This document shows positions 1 through 44,037 of a stretch of 44,037 nt of DNA, in pieces; position 1 is the stretch's first letter; every line of letters begins with the position of its first letter. A program made the translations under genes and the position numbers. The stretch spans positions 1 to 44,037 of the forward strand of contig NZ_FUKM01000036.1 in the NCBI RefSeq assembly GCF_900163645.1. Direction: 5' to 3'. Source of the DNA: Halomonas citrativorans. Lineage in GTDB: Bacteria; Pseudomonadota; Gammaproteobacteria; Pseudomonadales; Halomonadaceae. The notes beneath the pieces are model-generated. The model searched no databases. It was given only the letters and a program-made list of their open reading frames with translations, and was not told the DNA's origin.

Positions 1-374
1 GGGTGCCTTATTTGCTCGTTCCTCGCAAAACGTTACGCCGCGCTACGAGATATGCCGGTATCCAATTTGTGGGCGTGTGATTATTCGTTTGCCGAATTTC
101 GTAGCGCGTGGTAAGCGCCAGCGCACCCGCGGATGCAACGCGAAGCGGTGCCGGCGTTAGGTGGCACGGCCCGGGCGGCTGGCGCCGCCTTCGCGGGTGC
201 CTTATTTGCTCGTTCCTCGCAAAACGTTACGCCGCGCTACGAGATATGCAGGTATTCAATTTGTGGGCGTGTGATTGTACGTTTGCCGGATTAAGTAGCG
301 CGTGGTAAGCGCCAGCGCACCCGCGGATGCAGCGCGGAGCGGTGCCGTAGTTAGGTGGCACGCCCCGGGTGGCT
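1..374. repeat. Two tandem copies of a 194-base intergenic repeat
   Basis: Bases 1-194 and 195-374 are near-identical direct repeats with period 194; the second copy stops at the shared CCGGGyGGCT end at 374. Each unit carries an inverted pair: CGCGCTAC (about 39-46 in the first copy) against GTAGCGCG (about 101-108), so the transcript could fold. Short reading frames inside are not convincing genes. This looks like a repetitive extragenic element. The left edge of the window may cut a longer array. No gene lies in this stretch. Confidence 0.85.
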
Positions 375-441
375 TGTCATCACTGCGTAAAATGCAGCGG
401 GTATCTTGGGCACTTTCTATTACACAAAAGAGCCTTCCACT

Positions 442-1638
442 ATGGCTGAAGAGAACAATTTACGCACGCGCGTCAGCGAAGTCTTTAGGATTTTTCTATG
501 GCTTGGCCTGACCTCCTTTGGTGGGCCGGTGGCGCATCTGGGCTATTTTCGGGCCGAGTTTGTGGAGCGCCGCCGTTGGCTTTCGGAGGCTGCCTATGCG
601 GACTTGGTCGCGCTTTGCCAATTTTTGCCAGGACCCGCCAGCAGCCAGGTGGGTTTTGCGCTTGGGCTAATGCGCGCTGGCCCTTGGGGAGCCGCGATGG
701 CGTGGCTGGCATTTACGCTGCCTTCGGCCATTGTGCTAGTACTGTTTGCGTTTGGCGCAGCGGTATTGGATGGCCCTGTCGCCAGCGGCCTTATCCACGG
801 CTTGAAGATAGTCGCGGTAGCGATTGTGGCGCATGCGGTGTGGGGCATGGCGCGTAATCTGTGCCCGGATAAAACCCGCACGGGCATTGCACTACTGGCC
901 GTGTTTACGGTGTTATTGGTTAGCGGGCCGCTAGGGCAGGTGGGTGCCATTGTGTTCGGTGGTTTGGCGGGGTTTCTGCTATGCCGCGAAGCCGTGACTG
1001 CCACGCAAAGCGAAACACTCCACTTTGCTGTGTCGCGCTCAGTTGGCGTTATCGCACTGGGGCTGTTCGCTGGGCTATTGATTGGGTTGCCGTTGCTTGC
1101 GGGAAGTACGGTTTGGCTTGATATCGCGGATGCCTTTTATCGTTCAGGCGCGCTGGTATTTGGCGGTGGGCATGTGGTGCTGCCGCTATTACAAGCGGAA
1201 GTGGTGCAGTCAGGCTGGATAACGCCTGATGCGTTTTTAACCGGTTACGGAGCGGCACAGGCCGTGCCGGGGCCGCTGTTTACCTTTGCCGCCTATCTTG
1301 GGGCGTTGCTGCCCGGCGTTAATGGCCTTGTTGGTGCGATAGTGGCCTTGCTGGCCATCTTCATACCGGGATTTTTACTGCTGGTGGGCGTGCTGCCATT
1401 CTGGAATCGCTTTCGCCAATGGGGAAGTGCTCAGGCGTTGATGCGTGGTGCCAATGCCGCAGTGGTGGGGATTCTGGGCGCCGCACTTTACCAGCCGGTG
1501 TGGACCAGCGCGATTATCGGACCGTATGAATTTGCCTTGGCGCTTAGCGGCTTTTTACTGCTTTCCGTGTGGAAGCTGCCTGCCTGGGCGGTGGTGGTTG
1601 TGATTGCACTGGGCGGTCTTTTGATACCGGTTCAGTAG
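442..1638 (+). CDS. chrA: Chromate transporter ChrA (two-domain CHR family)
   Basis: Inner-membrane chromate efflux protein of the long-chain CHR family, about 398 residues, the usual size. Two homologous halves are visible. The first has FGGPVAHLGYFRAEFVERRRWL and, shortly after, LCQFLPGPASSQVGFALG. The second has FGGGHVVLPLLQAEVV and GYGAAQAVPGPLFTFAAYLG. Each half carries the family's PGP motif, and both are followed by hydrophobic segments. I chose ATG 442 (MAEENNLRTRV) over an in-frame TTG at 406; neither has a strong ribosome site. No chrB regulator is adjacent. A symmetrical hairpin terminator follows. The family assignment is firm; chromate as substrate is from family knowledge. Confidence 0.93.
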   Translation: MAEENNLRTRVSEVFRIFLWLGLTSFGGPVAHLGYFRAEFVERRRWLSEAAYADLVALCQFLPGPASSQVGFALGLMRAGPWGAAMAWLAFTLPSAIVLVLFAFGAAVLDGPVASGLIHGLKIVAVAIVAHAVWGMARNLCPDKTRTGIALLAVFTVLLVSGPLGQVGAIVFGGLAGFLLCREAVTATQSETLHFAVSRSVGVIALGLFAGLLIGLPLLAGSTVWLDIADAFYRSGALVFGGGHVVLPLLQAEVVQSGWITPDAFLTGYGAAQAVPGPLFTFAAYLGALLPGVNGLVGAIVALLAIFIPGFLLLVGVLPFWNRFRQWGSAQALMRGANAAVVGILGAALYQPVWTSAIIGPYEFALALSGFLLLSVWKLPAWAVVVVIALGGLLIPVQ

Positions 1639-1661
1639 ATAATGAGCCAAGACCTTACAAA

Positions 1662-1685
1662 AACGCCTCGCTTAAGCGAGGCGTT
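1662..1685. terminator. Bidirectional hairpin terminator between chrA and the HTH gene
   Basis: A perfect 10-base stem (AACGCCTCGC / GCGAGGCGTT) around a TTAA loop lies between two convergent genes, with A-rich and T-rich flanks. It is placed to stop transcription from both sides. Confidence 0.75.
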
Positions 1686-1712
1686 CGTGATTTAAAGGGC
1701 TAATGGCTGCTC

Positions 1713-1985
1713 CTATGGCGCCTCCAGCTCTAACGTGCGGCGCAGAACATTGAGCTCGTCAATATTCAGGTGCTCCAGCCTGCCGGCGAGCAAGTCGCTA
1801 ATCTTCTGTACTGGAAGCCCTGCCTGGCGGGCAATTTCCCGGCTTCCTAGATCTGATACTGCAATTAAACGCGTGATAATGCGCATTAGGCGCGTGCGTT
1901 TTTCTAATTCCCTGACATCGAGGTCAGGGCTGCTTCGCGGAGGATCCAGCGTTTCTGCGTGAGCAGTTGAGTATGCCGTACTCAT
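1713..1985 (-). CDS. Small helix-turn-helix protein (XRE/antitoxin-like)
   Basis: A 90-residue protein with one predicted helix-turn-helix in the C-terminal half (about residues 45-70: LGSREIARQAGLPVQKISDL), like XRE-type DNA-binding proteins and HigA-like antitoxins. The N-terminal 30 residues are polar and probably disordered. GGAG lies seven bases before the ATG. No partner toxin frame is seen on either side (chrA convergent, purE divergent), so this is either a lone regulator or an orphan antitoxin. The target is unknown. Confidence 0.75.
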   Translation of the reverse strand: MSTAYSTAHAETLDPPRSSPDLDVRELEKRTRLMRIITRLIAVSDLGSREIARQAGLPVQKISDLLAGRLEHLNIDELNVLRRTLELEAP

Positions 1986-2101
1986 GAGACTCCATTAGTC
2001 TGAAATGACAAGGACACAATGCCGCCAACGCAGGTGCTTTTCAATATTTAATTTGATGAAAATTTCGCGACACTTGTGAACACCCGATTGCGGCTTGGCT
2101 C

Positions 2102-2110
2102 TGGTAAACT
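2102..2110 (+). promoter_or_regulatory. Possible extended -10 promoter for purEK
   Basis: TGGTAAACT fits an extended -10 (TGn then TAAACT, 4/6 to TATAAT). No good -35 is found at 16-18 bases. It would start a leader RNA near 2116, just before the hairpin at 2127-2151. This is weak evidence by itself. Confidence 0.3.
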
Positions 2111-2126
2111 ATGTGCCTTATTTTAG

Positions 2127-2170
2127 CGTACGCGGCTGCTTCTGGCGTGCGGCACTTTTATCTTTTTTTT
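2127..2170 (+). terminator. Terminator-like hairpin and U-tract in the purE leader
   Basis: CGTACGC (2127-2133) pairs with GCGTGCG (2145-2151) with one G-U pair and an 11-base loop. After GCAC comes a T-rich run (2156-2170) of 14 T in 15 bases apart from one A and one C. No plus-strand gene ends upstream, so it is unlikely to be an ordinary end-of-gene terminator. It lies about 30 bases before the purE start. An outer pairing GTGCC (2113-2117) with GGCAC (2151-2155) would compete at base 2151. An attenuator is possible. Confidence 0.5.
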
Positions 2171-2198
2171 ATAAGGCCACTGGCCGGGGAGAAATGGC

Positions 2199-2714
2199 AT
2201 GTCGTCGAATAGCGCACCCAAAGTGGGCGTCATCATGGGGTCCAAATCGGATTGGCCGGTGATGGAGCACGCGGTGACGATGCTGGAGCGCTTAGGCGTT
2301 GCTTATGAAACGCGCGTGGTCTCTGCCCACCGAACGCCTGACTTGCTGTTCGACTATGCTAAAAGCGCCGCTGAGCGTGGCCTGCAGGTGATTGTGGCCG
2401 GTGCAGGCGGTGCAGCCCACCTGCCCGGTATGGTGGCCTCACAAACGCCGCTGCCGGTACTAGGTGTGCCGGTTGAATCCAAAGCGCTTAAAGGCCTTGA
2501 TTCACTGCTCTCGATTGCGCAGATGCCCGGCGGTATCGCCGTAGGCACACTGGCGATTGGTAAGGCCGGTGCGACCAATGCGGGCCTGCTGGCCGCGCAG
2601 ATTGTGGGCCTTCAGGATAGCGCTGTGCGTAACGCGGTTGAGGCCTTCCGTGCAGAGCAGACTCAACTAGTACTGGATAACCCGGACCCGCGCCCCGCGC
2701 CGGATGCTGAGTAA
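2199..2714 (+). CDS. purE: N5-carboxyaminoimidazole ribonucleotide mutase PurE
   Basis: Cytoplasmic enzyme of de novo purine synthesis that converts N5-CAIR to CAIR. The 171 residues match the usual class I PurE length. The nucleotide-binding start [14 protein letters not shown], the VVSAHRTPD segment containing the catalytic histidine, the glycine-rich [18 protein letters not shown] and the late [20 protein letters not shown] are all present. GGGGAG lies seven bases before ATG 2199; an ATG at 2194 is out of frame. It is followed 11 bases later by purK, so the two are co-transcribed and act in succession (PurK makes N5-CAIR). A terminator-like hairpin in the leader suggests control of read-through. 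Confidence 0.97.
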
Positions 2715-2725
2715 AAGGAGCCCCC

Positions 2726-3862
2726 ATGAACTCTGGTACGACAAACATCGGCGTTTTAGGCGCAGGCCAACTGGGCCGTATGCTGGCGCTGGCGGGCTAC
2801 CCGCTAGGCAATCGGTTTACGTTCCTGGATACTACGGGTAACCCAAGCGCAGGCATCGGCGAGGTCATTGTCGACCCGGATAATCAGCACTTGGCGGAGT
2901 TTCTCGCCAAGGTGGATGTTGTGACCTACGAGTTCGAGCATCTGCCGGTGACGCTTGTGCAGGAGATCGAAAAGCACAAGCCGGTGTATCCAAGTAGCCG
3001 AGCGATTGAGGTATGCCAAAATCGGGTTGAAGAGAAAGCCCTGTTTGATCGCTTGAACATCCCGACGCCTGCTTACCGTGTGGTCGAGAGCGCAGAGCAG
3101 CTTGAAACCGCCGCACGTGAACTTGGCTGCCCGGTCGTGGCAAAGTCCGTCACGGAAGGTTACGACGGTAAAGGTCAGGCGGTCCTAAAAGCCCCAGAAG
3201 AGGCGGCTGACGCTTGGCAAAGCATTGGCCATACGCAGTTGATCGTTGAAGCGTTTGTGGATTTTGTGCGCGAAGTTTCGATGATTGCTGTGCGCGGTCG
3301 CGATGGCGAGGTGGTTTTCTACCCCATGGCAGAGAACCAGCATGTAGGCGGCATTCTGCGTTACTCGGTGGCGCCGCTGCCGGACCTGGACGCCCAGGTG
3401 CAGCAAACGGCTGATACGTATATTCGTGCGCTGCTGGATGAGCTGGATTACGTGGGCGTGCTGGCGCTTGAACTCTTCCAAACCCGCGATGGCAGCCTGC
3501 TGGCTAACGAAATGGCGCCACGCGTGCATAACTCCGGCCATTGGACGATGGATGGTGCGGTTACCAGCCAGTTCGAGAACCATCTACGGGCGGTTCAAGG
3601 ATTACCGCTTGGCAGCACAGCGGCCATTGCGCCCACCTGTATGGTTAATGTGATTGGCCAGGAAGGTGACAACGTGGCCATGCTCAAGCTTGCCAATACC
3701 CACCTGCACCGCTACGACAAGGCCGAGCGGGCAGGGCGGAAGCTGGCCCACGTTAACGTGGTGGCCGCTACCCACGCTGAACTGCTGGAAAAGGTGCGCG
3801 CCTGCCAAGCACTGATACCCGATGCCCCGGCGGTTGAGTGGAGTTTTGAGCGCTCATTATAG
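2726..3862 (+). CDS. purK: N5-carboxyaminoimidazole ribonucleotide synthase PurK
   Basis: ATP-grasp enzyme that makes N5-CAIR from AIR, bicarbonate and ATP, feeding PurE. The N-terminal IGVLGAGQLGRMLALAGYPL nucleotide-fold segment, the VVTYEFEHLP segment, ATP-grasp KSVTEGYDGKGQAVL and the metal-binding LLANEMAPRVHNSGHWT region appear in the expected order. The 378 residues are of normal length. AAAGGAG precedes the ATG. It ends just before a strong terminator at 3884. Second gene of a purEK operon. Confidence 0.97.
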   Translation: MNSGTTNIGVLGAGQLGRMLALAGYPLGNRFTFLDTTGNPSAGIGEVIVDPDNQHLAEFLAKVDVVTYEFEHLPVTLVQEIEKHKPVYPSSRAIEVCQNRVEEKALFDRLNIPTPAYRVVESAEQLETAARELGCPVVAKSVTEGYDGKGQAVLKAPEEAADAWQSIGHTQLIVEAFVDFVREVSMIAVRGRDGEVVFYPMAENQHVGGILRYSVAPLPDLDAQVQQTADTYIRALLDELDYVGVLALELFQTRDGSLLANEMAPRVHNSGHWTMDGAVTSQFENHLRAVQGLPLGSTAAIAPTCMVNVIGQEGDNVAMLKLANTHLHRYDKAERAGRKLAHVNVVAATHAELLEKVRACQALIPDAPAVEWSFERSL

Positions 3863-3883
3863 ATAAGCGTTAATAAGTTACTG

Positions 3884-3917
3884 AAAAGGCGCCCCACGAT
3901 GTGAGGCGCCTTTTTTA
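3884..3917 (+). terminator. Rho-independent terminator of purEK
   Basis: AAAAGGCGCC (3884-3893) pairs with GGCGCCTTTT (3905-3914); the interior CAC/GTG adds to the stem, and T residues continue to 3916. A strong intrinsic terminator immediately after purK. Confidence 0.9.
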
Positions 3918-3920
3918 ATT

Positions 3921-3988
3921 CCGGTTTTAAGCTCTTTTTTAAGACCGTTTTAAGCTCTGTTTTTACGACCGTTTTAAGCTCTGTTTAA
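3921..3988. repeat. Three copies of a 24-base tandem repeat
   Basis: The core CCGTTTTAAGCTCTGTTT starts at 3921 (slightly diverged), 3945 and 3969, with an exact period of 24. It lies between the purEK terminator and the 3' end of the convergent TraX-like gene. No coding role is seen. Confidence 0.8.
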
Positions 3989-4012
3989 AGTCCCGCGAAC
4001 CAGCTTGGACGC

Positions 4013-4819
4013 TTACCAACCCAGCACAATACGCCCGCTCAGCAGTAGCCACAGCGCGATTAACGCAAAGTGCCCAGGGTACCAGGCCAGCCACAGCCTG
4101 CGTGGCATGGCAAACGTTACCGCAGGAACGCGCTGAGCCAGGCCAGCAGCAAGTATCAGCACCACGACACAGGTCCCCACCGTAAACGATTTCGCCATAT
4201 CCGAGGCGTTCATTTGTCCGGCAACCCAGAGTACGGGAAAGGCGGCCAAGCCTGCCCAAAGTCGCGCCTGAAAATGGGTGCCCGCTTGGCTAAGTGAATG
4301 CATGGCAAACATGAATAGTGGAATCAACAGCAGGCCGTTGTGGCCGTATTCCACCCAGAAACCGAGCAGGTACCACACCGTGACGCCCACCGCGGTGCCC
4401 AACAGCAGCCAACCAAACCCCAGCGTTTGCTGTTGGTAGTGCTGCCAGCCTTGGCGGGCCAGTGTGCCCAAGACCAGGCCACTGGCCAGCGTAAAGCAGA
4501 CGTTAAAGATCAACGCATCCGATGCGCGTGGCATCATCATGTAAGGGAGTTGAGCTACCAGCCCGATAATCAGAATACGCCGTGAATAACGCAGTGGGTT
4601 ACGGGTATTAAATAGCCCGTGCCAAGCGACCATGGCGGCAAACAGCGGAAAGGCAATCCGGCCAATAGAGGAGCCTGCCCAGCTAAAATCCCCAGGCAAT
4701 ACATAGCGGGTAAGGTGGTCTACCGTCATGGTAATGAGCGCGAGCCACTGGCCCCAGCCTGTCCAGTAGGAAGACGGGCGTCGGTTGATGTCTGGTGTGG
4801 CGCTGAGAGTTGCTGCCAT
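4013..4819 (-). CDS. TraX-family integral membrane protein
   Basis: A 268-residue polytopic membrane protein. Recognisable TraX-type features are LALITMTVDHLTRY near the start, IGRIAFPLFAAMVAW, NPLRYSRRILIIGLVAQLPY and a later WVEYGHNGLLLIPL. Founding TraX of the F plasmid N-acetylates pilin, but many chromosomal members have no conjugation genes nearby, as here; the acyl acceptor is unknown. AGGGAGG precedes ATG at 4819 by five bases. It is convergent with purK and monocistronic. Family call is good; function open. Confidence 0.82.
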   Translation of the reverse strand: MAATLSATPDINRRPSSYWTGWGQWLALITMTVDHLTRYVLPGDFSWAGSSIGRIAFPLFAAMVAWHGLFNTRNPLRYSRRILIIGLVAQLPYMMMPRASDALIFNVCFTLASGLVLGTLARQGWQHYQQQTLGFGWLLLGTAVGVTVWYLLGFWVEYGHNGLLLIPLFMFAMHSLSQAGTHFQARLWAGLAAFPVLWVAGQMNASDMAKSFTVGTCVVVLILAAGLAQRVPAVTFAMPRRLWLAWYPGHFALIALWLLLSGRIVLGW

Positions 4820-4874
4820 AAAACCTCCCTGTTTTTATGACTAAATTACGGTGATAGCGAAATGACGTTTCATC

Positions 4875-4937
4875 GCTATATGGGTTATATCGGCTATATC
4901 GGCTATATCGGCTGTATGAGCTATATCGGCTATATAA
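4875..4937. repeat. Seven 9-base tandem repeats, consensus GCTATATCG
   Basis: Seven consecutive nonamers begin at 4875 (GCTATATGG, GTTATATCG, then GCTATATCG variants) and end at 4937. The tract lies upstream of the TraX-like gene (minus strand) and downstream of the ABC operon. The rest of 4820-5118 holds only the terminator listed below. A length-variable microsatellite near a promoter is possible. Confidence 0.85.
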
Positions 4938-5071
4938 ACGTAGTGAATGATACAGAGACTCTCACACACTGACCTGGTTCATTCCAAGGGGCAGCGTGCT
5001 TGTTCATGGCCAGCGTACCTGGTTTTTAAGCTGCTGATGCAAGGAGAAAAAAGGCAAGGGCGTAAATAAAC

Positions 5072-5093
5072 CACCCCGGCAAAGGCCGGGGTG
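5072..5093 (-). terminator. Terminator of the arginine-type ABC operon
   Basis: CACCCCGGC and GCCGGGGTG form a 9-base perfect stem with an AAAG loop. Read on the minus strand it follows the binding-protein stop codon and is followed by a moderately T-rich stretch. Confidence 0.75.
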
Positions 5094-5118
5094 ATGGGGA
5101 AGTCACTACGCTATGTGA

Positions 5119-5889
5119 TTACTCTTCGCCAAAGTAGCGAGCGTGAATCTCATCGTAGGTGCCGTTTTCTTGAAGTGTTGCGAGGGCTTCGTTGAATTTT
5201 TCGGCAAGCGCTTCATCACGCTGGCGGAACGCGATACCAAAGCCATCACCAAAGTATTCTTTAGGCTCAGTGATTTTTTCGCCCACAATGGTGTAGTCAG
5301 CGTCTTCGTTTTCAACCAGCGTTGACTGGCCGATCGGGAAATCGAGGAAAACGATATCCAGACGCTGTGCGTCCATATCCAGCACCATATCATCGGCGGT
5401 GGAGTAGCGGCTGATATCGGCTACGCTGCTGTAGTTGTCAGTGACGTAGTTGTCCTGGAGCGTACCGCGTTGAACGCCGATGGTCAGGCCTTCAAGGGTT
5501 TCTTCATTGGCTTCGTCGATATCCAGGTCGCTTGCGGCAAACCAGGCAGACGGCATGGTGATGTAGGGGTCAGAGAACAGCACCTGCTGGCGACGCTCAT
5601 CGTTGATGGTCATGGAGGACATGACGGCGTCGTAGTTGCGTGACAGAAGGCCCGGAATAATGCCGTCCCACTCCTGCTCGATCCACTCGCAGGTCACGCC
5701 GATCTCTTCACACATGGCGTTGCCCAGGTCGATATCAAAACCGGTCAGGTCGCCTTCAGGGGTGCGGAATTCCATCGGAACATAAGGTACATCAACGCCA
5801 ATGCGCACCTGATCATAATCACGTGCCTGGGCGGAAGAGGCCGCAGCAACAGCCAAACCAATTAAAGAAACTGATAGCAACTTTTTCAT
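5119..5889 (-). CDS. Periplasmic arginine/ornithine/histidine-type binding protein
   Basis: Solute-binding protein (SBP family 3) of a polar amino-acid ABC importer. Signal peptide residues 1-22 (MKKLLSVSLIGLAVAAASSAQA, written here only as a hydrophobic run ending AQA). The mature part shows VRIGVDVPYVPMEF, LTGFDIDLGNAMCEEIGV with the two family cysteines, WDGIIPGLLSRNYDAVMSSM and a late FGDGFGIAFRQRDEAL, like LAO/HisJ/AotJ proteins. GGAG lies seven bases before the ATG. It is the last gene of a minus-strand operon (ATPase, two permeases, binder), separated by 130 bases containing a hairpin. The nearby astE favours arginine or ornithine as substrate. Exact specificity is not readable from sequence. 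Confidence 0.9.
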   Translation of the reverse strand: MKKLLSVSLIGLAVAAASSAQARDYDQVRIGVDVPYVPMEFRTPEGDLTGFDIDLGNAMCEEIGVTCEWIEQEWDGIIPGLLSRNYDAVMSSMTINDERRQQVLFSDPYITMPSAWFAASDLDIDEANEETLEGLTIGVQRGTLQDNYVTDNYSSVADISRYSTADDMVLDMDAQRLDIVFLDFPIGQSTLVENEDADYTIVGEKITEPKEYFGDGFGIAFRQRDEALAEKFNEALATLQENGTYDEIHARYFGEE

Positions 5890-5903
5890 TATTTAACTCC
5901 GTT

Positions 5904-5938
5904 GTTAAAGAGGTCCACCCGAGGTGATCCTCTTTAAC
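5904..5938 (-). promoter_or_regulatory. Strong hairpin just upstream of the binding-protein gene
   Basis: GTTAAAGAGG (5904-5913) pairs with CCTCTTTAAC (5929-5938), with an inner CACC/GGTG helix. On the minus strand it sits between the last permease gene and the binding-protein ribosome site, with no U-tract. It could protect the distal mRNA segment and raise binding-protein output, as inter-cistronic hairpins do in other binding-protein operons. Its role is inferred. Confidence 0.55.
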
Positions 5939-6020
5939 GTAACCCAGGTTGGGGTCGGCGGAAAGAGGAAAACACCCTGTGAACCAACGTTTGTTTGACG
6001 TTCGCTAGTAATCGAACCGT

Positions 6021-6752
6021 TTACGGGGTTTGTGGCTTTAAGTGCGCAAGTAATTTCTTCTCTAAAAAGCGGAAGAAAAACAGAATGGCAAACGTTAAGC
6101 ACAGATAGATAGCCGCGACAAACAGGAAGGGCTCAAACGGCGTATAGAACCGTGAATAGACATAGCGAGCTGCCCCGGTCAGATCCATTAAGGTGACCAC
6201 GCTGGCTATCGCGCTGGCATGCAGCATAAAAATCACTTCATTGCCGTAGGCGGGCAGGGCACGACGGAACGCGCTGGGGATAATGATCCGTCGCATCATC
6301 AGGCTTTGTGACATGCCGTAAGCGCGGGCCGCTTCAATTTCGCCTTTAGAGGTTGCTTTGATAGCCCCTCGGAAAATCTCTGTTGTGTAAGCAGCTGTGT
6401 TAAGAGTGAAAGCGATCAGTGCTGGATAGAAGGCCTCACGAAAGATTGGCCACAAAAAGCTTTCCTGAATGCCGTCAAAAAACACCACGCCATAGTAAAT
6501 AATGTACAGCTGAATCAGCAGCGGCGTGCCACGAAACACGTAGGTATAGGCATACACGGGCAGGCTGATCCATTTACGCCGTGAACTGCGCATAATGGCA
6601 AGCGGCACTGCTAGCACCAGCCCGATCACCAGCGACAAAAACACCAGCTGTGTGGTGGTGACAAGCCCTGTCCAGTAGTAGCCCAGCGTAGTGGAAGTGA
6701 AGATCAGGTTGCCGGACAAAAGGTCATTAAACCATGCGGAAATATCTAGCAT
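6021..6752 (-). CDS. Amino-acid ABC transporter permease (HisM/AotM-type)
   Basis: Inner-membrane permease, 243 residues from the chosen start MLDISAWFNDLL. Its ATG at 6752 lies one base after the TGA of the upstream permease, so coupled translation is likely; a longer in-frame start inside that gene (6824) is rejected. It shows about five membrane spans, VFRGTPLLIQLYIIYYGVVF and the EAA loop EIEAARAYGMSQSLMMRRII, which contacts the ATPase. It pairs with the product of 6754-7455 as in HisQM/AotQM. Polar amino-acid family call is firm; substrate is inferred from neighbours. Confidence 0.92.
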   Translation of the reverse strand: MLDISAWFNDLLSGNLIFTSTTLGYYWTGLVTTTQLVFLSLVIGLVLAVPLAIMRSSRRKWISLPVYAYTYVFRGTPLLIQLYIIYYGVVFFDGIQESFLWPIFREAFYPALIAFTLNTAAYTTEIFRGAIKATSKGEIEAARAYGMSQSLMMRRIIIPSAFRRALPAYGNEVIFMLHASAIASVVTLMDLTGAARYVYSRFYTPFEPFLFVAAIYLCLTFAILFFFRFLEKKLLAHLKPQTP

Positions 6753-6753
6753 G

Positions 6754-7455
6754 TCACTGCTCTCCAAAGCCGATGTCGTAGCGCTTTTGTAACCGGGCAA
6801 AAATCCACTCGGAGACGCTGGCAATCAACAGGTAGGCAACGGCGACGGGGATTAAAAACACAAACGGCTCGTGAGTCGCCCGGGAGGCTTCAGCGGCCAC
6901 GCGGACCATATCGGTCAGGCCGATCACCGAGACGAGCGCGGTGGTTTTCAGCAGCACCATCCAGTTATTGGAGAGCCCGGGCAGCGCATGGCGCATCATT
7001 TGCGGAAAACGAATGCGGCGAAATACCAGTGCGCTGCTCATCCCGTAGGCTTTGCCTGCCTCAATTTGACCGTTGTCCACTGCCATAAAGGCGCCTCGGA
7101 AGGTCTCGCCCATATAGGCACCAAAAATAAAGCCAATGGTCAATACGCCAGCGGCAAAGGCGTTGAAATTAATGTAAATATCAATGTCGTAGCTGTAGTA
7201 AAGAATATCACTAATCGCGTTGACACCGATTTGACCGCCGTAAAACAGCAGCATCATCAAGACAAGGTCTGGCACGCCGCGAATCAGCGTCGTGTAGACA
7301 GTTGCCGTGCCGTGCAATAGCCAGTGACGCGACATCTTGGCTGTGGCGGTTAGCAGGCCTAGCGCGATGGCTAACAGTAGCGATAAAACCGCTAGTTGAA
7401 CGGTGACCCCGGCACCTTCGATTAAACGGGGGCCGTACCCTTGCAAATCCAGCAT
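6754..7455 (-). CDS. Amino-acid ABC transporter permease (HisQ/AotQ-type)
   Basis: Second permease subunit, 233 residues, with membrane spans beginning VTVQLAVLSLLLAIALGLL, the TLIRGVPDLVLMMLLFYGGQ region and the EAA motif QIEAGKAYGMSSALVFRRIR. It lies 14 bases after the ATPase gene and is coupled to the next permease. In the LAO/His family this subunit has the RGVP(D/E) signature and a longer periplasmic loop after it, which matches (residues around 75-95). Start ATG 7455 has GAGG upstream. Confidence 0.92.
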   Translation of the reverse strand: MLDLQGYGPRLIEGAGVTVQLAVLSLLLAIALGLLTATAKMSRHWLLHGTATVYTTLIRGVPDLVLMMLLFYGGQIGVNAISDILYYSYDIDIYINFNAFAAGVLTIGFIFGAYMGETFRGAFMAVDNGQIEAGKAYGMSSALVFRRIRFPQMMRHALPGLSNNWMVLLKTTALVSVIGLTDMVRVAAEASRATHEPFVFLIPVAVAYLLIASVSEWIFARLQKRYDIGFGEQ

Positions 7456-7469
7456 GGTCGCCTCGCAGA

Positions 7470-8240
7470 TCAGTAGTTAGGAGTAAGAAACTGTTTCAGA
7501 CGAGACGATTGCGGGTTGCCTAATACGTCATCTGGCGTCCCGGCTTCTTCCACCAAGCCCTGGTGAAGATAGATCACCTTGCTTGAGACATCGCGAGCAA
7601 AGCTCATCTCATGGGTAACCACCACCATGGTACGCCCTTCATTGGCTAAATCGCGCATGACTTTCAGCACGTCGCCGACAAGCTCTGGGTCCAGCGCCGA
7701 GGTCGGCTCGTCAAACAGCATAACCTCTGGATTCATGGCCAGTGCCCGAGCAATCGCGCCGCGCTGCTGCTGGCCTCCTGACATTTGCGCCGGGTAAGCG
7801 TTGGCGCGGGCGGTTAACCCCACACGCTCAAGCAGCGCATGGGCTTGTTCGATCGCCTCTTTTTTAGGAATGCCGAGCACATGGATAGGCGCTTCAATTA
7901 TATTTTCAAGCAGCGTCATGTGTGCCCAGAGATTGAAATTCTGAAACACCATGGAAAGCTTGGCACGCATTTGGACAACCTGTTTCCAATCGGCTGGCTC
8001 GCGTCCGTGTCGGGTCGCCTTAAAGCGTATCGGGTCGCCGTGAAGGATGATCTCGCCCTCATCCGGCTGCTCTAACAGGTTCATACAACGCAAAAAGGTA
8101 CTTTTACCCGACCCTGAAGCGCCAATCAGCGTGATCACATCACCTTTTTGGGCTTCCAGTGAAAGGCCTTTCAGAACTTCCGTATCGCCGAAGCGCTTTT
8201 TAATATTACGCACTTCCAGGGGAGTAGCGGCCATAAACAT
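7470..8240 (-). CDS. Amino-acid ABC transporter ATPase (HisP/AotP-type)
   Basis: Cytoplasmic ATPase, 256 residues. Walker [11 protein letters not shown]-loop [15 protein letters not shown] signature MSGGQQQR, Walker [15 protein letters not shown] and switch histidine in [10 protein letters not shown] are all intact, closely following HisP. The helix after the signature reads [10 protein letters not shown] where valine is usual, a conservative oddity. Two possible starts (8240 and 8234) share one GGAG site. First gene of the minus-strand transporter operon, about 200 bases downstream of astE, with which it may share transcription. Confidence 0.93.
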
Positions 8241-8439
8241 AGGCTCCAGTACAAAGTTGCCGCGGTAGCAACGTGTTGAGTTAACGCAGGCTAAGTGCGG
8301 CTGGCGCGAAAAAAGTGGCGATTCTATCAGGCTCAGCGAAAAATGCGTGCTTTCCTTATACGATAAATGTAGGAAGGCTACCGTAAGTGAAACACATGTG
8401 CCTCGATATTATCTCCATGTTGTTGTTATTAAATAACTA

Positions 8440-9444
8440 TTAAGCTTGTTTTTCGGTTTTACTTGGGGGGTGAGTCGGAGCCACCAAAAGCGCCGCCCGC
8501 GCACCCAGCGCCACGTTGGCATTAGGAAATACGACATGTAGCGGCGTCTCGCCAACCACGAAATCGCCTGCCACGCTATCCCAGGCCAAACGCGTGCCGG
8601 GCTCAAAACGGCTGAAGTTGGGCATGTCAGCATCAACGTAGAGCGTAAAGTCCTCCGCTTGGCGCTTAAGCTCATGCTCTACCTGAAAGAATACCATGGC
8701 AGCCGGGTCTTGCTGAGCAGGCGTTTCGCCTTTGCTGAGCGACGTAAGCAGCGCGCCCATTGGGATCAGTGATGCCCTATCATTTTGCCCGAAAGGGGCG
8801 ACGCGGCCTAGCTCAAAAGTAAACGCTTGAGCGCCATGGTAATGCTTGCTGTAGTGCGAGAAGGTCCAGCTTGTCTGGTGTTGATGAAGCACGGCCCGCA
8901 TGCCCGCAGCAGCAAGCCACTGCCACTGCTCCGGCAGGGTCACAGTGTTAGCAAACGGCTCGACAACAAAAATCGGGTAGAGGCTTTCACGAATGGCGGT
9001 GTGCAAGTCGTAGTGCAACCTGGGCCGCGCGGCGTGAGTTTCATAAAATTTGTCTACCGCAGCCATTAATTCACGTGCGCGTTCTGGCTCCTCACCGCTG
9101 CCTGTTAAGTCACGCTTGAAGAGGCGGTTAAGGTTCGTTGCTATAAACCGTTGCTGAGCGCGTAGCGCGGGAATATTGCCAAGAATGACCAGTACGGGAG
9201 CACCCAGCGGGGTAGTGCCTGCTTCCAGGGCGCTTAGCCATTCACCGAGCAATTCAACCGGAGCTGTTTCGTTGCCATGAATCGCCGCTGAAAAAACGCA
9301 GGCATAGGCCTCTGGCTGTGGCGTATGAGGGATAAGTTCCATAATGCCGGGGGCATGAAACCGATAAGTACCGCTTGGAAATTGGCCGCTACGCTGTACG
9401 GGAAGGTGCCCATCAAGGGTCCAGTCAAGCCAGTGATTCAGCAT
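8440..9444 (-). CDS. astE: Succinylglutamate desuccinylase AstE
   Basis: Zinc hydrolase of the last step of the arginine succinyltransferase pathway: N-succinylglutamate to glutamate plus succinate. From start MLNHWLDWTL (9444) it has 334 residues; a longer frame to 9510 is unlikely. Zinc ligands H56 and E59 in IHGNETAPVE and H148 in DLHTAIR are present, as is the catalytic E211 in FTFELGRVAPFG, all at AstE-like spacing. The other ast genes are not in the window. Its position upstream of an arginine-type importer supports a shared role in arginine use as carbon and nitrogen source. Confidence 0.93.
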   Translation of the reverse strand: MLNHWLDWTLDGHLPVQRSGQFPSGTYRFHAPGIMELIPHTPQPEAYACVFSAAIHGNETAPVELLGEWLSALEAGTTPLGAPVLVILGNIPALRAQQRFIATNLNRLFKRDLTGSGEEPERARELMAAVDKFYETHAARPRLHYDLHTAIRESLYPIFVVEPFANTVTLPEQWQWLAAAGMRAVLHQHQTSWTFSHYSKHYHGAQAFTFELGRVAPFGQNDRASLIPMGALLTSLSKGETPAQQDPAAMVFFQVEHELKRQAEDFTLYVDADMPNFSRFEPGTRLAWDSVAGDFVVGETPLHVVFPNANVALGARAALLVAPTHPPSKTEKQA

Positions 9445-9563
9445 TATCGGCCTCTTGTTATTGGTTGGAAATTCACACGCTATCTTTAACATGCTCAAAA
9501 ACGGGAGCAAGCACTAGCGTCGTGGTTATGAAAATGGCGGGCGCTCGAGTGTAAGACGGTACC

Positions 9564-9592
9564 TAAAACGCTCACGGTGAGTGGGCGTTTTA
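9564..9592. other. Orphan terminator-like hairpin between divergent astE and wrbA
   Basis: TAAAACGCTCAC pairs with GTGGGCGTTTTA (one G-U) around a GGTGA loop. It sits in the 346-base divergent gap, where no known transcript ends. The rest of 9445-9790 shows nothing I can name. It might end a small RNA or be a remnant. Confidence 0.5.
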
Positions 9593-9790
9593 ATAGGAAG
9601 GGCGCTTTGCCGCGCACTTTTGGAATTCAATGCGAGAAACCAGCCGCTGCTTTGTATCTGCGTAAGGTGAAAATCGAAGAGAGCAGGGGAAAACATTCGC
9701 TTTTCGCTGCTGCAGGCTAGGCTATGTTGTAGTCATTCCCTAATCGGAATGCCATTAACGTAGCTAAAACGCAGTCCAAAGGAGTAAGCA

Positions 9791-10390
9791 ATGACAAAGG
9801 TATTGGTACTTTACTATTCCATGTATGGGCATGTTGATACCTTGGCCAAGGCCGTTGCAGAAGGGGCAAGGAAAGTTGAAGGCGTAGAGGTAACCGTTAA
9901 GCGAGTACCTGAAACCATGCCCGCAGATGCTTTCAAAAATGCCGGCGGTAAGCAGGATTACGATACGCCCGAAGCGACTCCCCAGGAACTGGCCGATTAC
10001 GATGCGATTATTGTTGGTACCCCAACCCGCTTTGGCAATATGACCGGCCAAATGCGCACCTTTTTTGACCAAACCGGCGGCTTATGGGCTAACGGCACCT
10101 TGCGTGGCAAAGTGGCGAGTGTGTTTACCTCAACAGGTACCGGCGGTGGCGATGAGATGACGATTACCTCCACCTGGACGACGCTTGCCCACCACGGCAT
10201 GGTGATTGTGCCCGTCGGTTATGGCATTGAAGAGCAGTTTGATATTTCCGAAGTCAGCGGCGGTAACCCTTACGGAGCGGCGACTTTGGCAGGTAGTGAT
10301 GGCTCCCGCCAGCCAAGCGAGCGTGAACTGAAGCTTGCGCGCTTTCAGGGCGAGCACGTTGCGAAAATCGCTGCGAAGCTGGCGGAGTAA
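9791..10390 (+). CDS. wrbA: NAD(P)H:quinone oxidoreductase WrbA
   Basis: Cytoplasmic tetrameric flavodoxin-like enzyme that reduces quinones by two electrons, protecting against redox cycling. The 199 residues match WrbA. The FMN-binding start [19 protein letters not shown], the FMN loop [30 protein letters not shown] and the late [19 protein letters not shown] are all characteristic. AAAGGAG precedes the ATG. Monocistronic, ended by a perfect 20-base-stem terminator shared with dmlA. Confidence 0.96.
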
Positions 10391-10396
10391 CCAACC

Positions 10397-10450
10397 GCCA
10401 ATAAAAAGCCACCCCGTCGATAATTATCTGCGGGGTGGCTTTTTATTGGC
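10397..10450. terminator. Perfect 20-base-stem bidirectional terminator (wrbA/dmlA)
   Basis: Bases 10397-10416 are the exact reverse complement of 10431-10450, around a 14-base loop, with A and T runs on both arms. It lies between the convergent 3' ends of wrbA and dmlA. Confidence 0.92.
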
Positions 10451-10457
10451 GAAGGGG

Positions 10458-11531
10458 TTACAGGCTTAAACGTTTGGCAATCGCGCGGCCCAGGCTTTCA
10501 GTGGTGCCTTGGCCGCCAACATCACGGGTGACCACTTGGCTGTCACCTTCGCGAAGCACATCTTCAATCGCTGTCACCATCGCATCAGCGGCTTCTTTAT
10601 AGCCCAGATGCTCAAGCATCATGGCGCCAGACCAAATTTGCCCAATTGGGTTGGCGATACCTTTGCCTGCAATATCCGGTGCGCTGCCGTGTACCGGCTC
10701 AAACAGGCTGGGGAATTTGCCTTCGGGGTTAATGTTGGCCGAAGGGGCAATGCCGATAGTGCCGGTACACGCCGGCCCCAGGTCGGAAAGAATATCGCCA
10801 AACAGGTTGCTGCCGACGACCACGTCAAACCAGTCGGGATGCAGTACAAAGTTGGCGGTCAGAATATCAATATGGAATTTATCGACATCAATCTCCGGAT
10901 ACTGCTTGGCCATTTCCAGCACGCGCTCGTCCCAGTAGGGCATGGTGATAGAGATACCGTTGGATTTTGTGGCCGAGGTGAGCTTTTTGCGCGGGCGAGT
11001 TTGCGCCAGATCAAACGCATATTTAAGCACGCGGTCAACGCCTGTGCGCGACATCACGGTTTCCTGAATGACAATTTCGCGCTCGGTGCCTTCAAACATC
11101 TTGCCGCCGATGCTTGAGTATTCGCCCTCGGTGTTTTCGCGCACCACGTAAAAGTCGATATCGCCCGGTTCACGCCCGGCAAGCGGGCTTTTAATACCGG
11201 GCATTAACTTGCAAGGGCGTAGGTTGATGTACTGGTCGAACTGGCGGCGAAACTGCAGTAGCGAGCCCCAAAGAGAAATATGGTCGGGCACTTTGTCGGG
11301 CCAGCCGACCGCGCCGTAAAACAGCGCATCGAACCCTTTGAGCTGTTCAAACCAGTCGTCCGGCATCATTTGGCCGTGCTCCAGGTAGTAGTCGCAGCTG
11401 CCAAATTCAAAGGTCGTGAACTCAAGGTCGATATTAAAGCGCTTGGCTGCGGCTTCAAGGGCGCGAATACCTTCGGGCATGACTTCGGTACCAATGCCGT
11501 CGCCAGCGATCACTGCAATACGGTGGGCCAT
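10458..11531 (-). CDS. dmlA: D-malate / tartrate dehydrogenase (decarboxylating)
   Basis: Member of the isocitrate/isopropylmalate dehydrogenase family, 357 residues, using NAD to convert D-malate to pyruvate (or act on tartrate). The start IAVIAGDGIGTEVMPEG, LRPCKLMPGIKSPL, VVRENTEGEYSSIGG, the metal site NLFGDILSDLGPA and the coenzyme-binding EPVHGSAPDIAGKGIANPIG are visible. AAGGAA precedes the ATG. Divergent from a LysR regulator at 11643, the same arrangement as E. coli dmlA-dmlR. D-malate versus tartrate versus isopropylmalate cannot be settled by eye, but the DmlA/TtuC-type SSIGG and CTGTIGIAPSANIN segments favour the first two. Confidence 0.88.
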   Translation of the reverse strand: MAHRIAVIAGDGIGTEVMPEGIRALEAAAKRFNIDLEFTTFEFGSCDYYLEHGQMMPDDWFEQLKGFDALFYGAVGWPDKVPDHISLWGSLLQFRRQFDQYINLRPCKLMPGIKSPLAGREPGDIDFYVVRENTEGEYSSIGGKMFEGTEREIVIQETVMSRTGVDRVLKYAFDLAQTRPRKKLTSATKSNGISITMPYWDERVLEMAKQYPEIDVDKFHIDILTANFVLHPDWFDVVVGSNLFGDILSDLGPACTGTIGIAPSANINPEGKFPSLFEPVHGSAPDIAGKGIANPIGQIWSGAMMLEHLGYKEAADAMVTAIEDVLREGDSQVVTRDVGGQGTTESLGRAIAKRLSL

Positions 11532-11584
11532 TTGGATTCCTTGTTATTAAAAAAGATGAGCGATGAACGCAGTGTAGCCGCTAT

Positions 11585-11602
11585 CTGAGTGATAATAATC
11601 AG
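11585..11602. promoter_or_regulatory. Possible LysR operator between dmlA and its regulator
   Basis: CTGA-N10-TCAG dyad in the 111-base divergent gap, with flanking TAGC (about 11575) and GCTA echoes. It is AT-rich between the arms, as LysR-type sites often are. Only position and symmetry support it. Confidence 0.3.
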
Positions 11603-11642
11603 GCTACTATTCAAGCTATTGTTGCCTGAAAGTGGAGAATCC

Positions 11643-12578
11643 ATGTCGGCGCTAGACGATCTTGCATTTTTTCAGCAGTTAGCACGTGCAGGAAGTTTGA
11701 CAGGAACGGCGCGTGAGCTGGGGCTTTCGCTGTCGGCGGTGAGCAAGCGCTTAAAGCAGCTAGAGGCGCGTTTGGGCGTGGAGCTTGCCGCACGCACCAC
11801 CCGGCGGTTGACGCTAACGGCAGAAGGCGAGCGTTATCTTTCCCGCGGGGCGCTGATTCTGGATGAGTTGGGGGAGCTTGAGAACTCTCTCAACGATACA
11901 CATAAGCATGGGCTTAGCGGACGGCTGCGGGTTAATGCCACCTTTGGTTTTGGTCGGCAGCACATTGCGCCGCTGCTCTCCACCTTTTGTGCAATGCACC
12001 CAGCGGTTGAGGGATGGCTGGAGCTCACCAATTTCCCGCTTAACCTGAGCGATCACGGCTTTGATGTCGGTATACGGGTTGGCGAGCCGCCGGATTCACG
12101 TTTGATTGCTCGGCCAATTTTGCCCAATCGCCGTGTGCTGTGTGCAGCGCCCCGTTATATCGCCCGAATGGCACCGTTGAACGCGCCTGGCGACCTTGTG
12201 CGCCAGGCATGCCTGGTGATTCGTGAAAACGATACGGACTTTCCTCTTTGGCGTTTTGAGCGTTGTAATGACCCGGGCTGCGTTCAGTCAGTGAAGGTAA
12301 GCGGGCGGCTGGCCAGTAATGACGGGGAAGTCATTACTCGGCTGGCCCTGGACGGACACGGGATAATGATGCGTTCATGGTGGGATGTAAACGAGCACTT
12401 GGCCAGTGGGGCGCTGGTGCCATTGCTGCCTGAATGGCAGGGCGTGCGGGCCGACTTTTATGCGGTATTTGAGCAGCGTCGCCATGTGCCCACGCGGTTA
12501 CGCGCGTTTATTGACCATGCGCAGCGTGACATAACCGGGCGAGTACCGCCGTTGCCAGACATTACTTGCCTCGATTGA
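11643..12578 (+). CDS. LysR-family regulator (DmlR-like)
   Basis: A 311-residue LysR-type transcriptional regulator. The winged HTH occupies about residues 1-60 (MSALDDLAFFQQLARAGSLT, LSLSAVSKRLKQLEARLGVE), followed by the effector-binding domain. GGAG lies before ATG 11643; an upstream in-frame start at 11589 is rejected as it lacks a ribosome site and would overlap the operator region. Its divergent position suggests it controls the malate/tartrate dehydrogenase gene, responding to the substrate. Confidence 0.85.
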   Translation: MSALDDLAFFQQLARAGSLTGTARELGLSLSAVSKRLKQLEARLGVELAARTTRRLTLTAEGERYLSRGALILDELGELENSLNDTHKHGLSGRLRVNATFGFGRQHIAPLLSTFCAMHPAVEGWLELTNFPLNLSDHGFDVGIRVGEPPDSRLIARPILPNRRVLCAAPRYIARMAPLNAPGDLVRQACLVIRENDTDFPLWRFERCNDPGCVQSVKVSGRLASNDGEVITRLALDGHGIMMRSWWDVNEHLASGALVPLLPEWQGVRADFYAVFEQRRHVPTRLRAFIDHAQRDITGRVPPLPDITCLD

Positions 12579-12653
12579 TGGCGAAGGCACTCATCACCAT
12601 AAACGACGATGATCAACTCATAGAGCACTGACACGTTCGGTCAGAAACCATTG

Positions 12654-12815
12654 GATAAAATAAGTATCTTGTTAGGGACTCAGTTAACCCTGGGCGTGCG
12701 TGATGGGCGCTTGGCGCTGGGTACGTGGCAAGGCCTCTGGCTAGGCGAGCACCGCGACCGGGGAGGGCCGCGGCGCATCCTTGCTACGTTAAATGGTTGC
12801 GATGCGTTGGCATAA
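12654..12815 (+). pseudogene. C-terminal remnant of a YjbQ (UPF0047) family gene
   Basis: Reading from 12666 the frame gives [20 protein letters not shown] and then [20 protein letters not shown], stopping at TAA 12813-12815. This is the recognisable C-terminal third of YjbQ/UPF0047 proteins, including the GTWQG and EHRD motifs. The N-terminal two thirds (about 85 residues) are missing: upstream codons become unrecognisable within a few positions and no start or ribosome site is seen. It is a decayed gene fragment. The rest of 12579-12653 holds nothing else I can name. Confidence 0.72.
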
Positions 12816-12824
12816 GACGCGCAC

Positions 12825-13775
12825 TTATAACGTAAGCTGCGCTTTAATAATTGGCCATGCTGGTTCGCCGTCGGTGTTCGTTACATCGGCAAGCATGGCT
12901 TCTACCCGCTCGGGGTGATTGCTGATCCACTCCTGGGCTACCTCTGAAAGCGCACGCTCGTCCTGGCCAAACGCTTGGATCATCCAGCTTTGTTCGTCAG
13001 CGGTGAAGCTGAACTGCTCAAAAAACGTAGTGATATTGGGATTGGCTTCAGCATAGTCGGCGCGCAGCAGGGTAAGCACATCACTTTCACCGTTGTTTTT
13101 ACCGAACAGATTTTCTGGATCCTCCAGGTAACGCATGGGTAGCTCAAGGTTCATCCAGTGAGGTGTCCAGCCGACCCAGACCACCGCTTGTTCGCGGTCG
13201 ATAGCATCGCGAGCGGCGGACAGCATGGCGATTTCGCTGGTATCAACCAGGCGCCAGTCACCCAGCTCCCAAGCGTCATTATCAATGGCGTCATGGAGAA
13301 TTTCGCTGGCGGCCGAGCCAGCGCCAAAGCTGAGAATCTGACCGTTAAACAGGTCGCGGTTTTCGGCAAGGTCAGCAAAACTTTGAATGCCGCTCTCGTA
13401 AATATAGGTAGGCACGGCCAGCGTCATTTGCGCGCCATCAACGTTGTTCGCCACATCAATCAGTAAGCCTGACTCTTTGCGTGGGGTGAACATGTCACGC
13501 TGAGCAGGCAGCCAGGCGCCCAGAAATACATCGATATCACCGCTCTCCATACCCTGATAGATCACCTGCAGGCCAATCTCTTGCGCGCGGGTTTCATAAC
13601 CCAGCGGGTTTAATAGCTGTTCGGCTATTTCCGTCTTTACGGTAATGCCAGGCCAAGCGGGAACACCAAAATCAAGTGTTTGATCATCGCCGTGCGTGGT
13701 GGATGCAAATGCAGCGGATAAGAGTGCTGTTGCTACCAAAGGCATGCTGGGTGAGAGGCGTAGGCAGGTTTTCAT
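12825..13775 (-). CDS. Periplasmic betaine/carnitine/choline-type binding protein
   Basis: OpuAC-type solute-binding protein of the quaternary-amine ABC family, 316 residues. Signal peptide to about residue 29 (hydrophobic PLVATALLSAAFA). The mature part has FGVPAWPGITVKTEIAEQLL, IYQGMESGDIDVFLGAWLPA and VVWVGWTPHWMN, with the tryptophans that usually cage the trimethylammonium group. AAGGAGA precedes the ATG. No permease or ATPase genes adjoin it, so it must share a transporter coded elsewhere, as the Pseudomonas CaiX, CbcX and BetX proteins do. The gamma-butyrobetaine dioxygenase 40 bases upstream in the same direction points to carnitine or gamma-butyrobetaine as ligand. Confidence 0.85.
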   Translation of the reverse strand: MKTCLRLSPSMPLVATALLSAAFASTTHGDDQTLDFGVPAWPGITVKTEIAEQLLNPLGYETRAQEIGLQVIYQGMESGDIDVFLGAWLPAQRDMFTPRKESGLLIDVANNVDGAQMTLAVPTYIYESGIQSFADLAENRDLFNGQILSFGAGSAASEILHDAIDNDAWELGDWRLVDTSEIAMLSAARDAIDREQAVVWVGWTPHWMNLELPMRYLEDPENLFGKNNGESDVLTLLRADYAEANPNITTFFEQFSFTADEQSWMIQAFGQDERALSEVAQEWISNHPERVEAMLADVTNTDGEPAWPIIKAQLTL

Positions 13776-13815
13776 TGAGATCTCCTTGCTGAGTTTTTAT
13801 ATCGCGCGGGGCGGT

Positions 13816-14988
13816 TTATGAGTGGCGTGCCAACACACGCAGGCGAGAGGCGAGCATGTCGCGGTCTAAATACGTGCCCTGGAGGTGACGAGCGCCGCTA
13901 TTGGGGTCGAATTCTCGTCGTCCATGGAGTACACGCCGATTATCAAAGGCCACCATTTGACCGGGGCGCAGCGTAAATTCCAACTGATGCGCTTCACTGT
14001 GGAAGAGCTGCCACAGCGTCCGATAGGCACGGTACCATGCGTTCATTTGTGAGGCGGGAAGATGAAGGGTATCCCGAATCCAGTTATTCAAGCGTATTTC
14101 TACCAGGTTGCCGCTGCTATCAAGGGTAATGACTGGGGCACGAACGGTAATATCGGTTGCCTCGTCCTGAAAACGAAAATCGATCGGGGTCTCACTCAGA
14201 ATAGTCAGCGCGTTGGAGTCCTGGTGACGCAATGCGTTAACGACTCGGACACCGTCGGCAAACAGTGATTCGCCACCGCTGGCCTCATTTTTTAGGCAGT
14301 AAAGTAGCTGGATATCCGGTGGTTGCTGCCAGTTGGGCAAATCTATATGTAGGGGTAAACCTGCCGCCGTATACGCCGCATTATTAGGGTTAGGCTTTGA
14401 GCGTACATTAAAACGAGCGCCGAAATTAGTCGTGCGCAGTGGGCCAATGCGTTCCGCTAAACGGCTGACTTCTTCTTCCATCAATGGGGCTTCTGTAACC
14501 AGCGCTAAACCATCGCGTAGCAGGGCAGTAATCCAGGCTTTCTCACCCGCTGGGGTGAGGAGGTCAGCATGTAAAATGCGTTCAGGGAAAAAATTATCAA
14601 CCCAAGGAGCCGACTTCGGAACAGGTGATGTCAGGCGCGTTTCCGGGCGGCGCTGATAGAGCCAGCCGCTGTGGAAGGCACTGGTATGTCCGTCCTTCCA
14701 GTGTAAATAGAGGTGCCCATTTTGCAGGCTAATATCGGGTGCTTCGTTAATGTCAGCCAGAGGAATATAGAGCCGCTCGCGTGTTTGCGGGTGGCGGCAC
14801 TCAGGGCAGGCGCAGTGATCGCGCAGCCAAAGCAGTGGTAGCGTAGTAACGTCGCTGGTTTGCCATGTCAGCGTCACGCCTTCCTCGGTGAGCATCGCGT
14901 CGCTTAGTGATGGGCCTGAGTAGTAAGGGGTAAATTCGCCCATTTGGGGCGCCTGATGCGCTTCGGCGGCAAACACTGTACTCGTCAT
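13816..14988 (-). CDS. Gamma-butyrobetaine dioxygenase (BBOX-like)
   Basis: Fe(II)/2-oxoglutarate-dependent oxygenase that hydroxylates gamma-butyrobetaine to L-carnitine. From ATG 14988 (MTSTVFAAEAHQ, with AGAGG before it) it has 390 residues, the usual size. The N-terminal zinc-binding domain shows LWLRDHCACPECRHPQT. The C-terminal TauD/TfdA-type domain has the iron ligands H and D in LPLHIDLPNW and the distal histidine in NRRVLHGRREF, followed by the 2-oxoglutarate arginine region. Related dioxygenases such as trimethyllysine hydroxylase are the main alternative. It precedes the binding protein in one operon and is divergent from a LysR gene. Confidence 0.87.
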   Translation of the reverse strand: MTSTVFAAEAHQAPQMGEFTPYYSGPSLSDAMLTEEGVTLTWQTSDVTTLPLLWLRDHCACPECRHPQTRERLYIPLADINEAPDISLQNGHLYLHWKDGHTSAFHSGWLYQRRPETRLTSPVPKSAPWVDNFFPERILHADLLTPAGEKAWITALLRDGLALVTEAPLMEEEVSRLAERIGPLRTTNFGARFNVRSKPNPNNAAYTAAGLPLHIDLPNWQQPPDIQLLYCLKNEASGGESLFADGVRVVNALRHQDSNALTILSETPIDFRFQDEATDITVRAPVITLDSSGNLVEIRLNNWIRDTLHLPASQMNAWYRAYRTLWQLFHSEAHQLEFTLRPGQMVAFDNRRVLHGRREFDPNSGARHLQGTYLDRDMLASRLRVLARHS

Positions 14989-15112
14989 TTTTGCCTCTTT
15001 ATGGTGATGAAAAACGCTTAAATTCGGCCACTTAGAATGCGCATTCGTCATGGCTCAAACAAATGATTAATATGGCCCCTAAGACCTCGTTTTACTTATA
15101 GGTGGGTTTACC

Positions 15113-15988
15113 ATGAGTCAGTTACCGCCACTATTATGGCTGCAGGCGTTTGAGTCGGCGGCGCGAACGCTCAGCTTTACCGCGGCTGGAAATGAGTTGG
15201 CCGTTACCCAGGCGGCCATTAGTCAGCGAGTTCGATTGTTGGAGGAGCGGTTGGGGCAAAAGCTCTTTGTGCGCCATGCGCGAAGCTTAACCCTCACGCC
15301 TGTAGGACAAGCCTGGCTGCCCAGTATCAATGATGCTTTTTCGCGGATCAGCGAAGGAACGACTGAGGTGTTTGGCGCTACCAGTGGGCAGCCTGTGACA
15401 TTAAGAGCCACGCCGATCCTCCAGCAATCATGGCTGGCGCCGCGCTTGGCTGCTCTTTACCAGCACTGTCCACACATCTCCATTCGCCTGGTTAGCGCTA
15501 TCTGGCCAGATGACTATGGGGCAGAGGGCGCCGATATCGAAATCCGTTATGGGCGAGGCGAATGGAGTGGCGTTGAAATGCACTCGTTAGGCGATGAACA
15601 ACTGCTGCCAGTGTGTTCTCCAACGCTTGCTGCAACGCTAACAACGCCTGCCGATTTAAGAGGGCACACGTTGCTTCACGCGGTAGGGTTTGGTGTCGGC
15701 TGGTCAGGCTGGCTACAGGCGGCGGGCGTGGGTCACTTGGAAACGCAGTGTCGTTCTATAACATGCGATAACCAAGTGATGACGTTAGCGTTAGCTAGCC
15801 AAGGCGCAGGGGTAGCGCTCATTCATCGCCGTTTGTTGGAGCAGCGCAATGACCTGGTGACGCCGTTTCCGTCCATTAGTGTGCCAAGCGATGAGCAGTT
15901 CTGGCTGGTACGTCCCAGCCGTCGCCAAATAGATGACGAAGCGGCCTTGGTCTGGGTGTGGTTAGCGAAGGATACTGACGCCACTTAG
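15113..15988 (+). CDS. LysR-family regulator of the GcvA type
   Basis: A 291-residue LysR-type regulator with an N-terminal winged HTH (LPPLLWLQAFESAARTLSFT then LAVTQAAISQRVRLLEERLG) and a substrate-binding domain. The opening PPL..L.AFE.AAR.LSFT resembles GcvA/AmpR-group regulators. An AGGTGGG site precedes the ATG. It is divergent from the gamma-butyrobetaine dioxygenase gene across 124 bases, so control of the carnitine operon is the natural inference. The AGCS symporter follows in the same direction, 95 bases later. Confidence 0.85.
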   Translation: MSQLPPLLWLQAFESAARTLSFTAAGNELAVTQAAISQRVRLLEERLGQKLFVRHARSLTLTPVGQAWLPSINDAFSRISEGTTEVFGATSGQPVTLRATPILQQSWLAPRLAALYQHCPHISIRLVSAIWPDDYGAEGADIEIRYGRGEWSGVEMHSLGDEQLLPVCSPTLAATLTTPADLRGHTLLHAVGFGVGWSGWLQAAGVGHLETQCRSITCDNQVMTLALASQGAGVALIHRRLLEQRNDLVTPFPSISVPSDEQFWLVRPSRRQIDDEAALVWVWLAKDTDAT

Positions 15989-16008
15989 GGGCGTTTTAAG
16001 AATAAATA

Positions 16009-16033
16009 CACCAATTTTCTTGCCATTTTGGTG
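16009..16033. promoter_or_regulatory. Inverted repeat upstream of the AGCS symporter
   Basis: CACCAA (16009-16014) and TTGGTG (16028-16033) are exact inverted arms 13 bases apart, about 50 bases before the symporter start. It may be an operator or a weak RNA hairpin. No regulator is identified. Confidence 0.3.
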
Positions 16034-16083
16034 CAGGCGTGAAGAATGAAGCGCCTCCGATAAGTTAAAAAAAGGCGTGTTGT

Positions 16084-17535
16084 ATGGATTTTTCGGTACC
16101 TCAACTGTTGACCGCGTTGGTTGATCGCGGCAACGGGCTGTTATGGGGCAGTGTGCTGATCTACTTACTGATCGGCGCAGGCCTCTACTTTACGATACGA
16201 ACCGGCGCGATTCAGGTACGTTATTTCGGTCACATGTTTAAACTGCTGCGCACCTCGCGCAACGCTGGTGACGGTATCTCCTCGTTTCAGGCGCTTTCGA
16301 CGAGCCTGGCGGCACGCGTAGGCACCGGCAACCTGGCGGGTGTGGCGGTGGCGATCTATTTTGGTGGCCCTGGCGCGATTTTCTGGATGTGGATGACCGC
16401 CATGGTGGGTATGGCGACCAGCTTCGTCGAATCTACCTTGGCGCAGGCCTACAAAACAGACCATGGCGATAGCACCTTCCGCGGTGGACCAGCCCGTTAT
16501 ATTGAACGTGGGCTTGGACTGCGCTGGCTGGCCGTGCTGTTTTCCATCTGTTTGATTATCGCGTTTGGATTGGCGTTTAACAGCGTACAGGCCAACTCCA
16601 TCGCCCAGGCCATGGAGCAGGCATTTGCTGTTCCCACCTGGGCCATGGGGTTAGTCTTGGTGGTCGTTGTGGCGCCGATTATCTTTGGTGGCTTAAAGTC
16701 CATCGCCAAGGTCGCGGAGCTGGTGGTGCCATTAATGGCACTGCTTTACCTGTTACTCGCGCTTGTTGTAGTCGGGCTTAATATCGGTGACTTCCCAGCA
16801 GCCATCATGACCATTGTGAAGAGCGCCTTTGGCCTTGAACAAGCGGCTGGTGGGGCCGTGGGTTATGCCGTGTCACAAGCGATTATGCACGGCATTCAAC
16901 GCGGCCTGTTCTCCAACGAGGCGGGCATGGGTTCGGCGCCGAATGCGGCAGCTACCGCCAGCACGCGCCCCAACCATCCGGCTGCCCAAGGCTTTATTCA
17001 GATGCTGGGTGTGTTTCTGGATACGCTGGTTATTTGTACGGCCACTGCGGCCATTATTATTATGGCAGGGCCTGAGCTTTTAGCCGGTGAAGAGACGAAT
17101 GGTATCCAATTGACCCAAATGGCGCTTTCAAGCCACGTAGGCGATTGGGGGGGCATGTTTGTAGCCGTCGCAATCTTGCTGTTCGCGTTTACTTCTGTGA
17201 TTGCCAACTACTCTTACGGCGAGTCCAATATTGAGTATTTAGCCGGTCGTCGAGCGCCGGTGGCGATTCTCCTTTACCGCTTGGCGGTGCTGGGGATGAT
17301 CATGGTGGGATCGGTGGCGAGTCTGGGGGCGATCTGGAACTTTGCAGATCTTTCCATGGGTATGATGGCCATTATTAACCTGGTGGCTATCCTGCTGCTT
17401 TCACCTGTTGCTTTTGCGTTGTTCCGTGACTACGAGGCGCAGCTGAAGGCAGGCAAAGAACCTACCTTTGATCCCAGCAAATTCCCCAAGTTAGCCAATA
17501 AGGTTGATCCCAAGGCGTGGCCTAAGCAGCACTAA
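16084..17535 (+). CDS. AGCS-family sodium:alanine/glycine symporter
   Basis: Inner-membrane sodium-coupled amino-acid carrier, 483 residues with about 11 membrane spans. Family hallmarks include LSTSLAARVGTGNLAGVAVA, GGPGAIFWMWMTAMVGMATS, STFRGGPARYIERGLG, QRGLFSNEAGMGSAPNAAA and a C-terminal hydrophobic run ending in a charged tail. ATG 16084 follows AAAAAAGGCG. Substrate is alanine or glycine in studied members; position after the carnitine regulator does not clearly link it to that module. Followed by a terminator. Confidence 0.92.
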   Translation: MDFSVPQLLTALVDRGNGLLWGSVLIYLLIGAGLYFTIRTGAIQVRYFGHMFKLLRTSRNAGDGISSFQALSTSLAARVGTGNLAGVAVAIYFGGPGAIFWMWMTAMVGMATSFVESTLAQAYKTDHGDSTFRGGPARYIERGLGLRWLAVLFSICLIIAFGLAFNSVQANSIAQAMEQAFAVPTWAMGLVLVVVVAPIIFGGLKSIAKVAELVVPLMALLYLLLALVVVGLNIGDFPAAIMTIVKSAFGLEQAAGGAVGYAVSQAIMHGIQRGLFSNEAGMGSAPNAAATASTRPNHPAAQGFIQMLGVFLDTLVICTATAAIIIMAGPELLAGEETNGIQLTQMALSSHVGDWGGMFVAVAILLFAFTSVIANYSYGESNIEYLAGRRAPVAILLYRLAVLGMIMVGSVASLGAIWNFADLSMGMMAIINLVAILLLSPVAFALFRDYEAQLKAGKEPTFDPSKFPKLANKVDPKAWPKQH

Positions 17536-17548
17536 TCACCCGCCAACT

Positions 17549-17581
17549 AAAACCCTGCTTATACAAAAGCGGGGTTTTTTT
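17549..17581 (+). terminator. Terminator of the AGCS symporter gene
   Basis: AAAACCCTGCTT pairs with AAGCGGGGTTTT (one G-U) around an ATACAA loop, followed by further T residues. Confidence 0.85.
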
Positions 17582-17594
17582 ATAGATATCATAA

Positions 17595-17647
17595 TTCGAT
17601 TTTATCGAACGTAACGCTCATATCATTGCGCTTTTGATTAATCAAAA
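17595..17647. promoter_or_regulatory. Two palindromes in the azoR promoter region
   Basis: TTCGAT-TTT-ATCGAA at 17595-17609 and a perfect 16-base palindrome TTTTGATTAATCAAAA at 17632-17647 lie 55-107 bases before azoR. A TAAAAT hexamer at 17654-17659 could be the -10, putting the second palindrome over the -35/spacer. They are candidate repressor or activator sites; the cognate regulator is not adjacent. Confidence 0.45.
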
Positions 17648-17701
17648 TCATCGTAAAATAGCGCCAATTCCTTATTAATCCTGCGTTGGAGCTTTTTTAA
17701 A

Positions 17702-18310
17702 ATGACAACTCGTGCCCTGTTGGTTACCTCCTCTGTACTTGGTGAAAACGGTCAATCTATCGCCTTGGCCAACCACTTCCAAAGCCGTGCGGCTGCCCGC
17801 GAAGGCGTCGATGTCACTAAACGCGACGTGGTTGCCGATGCGCTTCCTCACCTGGATATTGCGGAACTGGGCGCATGGCAGACACCGGCTGATGAGCGCA
17901 GCAACGAGCAGAAAGCACTGGCTGCTCGCTCTGATGAACTGTTGGCCGAACTGCGTGCTAATGACGTGTTGGTCTTGGCTGTACCGATGTATAACCTGGG
18001 CATCCCTTCGCAGTTAAAAGCCTGGTTTGACCGCGTACTGCGTGCTGGCGAAACGTTCCGTTACACAGAAAACGGCCCACAAGGTCTAGTCGAAGGTAAG
18101 CGGGTGATTATTCTGGCGGCCCGTGGCGGTATGTATGCGGGGTCGGACATGGATAGCCAAACGCCACACCTGAAAAGCATGCTAGGCTTGATGGGCATTA
18201 CCGATGTTGATGTTGTGTACGCAGAAGGCCTGAACATGGGCGAAGAGCAGCGTGCTGCGGCGCAGAAAGAAGCGTTTCAGGCAATTGATCAGTTGGTGGA
18301 AGCGCTATAA
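17702..18310 (+). CDS. azoR: FMN-dependent NADH azoreductase / quinone reductase AzoR
   Basis: Flavodoxin-fold dimeric enzyme that uses NADH to reduce azo dyes and quinones. The 202 residues match AzoR. FMN-binding segments SSVLGENGQSIALANHF, VPMYNLGIPSQLKAWFDRVL and AARGGMYAG are visible in order. TTGGAG lies ten bases before the ATG. Promoter region carries two palindromes. The downstream alkyltransferase-like gene begins 35 bases later with its own ribosome site and may be co-transcribed. Confidence 0.93.
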   Translation: MTTRALLVTSSVLGENGQSIALANHFQSRAAAREGVDVTKRDVVADALPHLDIAELGAWQTPADERSNEQKALAARSDELLAELRANDVLVLAVPMYNLGIPSQLKAWFDRVLRAGETFRYTENGPQGLVEGKRVIILAARGGMYAGSDMDSQTPHLKSMLGLMGITDVDVVYAEGLNMGEEQRAAAQKEAFQAIDQLVEAL

Positions 18311-18345
18311 GCCCGTTAGCCTGAGGTAATTACGGAGAATCCGTT

Positions 18346-18651
18346 ATGGCACGTCCCGAACTATTGGAGCAGATCTATACGATTGTCGATCAGATTCCGG
18401 CGGGGCGAGTCACGACGTACGGGCGTATTGCCGCTATGACAGAAGGCGCCACACCACGAATGGTGGGGTCTGCCATGCGCCACTTGCCCGATGGCCATGA
18501 GCTTCCCTGGCACCGGGTGATTGCGGCCTCACTTAAACTTGCTGACCACGGCGGTGCTACCCGTCAGCACCAGAAATTGCGTGATGAAGGCGTGATGTTT
18601 GATGCCAAGGGCCGCGTGCCGCGTCATCTGGTGTGGCCGGATGAGCCGTAG
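18346..18651 (+). CDS. Alkyltransferase-like protein (ATL, MGMT-related)
   Basis: A 101-residue protein with the DNA-binding half of O6-alkylguanine-DNA alkyltransferases. The active-site PCHRV is PWHRV, with W55 replacing the alkyl-accepting cysteine, as in E. coli Atl (YbaZ). Such proteins bind O6-alkylguanine lesions and direct them to nucleotide excision repair instead of reversing them. The YGRIAAM recognition-helix region and VGSAMRHLP (arginine-finger region) are present. GGAG precedes the ATG. Followed by a strong terminator. Confidence 0.92.
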   Translation: MARPELLEQIYTIVDQIPAGRVTTYGRIAAMTEGATPRMVGSAMRHLPDGHELPWHRVIAASLKLADHGGATRQHQKLRDEGVMFDAKGRVPRHLVWPDEP

Positions 18652-18666
18652 AATAAGTCTTTCAAT

Positions 18667-18696
18667 GAAAAAGCCGCGCGGTTGCGCGGCTTTTTC
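18667..18696. terminator. Bidirectional terminator between the ATL and MFS genes
   Basis: GAAAAAGCCGCGC and GCGCGGCTTTTTC form a perfect 13-base stem with a GGTT loop between convergent genes. Confidence 0.9.
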
Positions 18697-18730
18697 GTTT
18701 GTTCGTTCATTTATCCCTTTCTGAAAAGCG

Positions 18731-19981
18731 CTAAGTACGTGCCCCATCGAGGTGAACGTCCTGTGCTTTTATCGTCATGGCACCGGCAAGTCGGCAGAGC
18801 AATAAAGCGGTCACGCCACACAGCGTAAGTGTTAGTGGCATCAGATGCGGCCCCTGGGTCGCCAAGCTGGCAACATAGCCAACGGCCGCCGCGACCACAT
18901 AGTGCAGGGTACCCATCAGCGCCGAAGCCACGCCGGCCTGCGCCCCGCCAGCGTTCATGGTTAGCGCGGTCAAATTACCAAACACTAGCCCGAGCGCCCC
19001 GATCGCCACCCCCAGCAGCGCCACGTACGTTTCGAACGTGACCATATCCGTCGTGACGACCAGATATAAAAGCGCACCCGCCAGTGCATGTATACCAAGC
19101 CCGATATAAGTTACCCCGGCAGGCGTCATACCGCGTGCAGACAACGCATTGGACAGCATGCCACCGATAATCAGCCCGACAGAATTGGCGGCAAACAGAT
19201 AGCTGAAATGGGTCGGGGTCATGCCAAAATGGTCGGTAAACACAAACGCTGCGGCGCTGATATAGGTGAAAAGTGACCCCAGAACAAAGCCTCCGGCCGC
19301 CGTATAAGTCATGAAGACTCGACGACGAGACTGAGCCAGATACCCACGCACGACACTGCTTACGCTAAGCGTTGTGCGCTGCCCAACATCAAGCGTCTCG
19401 GGAATGGCGGCCAGGCTCCATGCCAATCCAATAACGCCGAGAGCTGCCAGCATCCAGAAAATACCGCGCCAGCCACCGTGCTCAAGCAGAAAGCCTCCCA
19501 TCATGGGCGCCACGACGGGTGCAATCATCATGACTTGCATCAATAGCGAAAAGATTTTGGCAGAGCTTTTTACATCGCAAAGATCGGCCACAATGGCACG
19601 CGGCGCGACCAATCCGGCGGCCGCGCCGATGGCCTGTAAAAATCGGGCAGCAAGTAACCACTCAAGCGTGGGCGCCATGGCCGCAACCACCGAGCCCGCC
19701 ACAAAGATCACAAGCCCCACCAGGAGCGGCATTCGGCGGCCAAAACGCTCCAGTAGCGGGCCATAAAGGCACTGCCCCAGCGCCAGTCCTGCCAAAAAGA
19801 CCGACAGCGTTTGCTGCACGCTGCCTGCCGAGACCTCATAGGTGTGCGCAATCATCGGCATGCCGGGCAGATACATATCAATCGCCATGGCATCGAGTGC
19901 GGTCAAAAGGGCCAGCAGAGTGACTAGCGCCATGCCCACGGTACTTTGGTGAGTATTCTCACGGATGGCCTGTTCAGTCAT
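18731..19981 (-). CDS. MFS multidrug exporter, Bcr/CflA type
   Basis: Twelve-span drug:H+ antiporter of the major facilitator superfamily, 416 residues. The first span carries LTALDAMAIDMYLPGMPMIA (the D..YLP motif of Bcr/CflA proteins). Motif A-like GPLLERFGRRMPLLVG follows span 2, and the span-4 arginine region is RFLQAIGAAAGLVAPRAIVA. Its ATG overlaps the last eight bases of the TetR gene, so both are translated from one message. Substrate unknown; bicyclomycin, sulfonamides or chloramphenicol are handled by studied relatives. Confidence 0.9.
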   Translation of the reverse strand: MTEQAIRENTHQSTVGMALVTLLALLTALDAMAIDMYLPGMPMIAHTYEVSAGSVQQTLSVFLAGLALGQCLYGPLLERFGRRMPLLVGLVIFVAGSVVAAMAPTLEWLLAARFLQAIGAAAGLVAPRAIVADLCDVKSSAKIFSLLMQVMMIAPVVAPMMGGFLLEHGGWRGIFWMLAALGVIGLAWSLAAIPETLDVGQRTTLSVSSVVRGYLAQSRRRVFMTYTAAGGFVLGSLFTYISAAAFVFTDHFGMTPTHFSYLFAANSVGLIIGGMLSNALSARGMTPAGVTYIGLGIHALAGALLYLVVTTDMVTFETYVALLGVAIGALGLVFGNLTALTMNAGGAQAGVASALMGTLHYVVAAAVGYVASLATQGPHLMPLTLTLCGVTALLLCRLAGAMTIKAQDVHLDGART

Positions 19982-20576
19982 GATGCTCTCCTACAAGCTT
20001 GGCGATGCTGTCGCCCATAAGGCGCTCAAGCGCGTTGAGACGTGCCTCAAAGCGCTCGGTGCCAATATAAATAAGCGCCACGTGGAGGCTATCCACCATG
20101 CCCATGTAAGCGTGGCCCAGTATCAGGGCATCTTGATCGGAGAGTGCCTCCCCCACATGGCGACGCAGCGCTGCCGTAAAATCTGCTAACAGCTGTTGCA
20201 TGTAAGTTTCGTAGCCTTCCTGAAGCTCGTGGAAAAGCGACTCAGGTGGAATATACGAGGTGCGTAGCAGAAACCGAAAGTGCTCAGAGTCGGCGTAACG
20301 TGCCAACAACGATTCGCAATAGTGCTGGCCTGGCAGTCCAGTATTGGAATGCTCAAAGCATTCATGAGCAAATTGCGATTCAATTTTCAAGGCATCTTCA
20401 AACACCGCCAAAAACAGCGCGTCCTTATTTTTGATATGCGAATAAAGCGACGCTTTGCGAATACCGGCGTCGGCAGCAATCCCCGCCAGTGAGGCGCCCT
20501 CATAACCATGCCGGGCAAACTGGGCAACGGCCGCGTTGAGCACCCGGCGTAGCGCGGGTGTTGTCGTGGATAACAT
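19974..20576 (-). CDS. TetR-family repressor of the adjacent exporter
   Basis: A 200-residue TetR-type regulator. N-terminal HTH about residues 10-55: VLNAAVAQFARHGYEGASLA, GIRKASLYSHIKNKDALF. The rest is the variable ligand-binding domain (TetR_C type). Start MLSTTTPAL at 20576 has GGAG eight bases upstream; a start at 20600 is less likely. It overlaps the MFS gene, and a near-perfect TetR-type palindrome lies at 20655-20680 upstream, so it most likely represses its own operon until an exporter substrate binds. Confidence 0.9.
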   Translation of the reverse strand: MLSTTTPALRRVLNAAVAQFARHGYEGASLAGIAADAGIRKASLYSHIKNKDALFLAVFEDALKIESQFAHECFEHSNTGLPGQHYCESLLARYADSEHFRFLLRTSYIPPESLFHELQEGYETYMQQLLADFTAALRRHVGEALSDQDALILGHAYMGMVDSLHVALIYIGTERFEARLNALERLMGDSIAKLVGEHHD

Positions 20577-20654
20577 TTCGAGTCTCCGAACATGAAACAT
20601 CTTGATGATGCATGCTTAAAGCATGTCAAAAACCAAGCGACGCATCATACTATA

Positions 20655-20680
20655 AAAGCTACCGACCGGTAGGTAGCTTT
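20655..20680 (-). promoter_or_regulatory. TetR-type operator with overlapping -10
   Basis: Outer arms AAAGCTACC (20655-20663) and GGTAGCTTT (20672-20680) are exact inverted repeats. Inside lies a second dyad CTACCG-AC-CGGTAG (20659-20672). ACCGACCGGT is a typical TetR-family half-site pair. A minus-strand TATAGT at 20648-20653 would be the -10 of the tetR-MFS operon, so bound repressor would block RNA polymerase. Confidence 0.75.
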
Positions 20681-20690
20681 GAGTGGTGTA

Positions 20691-20709
20691 GAAAAGGCCC
20701 TTTCGGGCC
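20691..20709 (-). terminator. Terminator of the SnoaL-like gene
   Basis: On the minus strand GGCCC-GAAA-GGGCC is followed by TTTTC. A compact stem just after the SnoaL-like gene and before the tetR promoter. Confidence 0.75.
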
Positions 20710-20730
20710 AATAATCTGACACTATCCGAT

Positions 20731-21198
20731 TTAAAACATGCTGTTGTCGTTGGCCGCTTCTTCCGGCACAGACTGGATGACATCCCAGTGCTCGACGATC
20801 ATTTCATTTTCAACGCGGAAGATATCCACAACGGCCTCACCGCGATCCTCATCACCATTGGTAGAGTGAACATGCAGCCAGACCAGGTCGCCATCGGTTG
20901 CACTACGCACGATCTCGCTCTGGTAGTCCGGATTTTCCTGGAAGTAGCCTGCAAAGTAATCCACGAAAGGCGCCTTGCCATCCGGTACGCCCGGATTGTG
21001 CTGAATGTAATCTTCCGCCAGCACCAATGAGCTCTGCTCTGTTTCATGCTCGTTGAAGAACTGGTTATAGAACTGGATGACCAATGCCCGGTTTGCTTCC
21101 TCGGCCTCAAGATCACGTTCGGCTTGCGCAAACGATACGGCGGGTAAAGATAGCATCAGCACTGACGTGGCAACGCTCAACGGTTTCAGTAACGACAT
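20731..21198 (-). CDS. Secreted SnoaL/NTF2-like protein
   Basis: A 155-residue protein with a signal peptide ending at AVSFA (about residue 24) and a single NTF2-like fold of the SnoaL group: LVIQFYNQFFNEHE, DYIQHNPGVPDGKAPFVDYF and a late HWDVIQSVPEE. Such proteins form a conical barrel with a pocket; several are annotated as aldol-condensation or polyketide-cyclase-like, but function is usually unknown. CAGGAG precedes the ATG. Divergent from an HxlR regulator with a dyad between them, so it is a likely target of that regulator. Confidence 0.85.
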   Translation of the reverse strand: MSLLKPLSVATSVLMLSLPAVSFAQAERDLEAEEANRALVIQFYNQFFNEHETEQSSLVLAEDYIQHNPGVPDGKAPFVDYFAGYFQENPDYQSEIVRSATDGDLVWLHVHSTNGDEDRGEAVVDIFRVENEMIVEHWDVIQSVPEEAANDNSMF

Positions 21199-21282
21199 GT
21201 CAACACTCCTGTTTCGGGTAGATGGATCAAAGGCACAGCACTAATCACCGCATCATGCCCCTTGAGTTTCACCTTAATAAAC

Positions 21283-21299
21283 GGTCTAAAATGTAGACC
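21283..21299. promoter_or_regulatory. Candidate HxlR operator
   Basis: GGTCTA-AAATG-TAGACC is an exact 6-base inverted repeat with 5-base spacing in the gap between the SnoaL-like and HxlR genes. HxlR/MarR-fold dimers bind sites of this size. The cognate pairing is inferred from position. Confidence 0.5.
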
Positions 21300-21324
21300 T
21301 TGGGGTAAACTTAAAGGAGTTCCC

Positions 21325-21354
21325 ATGACCGCACAAGAAGTCACATTTACCTGA
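21325..21354 (+). CDS. Possible 9-residue leader peptide before hxlR-like gene
   Basis: MTAQEVTFT then TGA, preceded by AAAGGAG at ideal spacing. Beyond the TGA the same frame stays open for 15 codons and stops at 21400-21402, where TGATG overlaps the HxlR start. Either a leader peptide or the relic of a 25-codon frame with one stop. No homology is recognised. Confidence 0.35.
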
Positions 21355-21401
21355 CCCGGTCACATCTATATGCCCACTGCATACCCATCCATGGAGCCGT
21401 G

Positions 21402-21779
21402 ATGACTGCCATTACCGCTAGCGAAGAGATCGTTCTTGAACAGCCTTGCCCGATTCGCGATGTGCTTGACCGCATTGGCGACCAGTGGAGCTTACTGATT
21501 CTGGAAGCCCTGGCCCCCGGCACGCTGCGTTTTAATGCCTTGATGCGTGAGATTGGTGATATTTCAAAGCAGATGCTCTCCCGTACCCTCAAACAGCTGG
21601 AGCAGGATGGCTTTGTCACGCGTACGCTCTATCCTGAAGTCCCGCCACGGGTGGAATATACTCTAACCCCGTTGGGGCGCTCTTTTCTTGAGCCGATGCA
21701 ACAGCTGGTAGCGTGGGCAGATGCCCATCACCGCACCATCGTGGCCGCTCGTTTGCAGTATCAGGCTAGCCAGACGTAG
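21402..21779 (+). CDS. HxlR-family transcriptional regulator
   Basis: A 125-residue winged-HTH protein of the HxlR/YodB group. The hallmark [20 protein letters not shown] has the conserved cysteine at residue 16, followed by [20 protein letters not shown] and the wing with [12 protein letters not shown]. Members often sense electrophiles, aldehydes or oxidants through this cysteine. GGAG lies six bases before ATG 21402; an overlapping GTG at 21399 is the alternative. Divergent from the SnoaL-like gene, with a dyad in between. Confidence 0.9.
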
Positions 21780-21821
21780 ACCTGAAACGGGCTATGTGAG
21801 AATTAAAAACATCCCCTAACT

Positions 21822-21852
21822 AACAAGCCCACGACTAAATCGTGGGCTTGTT
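21822..21852. terminator. Bidirectional terminator after the HxlR gene
   Basis: AACAAGCCCACGA pairs perfectly with TCGTGGGCTTGTT around CTAAA, between convergent genes. Confidence 0.85.
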
Positions 21853-21926
21853 GGCTGTCTCATTTATTAAAATGTACCCGAATTGCGTCCGTACTTGGTT
21901 ATTGGCATAGGGCTTCCAGCTCGCGC

Positions 21927-23492
21927 TTATACTTCAATGGAGCCTGATTTCAATGACCAGTCGCGCCAGCGCAGATCAAACAGGTCCTTGCGGCGATCCT
22001 TCAGGTTCGTCACTGAGCCTTCTGCGCGCACCACGGTTAGGCGAGTCAAATCCAGGTCCGAGAAGAAAATCATCTCGGTATTGGGTGTGGTTTCCGCCAG
22101 CACTGCATCATGGGGGAAGGCGAAGTCAGAAGGGGTAAAGACCGCAGACTGCGCGTACTGGATATCCAGGTTTTCAATTGAGGGCAGGTTGCCGACGCTA
22201 CCGCAGAGAACTACGTAGCACTCGTTCTCGATGGCGCGCGCCTGACCACAGTGGCGAACCCGCAGATAGCCATTCTTGGTGTCGGTCCAGAACGGCACAA
22301 ACAGGATATCCATGTCCTGGTCGGCCAGGAGACGGCCGAGTTCCGGGAACTCCACGTCGTAGCAGATCAAAATGCCCACGCGGCCTGCATCGGTGTCAAA
22401 CACCTGCAAGCTGTCACCGCCTTCGATTACCCAATCGCGACGCTCCTGAGGGGTGATATGCAGTTTGGCCTGCTTGTCTACTTCGCCGTCACGGTGGAAG
22501 AGGTAGGCAACGTTATAGAGCCGGTCATCCTCGCCTACTTCAATCATTGAACCGCCGACAATATTGATATTGTAGGAGACCGCCATGCGTGAAAGTTCGG
22601 CTTTAAAGCGCTCGGTAAAGCCTGCCAGAAAGCGTATCGCCGCCATTTGGTCCTGCTGGGCGGCGCGGTCTTGCAAGCCCATCAGCGGGGTGGTGAATAG
22701 CTCCGGGAAAACCGCAAAGTCACTTTGGTAATCTGAAAGCGCGTCGACAAAATACTCAATCTGCTGGAGGGCAGCTTCTACCGAGGCAAACTCACGCATC
22801 TGCCACTGTACGGCGCCAACACGCACTTGGGTCGGGCGCGTATCCAGCACGTTGTCGGCAGGCTCAAAGAGAATATTGTTCCACTCGAGCAGGGTCGCGT
22901 AGCCCTTTGACTGCTCATCTTCGGGCAGGTATTTGCGCAGCAGGCGTTTTACTTGAAAGTCGTTAGCCAACTGGAACGACAGAATGGGATCATAAATCTC
23001 CTTGCGAGAGACTTTTTCGATGTACTGGGCCGGCGTTAGCTCATCGGCATGCTGATAGTATTCGGGAATGCGCCCACCCGCCAAAATGGCGCGCAGGTTA
23101 TGCGAACGACACAGCTCTTTGCGTGCTTCGTATAGGCGCCGCCCCAAGCGGTGGCCGCGGTAGTCCGGGTGAATCAGCACATCCAGCCCGTACATCGCAT
23201 CGCCATTTTCATCGTTGAGAATAATCTCACGATGGCCAATCAGGTCGTCATACTTATGCGGGTTGGAAAACTCGTCGTAATCCACCTGAACCGTTAGCGC
23301 TACGCCTACCAGATTGCCGTCATCTTCAATGGCGATCTGGCCGTCGGGAAATTCCTGAATCAGCTTGTCGATGGTGTGACGGGGCCAAGCGCCGCCGATG
23401 TTATGATAGACAGCGTCCATCAATGTCTTGAGCTGATCGTAATCATCGCTCGTCAGGTTGCGCAGATTTAGATGCAGGTCTTCCAGGGACAT
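21927..23492 (-). CDS. GNAT acetyltransferase-nitrilase superfamily fusion protein
   Basis: A 521-residue two-domain cytoplasmic protein. Residues 1-215 form a GNAT-like acyltransferase domain, with the acetyl-CoA loop VLIHPDYRGHRLGRRLYEAR. Residues 225-510 form a carbon-nitrogen hydrolase with the full catalytic triad: E264 in FAVFPELFTTPL, K343 in KLHITPQERRDW and C377 in ILICYDVEFPE. The fusion is found widely in bacteria, but its substrate is not known to me; an amide made or cleaved on the same small molecule is one idea. Monocistronic, minus strand; the ribosome site (GGAA) is modest. Confidence 0.9.
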   Translation of the reverse strand: MSLEDLHLNLRNLTSDDYDQLKTLMDAVYHNIGGAWPRHTIDKLIQEFPDGQIAIEDDGNLVGVALTVQVDYDEFSNPHKYDDLIGHREIILNDENGDAMYGLDVLIHPDYRGHRLGRRLYEARKELCRSHNLRAILAGGRIPEYYQHADELTPAQYIEKVSRKEIYDPILSFQLANDFQVKRLLRKYLPEDEQSKGYATLLEWNNILFEPADNVLDTRPTQVRVGAVQWQMREFASVEAALQQIEYFVDALSDYQSDFAVFPELFTTPLMGLQDRAAQQDQMAAIRFLAGFTERFKAELSRMAVSYNINIVGGSMIEVGEDDRLYNVAYLFHRDGEVDKQAKLHITPQERRDWVIEGGDSLQVFDTDAGRVGILICYDVEFPELGRLLADQDMDILFVPFWTDTKNGYLRVRHCGQARAIENECYVVLCGSVGNLPSIENLDIQYAQSAVFTPSDFAFPHDAVLAETTPNTEMIFFSDLDLTRLTVVRAEGSVTNLKDRRKDLFDLRWRDWSLKSGSIEV

Positions 23493-23539
23493 ATCAGGGG
23501 ATTCCAGAATAAAAAAGAAAACAGCCTAGTACATGATGG

Positions 23540-24451
23540 CTAGGCGCTGCCCGGCTTATTCACCGACACGCTTCCCACCAGTGGGCGCGTCAAGGTTTGC
23601 GCCATGATGACGCCCGCCAGAATCAGAAGTCCACCGGCAAAGTGGAAGCCAGCCACCTGTTCGCCCAGCATCGCCATGGCAATCAGTGCGCTGAACAGAG
23701 GCATCAGGTTGATAAAAATGCTCGCCTGGTTAGCGCCAATTTGGCGGACCGCGCGCATCCATAAAAATGTGGTAATGACGGAGGCAGGAATGCCTGCATA
23801 GAGAATAAGCCCAATGTTCTGGCTATCTACAGGCGTCATTGGCCCCATCAAATAGGGCGGCAGCAAAAACAGTACCGCAAAACATACCTGAGCATAGAGC
23901 ATTACCCAAGGCGGTAAGTTCATTTTCCAACGCTTTAGCATAACGCCGTAGAGCGCGTAGCAGCTTGCTGCCACCACCATTAGCGCATCGCCATGGGCAA
24001 CTTCAAGCTGAAGAAGCGATACGGGATTACCGCGGCCCAGCAACACGGTGACGCCGATAAAGGCCAGCACGCCCCCCATAACGCCGCCCAGGGTTGGCGG
24101 ATCACGCAGGATAAGCGCACTCAGCAGCACGGTTAAAAGCGGTACCATCGCAGCTAGAATGCCCATGTTGGTAGCCGTTGTGGTTTCCGCTGCAACATAG
24201 GCCAGCCCTTGCCATAACCCCATACCTAAAAGGCCCAGTAAGGCGAGTTTCGGCCAGTTGCGGCGTATTTCCGCACGATGACGAAGCACGGCCGGAAGCA
24301 CGAAGGGTGTCATCACCGCTAGCGCCAACAGCCAGCGTAAAAAAGCGATGCTGCTCGGCGCAATAGCGCCTACGGTCAACTGATTGATGGTCATGTTGCC
24401 CGACCAGATCAGCACGGTGGCAAGTGGCGGCAAAAAGTAAATCAACGGCAT
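23540..24451 (-). CDS. EamA/DMT-family transporter
   Basis: A 303-residue inner-membrane protein with ten predicted spans in two EamA repeats, each of five. The first repeat includes LIWSGNMTINQLTVGAIAPS and AFLRWLLALAVMTPFVLPAV; the second starts near GDALMVVAASCYALYGVMLK and ends in LGEQVAGFHFAGGLLILAGV. The family exports metabolites or amino acids; specificity cannot be read. AAGGAAA precedes the ATG. Divergent from fadH. Confidence 0.88.
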   Translation of the reverse strand: MPLIYFLPPLATVLIWSGNMTINQLTVGAIAPSSIAFLRWLLALAVMTPFVLPAVLRHRAEIRRNWPKLALLGLLGMGLWQGLAYVAAETTTATNMGILAAMVPLLTVLLSALILRDPPTLGGVMGGVLAFIGVTVLLGRGNPVSLLQLEVAHGDALMVVAASCYALYGVMLKRWKMNLPPWVMLYAQVCFAVLFLLPPYLMGPMTPVDSQNIGLILYAGIPASVITTFLWMRAVRQIGANQASIFINLMPLFSALIAMAMLGEQVAGFHFAGGLLILAGVIMAQTLTRPLVGSVSVNKPGSA

Positions 24452-24611
24452 AGCGGTTTTCCTTATCGTTAGCCGGATAATGTTACGTGCTTTAACGCAA
24501 TGAGCAAGACTGAGAAGCGATGGCTCTGGATGTCGTTGGTAAGTAGTAAAGGGCTGTACGACGGCGTTTGGATGTCATACGCTTGTTTGAATAACGCCAA
24601 GGAGAACCGTA

Positions 24612-26633
24612 ATGACCCGTGCGCCCGCTTACCCGCATCTTTTTCAGCCAATTACGATTGGCCATTTAACGCTACCCAACCGCATTTTAATGGGCTCCAT
24701 GCATACCAATCTGGAAGAGACGCCCAATGGGTTTGCAAGGTTGGCGGCTTTTTATGCTGAGCGTGCGCGGGCCGGGGTAAGTTTAATCGTCACCGGGGGG
24801 ATTGCGCCAAACCCGGAAGGTGCGGTGTTTCAGGGCGCCAACGCGCTAACCGATGAAAGCCAACTGGCAGAGCATCGTCAAGTCGTGGAGGCTGTTCACG
24901 CGGAAGGCGGGCATCTGTGCATGCAGATTCTCCATGCGGGGCGCTACGCCTACTCGCCTGAATTGGTGGCGCCCTCGGCAATTCAGGCACCCATTAATCC
25001 GTTTACTCCCCGCGAACTAAGTAGTGACGACGTTGAGCAGCAAATTGCCGACTACGTGCGCTGCGCATGCCTGGCGCAACAGGCAGGTTATGACGGCGTC
25101 GAAATAATGGGCTCGGAAGGCTATCTGATTAATCAGTTTATCTGCCAGCGTACCAATCAGCGTCAGGATGCCTGGGGCGGTAGTTTTGAGCAGCGCATGC
25201 GCTTTCCACTTGAAATTGTTAAACGCATTCGAGCGGCAGTGGGCGAGCGCTTTGTGGTGATTTTTCGTCTGTCGATGATTGACCTGGTGGAAGACGGCAG
25301 TACGTGGCAAGAGATCGTTACGCTTGGCCAGGCGGTGGAAGCAGCGGGTGCCGATATCATCAATACCGGGATTGGTTGGCACGAAGCGCGGGTGCCCACG
25401 ATTGTCACCAGCGTGCCACGTGCCGCCTTTACCGAGGTGACCCGGCGAGTAAAAACAGCGCTTTCGGTGCCGCTGATCACTACTAATCGGATTAATATGC
25501 CAGAGATTGCCGAACAGGTGCTGTCCGAAGGCCACGCCGATATGGTGTCCATGGCGCGGCCGTTTTTGGCGGATCCTGAGTGGGTGCGTAAAGCCGAAGC
25601 GGGGCAGGCCGATGAAATCAATACCTGCATTGCCTGTAACCAGGCCTGCCTGGATCACACCTTTGCAGGCAAGTTAACCTCTTGTTTAGTTAATCCGCGC
25701 GCCTGCCATGAAACCGAGCTTGTGATTGAACCCGCCACCACGCCTAAACGCGTGGCCGTGGTGGGCGGTGGACCAGCGGGGCTTGCCACGGCCGTTACTG
25801 CCGCCAGCCGTGGCCATCACGTAGTGCTATTTGAGCAGCGTGACACGCTGGGCGGGCAGTTTAATTACGCGCGCCGGATTCCAGGCAAAGAGGAGTTTAA
25901 CGAAACCCTACGCTACTACCGCGTAATGCTGGAAAAGTACGCGGTAGAGATTCGTTTGAACACCCGTGCCATCCCAGAAGCACTGGCTGAGTTTGACGAT
26001 ATTATTATTGCCAGCGGCGTACGCCCACGCACGCTGTCGCTGCCCGGCGCTGAACACCCCAGCGTGCTGAGCTATGCCGATGCCATTGAATCCCCTGAAC
26101 GGGTAGGCCGCCGGGTTGCCGTTATCGGGGCAGGCGGTATTGGTTTTGACGTTTCCGAGCTTTTGGCCCATGAAGAACATCCGGCCCTTGATATCGATAC
26201 CTGGTGCGACGAGTGGGGCGTTGACCTGGCCGTTAGCGAACGCGGCGGTTTAAAAGCCCCTGTGGCGCCCGCTGTAGCACGTGACATTGTCATGCTACAA
26301 CGTAAAACCTCAAAGCCTGGCAAGTACCTGGGTAAAACCACGGGCTGGGTACACCGGGCTTCGCTAAAGGCGCGCGGCGTTTCGACCTTGACGGGCTGCG
26401 AGTACCTTAAAATTGATGATGATGGGCTGCATATTCGCCGCAATGGCGAGGACAGCGTGCTGGGTGTGGATACGGTGGTGGTATGCGCGGGGCAGGAATC
26501 GGTGCGTGATTTAGTGGCGCCGCTTGAGGCGCTCGGTAAACAGATTCATATCATTGGCGGTGCCGATGAGGCGGCAGAGCTTGACGCCAAGCGCGCTATT
26601 GATCAGGGAATGCGCTTGGCTGCCCAGCTTTAA
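24612..26633 (+). CDS. fadH: 2,4-dienoyl-CoA reductase (NADPH) FadH
   Basis: Iron-sulfur flavoenzyme that removes the double bond at even positions in unsaturated fatty acids so beta-oxidation can finish. The 673 residues match FadH. Residues 1-330 form the FMN-binding old-yellow-enzyme barrel. The 4Fe-4S ligands C339, C342, C346 and C358 follow. The FAD/NADPH domain starts with VAVVGGGPAGLATA and has a second nucleotide motif VAVIGAGGIGFDVSELLA. AAGGAG precedes the ATG. Transcribed alone. Confidence 0.96.
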   Translation: MTRAPAYPHLFQPITIGHLTLPNRILMGSMHTNLEETPNGFARLAAFYAERARAGVSLIVTGGIAPNPEGAVFQGANALTDESQLAEHRQVVEAVHAEGGHLCMQILHAGRYAYSPELVAPSAIQAPINPFTPRELSSDDVEQQIADYVRCACLAQQAGYDGVEIMGSEGYLINQFICQRTNQRQDAWGGSFEQRMRFPLEIVKRIRAAVGERFVVIFRLSMIDLVEDGSTWQEIVTLGQAVEAAGADIINTGIGWHEARVPTIVTSVPRAAFTEVTRRVKTALSVPLITTNRINMPEIAEQVLSEGHADMVSMARPFLADPEWVRKAEAGQADEINTCIACNQACLDHTFAGKLTSCLVNPRACHETELVIEPATTPKRVAVVGGGPAGLATAVTAASRGHHVVLFEQRDTLGGQFNYARRIPGKEEFNETLRYYRVMLEKYAVEIRLNTRAIPEALAEFDDIIIASGVRPRTLSLPGAEHPSVLSYADAIESPERVGRRVAVIGAGGIGFDVSELLAHEEHPALDIDTWCDEWGVDLAVSERGGLKAPVAPAVARDIVMLQRKTSKPGKYLGKTTGWVHRASLKARGVSTLTGCEYLKIDDDGLHIRRNGEDSVLGVDTVVVCAGQESVRDLVAPLEALGKQIHIIGGADEAAELDAKRAIDQGMRLAAQL

Positions 26634-26762
26634 ACGCGTTGATAGTGGCGGGTGACGCTCGTCCATAAATGACGATAGACTGGCTGACCCATCACCTTAT
26701 TAAGCATAACGTGATGTTTAAAGGCGCTAGTGGCACCCAGCTGGCGCTGTAACTGTGTCTGC

Positions 26763-26796
26763 AAAAGACAATGTCAGTGAAAGACAATGTCAGTGA
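26763..26796. repeat. Direct repeat of 16 bases upstream of the threonine aldolase gene
   Basis: AAAGACAATGTCAGTG occurs twice back to back, with the internal dyad GACAATGTC in each copy. The second copy ends about 16 bases before the aldolase start, so it may be an operator pair or a simple duplication. The rest of 26634-26811 shows nothing clear. Confidence 0.6.
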
Positions 26797-26811
26797 AAAA
26801 GGATAATTGCC

Positions 26812-27867
26812 ATGACGTCGGAGTGTACCCCCCGTTTTTTAGCCAGCGATAACACTTCTGGTATTTGTCCGGAAGCCATGGCGTATCTGCTGGACGCTAA
26901 TCAGGTTGATGACTTGGCGTATGGCAATGACCATTGGACCGAGCGTGCTGCGAACCGCTTTCGTCAAATGTTTGATTACGACTGCGAAGTGTTTTTTGTT
27001 TTTAACGGTACTGCGGCTAACTCACTGGCGCTTTCTGCGATGGGGCGCAGTTACCATAGCGTGATTTGTCATGAGCTGGCGCATATTGAAACCGACGAGT
27101 GCGGCGGCCCGGAGTTCTTCTCCAATGGCGCCAAACTGCTGACCTCGCCAGGAGCGAATGGCAAGCTTACCCCTGAGGGGATTGAGGCGTTGGTTACTCG
27201 GCGGAGCGATATTCACTACCCAAAACCTAAAGTGGTTTCGCTGACCCAGGCAACCGAAGTAGGAACGGTATATACCCGCGAAGAACTACTGGCCATTCGT
27301 GCCATTGCCGATAAGCATGATTTACGCCTACACATGGATGGCGCTCGGTTTGCCAATGCCTGTGCCAGCTTGAATGCTACGCCTGCCGAGCTGACCTGGC
27401 AGGTAGGTGTTGATGCATTGTGTTTTTCTGGGACTAAAAATGGCTTGGCGATGGGTGAGGCGATTTTGTTCTTTAATCGCGAGCTGGCAGAAGATTTTTC
27501 GTATCGCTGCAAGCAGGCAGGTCAGTTGGCATCCAAAATGCGCTATATATCAGCGCCGTGGCTAGGCCTTTTGGAGAGTGGGGCGTGGCTCACCAATGCT
27601 CAACATGCTAACGCAATGGCACAATATTTAACGCAAGGGCTGCAAGCGCTGCCAGGCGTGTCGTTGATGTTTCCTGCCCAGGCAAACAGCGTCTTTGTTG
27701 AGTTGCCAGCCCATGCAATTAGCGCGCTAAAAGCCAAGGGGTGGACCTTCTATACGTTTATTGGCGCCGGAGGAGCACGCTTTGTATGTGCTTGGAATAC
27801 CACCGTTGAATTACTGGATTTACTTATCGCGGATGTCAAAATTGCTCTTGAACAGCATTCTGGGTAG
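26812..27867 (+). CDS. ltaE: Low-specificity L-threonine aldolase
   Basis: PLP enzyme that cleaves L-threonine and L-allo-threonine to glycine and acetaldehyde. The 351 residues match the Pseudomonas-type family. The substrate-side FLASDNTSGICPEAM, FVFNGTAANSLALSAMG, the VVSLTQATEVGTVY segment, LHMDGARFANA with the PLP-ring aspartate, and the Schiff-base lysine K209 in CFSGTKNGLAMGE are present. AAAAAGG precedes the ATG. Monocistronic, followed by a strong terminator. Aldolases with other beta-hydroxy amino acid preferences look alike. Confidence 0.92.
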   Translation: MTSECTPRFLASDNTSGICPEAMAYLLDANQVDDLAYGNDHWTERAANRFRQMFDYDCEVFFVFNGTAANSLALSAMGRSYHSVICHELAHIETDECGGPEFFSNGAKLLTSPGANGKLTPEGIEALVTRRSDIHYPKPKVVSLTQATEVGTVYTREELLAIRAIADKHDLRLHMDGARFANACASLNATPAELTWQVGVDALCFSGTKNGLAMGEAILFFNRELAEDFSYRCKQAGQLASKMRYISAPWLGLLESGAWLTNAQHANAMAQYLTQGLQALPGVSLMFPAQANSVFVELPAHAISALKAKGWTFYTFIGAGGARFVCAWNTTVELLDLLIADVKIALEQHSG

Positions 27868-27905
27868 TAAGAGACTCTGGAGTTTTCAGGCGTATCGCTT
27901 TTTTT

Positions 27906-27936
27906 ACCGCCGCTGCACACGCAGCGGCGGTTTTTT
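27906..27936 (+). terminator. Terminator of the threonine aldolase gene
   Basis: ACCGCCGCTGC pairs with GCAGCGGCGGT around ACAC, followed by six T. The remaining 27937-28237 is the upstream region of prkA; it holds only a weak CCTGC/GCAGG hairpin near 28054-28072. Confidence 0.92.
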
Positions 27937-28237
27937 GTAGATGCTCAATAAAAAGGCGTGACGTCTGGCCCGCCATGCCAATGTTGATCATTAGAGAATC
28001 GTTAAACGTTTCTGATGAAGTGCTTTTTGGTTAAAACACTGTTGTATCAACATCCTGCCTTTTAAGTGCAGGGCTTTTCTGGCGAATGCCTATGCGTATC
28101 ACATGTTAGCGTTGAAGTTTTAGTCATCACATTTTGCTAATGCTGGCTACGCTAATAGAGCGACACCTCGTTAGGCTCACCACGATAAAATATTCATCTG
28201 GGTGGTGATTGCCTGGGGATGGCCATAGGAGAGTTCC

Positions 28238-30160
28238 ATGAGCATCTTTGACCACGTTCAAGACCGTTTTTCCCGCGTGCAGCAAGAAGACATGAGTTTG
28301 GAAGAGTATCTGGCGCTTTGTCGTCGTGACCCAACGGTTTATGCCAGCGCCGCGGAGCGTATGCTGGACGCCATCGGCGAGCCTACTGTTATTGATACGG
28401 CAAAAGACCCGCGCTTATCGCGTATTTTTTCCAATAAGGTAATACGCCGCTACCCGGTTTTTGCTGAGTTTCATGGTATGGAGGAGGCCATTGAGCAGAT
28501 AGTGGCTTACTTCCGTCATGCCGCCCAAGGGCTTGAGGAGCGCAAGCAGATTCTCTATCTGCTGGGGCCGGTGGGTGGCGGTAAATCATCACTTGCGGAG
28601 CGCTTAAAACTGCTAATGGAGCGCATCCCTTTTTACGCCATTAAAGGCTCACCCGTTTATGAGTCGCCGCTTGGGCTGTTCTCACCTGAAGAGGATAGCG
28701 AGCTGCTTGAAAAAGAGTATGGGATTGCGCCGCGCTATCTGAAAAGTGTGATGTCCCCTTGGGCCGCCAAGCGTTTAAAAGAGTACGGCGGCGATATTTC
28801 CCAGTTTCGTGTAGTGCGTCTTTATCCTTCGCGGCTGCACCAGATAGCGATTTCTAAAACGGAACCGGGTGATGAGAATAACCAGGATATCTCCTCGTTA
28901 GTGGGTAAAGTCGATATCCGCCAGCTTGAGCTTTACTCCCAGGATGACCCGGATGCTTATAGCTTCTCGGGCGGGCTTTGCCGCGCTAACCAAGGGTTAA
29001 TGGAATTCGTTGAGATGTTTAAGGCGCCGATCAAGGTGCTACATCCGCTGTTAACCGCCACCCAAGAGGGGAATTACAACCCAACGGAGGGGATGGGCGC
29101 CATTCCGTTTGATGGCATTATCCTGGCGCACTCCAACGAATCCGAGTGGCAGGCATTTCGCAATAACCGTAACAACGAGGCCTTTCTTGACCGCGTATAT
29201 ATCGTCAAAGTGCCTTACTGCTTGCGAGTATCTGAAGAGATCAAAATCTATCAAAAGCTACTGGAAGACTCCTCCCTCAATTCCGCACCCTGCGCGCCCG
29301 ATACGCTGCGCATGCTGGCACAATTCTCGGTGCTGTCTCGGTTAAAAGTGCCCGAGAACTCCAGTATCTACTCCAAAATGCGCGTGTACGATGGCGAAAA
29401 TCTAAAAGATACCGACCCGCGTGCCAAGTCGATACAAGAGTACCGCGATGCGGCAGGTGTGGACGAAGGCATGCAAGGGCTCTCCACCCGTTTTGCGTTC
29501 AAGATTCTTTCCAAGGTATTTAACTTTGACAGCACCGAGGTTGCCGCTAACCCGGTACACCTGCTGTATGTGCTGGAGCAAGCGCTTGAGCGTGAGCAAC
29601 TGCCCTCTGAAGTATTTGAGCGTTATCTGGGCTTTATTAAAGAGTTTTTGGCTCCGCGCTATGTGGAGTTTATTGGCAAAGAGATCCAGACGGCTTATCT
29701 CGAATCCTACAGCGAGTATGGGCAGAATATTTTTGATCGCTATGTCACCTATGCCGATTTCTGGATTCAAGACCAGGAGTACCGCGACCCGGATACCGGC
29801 GAGCAGTTGAATCGCCAATCGCTTAATGAAGAGCTTGAAAAAATTGAGAAGCCAGCGGGCATCTCCAATCCCAAGGACTTCCGTCATGAAGTGGTTAACT
29901 TTGTGCTGCGAGCGCGTGCCCAGAACAATGGCATGAATCCCAGCTGGCAGTCGTATGAGAAGCTTAAAGGGGTTATTGAACACAAGATGTTTGCCAATAC
30001 CGAAGAGCTTTTGCCGGTCATCTCGTTTAACGCCAAGGCCTCAAAGTCGGACCAGAAAAAGCACGAGGACTTCGTCGCTCGGATGGTGGAGCGCGGCTAT
30101 ACCGAGAAGCAGGTGCGTCTGCTTTCCGAGTGGTACCTGCGCGTGCGCAAGTCGCAGTAA
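28238..30160 (+). CDS. yeaG: PrkA-type serine protein kinase (YeaG)
   Basis: AAA-domain protein kinase of 640 residues. Walker A GPVGGGKSS (G110-S117) lies in the N-terminal AAA domain, and PrkA signatures follow such as VIRRYPVFAEF and QGLMEFVEMFKAPIKVLHPL. The C-terminal part is the PrkA kinase-like domain. E. coli YeaG is made under nitrogen starvation and stationary phase and is involved in metabolic heterogeneity. GGAG precedes the ATG. Starts a three-gene operon with yeaH and spoVR/ycgB, a very conserved trio. Confidence 0.95.
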   Translation: MSIFDHVQDRFSRVQQEDMSLEEYLALCRRDPTVYASAAERMLDAIGEPTVIDTAKDPRLSRIFSNKVIRRYPVFAEFHGMEEAIEQIVAYFRHAAQGLEERKQILYLLGPVGGGKSSLAERLKLLMERIPFYAIKGSPVYESPLGLFSPEEDSELLEKEYGIAPRYLKSVMSPWAAKRLKEYGGDISQFRVVRLYPSRLHQIAISKTEPGDENNQDISSLVGKVDIRQLELYSQDDPDAYSFSGGLCRANQGLMEFVEMFKAPIKVLHPLLTATQEGNYNPTEGMGAIPFDGIILAHSNESEWQAFRNNRNNEAFLDRVYIVKVPYCLRVSEEIKIYQKLLEDSSLNSAPCAPDTLRMLAQFSVLSRLKVPENSSIYSKMRVYDGENLKDTDPRAKSIQEYRDAAGVDEGMQGLSTRFAFKILSKVFNFDSTEVAANPVHLLYVLEQALEREQLPSEVFERYLGFIKEFLAPRYVEFIGKEIQTAYLESYSEYGQNIFDRYVTYADFWIQDQEYRDPDTGEQLNRQSLNEELEKIEKPAGISNPKDFRHEVVNFVLRARAQNNGMNPSWQSYEKLKGVIEHKMFANTEELLPVISFNAKASKSDQKKHEDFVARMVERGYTEKQVRLLSEWYLRVRKSQ

Positions 30161-30200
30161 GCGCCGGTACTGCAAAAGCCCTTTGGGTTAAGGAGGTCGT

Positions 30201-31490
30201 ATGACCTACTTTATTGATCGAAGACCTAATGCCAAACATAAGAGCGCGGTTAACCGGCAGCGCTTTTTGGAGCGCTACCGTCAGCATATCAAGCGCTCTG
30301 TTGAAGAGGCGGTTAACCGCCGCTCCATTACCGATATGGAGCGCGGTGAAAAAATCTCTATCCCCACCAAGGACATTTCCGAGCCGGTGTTTCAGCATGG
30401 CCCTGGTGGGGCGCGCAATATCGTCTCGCCGGGTAATAAAGAGTTTCTACAGGGCGACAGGATTCGCCGCCCCAGTGGCCAAGGCGGCGGAGGCGGCGCG
30501 GGTGAAGGGAGTGCTTCTGACCAAGGCGAAGGTAACGATGAGTTTGCGTTTACGCTTAGCCGGGAGGAGTTTTTAGAGTTTGTTTTCGATGGTTTGGAGC
30601 TTCCGCACCTGCAGAGTAAGCCGCTTAAATCATTGGAAGAAGTAAAAATGGTGCGCGCGGGCCTTTCCCGGGATGGCGTGCCCTCGCGTATCAGTATTAC
30701 GCGTTCCATGCGGGAGGCCTACGCCCGCCGTATTGCCATGCGAGCACCGATCAAGCGAGCGCTAAAAGAAGCTGAGCAAGCACTGGAGGCAGAAGAGCGC
30801 AAGGACAGCGTGCTACGTAATCCGGCACGGGTGGCTGAACTGAAAGCTGACATCGAGCGTTTAAAGAAACGCATCGAGGCAGTGCCGTTTATTGATACCT
30901 ACGATTTGCGCTATCACCAGTTGGCAGCGCAGCCTCAGCCCTCAAGCCAGGCGGTAATGTTCTGTGTCATGGATGTTTCAGGCTCCATGACACAGAACCA
31001 TAAAGACATTGCGAAGCGGTTTTTTCTGCTGCTTTATCTTTTTTTAGAGAAACACTACGAAAAGGTCGAACTGGTGTTTGTCCGCCACCATACAGCCGCA
31101 AAAGAAGTGAGTGAGGAGGAGTTCTTTTACTCCCGCGAAACGGGCGGCACCATTGTCTCAAGCGCACTCACGCTGGTGGATCACATTATTCAAAAGCGCT
31201 ATCCCGCCGAGCAGTGGAATCTATACGTGGCTCAGGCATCGGATGGCGACAATTGGGACGATGATTCCAATACCTGCCGCAATTTACTGATTAAAAAGCT
31301 GATGCCTCAACTTCAGTACTACGCGTATGTAGAAATTACCCCTCACGATCATCAGTCGCTTTGGCATGAGTACCAGAACGTCGCTGAACACTTTCCTGAA
31401 CGCTTTACGATGCGCCAAATTGTCGAAGCCAGTGATATTTACCCTGTTTTTCGTGAGCTGTTTAAACGCCGCTTGAATCAAGCGCGCTAA
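30201..31490 (+). CDS. yeaH: YeaH/YhbH family protein (DUF444) with VWA-like domain
   Basis: A 429-residue partner of the PrkA kinase. The basic N-terminus ([20 protein letters not shown]) is followed by a glycine/acid-rich linker around residues 92-112. The C-terminal half is a von Willebrand A-like domain with the metal-site signature DVSGS (D258-S262). Perfect AAGGAGG before the ATG. Present only with prkA and spoVR genes in most genomes, so they likely work as a complex; the reaction is unknown. Confidence 0.94.
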
Positions 31491-31515
31491 ACGCGTGCGT
31501 GTTGAGGAGTACGCT

Positions 31516-33078
31516 ATGAATGCGTCCCAAAAGCCCATTGCGACTGGTTCTGACTGGAATTTTAGTATTCTGGAGCACTTTAACGACAAGCTGGCTGCGC
31601 TTGCCGACGAGTACCGCCTGGATACGTACCCCAACCAAATAGAAGTCATCACCACCGAACAGATGATGGATGCTTACGCCAGTGTGGGCATGCCGGTGGG
31701 CTACTATCACTGGTCGTTTGGTAAGCAGTTTCTGGCCGTTGAGCAAGCTTACAAGCGGGGCCAAATGGGCTTGGCATACGAGTTGGTGATTAATTCCAAC
31801 CCTTGCATTGCCTATTTGATGGAAGAAAACACCCTGATGATGCAGGTGCTGGTCATGGCGCATGCCTGCTATGGGCATAATTCCTTCTTCAAGGGCAATT
31901 ATCTGTTTCGTACCTGGACCGATGCCGAATCGATCGTTGATTATCTGGTGTTTGCACGTCACTACATTGCTAAATGCGAAGAGCGCCACGGCGTTCATGC
32001 GGTTGAGCAACTGTTGGATGCGTGTCACGCGCTGCAAAATTATGGCGTTGACCGCTATAAGCGACCTTCGCCGATCTCGGCTGAAGAGGAGGCCAGGCGC
32101 CAGGATGAACGGGAAGCCTACCTGCAAACGCAGGTGAATATGTTGTGGCGTACGATTCCTGAGCCGCCTGACAATGCGTCACCGCTGCCTGGTAGCCTTA
32201 ACAGCGACAACGATCCGCTAGGACTGCACAGCGGCGGAATTTACCCGCCGGAGCCTCAGGAAAATCTGCTCTATTTTATTGAAAAAAATGCCCCGTTATT
32301 GGCCCCTTGGCAGCGTGAAATAGTACGTATTGTGCGCAAGCTGGCGCAGTATTTTTACCCCCAGCGCCAAACTCAGGTCATGAATGAGGGGTGGGCATGC
32401 TTTTGGCATTACACGTTGATGAATCGCTTGTATGACGAAGGCGATGTTGATGAAGGTCTGATGCTTGAGTTCTTGCAGTCTCACGCCGCGGTCATTAATC
32501 AACCTGACTTTGATAGTCCTTACTTCAACGGTATCAATCCGTATGCGTTGGGGTTTGCCATCTTTATGGACATCAAACGGATATGCGAAGCACCGACCGA
32601 GGAGGATTATCAGTGGTTTGCTGATATTGCGGGTACGCCTTGGCGTAGTACGCTTGAATTTGCTATGCGCAACTTTAAGGATGAGTCGTTTATTCAGCAG
32701 TTTCTGTCGCCCAAGGTAATGCGCGACCTTAAGCTGTTTTTAATTGTGGATGATGATCAGTCGGAAACACTCGAAGTTGCGGCTATTCATAATGAACAGG
32801 GCTATCGCCGGGTGCGCGATGCGCTTTCTACTCAGTACGCGCTATCGGTGAAAGAGCCAAATATTCAAGTGGTTGAGGCTGATATCCGGGGAGATCGCTC
32901 ATTAACACTGCACCATGTCCAGGATTGTCGCCGCCCCCTTGGACGTAGTGTCTACCCGGTTATTCGGCACCTGCATGAGCTTTGGGGGTTCCCTGTACGT
33001 CTGGTTTCCATGGATGAAGGGCGGGTGACGCATCGCTACCGTTGGCCCATAGAGGAGGAAAGTAAAGACAATCCGTAA
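31516..33078 (+). CDS. ycgB: SpoVR family protein (YcgB)
   Basis: A 520-residue soluble protein of the SpoVR family. ATG 31516 has GAGGAG before it; an in-frame GTG at 31495 is rejected. Typical motifs include YPNQIEVITTEQMMDAYASV, YHWSFGKQFL, HACYGHNSFFKGNYLF, MNEGWACFWHYTLMNRLYDE and NPYALGFAIFMDIKRICE, rich in histidines and glutamates. In Bacillus the family affects the spore cortex; in gammaproteobacteria it is part of the PrkA-YeaH stress module. Third gene of that operon, 25 bases after yeaH, followed by a terminator. Confidence 0.95.
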   Translation: MNASQKPIATGSDWNFSILEHFNDKLAALADEYRLDTYPNQIEVITTEQMMDAYASVGMPVGYYHWSFGKQFLAVEQAYKRGQMGLAYELVINSNPCIAYLMEENTLMMQVLVMAHACYGHNSFFKGNYLFRTWTDAESIVDYLVFARHYIAKCEERHGVHAVEQLLDACHALQNYGVDRYKRPSPISAEEEARRQDEREAYLQTQVNMLWRTIPEPPDNASPLPGSLNSDNDPLGLHSGGIYPPEPQENLLYFIEKNAPLLAPWQREIVRIVRKLAQYFYPQRQTQVMNEGWACFWHYTLMNRLYDEGDVDEGLMLEFLQSHAAVINQPDFDSPYFNGINPYALGFAIFMDIKRICEAPTEEDYQWFADIAGTPWRSTLEFAMRNFKDESFIQQFLSPKVMRDLKLFLIVDDDQSETLEVAAIHNEQGYRRVRDALSTQYALSVKEPNIQVVEADIRGDRSLTLHHVQDCRRPLGRSVYPVIRHLHELWGFPVRLVSMDEGRVTHRYRWPIEEESKDNP

Positions 33079-33111
33079 ATGATTACAACGTACAGGCGAG
33101 TAACGTATAAC

Positions 33112-33135
33112 GCCCTGCGTTTGGCAGGGCTTTTT
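33112..33135 (+). terminator. Terminator of the prkA-yeaH-spoVR operon
   Basis: GCCCTGC pairs with GCAGGGC around GTTTG, followed by five T. Confidence 0.85.
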
Positions 33136-33142
33136 AGCCGCG

Positions 33143-33457
33143 TTACCCCTGAGCTACCCAGGATTGACACCAGCCACCAGGTTCAACGCTGTTTTCAGGA
33201 AACAGCTGGCAGCCTTGATTACCAGAGGTATAAAACATGCAGTTGTCGCACCGTTCACCTGATGTATAAGCAGGGTGGTCGCTGGCATCGCTCGCTTTTT
33301 CAACATAGCTCAGCGCTTGGGCACTCGGTACGGAAGGGTCAAGGCGAGGTAGCGATTGAGCAAAGGCCGTTTTCGATAAAATACCGATGCCCAAGGGTAG
33401 GGTTGCCAGCCCCCATATACTGGTGCGTATAAAATGACGGCGGCTCTGATTAGCCAT
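33143..33457 (-). CDS. High-potential iron-sulfur protein (HiPIP) with Tat signal
   Basis: A 104-residue periplasmic 4Fe-4S electron carrier. The twin-arginine signal SRRHFIRTSIWGLATLPL is cut near TAFA (about residue 33). Cluster ligands are C70, C73, C83 and C97 with the HiPIP spacing CxxC-x9-C-x13-C. AAGGAG precedes the ATG. HiPIPs pass electrons to terminal oxidases or photosynthetic reaction centres; here a respiratory role is likely. Monocistronic. The 389 bases upstream (33458-33846) hold only weak inverted repeats such as CGGTCA/TGACCG (33534-33564). Confidence 0.94.
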   Translation of the reverse strand: MANQSRRHFIRTSIWGLATLPLGIGILSKTAFAQSLPRLDPSVPSAQALSYVEKASDASDHPAYTSGERCDNCMFYTSGNQGCQLFPENSVEPGGWCQSWVAQG

Positions 33458-33846
33458 GATCTCTCCTTAAGGTCACTCTCATCGATAAGTCACGGTGATC
33501 GGATGGTGGGCCATCGCTTCTGTTTATTACTAGCGGTCAATGACTAACGGTTTATTGCTGACCGTTTTGTTACATGCTGTTTTGAGCACCAACCGTTTGA
33601 CCCTAAATATCGCGTTGTTATCCATCCATGCTAACGAATAGATGCGTGGCGCGCGACTTCTTCGTGCAAGGCAAGGATTTAGAGAGATTTTGTGTCCAGG
33701 CTGCGGATTTAACCAGGCCTGTTATACTCCACGCTTTGGCGGCTGTTGACGTTTTTCTTGCGTATTACGCCATTAAACAGGTGTAGGCGTTGTGAGTAAA
33801 ATGACGATGGGCCCCGGTATCACTTACATTTTTCAGTGAGGACGCT

Positions 33847-34122
33847 ATGCAAAACGCAGTTATTTTAATTAATACCGAAAAAGGCCAGGTTAAAGCAGTA
33901 GCGGAGCGTTTAGCGGACGTAGAAGGCATTAGTGAAGTGTACTCAACCTGCGGGCGTTACGACCTGGTGGCCATTGCACGTACGCGAGATTTTGAAAGCC
34001 TGGCTGAATTGGTCACCGAGCGCCTTAACGAGGTTGAAGGTATCAGCGATACGGAAACGCTTAACGCCATGCAGGTACATTCACGCCACGATCTTGAAAC
34101 CATGTTTTCACTAGGCTGGTAA
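33847..34122 (+). CDS. Stand-alone Lrp/AsnC ligand-binding domain protein
   Basis: A 91-residue protein that is just the RAM (AsnC_trans_reg) domain: AVILINTEKGQVKAVAERLA, VEGISEVYSTCGRYDLVAIA and a final THSRHDLETMF-like end (VHSRHDLETMFSLGW). There is no DNA-binding HTH. Such proteins form oligomers that bind amino acids and may modify other Lrp-family regulators. TGAGGA precedes the ATG. Monocistronic. Confidence 0.9.
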   Translation: MQNAVILINTEKGQVKAVAERLADVEGISEVYSTCGRYDLVAIARTRDFESLAELVTERLNEVEGISDTETLNAMQVHSRHDLETMFSLGW

Positions 34123-34203
34123 TGTTGACATAGGCACCGGCCACAGCAATGGCCGCGTGTCATAAGCAGGCGATAAAAATTAGCGTGTGGGGAGTAGGGG
34201 AAC

Positions 34204-35067
34204 GTGGGGATATCGTTTTGGCGCTGGCGTCGAGAGGGGCGACGTCTGGGCGTTGCTTTGCTGTTTGTGGTCGCGGGAGCTGGGTTATGGGAGTTTCAGG
34301 AGCGTCAGCATCAGGATGCGTATACCTGGATGGGCGTTCCCACGTGGGAGAGTTTTCATCCCACAACGTTTCACCGCGTATTACGCAATGAGGGCTATTT
34401 AGTTGGCTGGTCGGATGTGCGTGTTAACCCGCTGTGGGTGAGTTACCAGCTGGAGGCGGTGCCGGAAGGGACGCAGATTGGCTCACGGCCCAATTTTCAA
34501 GCGGATTGGCGGACCCTCTGGCCGGTAAAAACCGACAGCTATGCCCGTAGTGGCTATGATCGGGGGCATATGGCACCTAACTATGCCATTGCCGCAGTGC
34601 ACGGGCGCGATGCCCAGGTTGATACGTTTTTGATGAGTAACATGACGCCGCAGCGGCCTAATCTAAATCGTCAGCTATGGCAGCGGTTGGAAGAGTCGGT
34701 GATCAACCACTTTGCGCCGCGTTTTGATCGCGTACAGGTGATTACCGGGCCGATATTCCCTGAACATTTCATGGATAATGTGTTTAATCGGGTGGGCTTT
34801 GTCGAAGTGCCAGAGGCGTTCTATAAGATTATTGTTGCCCCACACGATGAGGCACCGCTCGCACTGGCGTTCATCATGCCCCAGGGTGTTCGCGGCAACG
34901 AGCCGTTAGATGATTACCTGGTCACTATTAATGAAATAGAAGCGCGTACTGGGCTTAATTTTTTCCCGGACCTGACACCCGAAATGGAAACCGTGCTGGA
35001 AGGTGAGTTGCGCACGCAAGGGTGGGCGCTGGAGGAGGTGGCACGGCGACCAGGGCGTTTTCAGTAA
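34204..35067 (+). CDS. Membrane-anchored DNA/RNA non-specific endonuclease (NUC1)
   Basis: A 287-residue beta-beta-alpha-metal nuclease. An N-terminal membrane anchor (LGVALLFVVAGAGLW) would place the enzyme in the periplasm. The catalytic DRGH motif is D119-H122 in GYDRGHMAPN, followed by the metal-binding asparagine region SNMTPQRPNLNRQLW. Start is GTG 34204 after a purine-rich GGGGAGTAGGGG. It may degrade extracellular or periplasmic nucleic acid, for nutrition or defence. No immunity gene is adjacent. Confidence 0.9.
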   Translation: MGISFWRWRREGRRLGVALLFVVAGAGLWEFQERQHQDAYTWMGVPTWESFHPTTFHRVLRNEGYLVGWSDVRVNPLWVSYQLEAVPEGTQIGSRPNFQADWRTLWPVKTDSYARSGYDRGHMAPNYAIAAVHGRDAQVDTFLMSNMTPQRPNLNRQLWQRLEESVINHFAPRFDRVQVITGPIFPEHFMDNVFNRVGFVEVPEAFYKIIVAPHDEAPLALAFIMPQGVRGNEPLDDYLVTINEIEARTGLNFFPDLTPEMETVLEGELRTQGWALEEVARRPGRFQ

Positions 35068-35165
35068 ATCATCATTGTAGCGATTGGCGGCGAGCGTTAT
35101 ATGTTAGCGAGTAGCGCTCTCGTTCAATAAAATGCTCGCCTTGCTGAGGGGCATTATGCAGGTTA

Positions 35166-37628
35166 TCAGTTAAATGCGTAATTCAAGCCAAGCCAGAAAG
35201 AGCGTCCAATCTGATAGTTGCTGGTATTACCTGTGACCCTGTCGAATATATTTTTAATTCTAAAATCAACTGAGGCGTTGTGGATGTTTTTGTTTAAAAA
35301 ATAATATTTAATATTCGTATCAACGGTCGTCAAAGACCCCGTGTTAGTGTCCTCATAGATATCATAAGTGTTGCCCTCATTGTCTGTATAGTTTTCTCTG
35401 GAATCGGTTAAATACTCGTATTTACCGCGATAATTTAAACTGGTATCAGTAATTAAATTGCCGTTAAGCCAGCCCGTTGCCCAGTTCACAGAGGCTTTGA
35501 AGGGGGCTGCGAAGTTTTGCCGTGCATCTTGTTCGCGTAGGTCGGCCATAGACATGATTGCATTGCTGTAATAGACGAGCTCATTTTGATCGTCGGCTTC
35601 ATACGTATAATCAACGGCTCCATTAGTCCGAGTTTCTGACCAAACCACGTTTGCATTGAAAAAATGGCTTTTATAGCTACCAGACCACTCCAACGCATAA
35701 CCAAGATAATCCGTTTCTCCATCGTTAGACATCGTATAGTAATCATTGCCATCACGATCCGTAAGCTTTTCGCTGCGAGAGAACTGGTCGCGGTTTTCAC
35801 GATACACGACTTTAGGGCGCAAGTGGCCATTCAGTGGCGTTGGAATCGTCAGTGACGCCGTCAACTCGTCACTATAAGGGGTCTGCAGGTTAGAGGAAGA
35901 GTAGTTGGTAACCGAGGGTTGAAAGTTACAGGCATCCCACTTGCCTGGTACTCCGCCATAGCTGTTATCGGGGGCGTTTTTTAACTGGCGCTCGTAGCAG
36001 GTGTGGACTGGAACTTGCTCATTAATCGCATACCCTACCATGTTTCTTCCAAAGTAGCGGTTAGCGCCTAGCGTTAAAAATGTATCAGGAACAAACTGCC
36101 AAGTGCCCGTCAGGCGGGGCGCCACGTTATGGTTGCCCAGAAAGTCGTCATAGGAGTAACGCGCGCCTGCGCGAATATCTATATTTCCGTAAGTGTTTAG
36201 ATATTCGCCCCAAAGCGAATGATTATAAATACTTACCTCAGCATTAAACGGTTGATAGACCAAATCTCTTGAGGCGGCATTTAGGCCATTACAAGCAGGG
36301 TCACCGGGTGCGCAGCTAAACTCTTCACTACCGGCAGAGCGGGATAAATAATAGTAGCGAGCTTCTTCATCACGACTCTTCTGTGCGTTGGAATAGTTTA
36401 ATTCGCTCCCATAATTAAGTGTGCCGCTTTGCAGGTAGGTAGAAAAATCTGTTTTCCACGTATAGTCTGTTTGCGTTTGATTAAGGTTGCCCACCCCGCC
36501 TTCAAAGCAGTTGCGTGTTGTAAAGCACCAGTCAACTGAGTCCCCTCGCCATGCAATGCGTTGATTCCTGGCATGGCGGCTTGAATTGTTGTGCATCAGA
36601 GAGAGTTTGCTTTCCCAACTGGTCGTATCAAGGAAGCCTGATGCGGAAAAGTATCCCTGAGTTCCGTTGGAATCGCTGGTGGTCAAACCGTTATAAGTAT
36701 TTGGTAGATCGCGCTCGCTACGATAAGGGCTGTGAGCTATTTGCGCCTCGAACGTCAAATCATTGCTATAGAGGTAGCGCCCTTTGAGTAAAAAGTTTTG
36801 CGAGACATCGCCGTTATAGTGCGTCAAGGACCCAAGCTCAGGATCTTTCTTGTACTGAACGTTGGATTCTGCTCTGGTATAGCCGGCTAACAAGAAAAGC
36901 TTATCGGTGACGGGGAGATCAACCGTTACTGATGTTTGGTACTTTGTGAAGTCAGCAGGAGCGTCAAGCGGATCATCTTCATCAGGGATAGGAGCATGAT
37001 ATTTGACTAAGCTGTCACTTTGAAAGCCCGTCGTTATATTGAATGAAAATTCATCTTTGGGTTGGCGAATTTCGTAATTAACGACTCCCCCGATAAAATC
37101 GCCATACTTGGCCGAAATGTTGGAGTCGAATACTTCCACGTTACCAATAAGTGTTGGATCAATGTAAAAGGTTTGAGAGGTTTGTGTGTAAACGTTGTTC
37201 CAATCGTTGTCGCCCGAGGCCGCTGTTACATCATGTAGTGACGTTGCGGAGACACCATCAATACTTATGTTGTTATCGTAGTAATTACCACCTGAAATCG
37301 AAAAATCCTGCGGCCTAAATGACTGTATGTTTTCTTTTGTGGCATCGTCCGAACGTGCATCCATCTGGACAAATGGAAGAGGGCGCAACAGTTCTGTTGT
37401 ATCAATTCCACCTCCACGCCTGTTTTCTACCGCTTGACCACTAATGACCGACAACCCTGAATTAATAGGGTCGTAGCTTTCATAGGCAGGGCTGACACGC
37501 TCAATGTTTGAATAGATTGAGGCCTGTTCAGTAATTTCGATTTCTCCAAGGTCAATCTTTTCGTCACTCAGTACGGCACTCGAGCTAACCGCTGATAGAA
37601 AAGTGCACCCCAAAGCAGCTTTTCTCAT
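35166..37628 (-). CDS. TonB-dependent outer-membrane receptor, probable protein/peptide importer
   Basis: An 820-residue TonB-dependent receptor. Signal peptide about residues 1-21; plug roughly 45-210 (SGLSVISGQAVENRRGGGID, YDNNISIDGVSATSLHDV, YGDFIGGVVNYEIRQPK); then a 22-strand-type barrel ending GLNYAFN, with N instead of the usual terminal aromatic. Three close cysteine pairs lie in the barrel: C368/C374, C439/C446, C544/C567, likely disulfides in surface loops. A possible TonB box is GEIEITEQA near residues 28-36. Divergent from the M16 protease-SbmA-ExbBD-TonB operon with a Fur-box match between them. In Fus-like systems the matching receptor takes in a whole small protein; substrate here unknown. 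AAGGAG lies ten bases before the ATG. Base composition is A/T-richer than the flanks. Confidence 0.9.
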   Translation of the reverse strand: MRKAALGCTFLSAVSSSAVLSDEKIDLGEIEITEQASIYSNIERVSPAYESYDPINSGLSVISGQAVENRRGGGIDTTELLRPLPFVQMDARSDDATKENIQSFRPQDFSISGGNYYDNNISIDGVSATSLHDVTAASGDNDWNNVYTQTSQTFYIDPTLIGNVEVFDSNISAKYGDFIGGVVNYEIRQPKDEFSFNITTGFQSDSLVKYHAPIPDEDDPLDAPADFTKYQTSVTVDLPVTDKLFLLAGYTRAESNVQYKKDPELGSLTHYNGDVSQNFLLKGRYLYSNDLTFEAQIAHSPYRSERDLPNTYNGLTTSDSNGTQGYFSASGFLDTTSWESKLSLMHNNSSRHARNQRIAWRGDSVDWCFTTRNCFEGGVGNLNQTQTDYTWKTDFSTYLQSGTLNYGSELNYSNAQKSRDEEARYYYLSRSAGSEEFSCAPGDPACNGLNAASRDLVYQPFNAEVSIYNHSLWGEYLNTYGNIDIRAGARYSYDDFLGNHNVAPRLTGTWQFVPDTFLTLGANRYFGRNMVGYAINEQVPVHTCYERQLKNAPDNSYGGVPGKWDACNFQPSVTNYSSSNLQTPYSDELTASLTIPTPLNGHLRPKVVYRENRDQFSRSEKLTDRDGNDYYTMSNDGETDYLGYALEWSGSYKSHFFNANVVWSETRTNGAVDYTYEADDQNELVYYSNAIMSMADLREQDARQNFAAPFKASVNWATGWLNGNLITDTSLNYRGKYEYLTDSRENYTDNEGNTYDIYEDTNTGSLTTVDTNIKYYFLNKNIHNASVDFRIKNIFDRVTGNTSNYQIGRSFWLGLNYAFN

Positions 37629-37678
37629 TCGTATTCGACTCCTTGATATCTATACGGTTTAGTAGCTGTTGTCAGCGA

Positions 37679-37684
37679 ATCATA
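37679..37684 (-). promoter_or_regulatory. Possible -10 of the receptor gene
   Basis: On the minus strand TATGAT (5/6 to TATAAT) lies 51 bases before the receptor start. The Fur-box match would then cover its -35 region. No strong -35 hexamer is seen. Confidence 0.4.
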
Positions 37685-37702
37685 ACATGTTAATATGAGA
37701 AC

Positions 37703-37721
37703 GCTAATGAAAATCATGATC
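37703..37721. promoter_or_regulatory. Fur-box match between the receptor and protease operons
   Basis: GCTAATGAAAATCATGATC agrees with the classic 19-base Fur consensus GATAATGATAATCATTATC at 16 of 19 positions by hand count. The 7-1-7 core (37708-37722) agrees at 12 of 14. Its position near the receptor promoter fits iron repression. The protease operon starts 180 bases away on the other side, so shared control is possible but less certain. The rest of 37629-37901 shows no other element I can name. Confidence 0.72.
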
Positions 37722-37901
37722 ATTTGCTTTCTTGTGCGATGAATGATTAGCTTCGTAATGTGGGCGTCAACTGCCCGAAAATTTGCGGTAGGGCGCATCA
37801 CTCTGACTACTCATGTTTCGTCTGGTCGGAGGGAATGAGTGATCAAAAGAATAATTAACCATGACTGAGCGTCGGGTCTTTCTATCATTAAGGCGGGTGT
37901 A

Positions 37902-40715
37902 ATGTTTTGCAGAGAGCGTTATAAGAGTGGGAGCAAGCTTTGCTCAGCTGTGTTGATTGTTTTTAGTCTGTTTGTGCTGGGTAATATTGCTAAAGCACAA
38001 GAGCTGCAGTGGGATGAGTCGATTGAACAGGGGCGTCTTGAAAATGGGTTTCGCTATATCATTCACGGTAGTGATAACCCTGATGAGCCTTTTAATTTAC
38101 GCTTAATCGTTAATGCGGGTTCTGTCGACGATGAGCAGCGTGGTATGGCGCATATTGTTGAGCATATGGTGTTTCGTTCAAATAGAGCTCATGAGCCGGA
38201 TGTTTTTGCGTTTCTGGATAGTATTGGCTGGGAAACAGGCAAGCAAGTGAATGCTGTTACCCGTCAAACTGAAACGCAATTTATGATTCGAACGCGTCCA
38301 GACGATGCATTGGATATACGTGAATCAATTATTCTGCTTAATGACCTGGCGTTCGGCGCTAAAATGCTTGGCACTGACTGGGATGTTGAGCGTGAAGTGA
38401 TTTTTGAAGAAATGCGCCGGGGGCAAAGCGTTGCCTCGCGTGTTAACGATGCTAAAAAAGCAATTGTTCGCAACGGGTCTCGATATGTAGACCGTCCCAC
38501 CATAGGAAGGCTGGAGGATATACAGGCTGTCACGGCTGAACAAATTACAGCTTTCTATAAAAAGTTTTATGTGCCGGGCAACATGACATTGATAGTGTCA
38601 GGGTATGTCGATACTGATGAAACGATCACCAGCATACATGAATCCTTCGGCCAAGAAGCTTTTGTAGAGCCCCCAATACGTGATTACATTGAGTTACCTC
38701 TTGAGCCTGGTCTGGTTATTGGTAAGGTGCAGGATGATCAAGGCACCAGTTCAGCCGTTACCTATGGGTTTCGGTCGCCCGTCGCTCCTCATGCCACGCT
38801 AGAGGGGCAGTACGCTCGCCTACAGAACTACTTCATAAGAAAACTGCTGTTTAATGAAATAAGAAACACGCCCTTGGCCATATCCAGTGACTTTAAGATG
38901 GTTTCGACATTAAGGTCGTCAAATAATGAGCGATTGATCACCGCTATTTCAGCTAAAACAACAGATTATGCAAATGGGCTTGAAGCGGTATTAACGGAAG
39001 TTGAAAGGCTTAACCGTGATGGATTGAATGAGGGTGAATTTGAAGCCCTGAAAGATAGTGCTCGCCAGGCAGTTCAGAGAAATAGAGAGCTGGTGGCTCA
39101 GCGGGATTTTGCCAAATGGGAAGATAAGCTCTCCGAAGCGGTTATCAAAAATACGGTTGAGGAAAATTATACTGAAAAATCCGCTCGTCTTCTAAGCTGG
39201 ATTGAGGAGATGACGATTGAAGAGTTAAACGCGCGTGCAAGATACCTGCTGTCTTCACCTGATCAGTTTTTATTTTATCAAGTGCCTGGTGATAGGCAGG
39301 CTGACCTACCAAGTGTAGAAGAGGTGATGGCGCTTGCTGAAGAGGTATCCCAAGGAAGTTTAGCTGTTATCGAACACGCTGAGCATCAACCCGTGTCATC
39401 TTTTTCTGATGAGCGTGAGACACCAGAGCCTTTGGATGCTTATGAAGAAGTGAACTTGTCTGATGGGCAGGTTAATGGTGCTTACCCGGTTAGCCATAGG
39501 GTCTCGTATCCTCAAGATGGTATAACTGAATGGCAATTGGAAAATGGCGACAAAGTTGTTTGGCTCAACAGATCAACACCAAGCGGCAATATCTATGTCA
39601 AAGCGCTTTCTTCTGCAGGATATTTTAACAATAAAGTATCGCCCTGGCTTTCACAGTTAGCCGTGCAGATTTGGGAGCAAGCCGACGTAGATGTTGTAGT
39701 AAGTTCCCGGCTTGAGGCATGGGAACAGAAAAATGAAATTGATTGGTCATGGGCGCATAAACAGAATGAGCTGGATATTGCGACTATCATTGGTCGAGAT
39801 AAATTAGATAGCTTATTTAAAAGCTACTTGATCCGCCAAAATCACTGGCGTTTTGATAGCGGGGCGATGGCTGATGTGCAGAATCAGCTCTTTGAGCAAA
39901 TTAACGCAAGAAGTGCTAACAGTATGCTGGAAGAGGCGTTTTTTAGTGCCTCAGAGGAGTTGCATCCTTCAGAAAATGAAGCTGAACAGTTAGCGGCTAA
40001 CGATATCGTATCTGCCATCAATGAACTACAGAAACAGCCCGTCACGATATTTCTTGTGGGAGAGCTAAGTGAGAGTGAGATTTTAGAAAATGTCCTTCCG
40101 TATATCTCTTCTATTCATCGAGAAAGCACATTGCTATCCTCTTATGGCAGCATTCCTGATGGAGATAGATATTTAGCCTCTGAAGTTTTTGATGATCAAA
40201 GAGCCATGATAAGAATTAAGTCTGAGTCCAGTTATCAGTGGACGCCAGAACGTGCTTTCGTTGTATCCACCTTGAATCCGATTATTAAAAGAGCTTTAAA
40301 GAGAAAGTTAAGACATGAGCTGGGCGGCATTTATACATTGAGCTTTGAGATAACACTCGATAGAGATAATAGAGCGAGATCCGAGGCTAAATTTTACACT
40401 GGCTCTGAGAAAGTGCCATCTATAGTTGCGGCTTATCAGGATGTAATGGAAAGCCTGAATGACTGGATGAAAAGCGAAAATTTTAACCAAATAAGAGAAG
40501 ACGTTAATTACTCTGAAGCCATTCGGATGGCTGACTCCAATACTTGGCTTCGTCGTTTGGCGCTTAGTTATGAAGCGTACGATTCTCCGCATTATTTAGG
40601 TTCTTTTGATGATCTTGGGGCATTGGTCTCTGAAGTATCATTGTCCGATGTTATAGGAGAATTAATGCCTATGGCGCATCAGTCGGTCTTTGTAGGCCTT
40701 CCTGTTACTAACTAG
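37902..40715 (+). CDS. Periplasmic M16 zinc metallopeptidase (PqqL/FusC-like)
   Basis: A 937-residue pitrilysin/insulinase-family protease. Signal peptide ends near AKA (residue 32). The inverted zinc motif HIVEH is H84, E87, H88 in GMAHIVEHMVF; the third ligand region EREVIFEE gives E170. It has four M16 modules in two halves, the second lacking HxxEH, typical of this family. The length is close to E. coli PqqL. The signal peptide places it in the periplasm, where FusC-type enzymes cut proteins brought in by a partner TonB receptor. First gene of a tight five-gene operon; divergent from that receptor. Confidence 0.9.
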   Translation: MFCRERYKSGSKLCSAVLIVFSLFVLGNIAKAQELQWDESIEQGRLENGFRYIIHGSDNPDEPFNLRLIVNAGSVDDEQRGMAHIVEHMVFRSNRAHEPDVFAFLDSIGWETGKQVNAVTRQTETQFMIRTRPDDALDIRESIILLNDLAFGAKMLGTDWDVEREVIFEEMRRGQSVASRVNDAKKAIVRNGSRYVDRPTIGRLEDIQAVTAEQITAFYKKFYVPGNMTLIVSGYVDTDETITSIHESFGQEAFVEPPIRDYIELPLEPGLVIGKVQDDQGTSSAVTYGFRSPVAPHATLEGQYARLQNYFIRKLLFNEIRNTPLAISSDFKMVSTLRSSNNERLITAISAKTTDYANGLEAVLTEVERLNRDGLNEGEFEALKDSARQAVQRNRELVAQRDFAKWEDKLSEAVIKNTVEENYTEKSARLLSWIEEMTIEELNARARYLLSSPDQFLFYQVPGDRQADLPSVEEVMALAEEVSQGSLAVIEHAEHQPVSSFSDERETPEPLDAYEEVNLSDGQVNGAYPVSHRVSYPQDGITEWQLENGDKVVWLNRSTPSGNIYVKALSSAGYFNNKVSPWLSQLAVQIWEQADVDVVVSSRLEAWEQKNEIDWSWAHKQNELDIATIIGRDKLDSLFKSYLIRQNHWRFDSGAMADVQNQLFEQINARSANSMLEEAFFSASEELHPSENEAEQLAANDIVSAINELQKQPVTIFLVGELSESEILENVLPYISSIHRESTLLSSYGSIPDGDRYLASEVFDDQRAMIRIKSESSYQWTPERAFVVSTLNPIIKRALKRKLRHELGGIYTLSFEITLDRDNRARSEAKFYTGSEKVPSIVAAYQDVMESLNDWMKSENFNQIREDVNYSEAIRMADSNTWLRRLALSYEAYDSPHYLGSFDDLGALVSEVSLSDVIGELMPMAHQSVFVGLPVTN

Positions 40716-40725
40716 GTTGTTAACT

Positions 40726-41733
40726 ATGTTTAGATGTTTCTTTTTGAATAGACAGTGGTGGGCCTGGTCCTGGTTGGGCGCGACCGCCATTTTGTCGGCC
40801 ACTTATTATCAGGTTCATCTGGATGTTAAAATAAATGAGTGGTTTGGGAGTTTTTACGATACGATTCAGCAGGCCTTGGCTGAGCCAGGTGCAGTGGAGT
40901 CCACGGATCTTTTATTGCATATGCTAACGTTTGGAAAAATTGCAGCTATCTTTGTTGTGGTTGCCATTCTATTGGATTTCTTTGTTCGTCACTATGTTTT
41001 TCGTTGGCGTTCAGCTATGCACCACTATTATATGGAGAGCTGGGATAAAGTGCGTCATATAGAAGGCGCGGCTCAGCGTGTGCAGGAGGATACAATGCGT
41101 TTTGCTCAGCTCGTACAAGGGCTAGGTACGTTTTTGTTGAGGTCTGTTTTAACACTTATTGCTTTTCAGCCGCTACTTTGGGAATTAAGTAAGCAAGTGA
41201 AAGAGGTGCCCCTGCTGGGAGAGGTTGATCATATATTAATCTATGTTGCGATTATATCTGCAATATTTGGAACTGCATTAATGGCTTTGGTTGGTATAAA
41301 GCTTCCGGGTCTTGAATTTAATAATCAGAGAACTGAAGCTGCGTTAAGAAAAGAGCTTGTTTTTGGAGAGGATGACGAAAAAAGAGCTCAGCCTGAGTCA
41401 ATTAGAAGTTTGTTTGATTCTGTGCGGCACAATTACGTGACCATGTATCGTCATTATCTCTATTTTGACTTGGTTAAACACTCCTATTTACAGTTATCTA
41501 CACTCATGCCCTATATTATAATGGCACCTACTATTGTGTCTGGTGCTATTACATTAGGTGTTTTGCAGCAAATTCTTAGAGCCTTTAATAAAGTTGAAGG
41601 CGCATTGCATTATCTGGTTTTTAGTTGGGCAAGTATTGTGGAGCTTATTTCTGTTTATAAGCGTTTAAATGCTTTTGAAAATAAAATGATCGAACTTAAT
41701 CGTCAGGAGGTTTTAACTGGTTATGCAAGCTGA
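40726..41733 (+). CDS. SbmA/BacA-like inner-membrane peptide transporter
   Basis: A 335-residue membrane protein matching SbmA from about its residue 60 onward. Shared blocks include HYVFRWRSAMHHYYMESW, HIEGAAQRVQEDTMRFAQL, LTLIAFQPLLWELS, VGIKLPGLEFNNQRTEAALR, KELVFGEDDEKRA and LISVYKRLNAFE near the end. SbmA imports peptides (microcins, proline-rich antimicrobials) by proton motive force. This copy lacks the first N-terminal span of SbmA (usual length about 400) and has no ATPase domain, unlike the ABC-type YddA/FusD. ATG 40726 is 10 bases after the protease stop; an in-frame TTG at 40717 is possible. It overlaps exbB by 11 bases. A/T-rich. Confidence 0.88.
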   Translation: MFRCFFLNRQWWAWSWLGATAILSATYYQVHLDVKINEWFGSFYDTIQQALAEPGAVESTDLLLHMLTFGKIAAIFVVVAILLDFFVRHYVFRWRSAMHHYYMESWDKVRHIEGAAQRVQEDTMRFAQLVQGLGTFLLRSVLTLIAFQPLLWELSKQVKEVPLLGEVDHILIYVAIISAIFGTALMALVGIKLPGLEFNNQRTEAALRKELVFGEDDEKRAQPESIRSLFDSVRHNYVTMYRHYLYFDLVKHSYLQLSTLMPYIIMAPTIVSGAITLGVLQQILRAFNKVEGALHYLVFSWASIVELISVYKRLNAFENKMIELNRQEVLTGYAS

Positions 41734-42340
41734 TAAGTGGGTTATTGTGACATTTATACCCTTGGCGATTTGTTCGATCGCTGCCTTGGCATTGATCATG
41801 GAGCGATGCTTCTACGTTTTTAGTAAGCGCGGTCTTGATAAACAGCATTATAAAGATATGACATTAGCACTAAAGCGTCGTGATTTGAGTATGGCTATCC
41901 GCATTCTTGAAATAAACGAGCGGGGTTATCAGGATGCTATTGATGAATTAAGGCTGCATCAAGGAGGCGATAAGCAGCTTCGTGATGAAGCCGTTAAAAT
42001 TGCGCTCATGCGGTACGCTAATCTATTAAGACGTCGAATGTCGGGCCTGGTGACGGTCGCGGCTTTAGCGCCCATGCTTGGCTTATTAGGCACGATTGTT
42101 GGCCTTATGCGCTCTTTTTATGACATTGGGTTGAGTGAGGGGCCAGTGGAGCCCGCTACTGTGGCCGATGGCCTTTGGCAGGCGCTGTCGACGACGGCTG
42201 CTGGTATGGTGATTGCCGTCGTGTGTATTCTTTTTCATGCACTTATCGGGTCTTATATTCGGCGTCATCTCGCTGAGGCCACCGAGGTTATGAACTATAT
42301 CTCGCATAACTTGCAGTTGGGGTCTGGGTGTCATGATTGA
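41723..42340 (+). CDS. ExbB/TolQ-family proton channel subunit
   Basis: A 205-residue inner-membrane protein with three spans (about 5-28, 105-130 and 155-178), the MotA/TolQ/ExbB layout. The conserved channel segments LAPMLGLLGTIVGLMRSF and LWQALSTTAAGMVIAVVCIL carry the family threonines. The start overlaps the transporter gene; an AGGAGG site lies slightly far (14 bases) upstream. With ExbD it energises TonB. It is coded inside the receptor-protease cluster, so it likely serves that receptor specifically. Confidence 0.93.
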   Translation: MQADKWVIVTFIPLAICSIAALALIMERCFYVFSKRGLDKQHYKDMTLALKRRDLSMAIRILEINERGYQDAIDELRLHQGGDKQLRDEAVKIALMRYANLLRRRMSGLVTVAALAPMLGLLGTIVGLMRSFYDIGLSEGPVEPATVADGLWQALSTTAAGMVIAVVCILFHALIGSYIRRHLAEATEVMNYISHNLQLGSGCHD

Positions 42341-42761
42341 GTTGGATGATGAAGAGCAGCGCATGGCGCTGCAAGATATCATGACTCCTATGATAGACGT
42401 TATTTTCGTTCTTATTGCCTTCATGATGTTAATGATTAATGTGCCTTTGCAGGTTATGGAGGTTAATCTGCCGGCATCAGATGAATCAACAAGCCTGTCC
42501 TCTAGTGATAAGCATCTAGCAATTCTTGCTGTTAAATCCGAAGGCCCGGCGTGGCTTTTGGATGACCAAGTGATTGAAAGTAATGATAGTTTGTACGAAC
42601 ATCTGGCGATGTTGAAAACGGCGCATGGCGAGCAACTGGAAATTGTGGTTCAGAGTGACCGGGAAGCGCCAATGGAAAGGGTGGTGACCCTTTTTTCTAT
42701 TCTCCAAAAGCTGGATCTTGAGGTGGCAAACCTGGCCTTGCAGCGTTCTGGAGAAGGATAG
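42333..42761 (+). CDS. ExbD/TolR-family proton channel subunit
   Basis: A 142-residue protein with one N-terminal span carrying the essential aspartate (D22 in TPMIDVIFVLIAFMML, equal to ExbD D25), and a periplasmic ExbD/TolR domain (PLQVMEVNLPASDE through DREAPMERVVTLFSIL). The start overlaps exbB by eight bases and the gene ends two bases before tonB, so coupled translation is likely. Confidence 0.93.
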   Translation: MIELDDEEQRMALQDIMTPMIDVIFVLIAFMMLMINVPLQVMEVNLPASDESTSLSSSDKHLAILAVKSEGPAWLLDDQVIESNDSLYEHLAMLKTAHGEQLEIVVQSDREAPMERVVTLFSILQKLDLEVANLALQRSGEG

Positions 42762-42763
42762 AA

Positions 42764-43657
42764 ATGCCAAGGTTGATGTCGCAACGCATTGGTTTTTATG
42801 TAGGCTTATCTGTCTTTTTGCACTTAATAGTGGGCGTTTTCTGGTTAAAGCAGGATGCAGATTCTGTCGTGGCGACCAAAGCTACCGAAAGCGTTTCCAT
42901 GAGCGTAGGGTTGCAGGCCGCCATGGCGGGGGGGGAGCAAAAGAGTGATGCTACCCAGCCCGACACGGCTCAAGCGAAAGTACCTTTAGTCACAACGTCG
43001 GACTCGGCCCCTAAGGAGGCTCTCCAAGAGGTTGTCGATGAGCCTTTGTCAGAGCTTCCAGAGCCAGCAGAAGATAAGGCGGCCCCTCCTGTTGAACGCA
43101 GAAGCCCAGTGGCCAAGACTGATAAACCCGTACCAGAACCCGTACCCGATCCTGTCGTGGCTGAACGGCCTGATCCGGTTAAACAATCAGAGCCGACCGC
43201 GCAGCTTGAGCAAGTCGAACAGCCTTTGGTCAATCAGAAAGCCGTCGATAATACTCAGGCTGAAAATGAAATGGTGGAGGCAGTGGCTGGCCACGCCGGC
43301 GAAGATGGTTCTTCAGCCGAGGGGGTGGTCATGGAAGAAACGGGGATTGCTCAGGCTAACAGTGCGGATGTCGATAACCGGTATGATTTATTGGTTCGTC
43401 AGCACTTGCTTGAAAACAAGCAGACGCCCAGAGTGATGGGGGCTCGCCGCATAGAGGAGGTGATTACGGTTGAGTTCACGCTGGATCGCAATGGCAACGT
43501 GTTAAGCCATCAGTTGGTAGGATTATCCCGCGTGCGAGAATTAAACCAGGCGGGTGGCCGTTTAGTGGAAAGCGCTATGCCTTTCCCTCGTGCTCCCGCT
43601 GGTATTAGCTGGCAGAGTAGGGTGTACACCATCGACGTGCGTTACCAGATCAAGTAA
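42764..43657 (+). CDS. TonB-family energy transducer
   Basis: A 297-residue TonB protein. The N-terminal span (residues 9-28) keeps the SxxxH motif exactly at S16 and H20, as in E. coli TonB. A long periplasmic linker rich in proline, glutamate and lysine follows (PEPVPDPVVAERPDPVKQ). The C-terminal domain (about 205-297) has VITVEFTLDRNGNVLSHQLV and a late AMPFPRAPAG. The usual YP before the domain is replaced by TPRVM. AAGGA precedes the ATG. Last gene of the operon; no clear terminator follows (43658-43843 shows nothing firm). Confidence 0.93.
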   Translation: MPRLMSQRIGFYVGLSVFLHLIVGVFWLKQDADSVVATKATESVSMSVGLQAAMAGGEQKSDATQPDTAQAKVPLVTTSDSAPKEALQEVVDEPLSELPEPAEDKAAPPVERRSPVAKTDKPVPEPVPDPVVAERPDPVKQSEPTAQLEQVEQPLVNQKAVDNTQAENEMVEAVAGHAGEDGSSAEGVVMEETGIAQANSADVDNRYDLLVRQHLLENKQTPRVMGARRIEEVITVEFTLDRNGNVLSHQLVGLSRVRELNQAGGRLVESAMPFPRAPAGISWQSRVYTIDVRYQIK

Positions 43658-43843
43658 AGCCTGGCTGCACCTGAGTTGTTCAATGCCATTGCATAACGAG
43701 TTTGCAGCGCTATACAGACTAACAGGGCAGGTGTTTAGGCCAGTACTGGCGCTCGCTCTTTGAATAGCGAAATAAAAAAGAGAAAAGCAGGGAAGGTATA
43801 ACACAAAAGGCGATGTTCAATGATGCGGACGGGACCAGCTTAA

Positions 43844-43930
43844 TGGTGCCCAGGAGAGGACTTGAACCTCCACGTCCATACGGACACTAGCACCTGAAGC
43901 TAGCGCGTCTACCAATTCCGCCACCTGGGC
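43844..43930 (-). tRNA. tRNA-Leu (anticodon CAG)
   Basis: An 87-base cloverleaf read on the minus strand: acceptor GCCCAGG / CCTGGGC with encoded CCA, D-arm GGCGGAATTGGTAGACGC, anticodon stem-loop with CTAGC-TTCAGGT-GCTAG giving CAG, long class II variable arm, and T-loop GGTTCAAGTCC. Its 3' end faces the tonB cluster. Confidence 0.96.
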
Positions 43931-43971
43931 GCATCATTTGTACTGCGGGTGTTTTGCTGATTGTATTCGTA

Positions 43972-44037
43972 TGGTGCCCAGGAGAGGACTTGAACCTCCA
44001 CGTCCATACGGACACTAGCACCTGAAGCTAGCGCGTC
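43972..44037 (-). tRNA. Second tRNA-Leu (CAG), cut by the window edge
   Basis: Bases 43972-44037 repeat the 3' part of the preceding tRNA-Leu exactly, including anticodon CAG, variable arm, T-arm and CCA. The 5' end lies beyond the window. The two copies are 41 bases apart. Confidence 0.95.

What the first reader, a model, noticed from the sequence alone, without database searches (positions are those of the whole stretch)
35166..43657. Fus-like protein/peptide import machine: TonB receptor, M16 protease, SbmA-type importer and private ExbB-ExbD-TonB
Seen: a TonB-dependent receptor divergent from a tightly packed operon of secreted M16 protease (HIVEH intact), SbmA/BacA-like transporter, ExbB, ExbD and TonB. 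Known: Pectobacterium FusA/B/C/D imports plant ferredoxin and cuts it with an M16 protease to release iron; E. coli yddA-yddB-pqqL has the same logic. Inferred: this is a complete route in which a substrate protein or large peptide crosses the outer membrane, is cut in the periplasm, and fragments enter the cytoplasm. The inner-membrane step and the dedicated motor differ from the described systems, so this could be a distinct class.
Basis: partly seen in the sequence, partly recalled or inferred. Interest (0 to 1): 0.87.

Follow-up and report, generated by a model that had tools for sequence, protein, structure and literature searches.

The report
Proton-powered iron-protein importer gene cluster
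A bacterium, likely of the Halomonas group, carries a likely mobile set of six genes predicted to pull a small iron-containing protein or large peptide through its outer membrane, likely cut it between the two membranes and likely bring the pieces inside on the proton gradient rather than ATP, a variant of the protein-import system known from the plant pathogen Pectobacterium.

Summary
Window 35166-43657 holds a TonB-dependent receptor divergent from an operon of M16 protease, SbmA-family transporter, ExbB, ExbD and TonB. The receptor is FusA-class (PDB sequence hits: FusA and YddB only; predicted fold ranks them 1 and 2) and the protease FusC-class. The receptor groups apart from eight E. coli siderophore, vitamin and PQQ receptors. 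The set recurs: 14 of 14 distinct loci of this receptor clade have ExbB-ExbD-TonB beside the protease; 7 also have the same SbmA subfamily. Both refutation conditions fail. Here the ATPase half and TM0 are absent and five of six SbmA ladder glutamates are kept; 0 of 70 loci carry both types nearby. A 16/19 Fur-like box lies in the divergent promoter, FhuF follows TonB in four Vibrio clusters, GC is 45% against 54%, and in 18 of 24 congeners a tRNA-Leu array follows the flanking nuclease gene without the cluster. Verdict: new variant of Fus-type protease-associated import, probably proton-driven at both membranes, probably for iron. Substrate unknown; nothing tested at the bench.

The parts
35166..37628 (-). 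FusA/YddB-class TonB-dependent receptor, 820 aa, signal peptide (by eye), DLG motif near the mature N-terminus; seven Cys, six of them in three successive pairs (368/374, 439/446, 544/567)
   Evidence: Pfam Plug; PDB sequence hits only FusA 2.9e-45 and YddB 7.6e-32; AF2 model pLDDT 83, Foldseek rank 1 FusA, rank 2 YddB; tree; Cys and N-terminus
37530..37553 (-). predicted TonB box, receptor residues 26-33 (DLGEIEIT)
   Evidence: majority consensus VDLGxxxI of 41 aligned receptors, L27 nearly invariant; DLG in all 8 clade receptors printed; role inferred
37703..37721 (.). Fur-like box in the divergent promoter, 16 of 19 to GATAATGATAATCATTATC
   Evidence: 0 of 200 dinucleotide shuffles reach it; only 19-mer with 15 or more matches on the + strand of the 44-kb window; consensus recalled
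37902..40715 (+). FusC-class M16 protease, 937 aa, signal peptide (by eye), HIVEH intact (codons 84-88 at 38151-38165)
40717..41733 (+). SLiPT (SbmA/BacA) family transporter, 338 aa, no NBD and no TM0; five of six glutamate-ladder residues kept (E203 position is Gln)
41723..42340 (+). ExbB-type motor stator, 205 aa
42333..42761 (+). ExbD, 142 aa, membrane Asp in MTPMIDVIF
42764..43657 (+). Dedicated TonB-like protein, 297 aa, clade-specific C-terminal domain (HLLxxKxxP where FusB and other TonBs have a YP motif)
34204..35067 (+). left flank: DNA/RNA endonuclease gene that marks the insertion site
   Evidence: found in 24 of 24 other same-genus genomes searched, 0 of 13 of other families of the order
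43844..43930 (-). right flank: tRNA-Leu(CAG); a second copy begins at about 43974 and is cut by the contig end
   Evidence: an array of these tRNAs lies within 0.5 kb of the nuclease gene in 18 of 24 congeners

Best explanation
The cluster encodes a FusA-class TonB-dependent receptor, a FusC-class M16 protease, an SbmA-family transporter without an ATPase half, and its own ExbB, ExbD and TonB, which together are predicted to import a small iron-bearing protein or large peptide, likely cut it in the periplasm, and likely carry the pieces into the cytoplasm on the proton gradient. Shown by sequence: the gene set, its families, the intact zinc motif, the membrane Asp of ExbD, the absence of Walker A and signature motifs in the transporter, five of six SbmA glutamate-ladder residues, co-conservation, a Fur-like box in the shared promoter, and the place between a genus-wide nuclease gene and a tRNA-Leu array. 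Inferred: (1) Fur derepresses the cluster when iron is low; (2) the receptor captures the substrate in a large outer pocket; (3) the private ExbBD-TonB motor opens the plug and, as reported for FusB, may pull on the substrate itself; (4) the M16 chamber cuts it and frees the cofactor or peptides; (5) the SLiPT imports fragments or fragment-bound iron by proton symport; (6) in Vibrio relatives FhuF reduces the ferric iron in the cytoplasm. Both membrane steps would then run on the proton motive force, where the Fus system is thought to use an ABC transporter for the inner one.
For: Receptor: PDB sequence search gives only FusA (2.9e-45) and YddB (7.6e-32); model TM-score to FusA 0.81/0.82, best siderophore receptor 0.58/0.66; in a 73-row tree it lies with FusA/YddB-type receptors, apart from eight E. 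coli siderophore, vitamin and PQQ receptors (SH-aLRT 100). Protease: FusC 2.6e-88, PqqL 1.5e-39; Foldseek ranks FusC 1-2 and PqqL 3. Transporter: SbmA 6e-101; ladder E193, E269, E276, E287, E378 kept in window and L103, all six in L118, L119 (= L131), L120, L132, L135 and L125; 18 of 18 ABC-type rows lack Glu at 203, 269 and 287; no Walker A in five SLiPTs tested, present in four of four ABC-type proteins tested. Set: of 70 FusC-class loci, 15 (14 distinct, as L119 and L131 are one record) have ExbB, ExbD and TonB within 6 kb of M16; 8 (7 distinct) have SLiPT; 18 have the ABC type; 0 have both. The 14 motor-linked receptors are one clade; 7 operon SLiPTs are one clade, 95/88, with EcSbmA and BacA outside. 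Iron: Fur-like box 16/19, and 11 of 14 clade loci have one of 14/19 or more in at least one of two promoter stretches (0 to 6 of 200 shuffles); FhuF after TonB in L118, L119/L131, L132, L125. Mobility: GC 45.4% against 54.0%; empty site in 18 of 24 congeners; 2 of 275 family genomes carry the protease.
Against: No substrate is known. The closest relative, L103, has only a 13/19 Fur-like match (10-11 of 200 shuffles reach it); L002 and L125 also reach only 13. FhuF is not in the two clusters of the window's genus; the genome has one elsewhere. Six of 14 clade loci lack an SLiPT nearby (L002, L121-L124, L138) and L125's copy groups with an unlinked V. xiamenensis SbmA, so the transporter is not obligatory to the unit. 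The window and L103 have Gln at the E203 position, a residue whose loss inactivates or slows E. coli SbmA according to PMC13316013 (passages). The M16 tree does not put the 14 motor-linked proteases in one clade (11 of 14 together). The TonB-like protein misses the TonB_C cut-off. The M16 model fits FusC only at TM 0.56-0.59.
Confidence: 0.7

Rival explanations
1. Peptide-nutrient or RiPP uptake: the receptor brings in large peptides (for example competitors' ribosomal peptides or environmental proteins), M16 cuts them, and SLiPT imports the fragments for carbon and nitrogen or detoxification; iron is incidental.
For: SbmA-family transporters carry peptides (PMC13316013 passages); M16 proteases cut peptides (recalled); no FhuF in the window cluster; weak Fur-like match in L103.
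Against: Fur-like boxes in 11 of 14 clade loci, FhuF in four distinct Vibrio clusters, and homology to FusA/FusC, whose known substrate is an iron protein (PMC7593965 passages).
Confidence: 0.17
2. Siderophore or metallophore system: the receptor takes a peptide siderophore, M16 trims it, SLiPT carries the ferric siderophore into the cytoplasm, and FhuF reduces it.
For: The FhuF neighbours are named siderophore-iron reductase; on a Photobacterium damselae plasmid a TM0-less SLiPT directly precedes a TBDR annotated with siderophore transport.
Against: Receptor groups with FusA/YddB, not with the siderophore receptors tried; a 937-residue M16 protease is not a usual siderophore enzyme (recalled); none of the seven proteins scanned is a siderophore-synthesis protein (the rest of the 44-kb window was not annotated).
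Confidence: 0.1
3. The set is a chance or decayed neighbourhood: unrelated import genes that happen to be adjacent.
For: SLiPT is not near M16 in 7 of 14 distinct clade loci, and 3 of 14 proteases fall outside the main motor-linked clade.
Against: Same order in the window's genus and in Vibrio, chromosome-sized contigs and plasmids alike, overlapping reading frames, intact motifs in the parts examined.
Confidence: 0.03

Closest known systems
Pectobacterium ferredoxin uptake system FusABCD
   Same: FusA-class receptor, FusC-class M16 protease, dedicated TonB-like protein, inner-membrane transporter whose membrane half is homologous to SbmA
   Different: Here the transporter lacks the ATPase half, ExbB and ExbD are encoded in the operon, the receptor is divergent, TonB is last and its C-terminus lacks the HRRVNYP stretch of L018/L019; the Pectobacterium loci read here (L018, L019, L024) show no ExbB or ExbD within 6 kb of M16
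E. coli yddA-yddB-pqqL
   Same: receptor, M16 protease and SbmA-related inner-membrane transporter side by side
   Different: YddA is annotated as an ABC transporter and no TonB, ExbB or ExbD is in the 11-kb stretch fetched; YddB and PqqL score lower against the window's proteins than FusA and FusC
Vibrio pelagius pATCC25916 and Vibrio sp. THAF190c plasmid clusters
   Same: identical order: TBDR divergent from M16, putative transporter, ExbB, ExbD, TonB
   Different: followed by fhuF, beside ParA/ParB genes on plasmids of 396 and 519 kb; annotated gene by gene, not named as a system in the tables returned
E. coli SbmA and Sinorhizobium BacA (SLiPT family)
   Same: same family, ungapped alignment to SbmA residues 73-400 and five of six ladder glutamates
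   Different: no TM0, own clade, E203 position is Gln in the window and L103; meets NCBIfam PRK12369 'putative transporter' (423.8 of 385 bits) but not SbmA PRK11098 (450 of 492)

Membership tests
Fus-type protease-associated import system | receptor homologous to FusA/YddB and distinct from other TonB-dependent transporters | tested here: met
Fus-type protease-associated import system | genetically linked M16 protease of FusC/PqqL type with intact zinc motif | tested here: met
Fus-type protease-associated import system | inner-membrane ABC transporter FusD/YddA | tested here: not met
   membrane half only, no Walker A, no NBD gene in the operon; PMC6793856 calls cluster make-up diverse (section 6), so I read this as a variant
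Fus-type protease-associated import system | dedicated TonB-like protein (FusB) | tested here: met
   motif differs from FusB
Fus-type protease-associated import system | imports an iron protein intact and cuts it in the periplasm | not testable with these tools
   needs bench work
SLiPT (SbmA/BacA) transporters | SbmA_BacA domain without NBD | tested here: met
SLiPT (SbmA/BacA) transporters | glutamate ladder E193, E203, E269, E276, E287, E378 | tested here: inconclusive
   5 of 6 in the window and L103; 6 of 6 in L118, L119/L131, L120, L132, L135, L125
SLiPT (SbmA/BacA) transporters | N-terminal TM0 | tested here: not met
   open frame of 345 codons, alignment starts at SbmA residue 73
TonB-ExbB-ExbD motor | ExbB and ExbD families with conserved membrane residues (recalled), TonB C-terminal domain | tested here: met
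   TonB_C itself under cut-off, TonB_2 and TIGR01352 over
siderophore or vitamin receptors | receptor groups with them in a tree | tested here: not met
   eight E. coli receptors as comparison

The most novel reading that the evidence does not exclude
An ATP-free, wholly proton-driven protein-to-cytoplasm import line: a private ExbBD-TonB motor hauls a folded iron protein through the outer membrane, an M16 chamber cuts it, and a stripped-down SbmA moves iron-carrying peptide fragments into the cytoplasm, where FhuF-type reduction frees the iron; the unit travels on megaplasmids and tRNA-adjacent islands among marine bacteria.
Probability: 0.35. Interest if true: 0.82.

Novelty: new variant of a known kind. 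Interest (0 to 1): 0.62.

Why it matters
Fus is the worked-out case of a bacterium importing a whole protein for its iron (to my knowledge); that FusD carries the product across the inner membrane is a hypothesis in the papers seen. Here the ABC transporter is replaced in the same slot by its proton-driven relative, and the outer-membrane motor is supplied too, so the inner-membrane step and its energy source become directly testable by gene removal in laboratory strains. It would also give SbmA-family transporters, known mainly as entry doors for antimicrobial peptides, a likely physiological job.

Tried and rejected
Rejected: (1) the SbmA-type gene as an importer unrelated to FusD: FusD/YddA carries the same membrane half. 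(2) Siderophore-type receptor. (3) The motor as wholly unique: L044, L048, L049 have a motor next to a TBDR-ABC-M16 set. (4) Receptor, protease and motor as one strictly co-inherited unit: 3 of 14 proteases fall outside the main clade (that tree was not drawn, so I do not name the three). (5) HiPIP-like ORF 33143-33457 as part of the system: it lies in the left flank and has a counterpart in L103's flank (by eye). Led nowhere: a 369-genome class sample at E 1e-60 found only the window's own genome; the TonB search gave 4 proteins at E 1e-5 including the window's own; among 58 relatives 42 have some M16 match at E 1e-3, but the best besides the window is 9.1e-29 at 29% identity (G041, not followed).

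Print: the listings show no title or abstract start describing an M16 protease with an SbmA-family transporter and ExbBD; one search gave 0 papers with all four words. PMC6793856 has no ExbB, ExbD, SbmA or 'ABC transporter' in its main text, but its Fig 2 drawing and S1 Table could not be read here, so an earlier drawing of such a locus is not excluded. Papers seen: PMC6793856 outline with abstract, passages and section 6; PMC6071955, PMC13253070, PMC13316013, PMC7593965, PMC5095587, PMC11658791 passages only; others in search listings only.

Rows dropped: short genome search stubs (L001, L082-L102, L104-L117, L126-L130) before the neighbourhood scan; then loci whose M16 ORF scored 600 bits or less or had 850 aa or fewer (among them L051, L054, L056) before the count of 70; L131 (same record as L119), L021 and L053 (receptor in two ORFs) from the receptor tree; L131, L021, L051 from the M16 tree. 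The presence calls rest on my own profiles built from the window's and fetched proteins, E 1e-3, not on Pfam. A first SLiPT tree had wrong reading frames for L104 and L105 and was replaced.
Full report
What is there. Receptor 35166-37628 (-) faces away from a five-gene operon 37902-43657 (+): M16 protease, SbmA-family transporter, ExbB, ExbD, TonB-like. The operon is packed with gaps of 1, -11, -8 and 2 bases. Pfam and NCBIfam agree with the family names; the weakest are the receptor barrel model and TonB_C, both under their cut-offs, while Plug, TonB_2 and TIGR01352 pass.

Receptor. A sequence search of the PDB at E 0.1 returned two molecules only: the ferredoxin receptor (FusA, 4zgv, 2.9e-45) and 6ofr (7.6e-32); 6ofr is E. 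coli YddB (title). An AlphaFold2 model (mean pLDDT 83, pTM 0.83) has FusA at rank 1 (TM 0.81/0.82) and YddB at rank 2 (0.75/0.81), then a siderophore receptor at 0.58/0.66. In a tree of 73 receptors with eight E. coli siderophore, vitamin and PQQ receptors as outgroup, the window's receptor lies among FusA/YddB-type receptors; the branch between the two sets has SH-aLRT 100. The tree is of the quick kind, the root was placed by the outgroup, and several E. coli rows are long branches. VDLGxxxI near the mature N-terminus is the majority consensus of 41 aligned receptors and is the predicted TonB box. A Plug search of the genome gave 11 matches; this one scores lowest.

Protease. FusC (6b03, 2.6e-88) and PqqL (1.5e-39) head the distinct molecules of the PDB list; the model's Foldseek list is headed by FusC twice and PqqL (TM 0.56-0.59 to FusC, so the overall superposition is only moderate, possibly because the two halves sit at another angle). 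The zinc motif HIVEH stands at 84-88, and H84, E87, H88 are invariant in 28 aligned sequences.

Transporter. It aligns without gaps to E. coli SbmA 73-400 (6e-101). Five SLiPTs tested have no Walker A motif, four of four ABC-type relatives tested do. Its open frame has 345 codons, so the TM0 segment of SbmA is missing. PMC13316013 (passages) lists the proton-coupling ladder as E193, E203, E269, E276, E287, E378, says that loss of one inactivates or slows SbmA, that YddA lacks E203 and E287, and that the SbmA family likely arose from a YddA-like ABC transporter. Mapped here: window and L103 keep five and have Gln at 203; L118, L119/L131, L120, L132, L135 and L125 keep all six; 18 of 18 ABC-type rows lack Glu at 203, 269 and 287. 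Seven operon transporters form a clade (95/88) next to, not inside, the SbmA/BacA group; L125's copy groups instead with an SbmA elsewhere in the V. xiamenensis genome. So a transporter of the proton-driven kind stands in the slot that an ATP-driven relative fills in Fus and Ydd systems.

Motor. ExbB and ExbD are aligned with 12 others and keep the MIDVI stretch of ExbD in all 13 rows. The TonB-like proteins of 13 loci share 23 invariant columns, among them H214, L215, K219 and P222 of HLLxxKxxP, and lack the HRRVNYP stretch of L018/L019. The genome has two further ExbD/TolR matches, so this is an extra, dedicated set.

Conservation. G251's contig of 228387 bases has the length of the contig of proteins named Halomonas aquamarina, which is how I place the host in the Halomonas group. 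Of 70 FusC-class loci (69 distinct), within 6 kb of M16: receptor in 66, ABC type in 18, SLiPT in 8 (7 distinct), ExbB, ExbD and TonB together in 15 (14 distinct), SLiPT and ABC together in 0. Three of the four without receptor are on contigs under 5 kb. The 14 receptors with the motor are one clade (100), and 9 of 9 loci of the Vibrio family carry the motor. The sample was drawn through the protease, so it cannot show how often the receptor occurs without it. Against strict co-inheritance: only 11 of 14 motor-linked proteases group together, and the SLiPT needs at least two changes on the receptor tree. L044, L048 and L049 show another motor beside an ABC-type set.

Iron. The only 19-mer with 15 or more matches to the recalled Fur consensus on the + strand of the 44 kb lies between the divergent genes (16 of 19; 0 of 200 shuffles). 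Of 14 clade loci, 11 have a site of 14 or more in at least one of two promoter stretches (0 to 6 of 200 shuffles as good there); L103, L002 and L125 do not (13 at best); several rows are close relatives. FhuF follows TonB in L118, L119/L131, L132 and L125, with Pfam FhuF over its cut-off for L118. The window's cluster has none; one FhuF lies elsewhere in the genome.

Mobility. The cluster has 45.4% GC against 54.0% in the first 35 kb. The left-flank nuclease gene is present in 24 of 24 other same-genus genomes searched; in 18 of these 24 two or three tRNA-Leu(CAG) genes follow within 0.5 kb, and in 6 none is within the 1.5 kb read. The window has the same tRNA at 43844, after the cluster, and L103 has the cluster between the same two markers. 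Two Vibrio relatives are on plasmids of 396 and 519 kb next to ParA/ParB genes. This fits gain by transfer at one site; loss elsewhere is not formally excluded.

How it most likely works. Shown: parts, families, motifs, linkage, site. Inferred: low iron lifts Fur; the receptor binds a small iron protein or large peptide; ExbBD-TonB drives entry, perhaps pulling the substrate as FusB does (PMC7593965 and PMC13253070, passages); M16 cuts; the SLiPT takes fragments or fragment-bound iron in by proton symport; FhuF-type reduction follows in Vibrio. FusD as carrier of the freed cluster is itself a hypothesis in the papers.

Relation to what is known. It works like Fus and meets the receptor, protease, linkage and dedicated-TonB features, but not the ABC-transporter feature, so I file it as a variant and not as Fus proper. 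Grinter et al. describe cluster make-up as diverse and name marine clusters (PMC6793856 section 6), and their main text has no ExbB, ExbD or SbmA; figure drawing and supplement were not read.

Noticed in passing
33143-33457 (-): ORF read by eye as a Tat-exported HiPIP (high-potential iron-sulfur protein); it lies in the left flank and has a counterpart in L103 (15433-15747).
   Followed up: partly
L174:7001-10133 (Photobacterium damselae plasmid): A TM0-less SLiPT annotated 'putative transporter' sits directly before a TonB-dependent receptor annotated with siderophore transport, hinting at a wider link of short SLiPTs with TonB-dependent uptake.
   Followed up: partly
   Followed up: partly
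L138:13889-14951 and L003:12885-13923: A DUF4920 protein and a PepSY-TM-like membrane protein follow the receptor in L138 (Pfam); L003 has a look-alike pair after the protease (by eye). A possible other periplasmic or inner-membrane step.
   Followed up: partly
L044, L048, L049 (about 1600-5000): ExbB (444-468 aa), ExbB, ExbD, TonB set divergent from a TBDR-ABC-M16 cluster: a second kind of motor linked to YddA-type systems.
   Followed up: no
L007:12763-14383 and L026:5382-6997: Genes that look by eye like an ECF sigma factor and FecR-type anti-sigma factor accompany M16 and receptor in Rhizobium and Marinomonas.
   Followed up: no
43974-44037: The contig ends inside a second copy of the tRNA-Leu(CAG) repeat, a likely reason for the assembly break.
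   Followed up: yes
L164 with L154 (G019): The flank nuclease gene is present twice, about 3 kb apart, in one congener.
   Followed up: no
G041:C1:317166-318803 and 282971-284041: The next best M16 matches among 58 relatives (9.1e-29 and 2.9e-24) lie about 33 kb apart in one genome of the same order.
   Followed up: no
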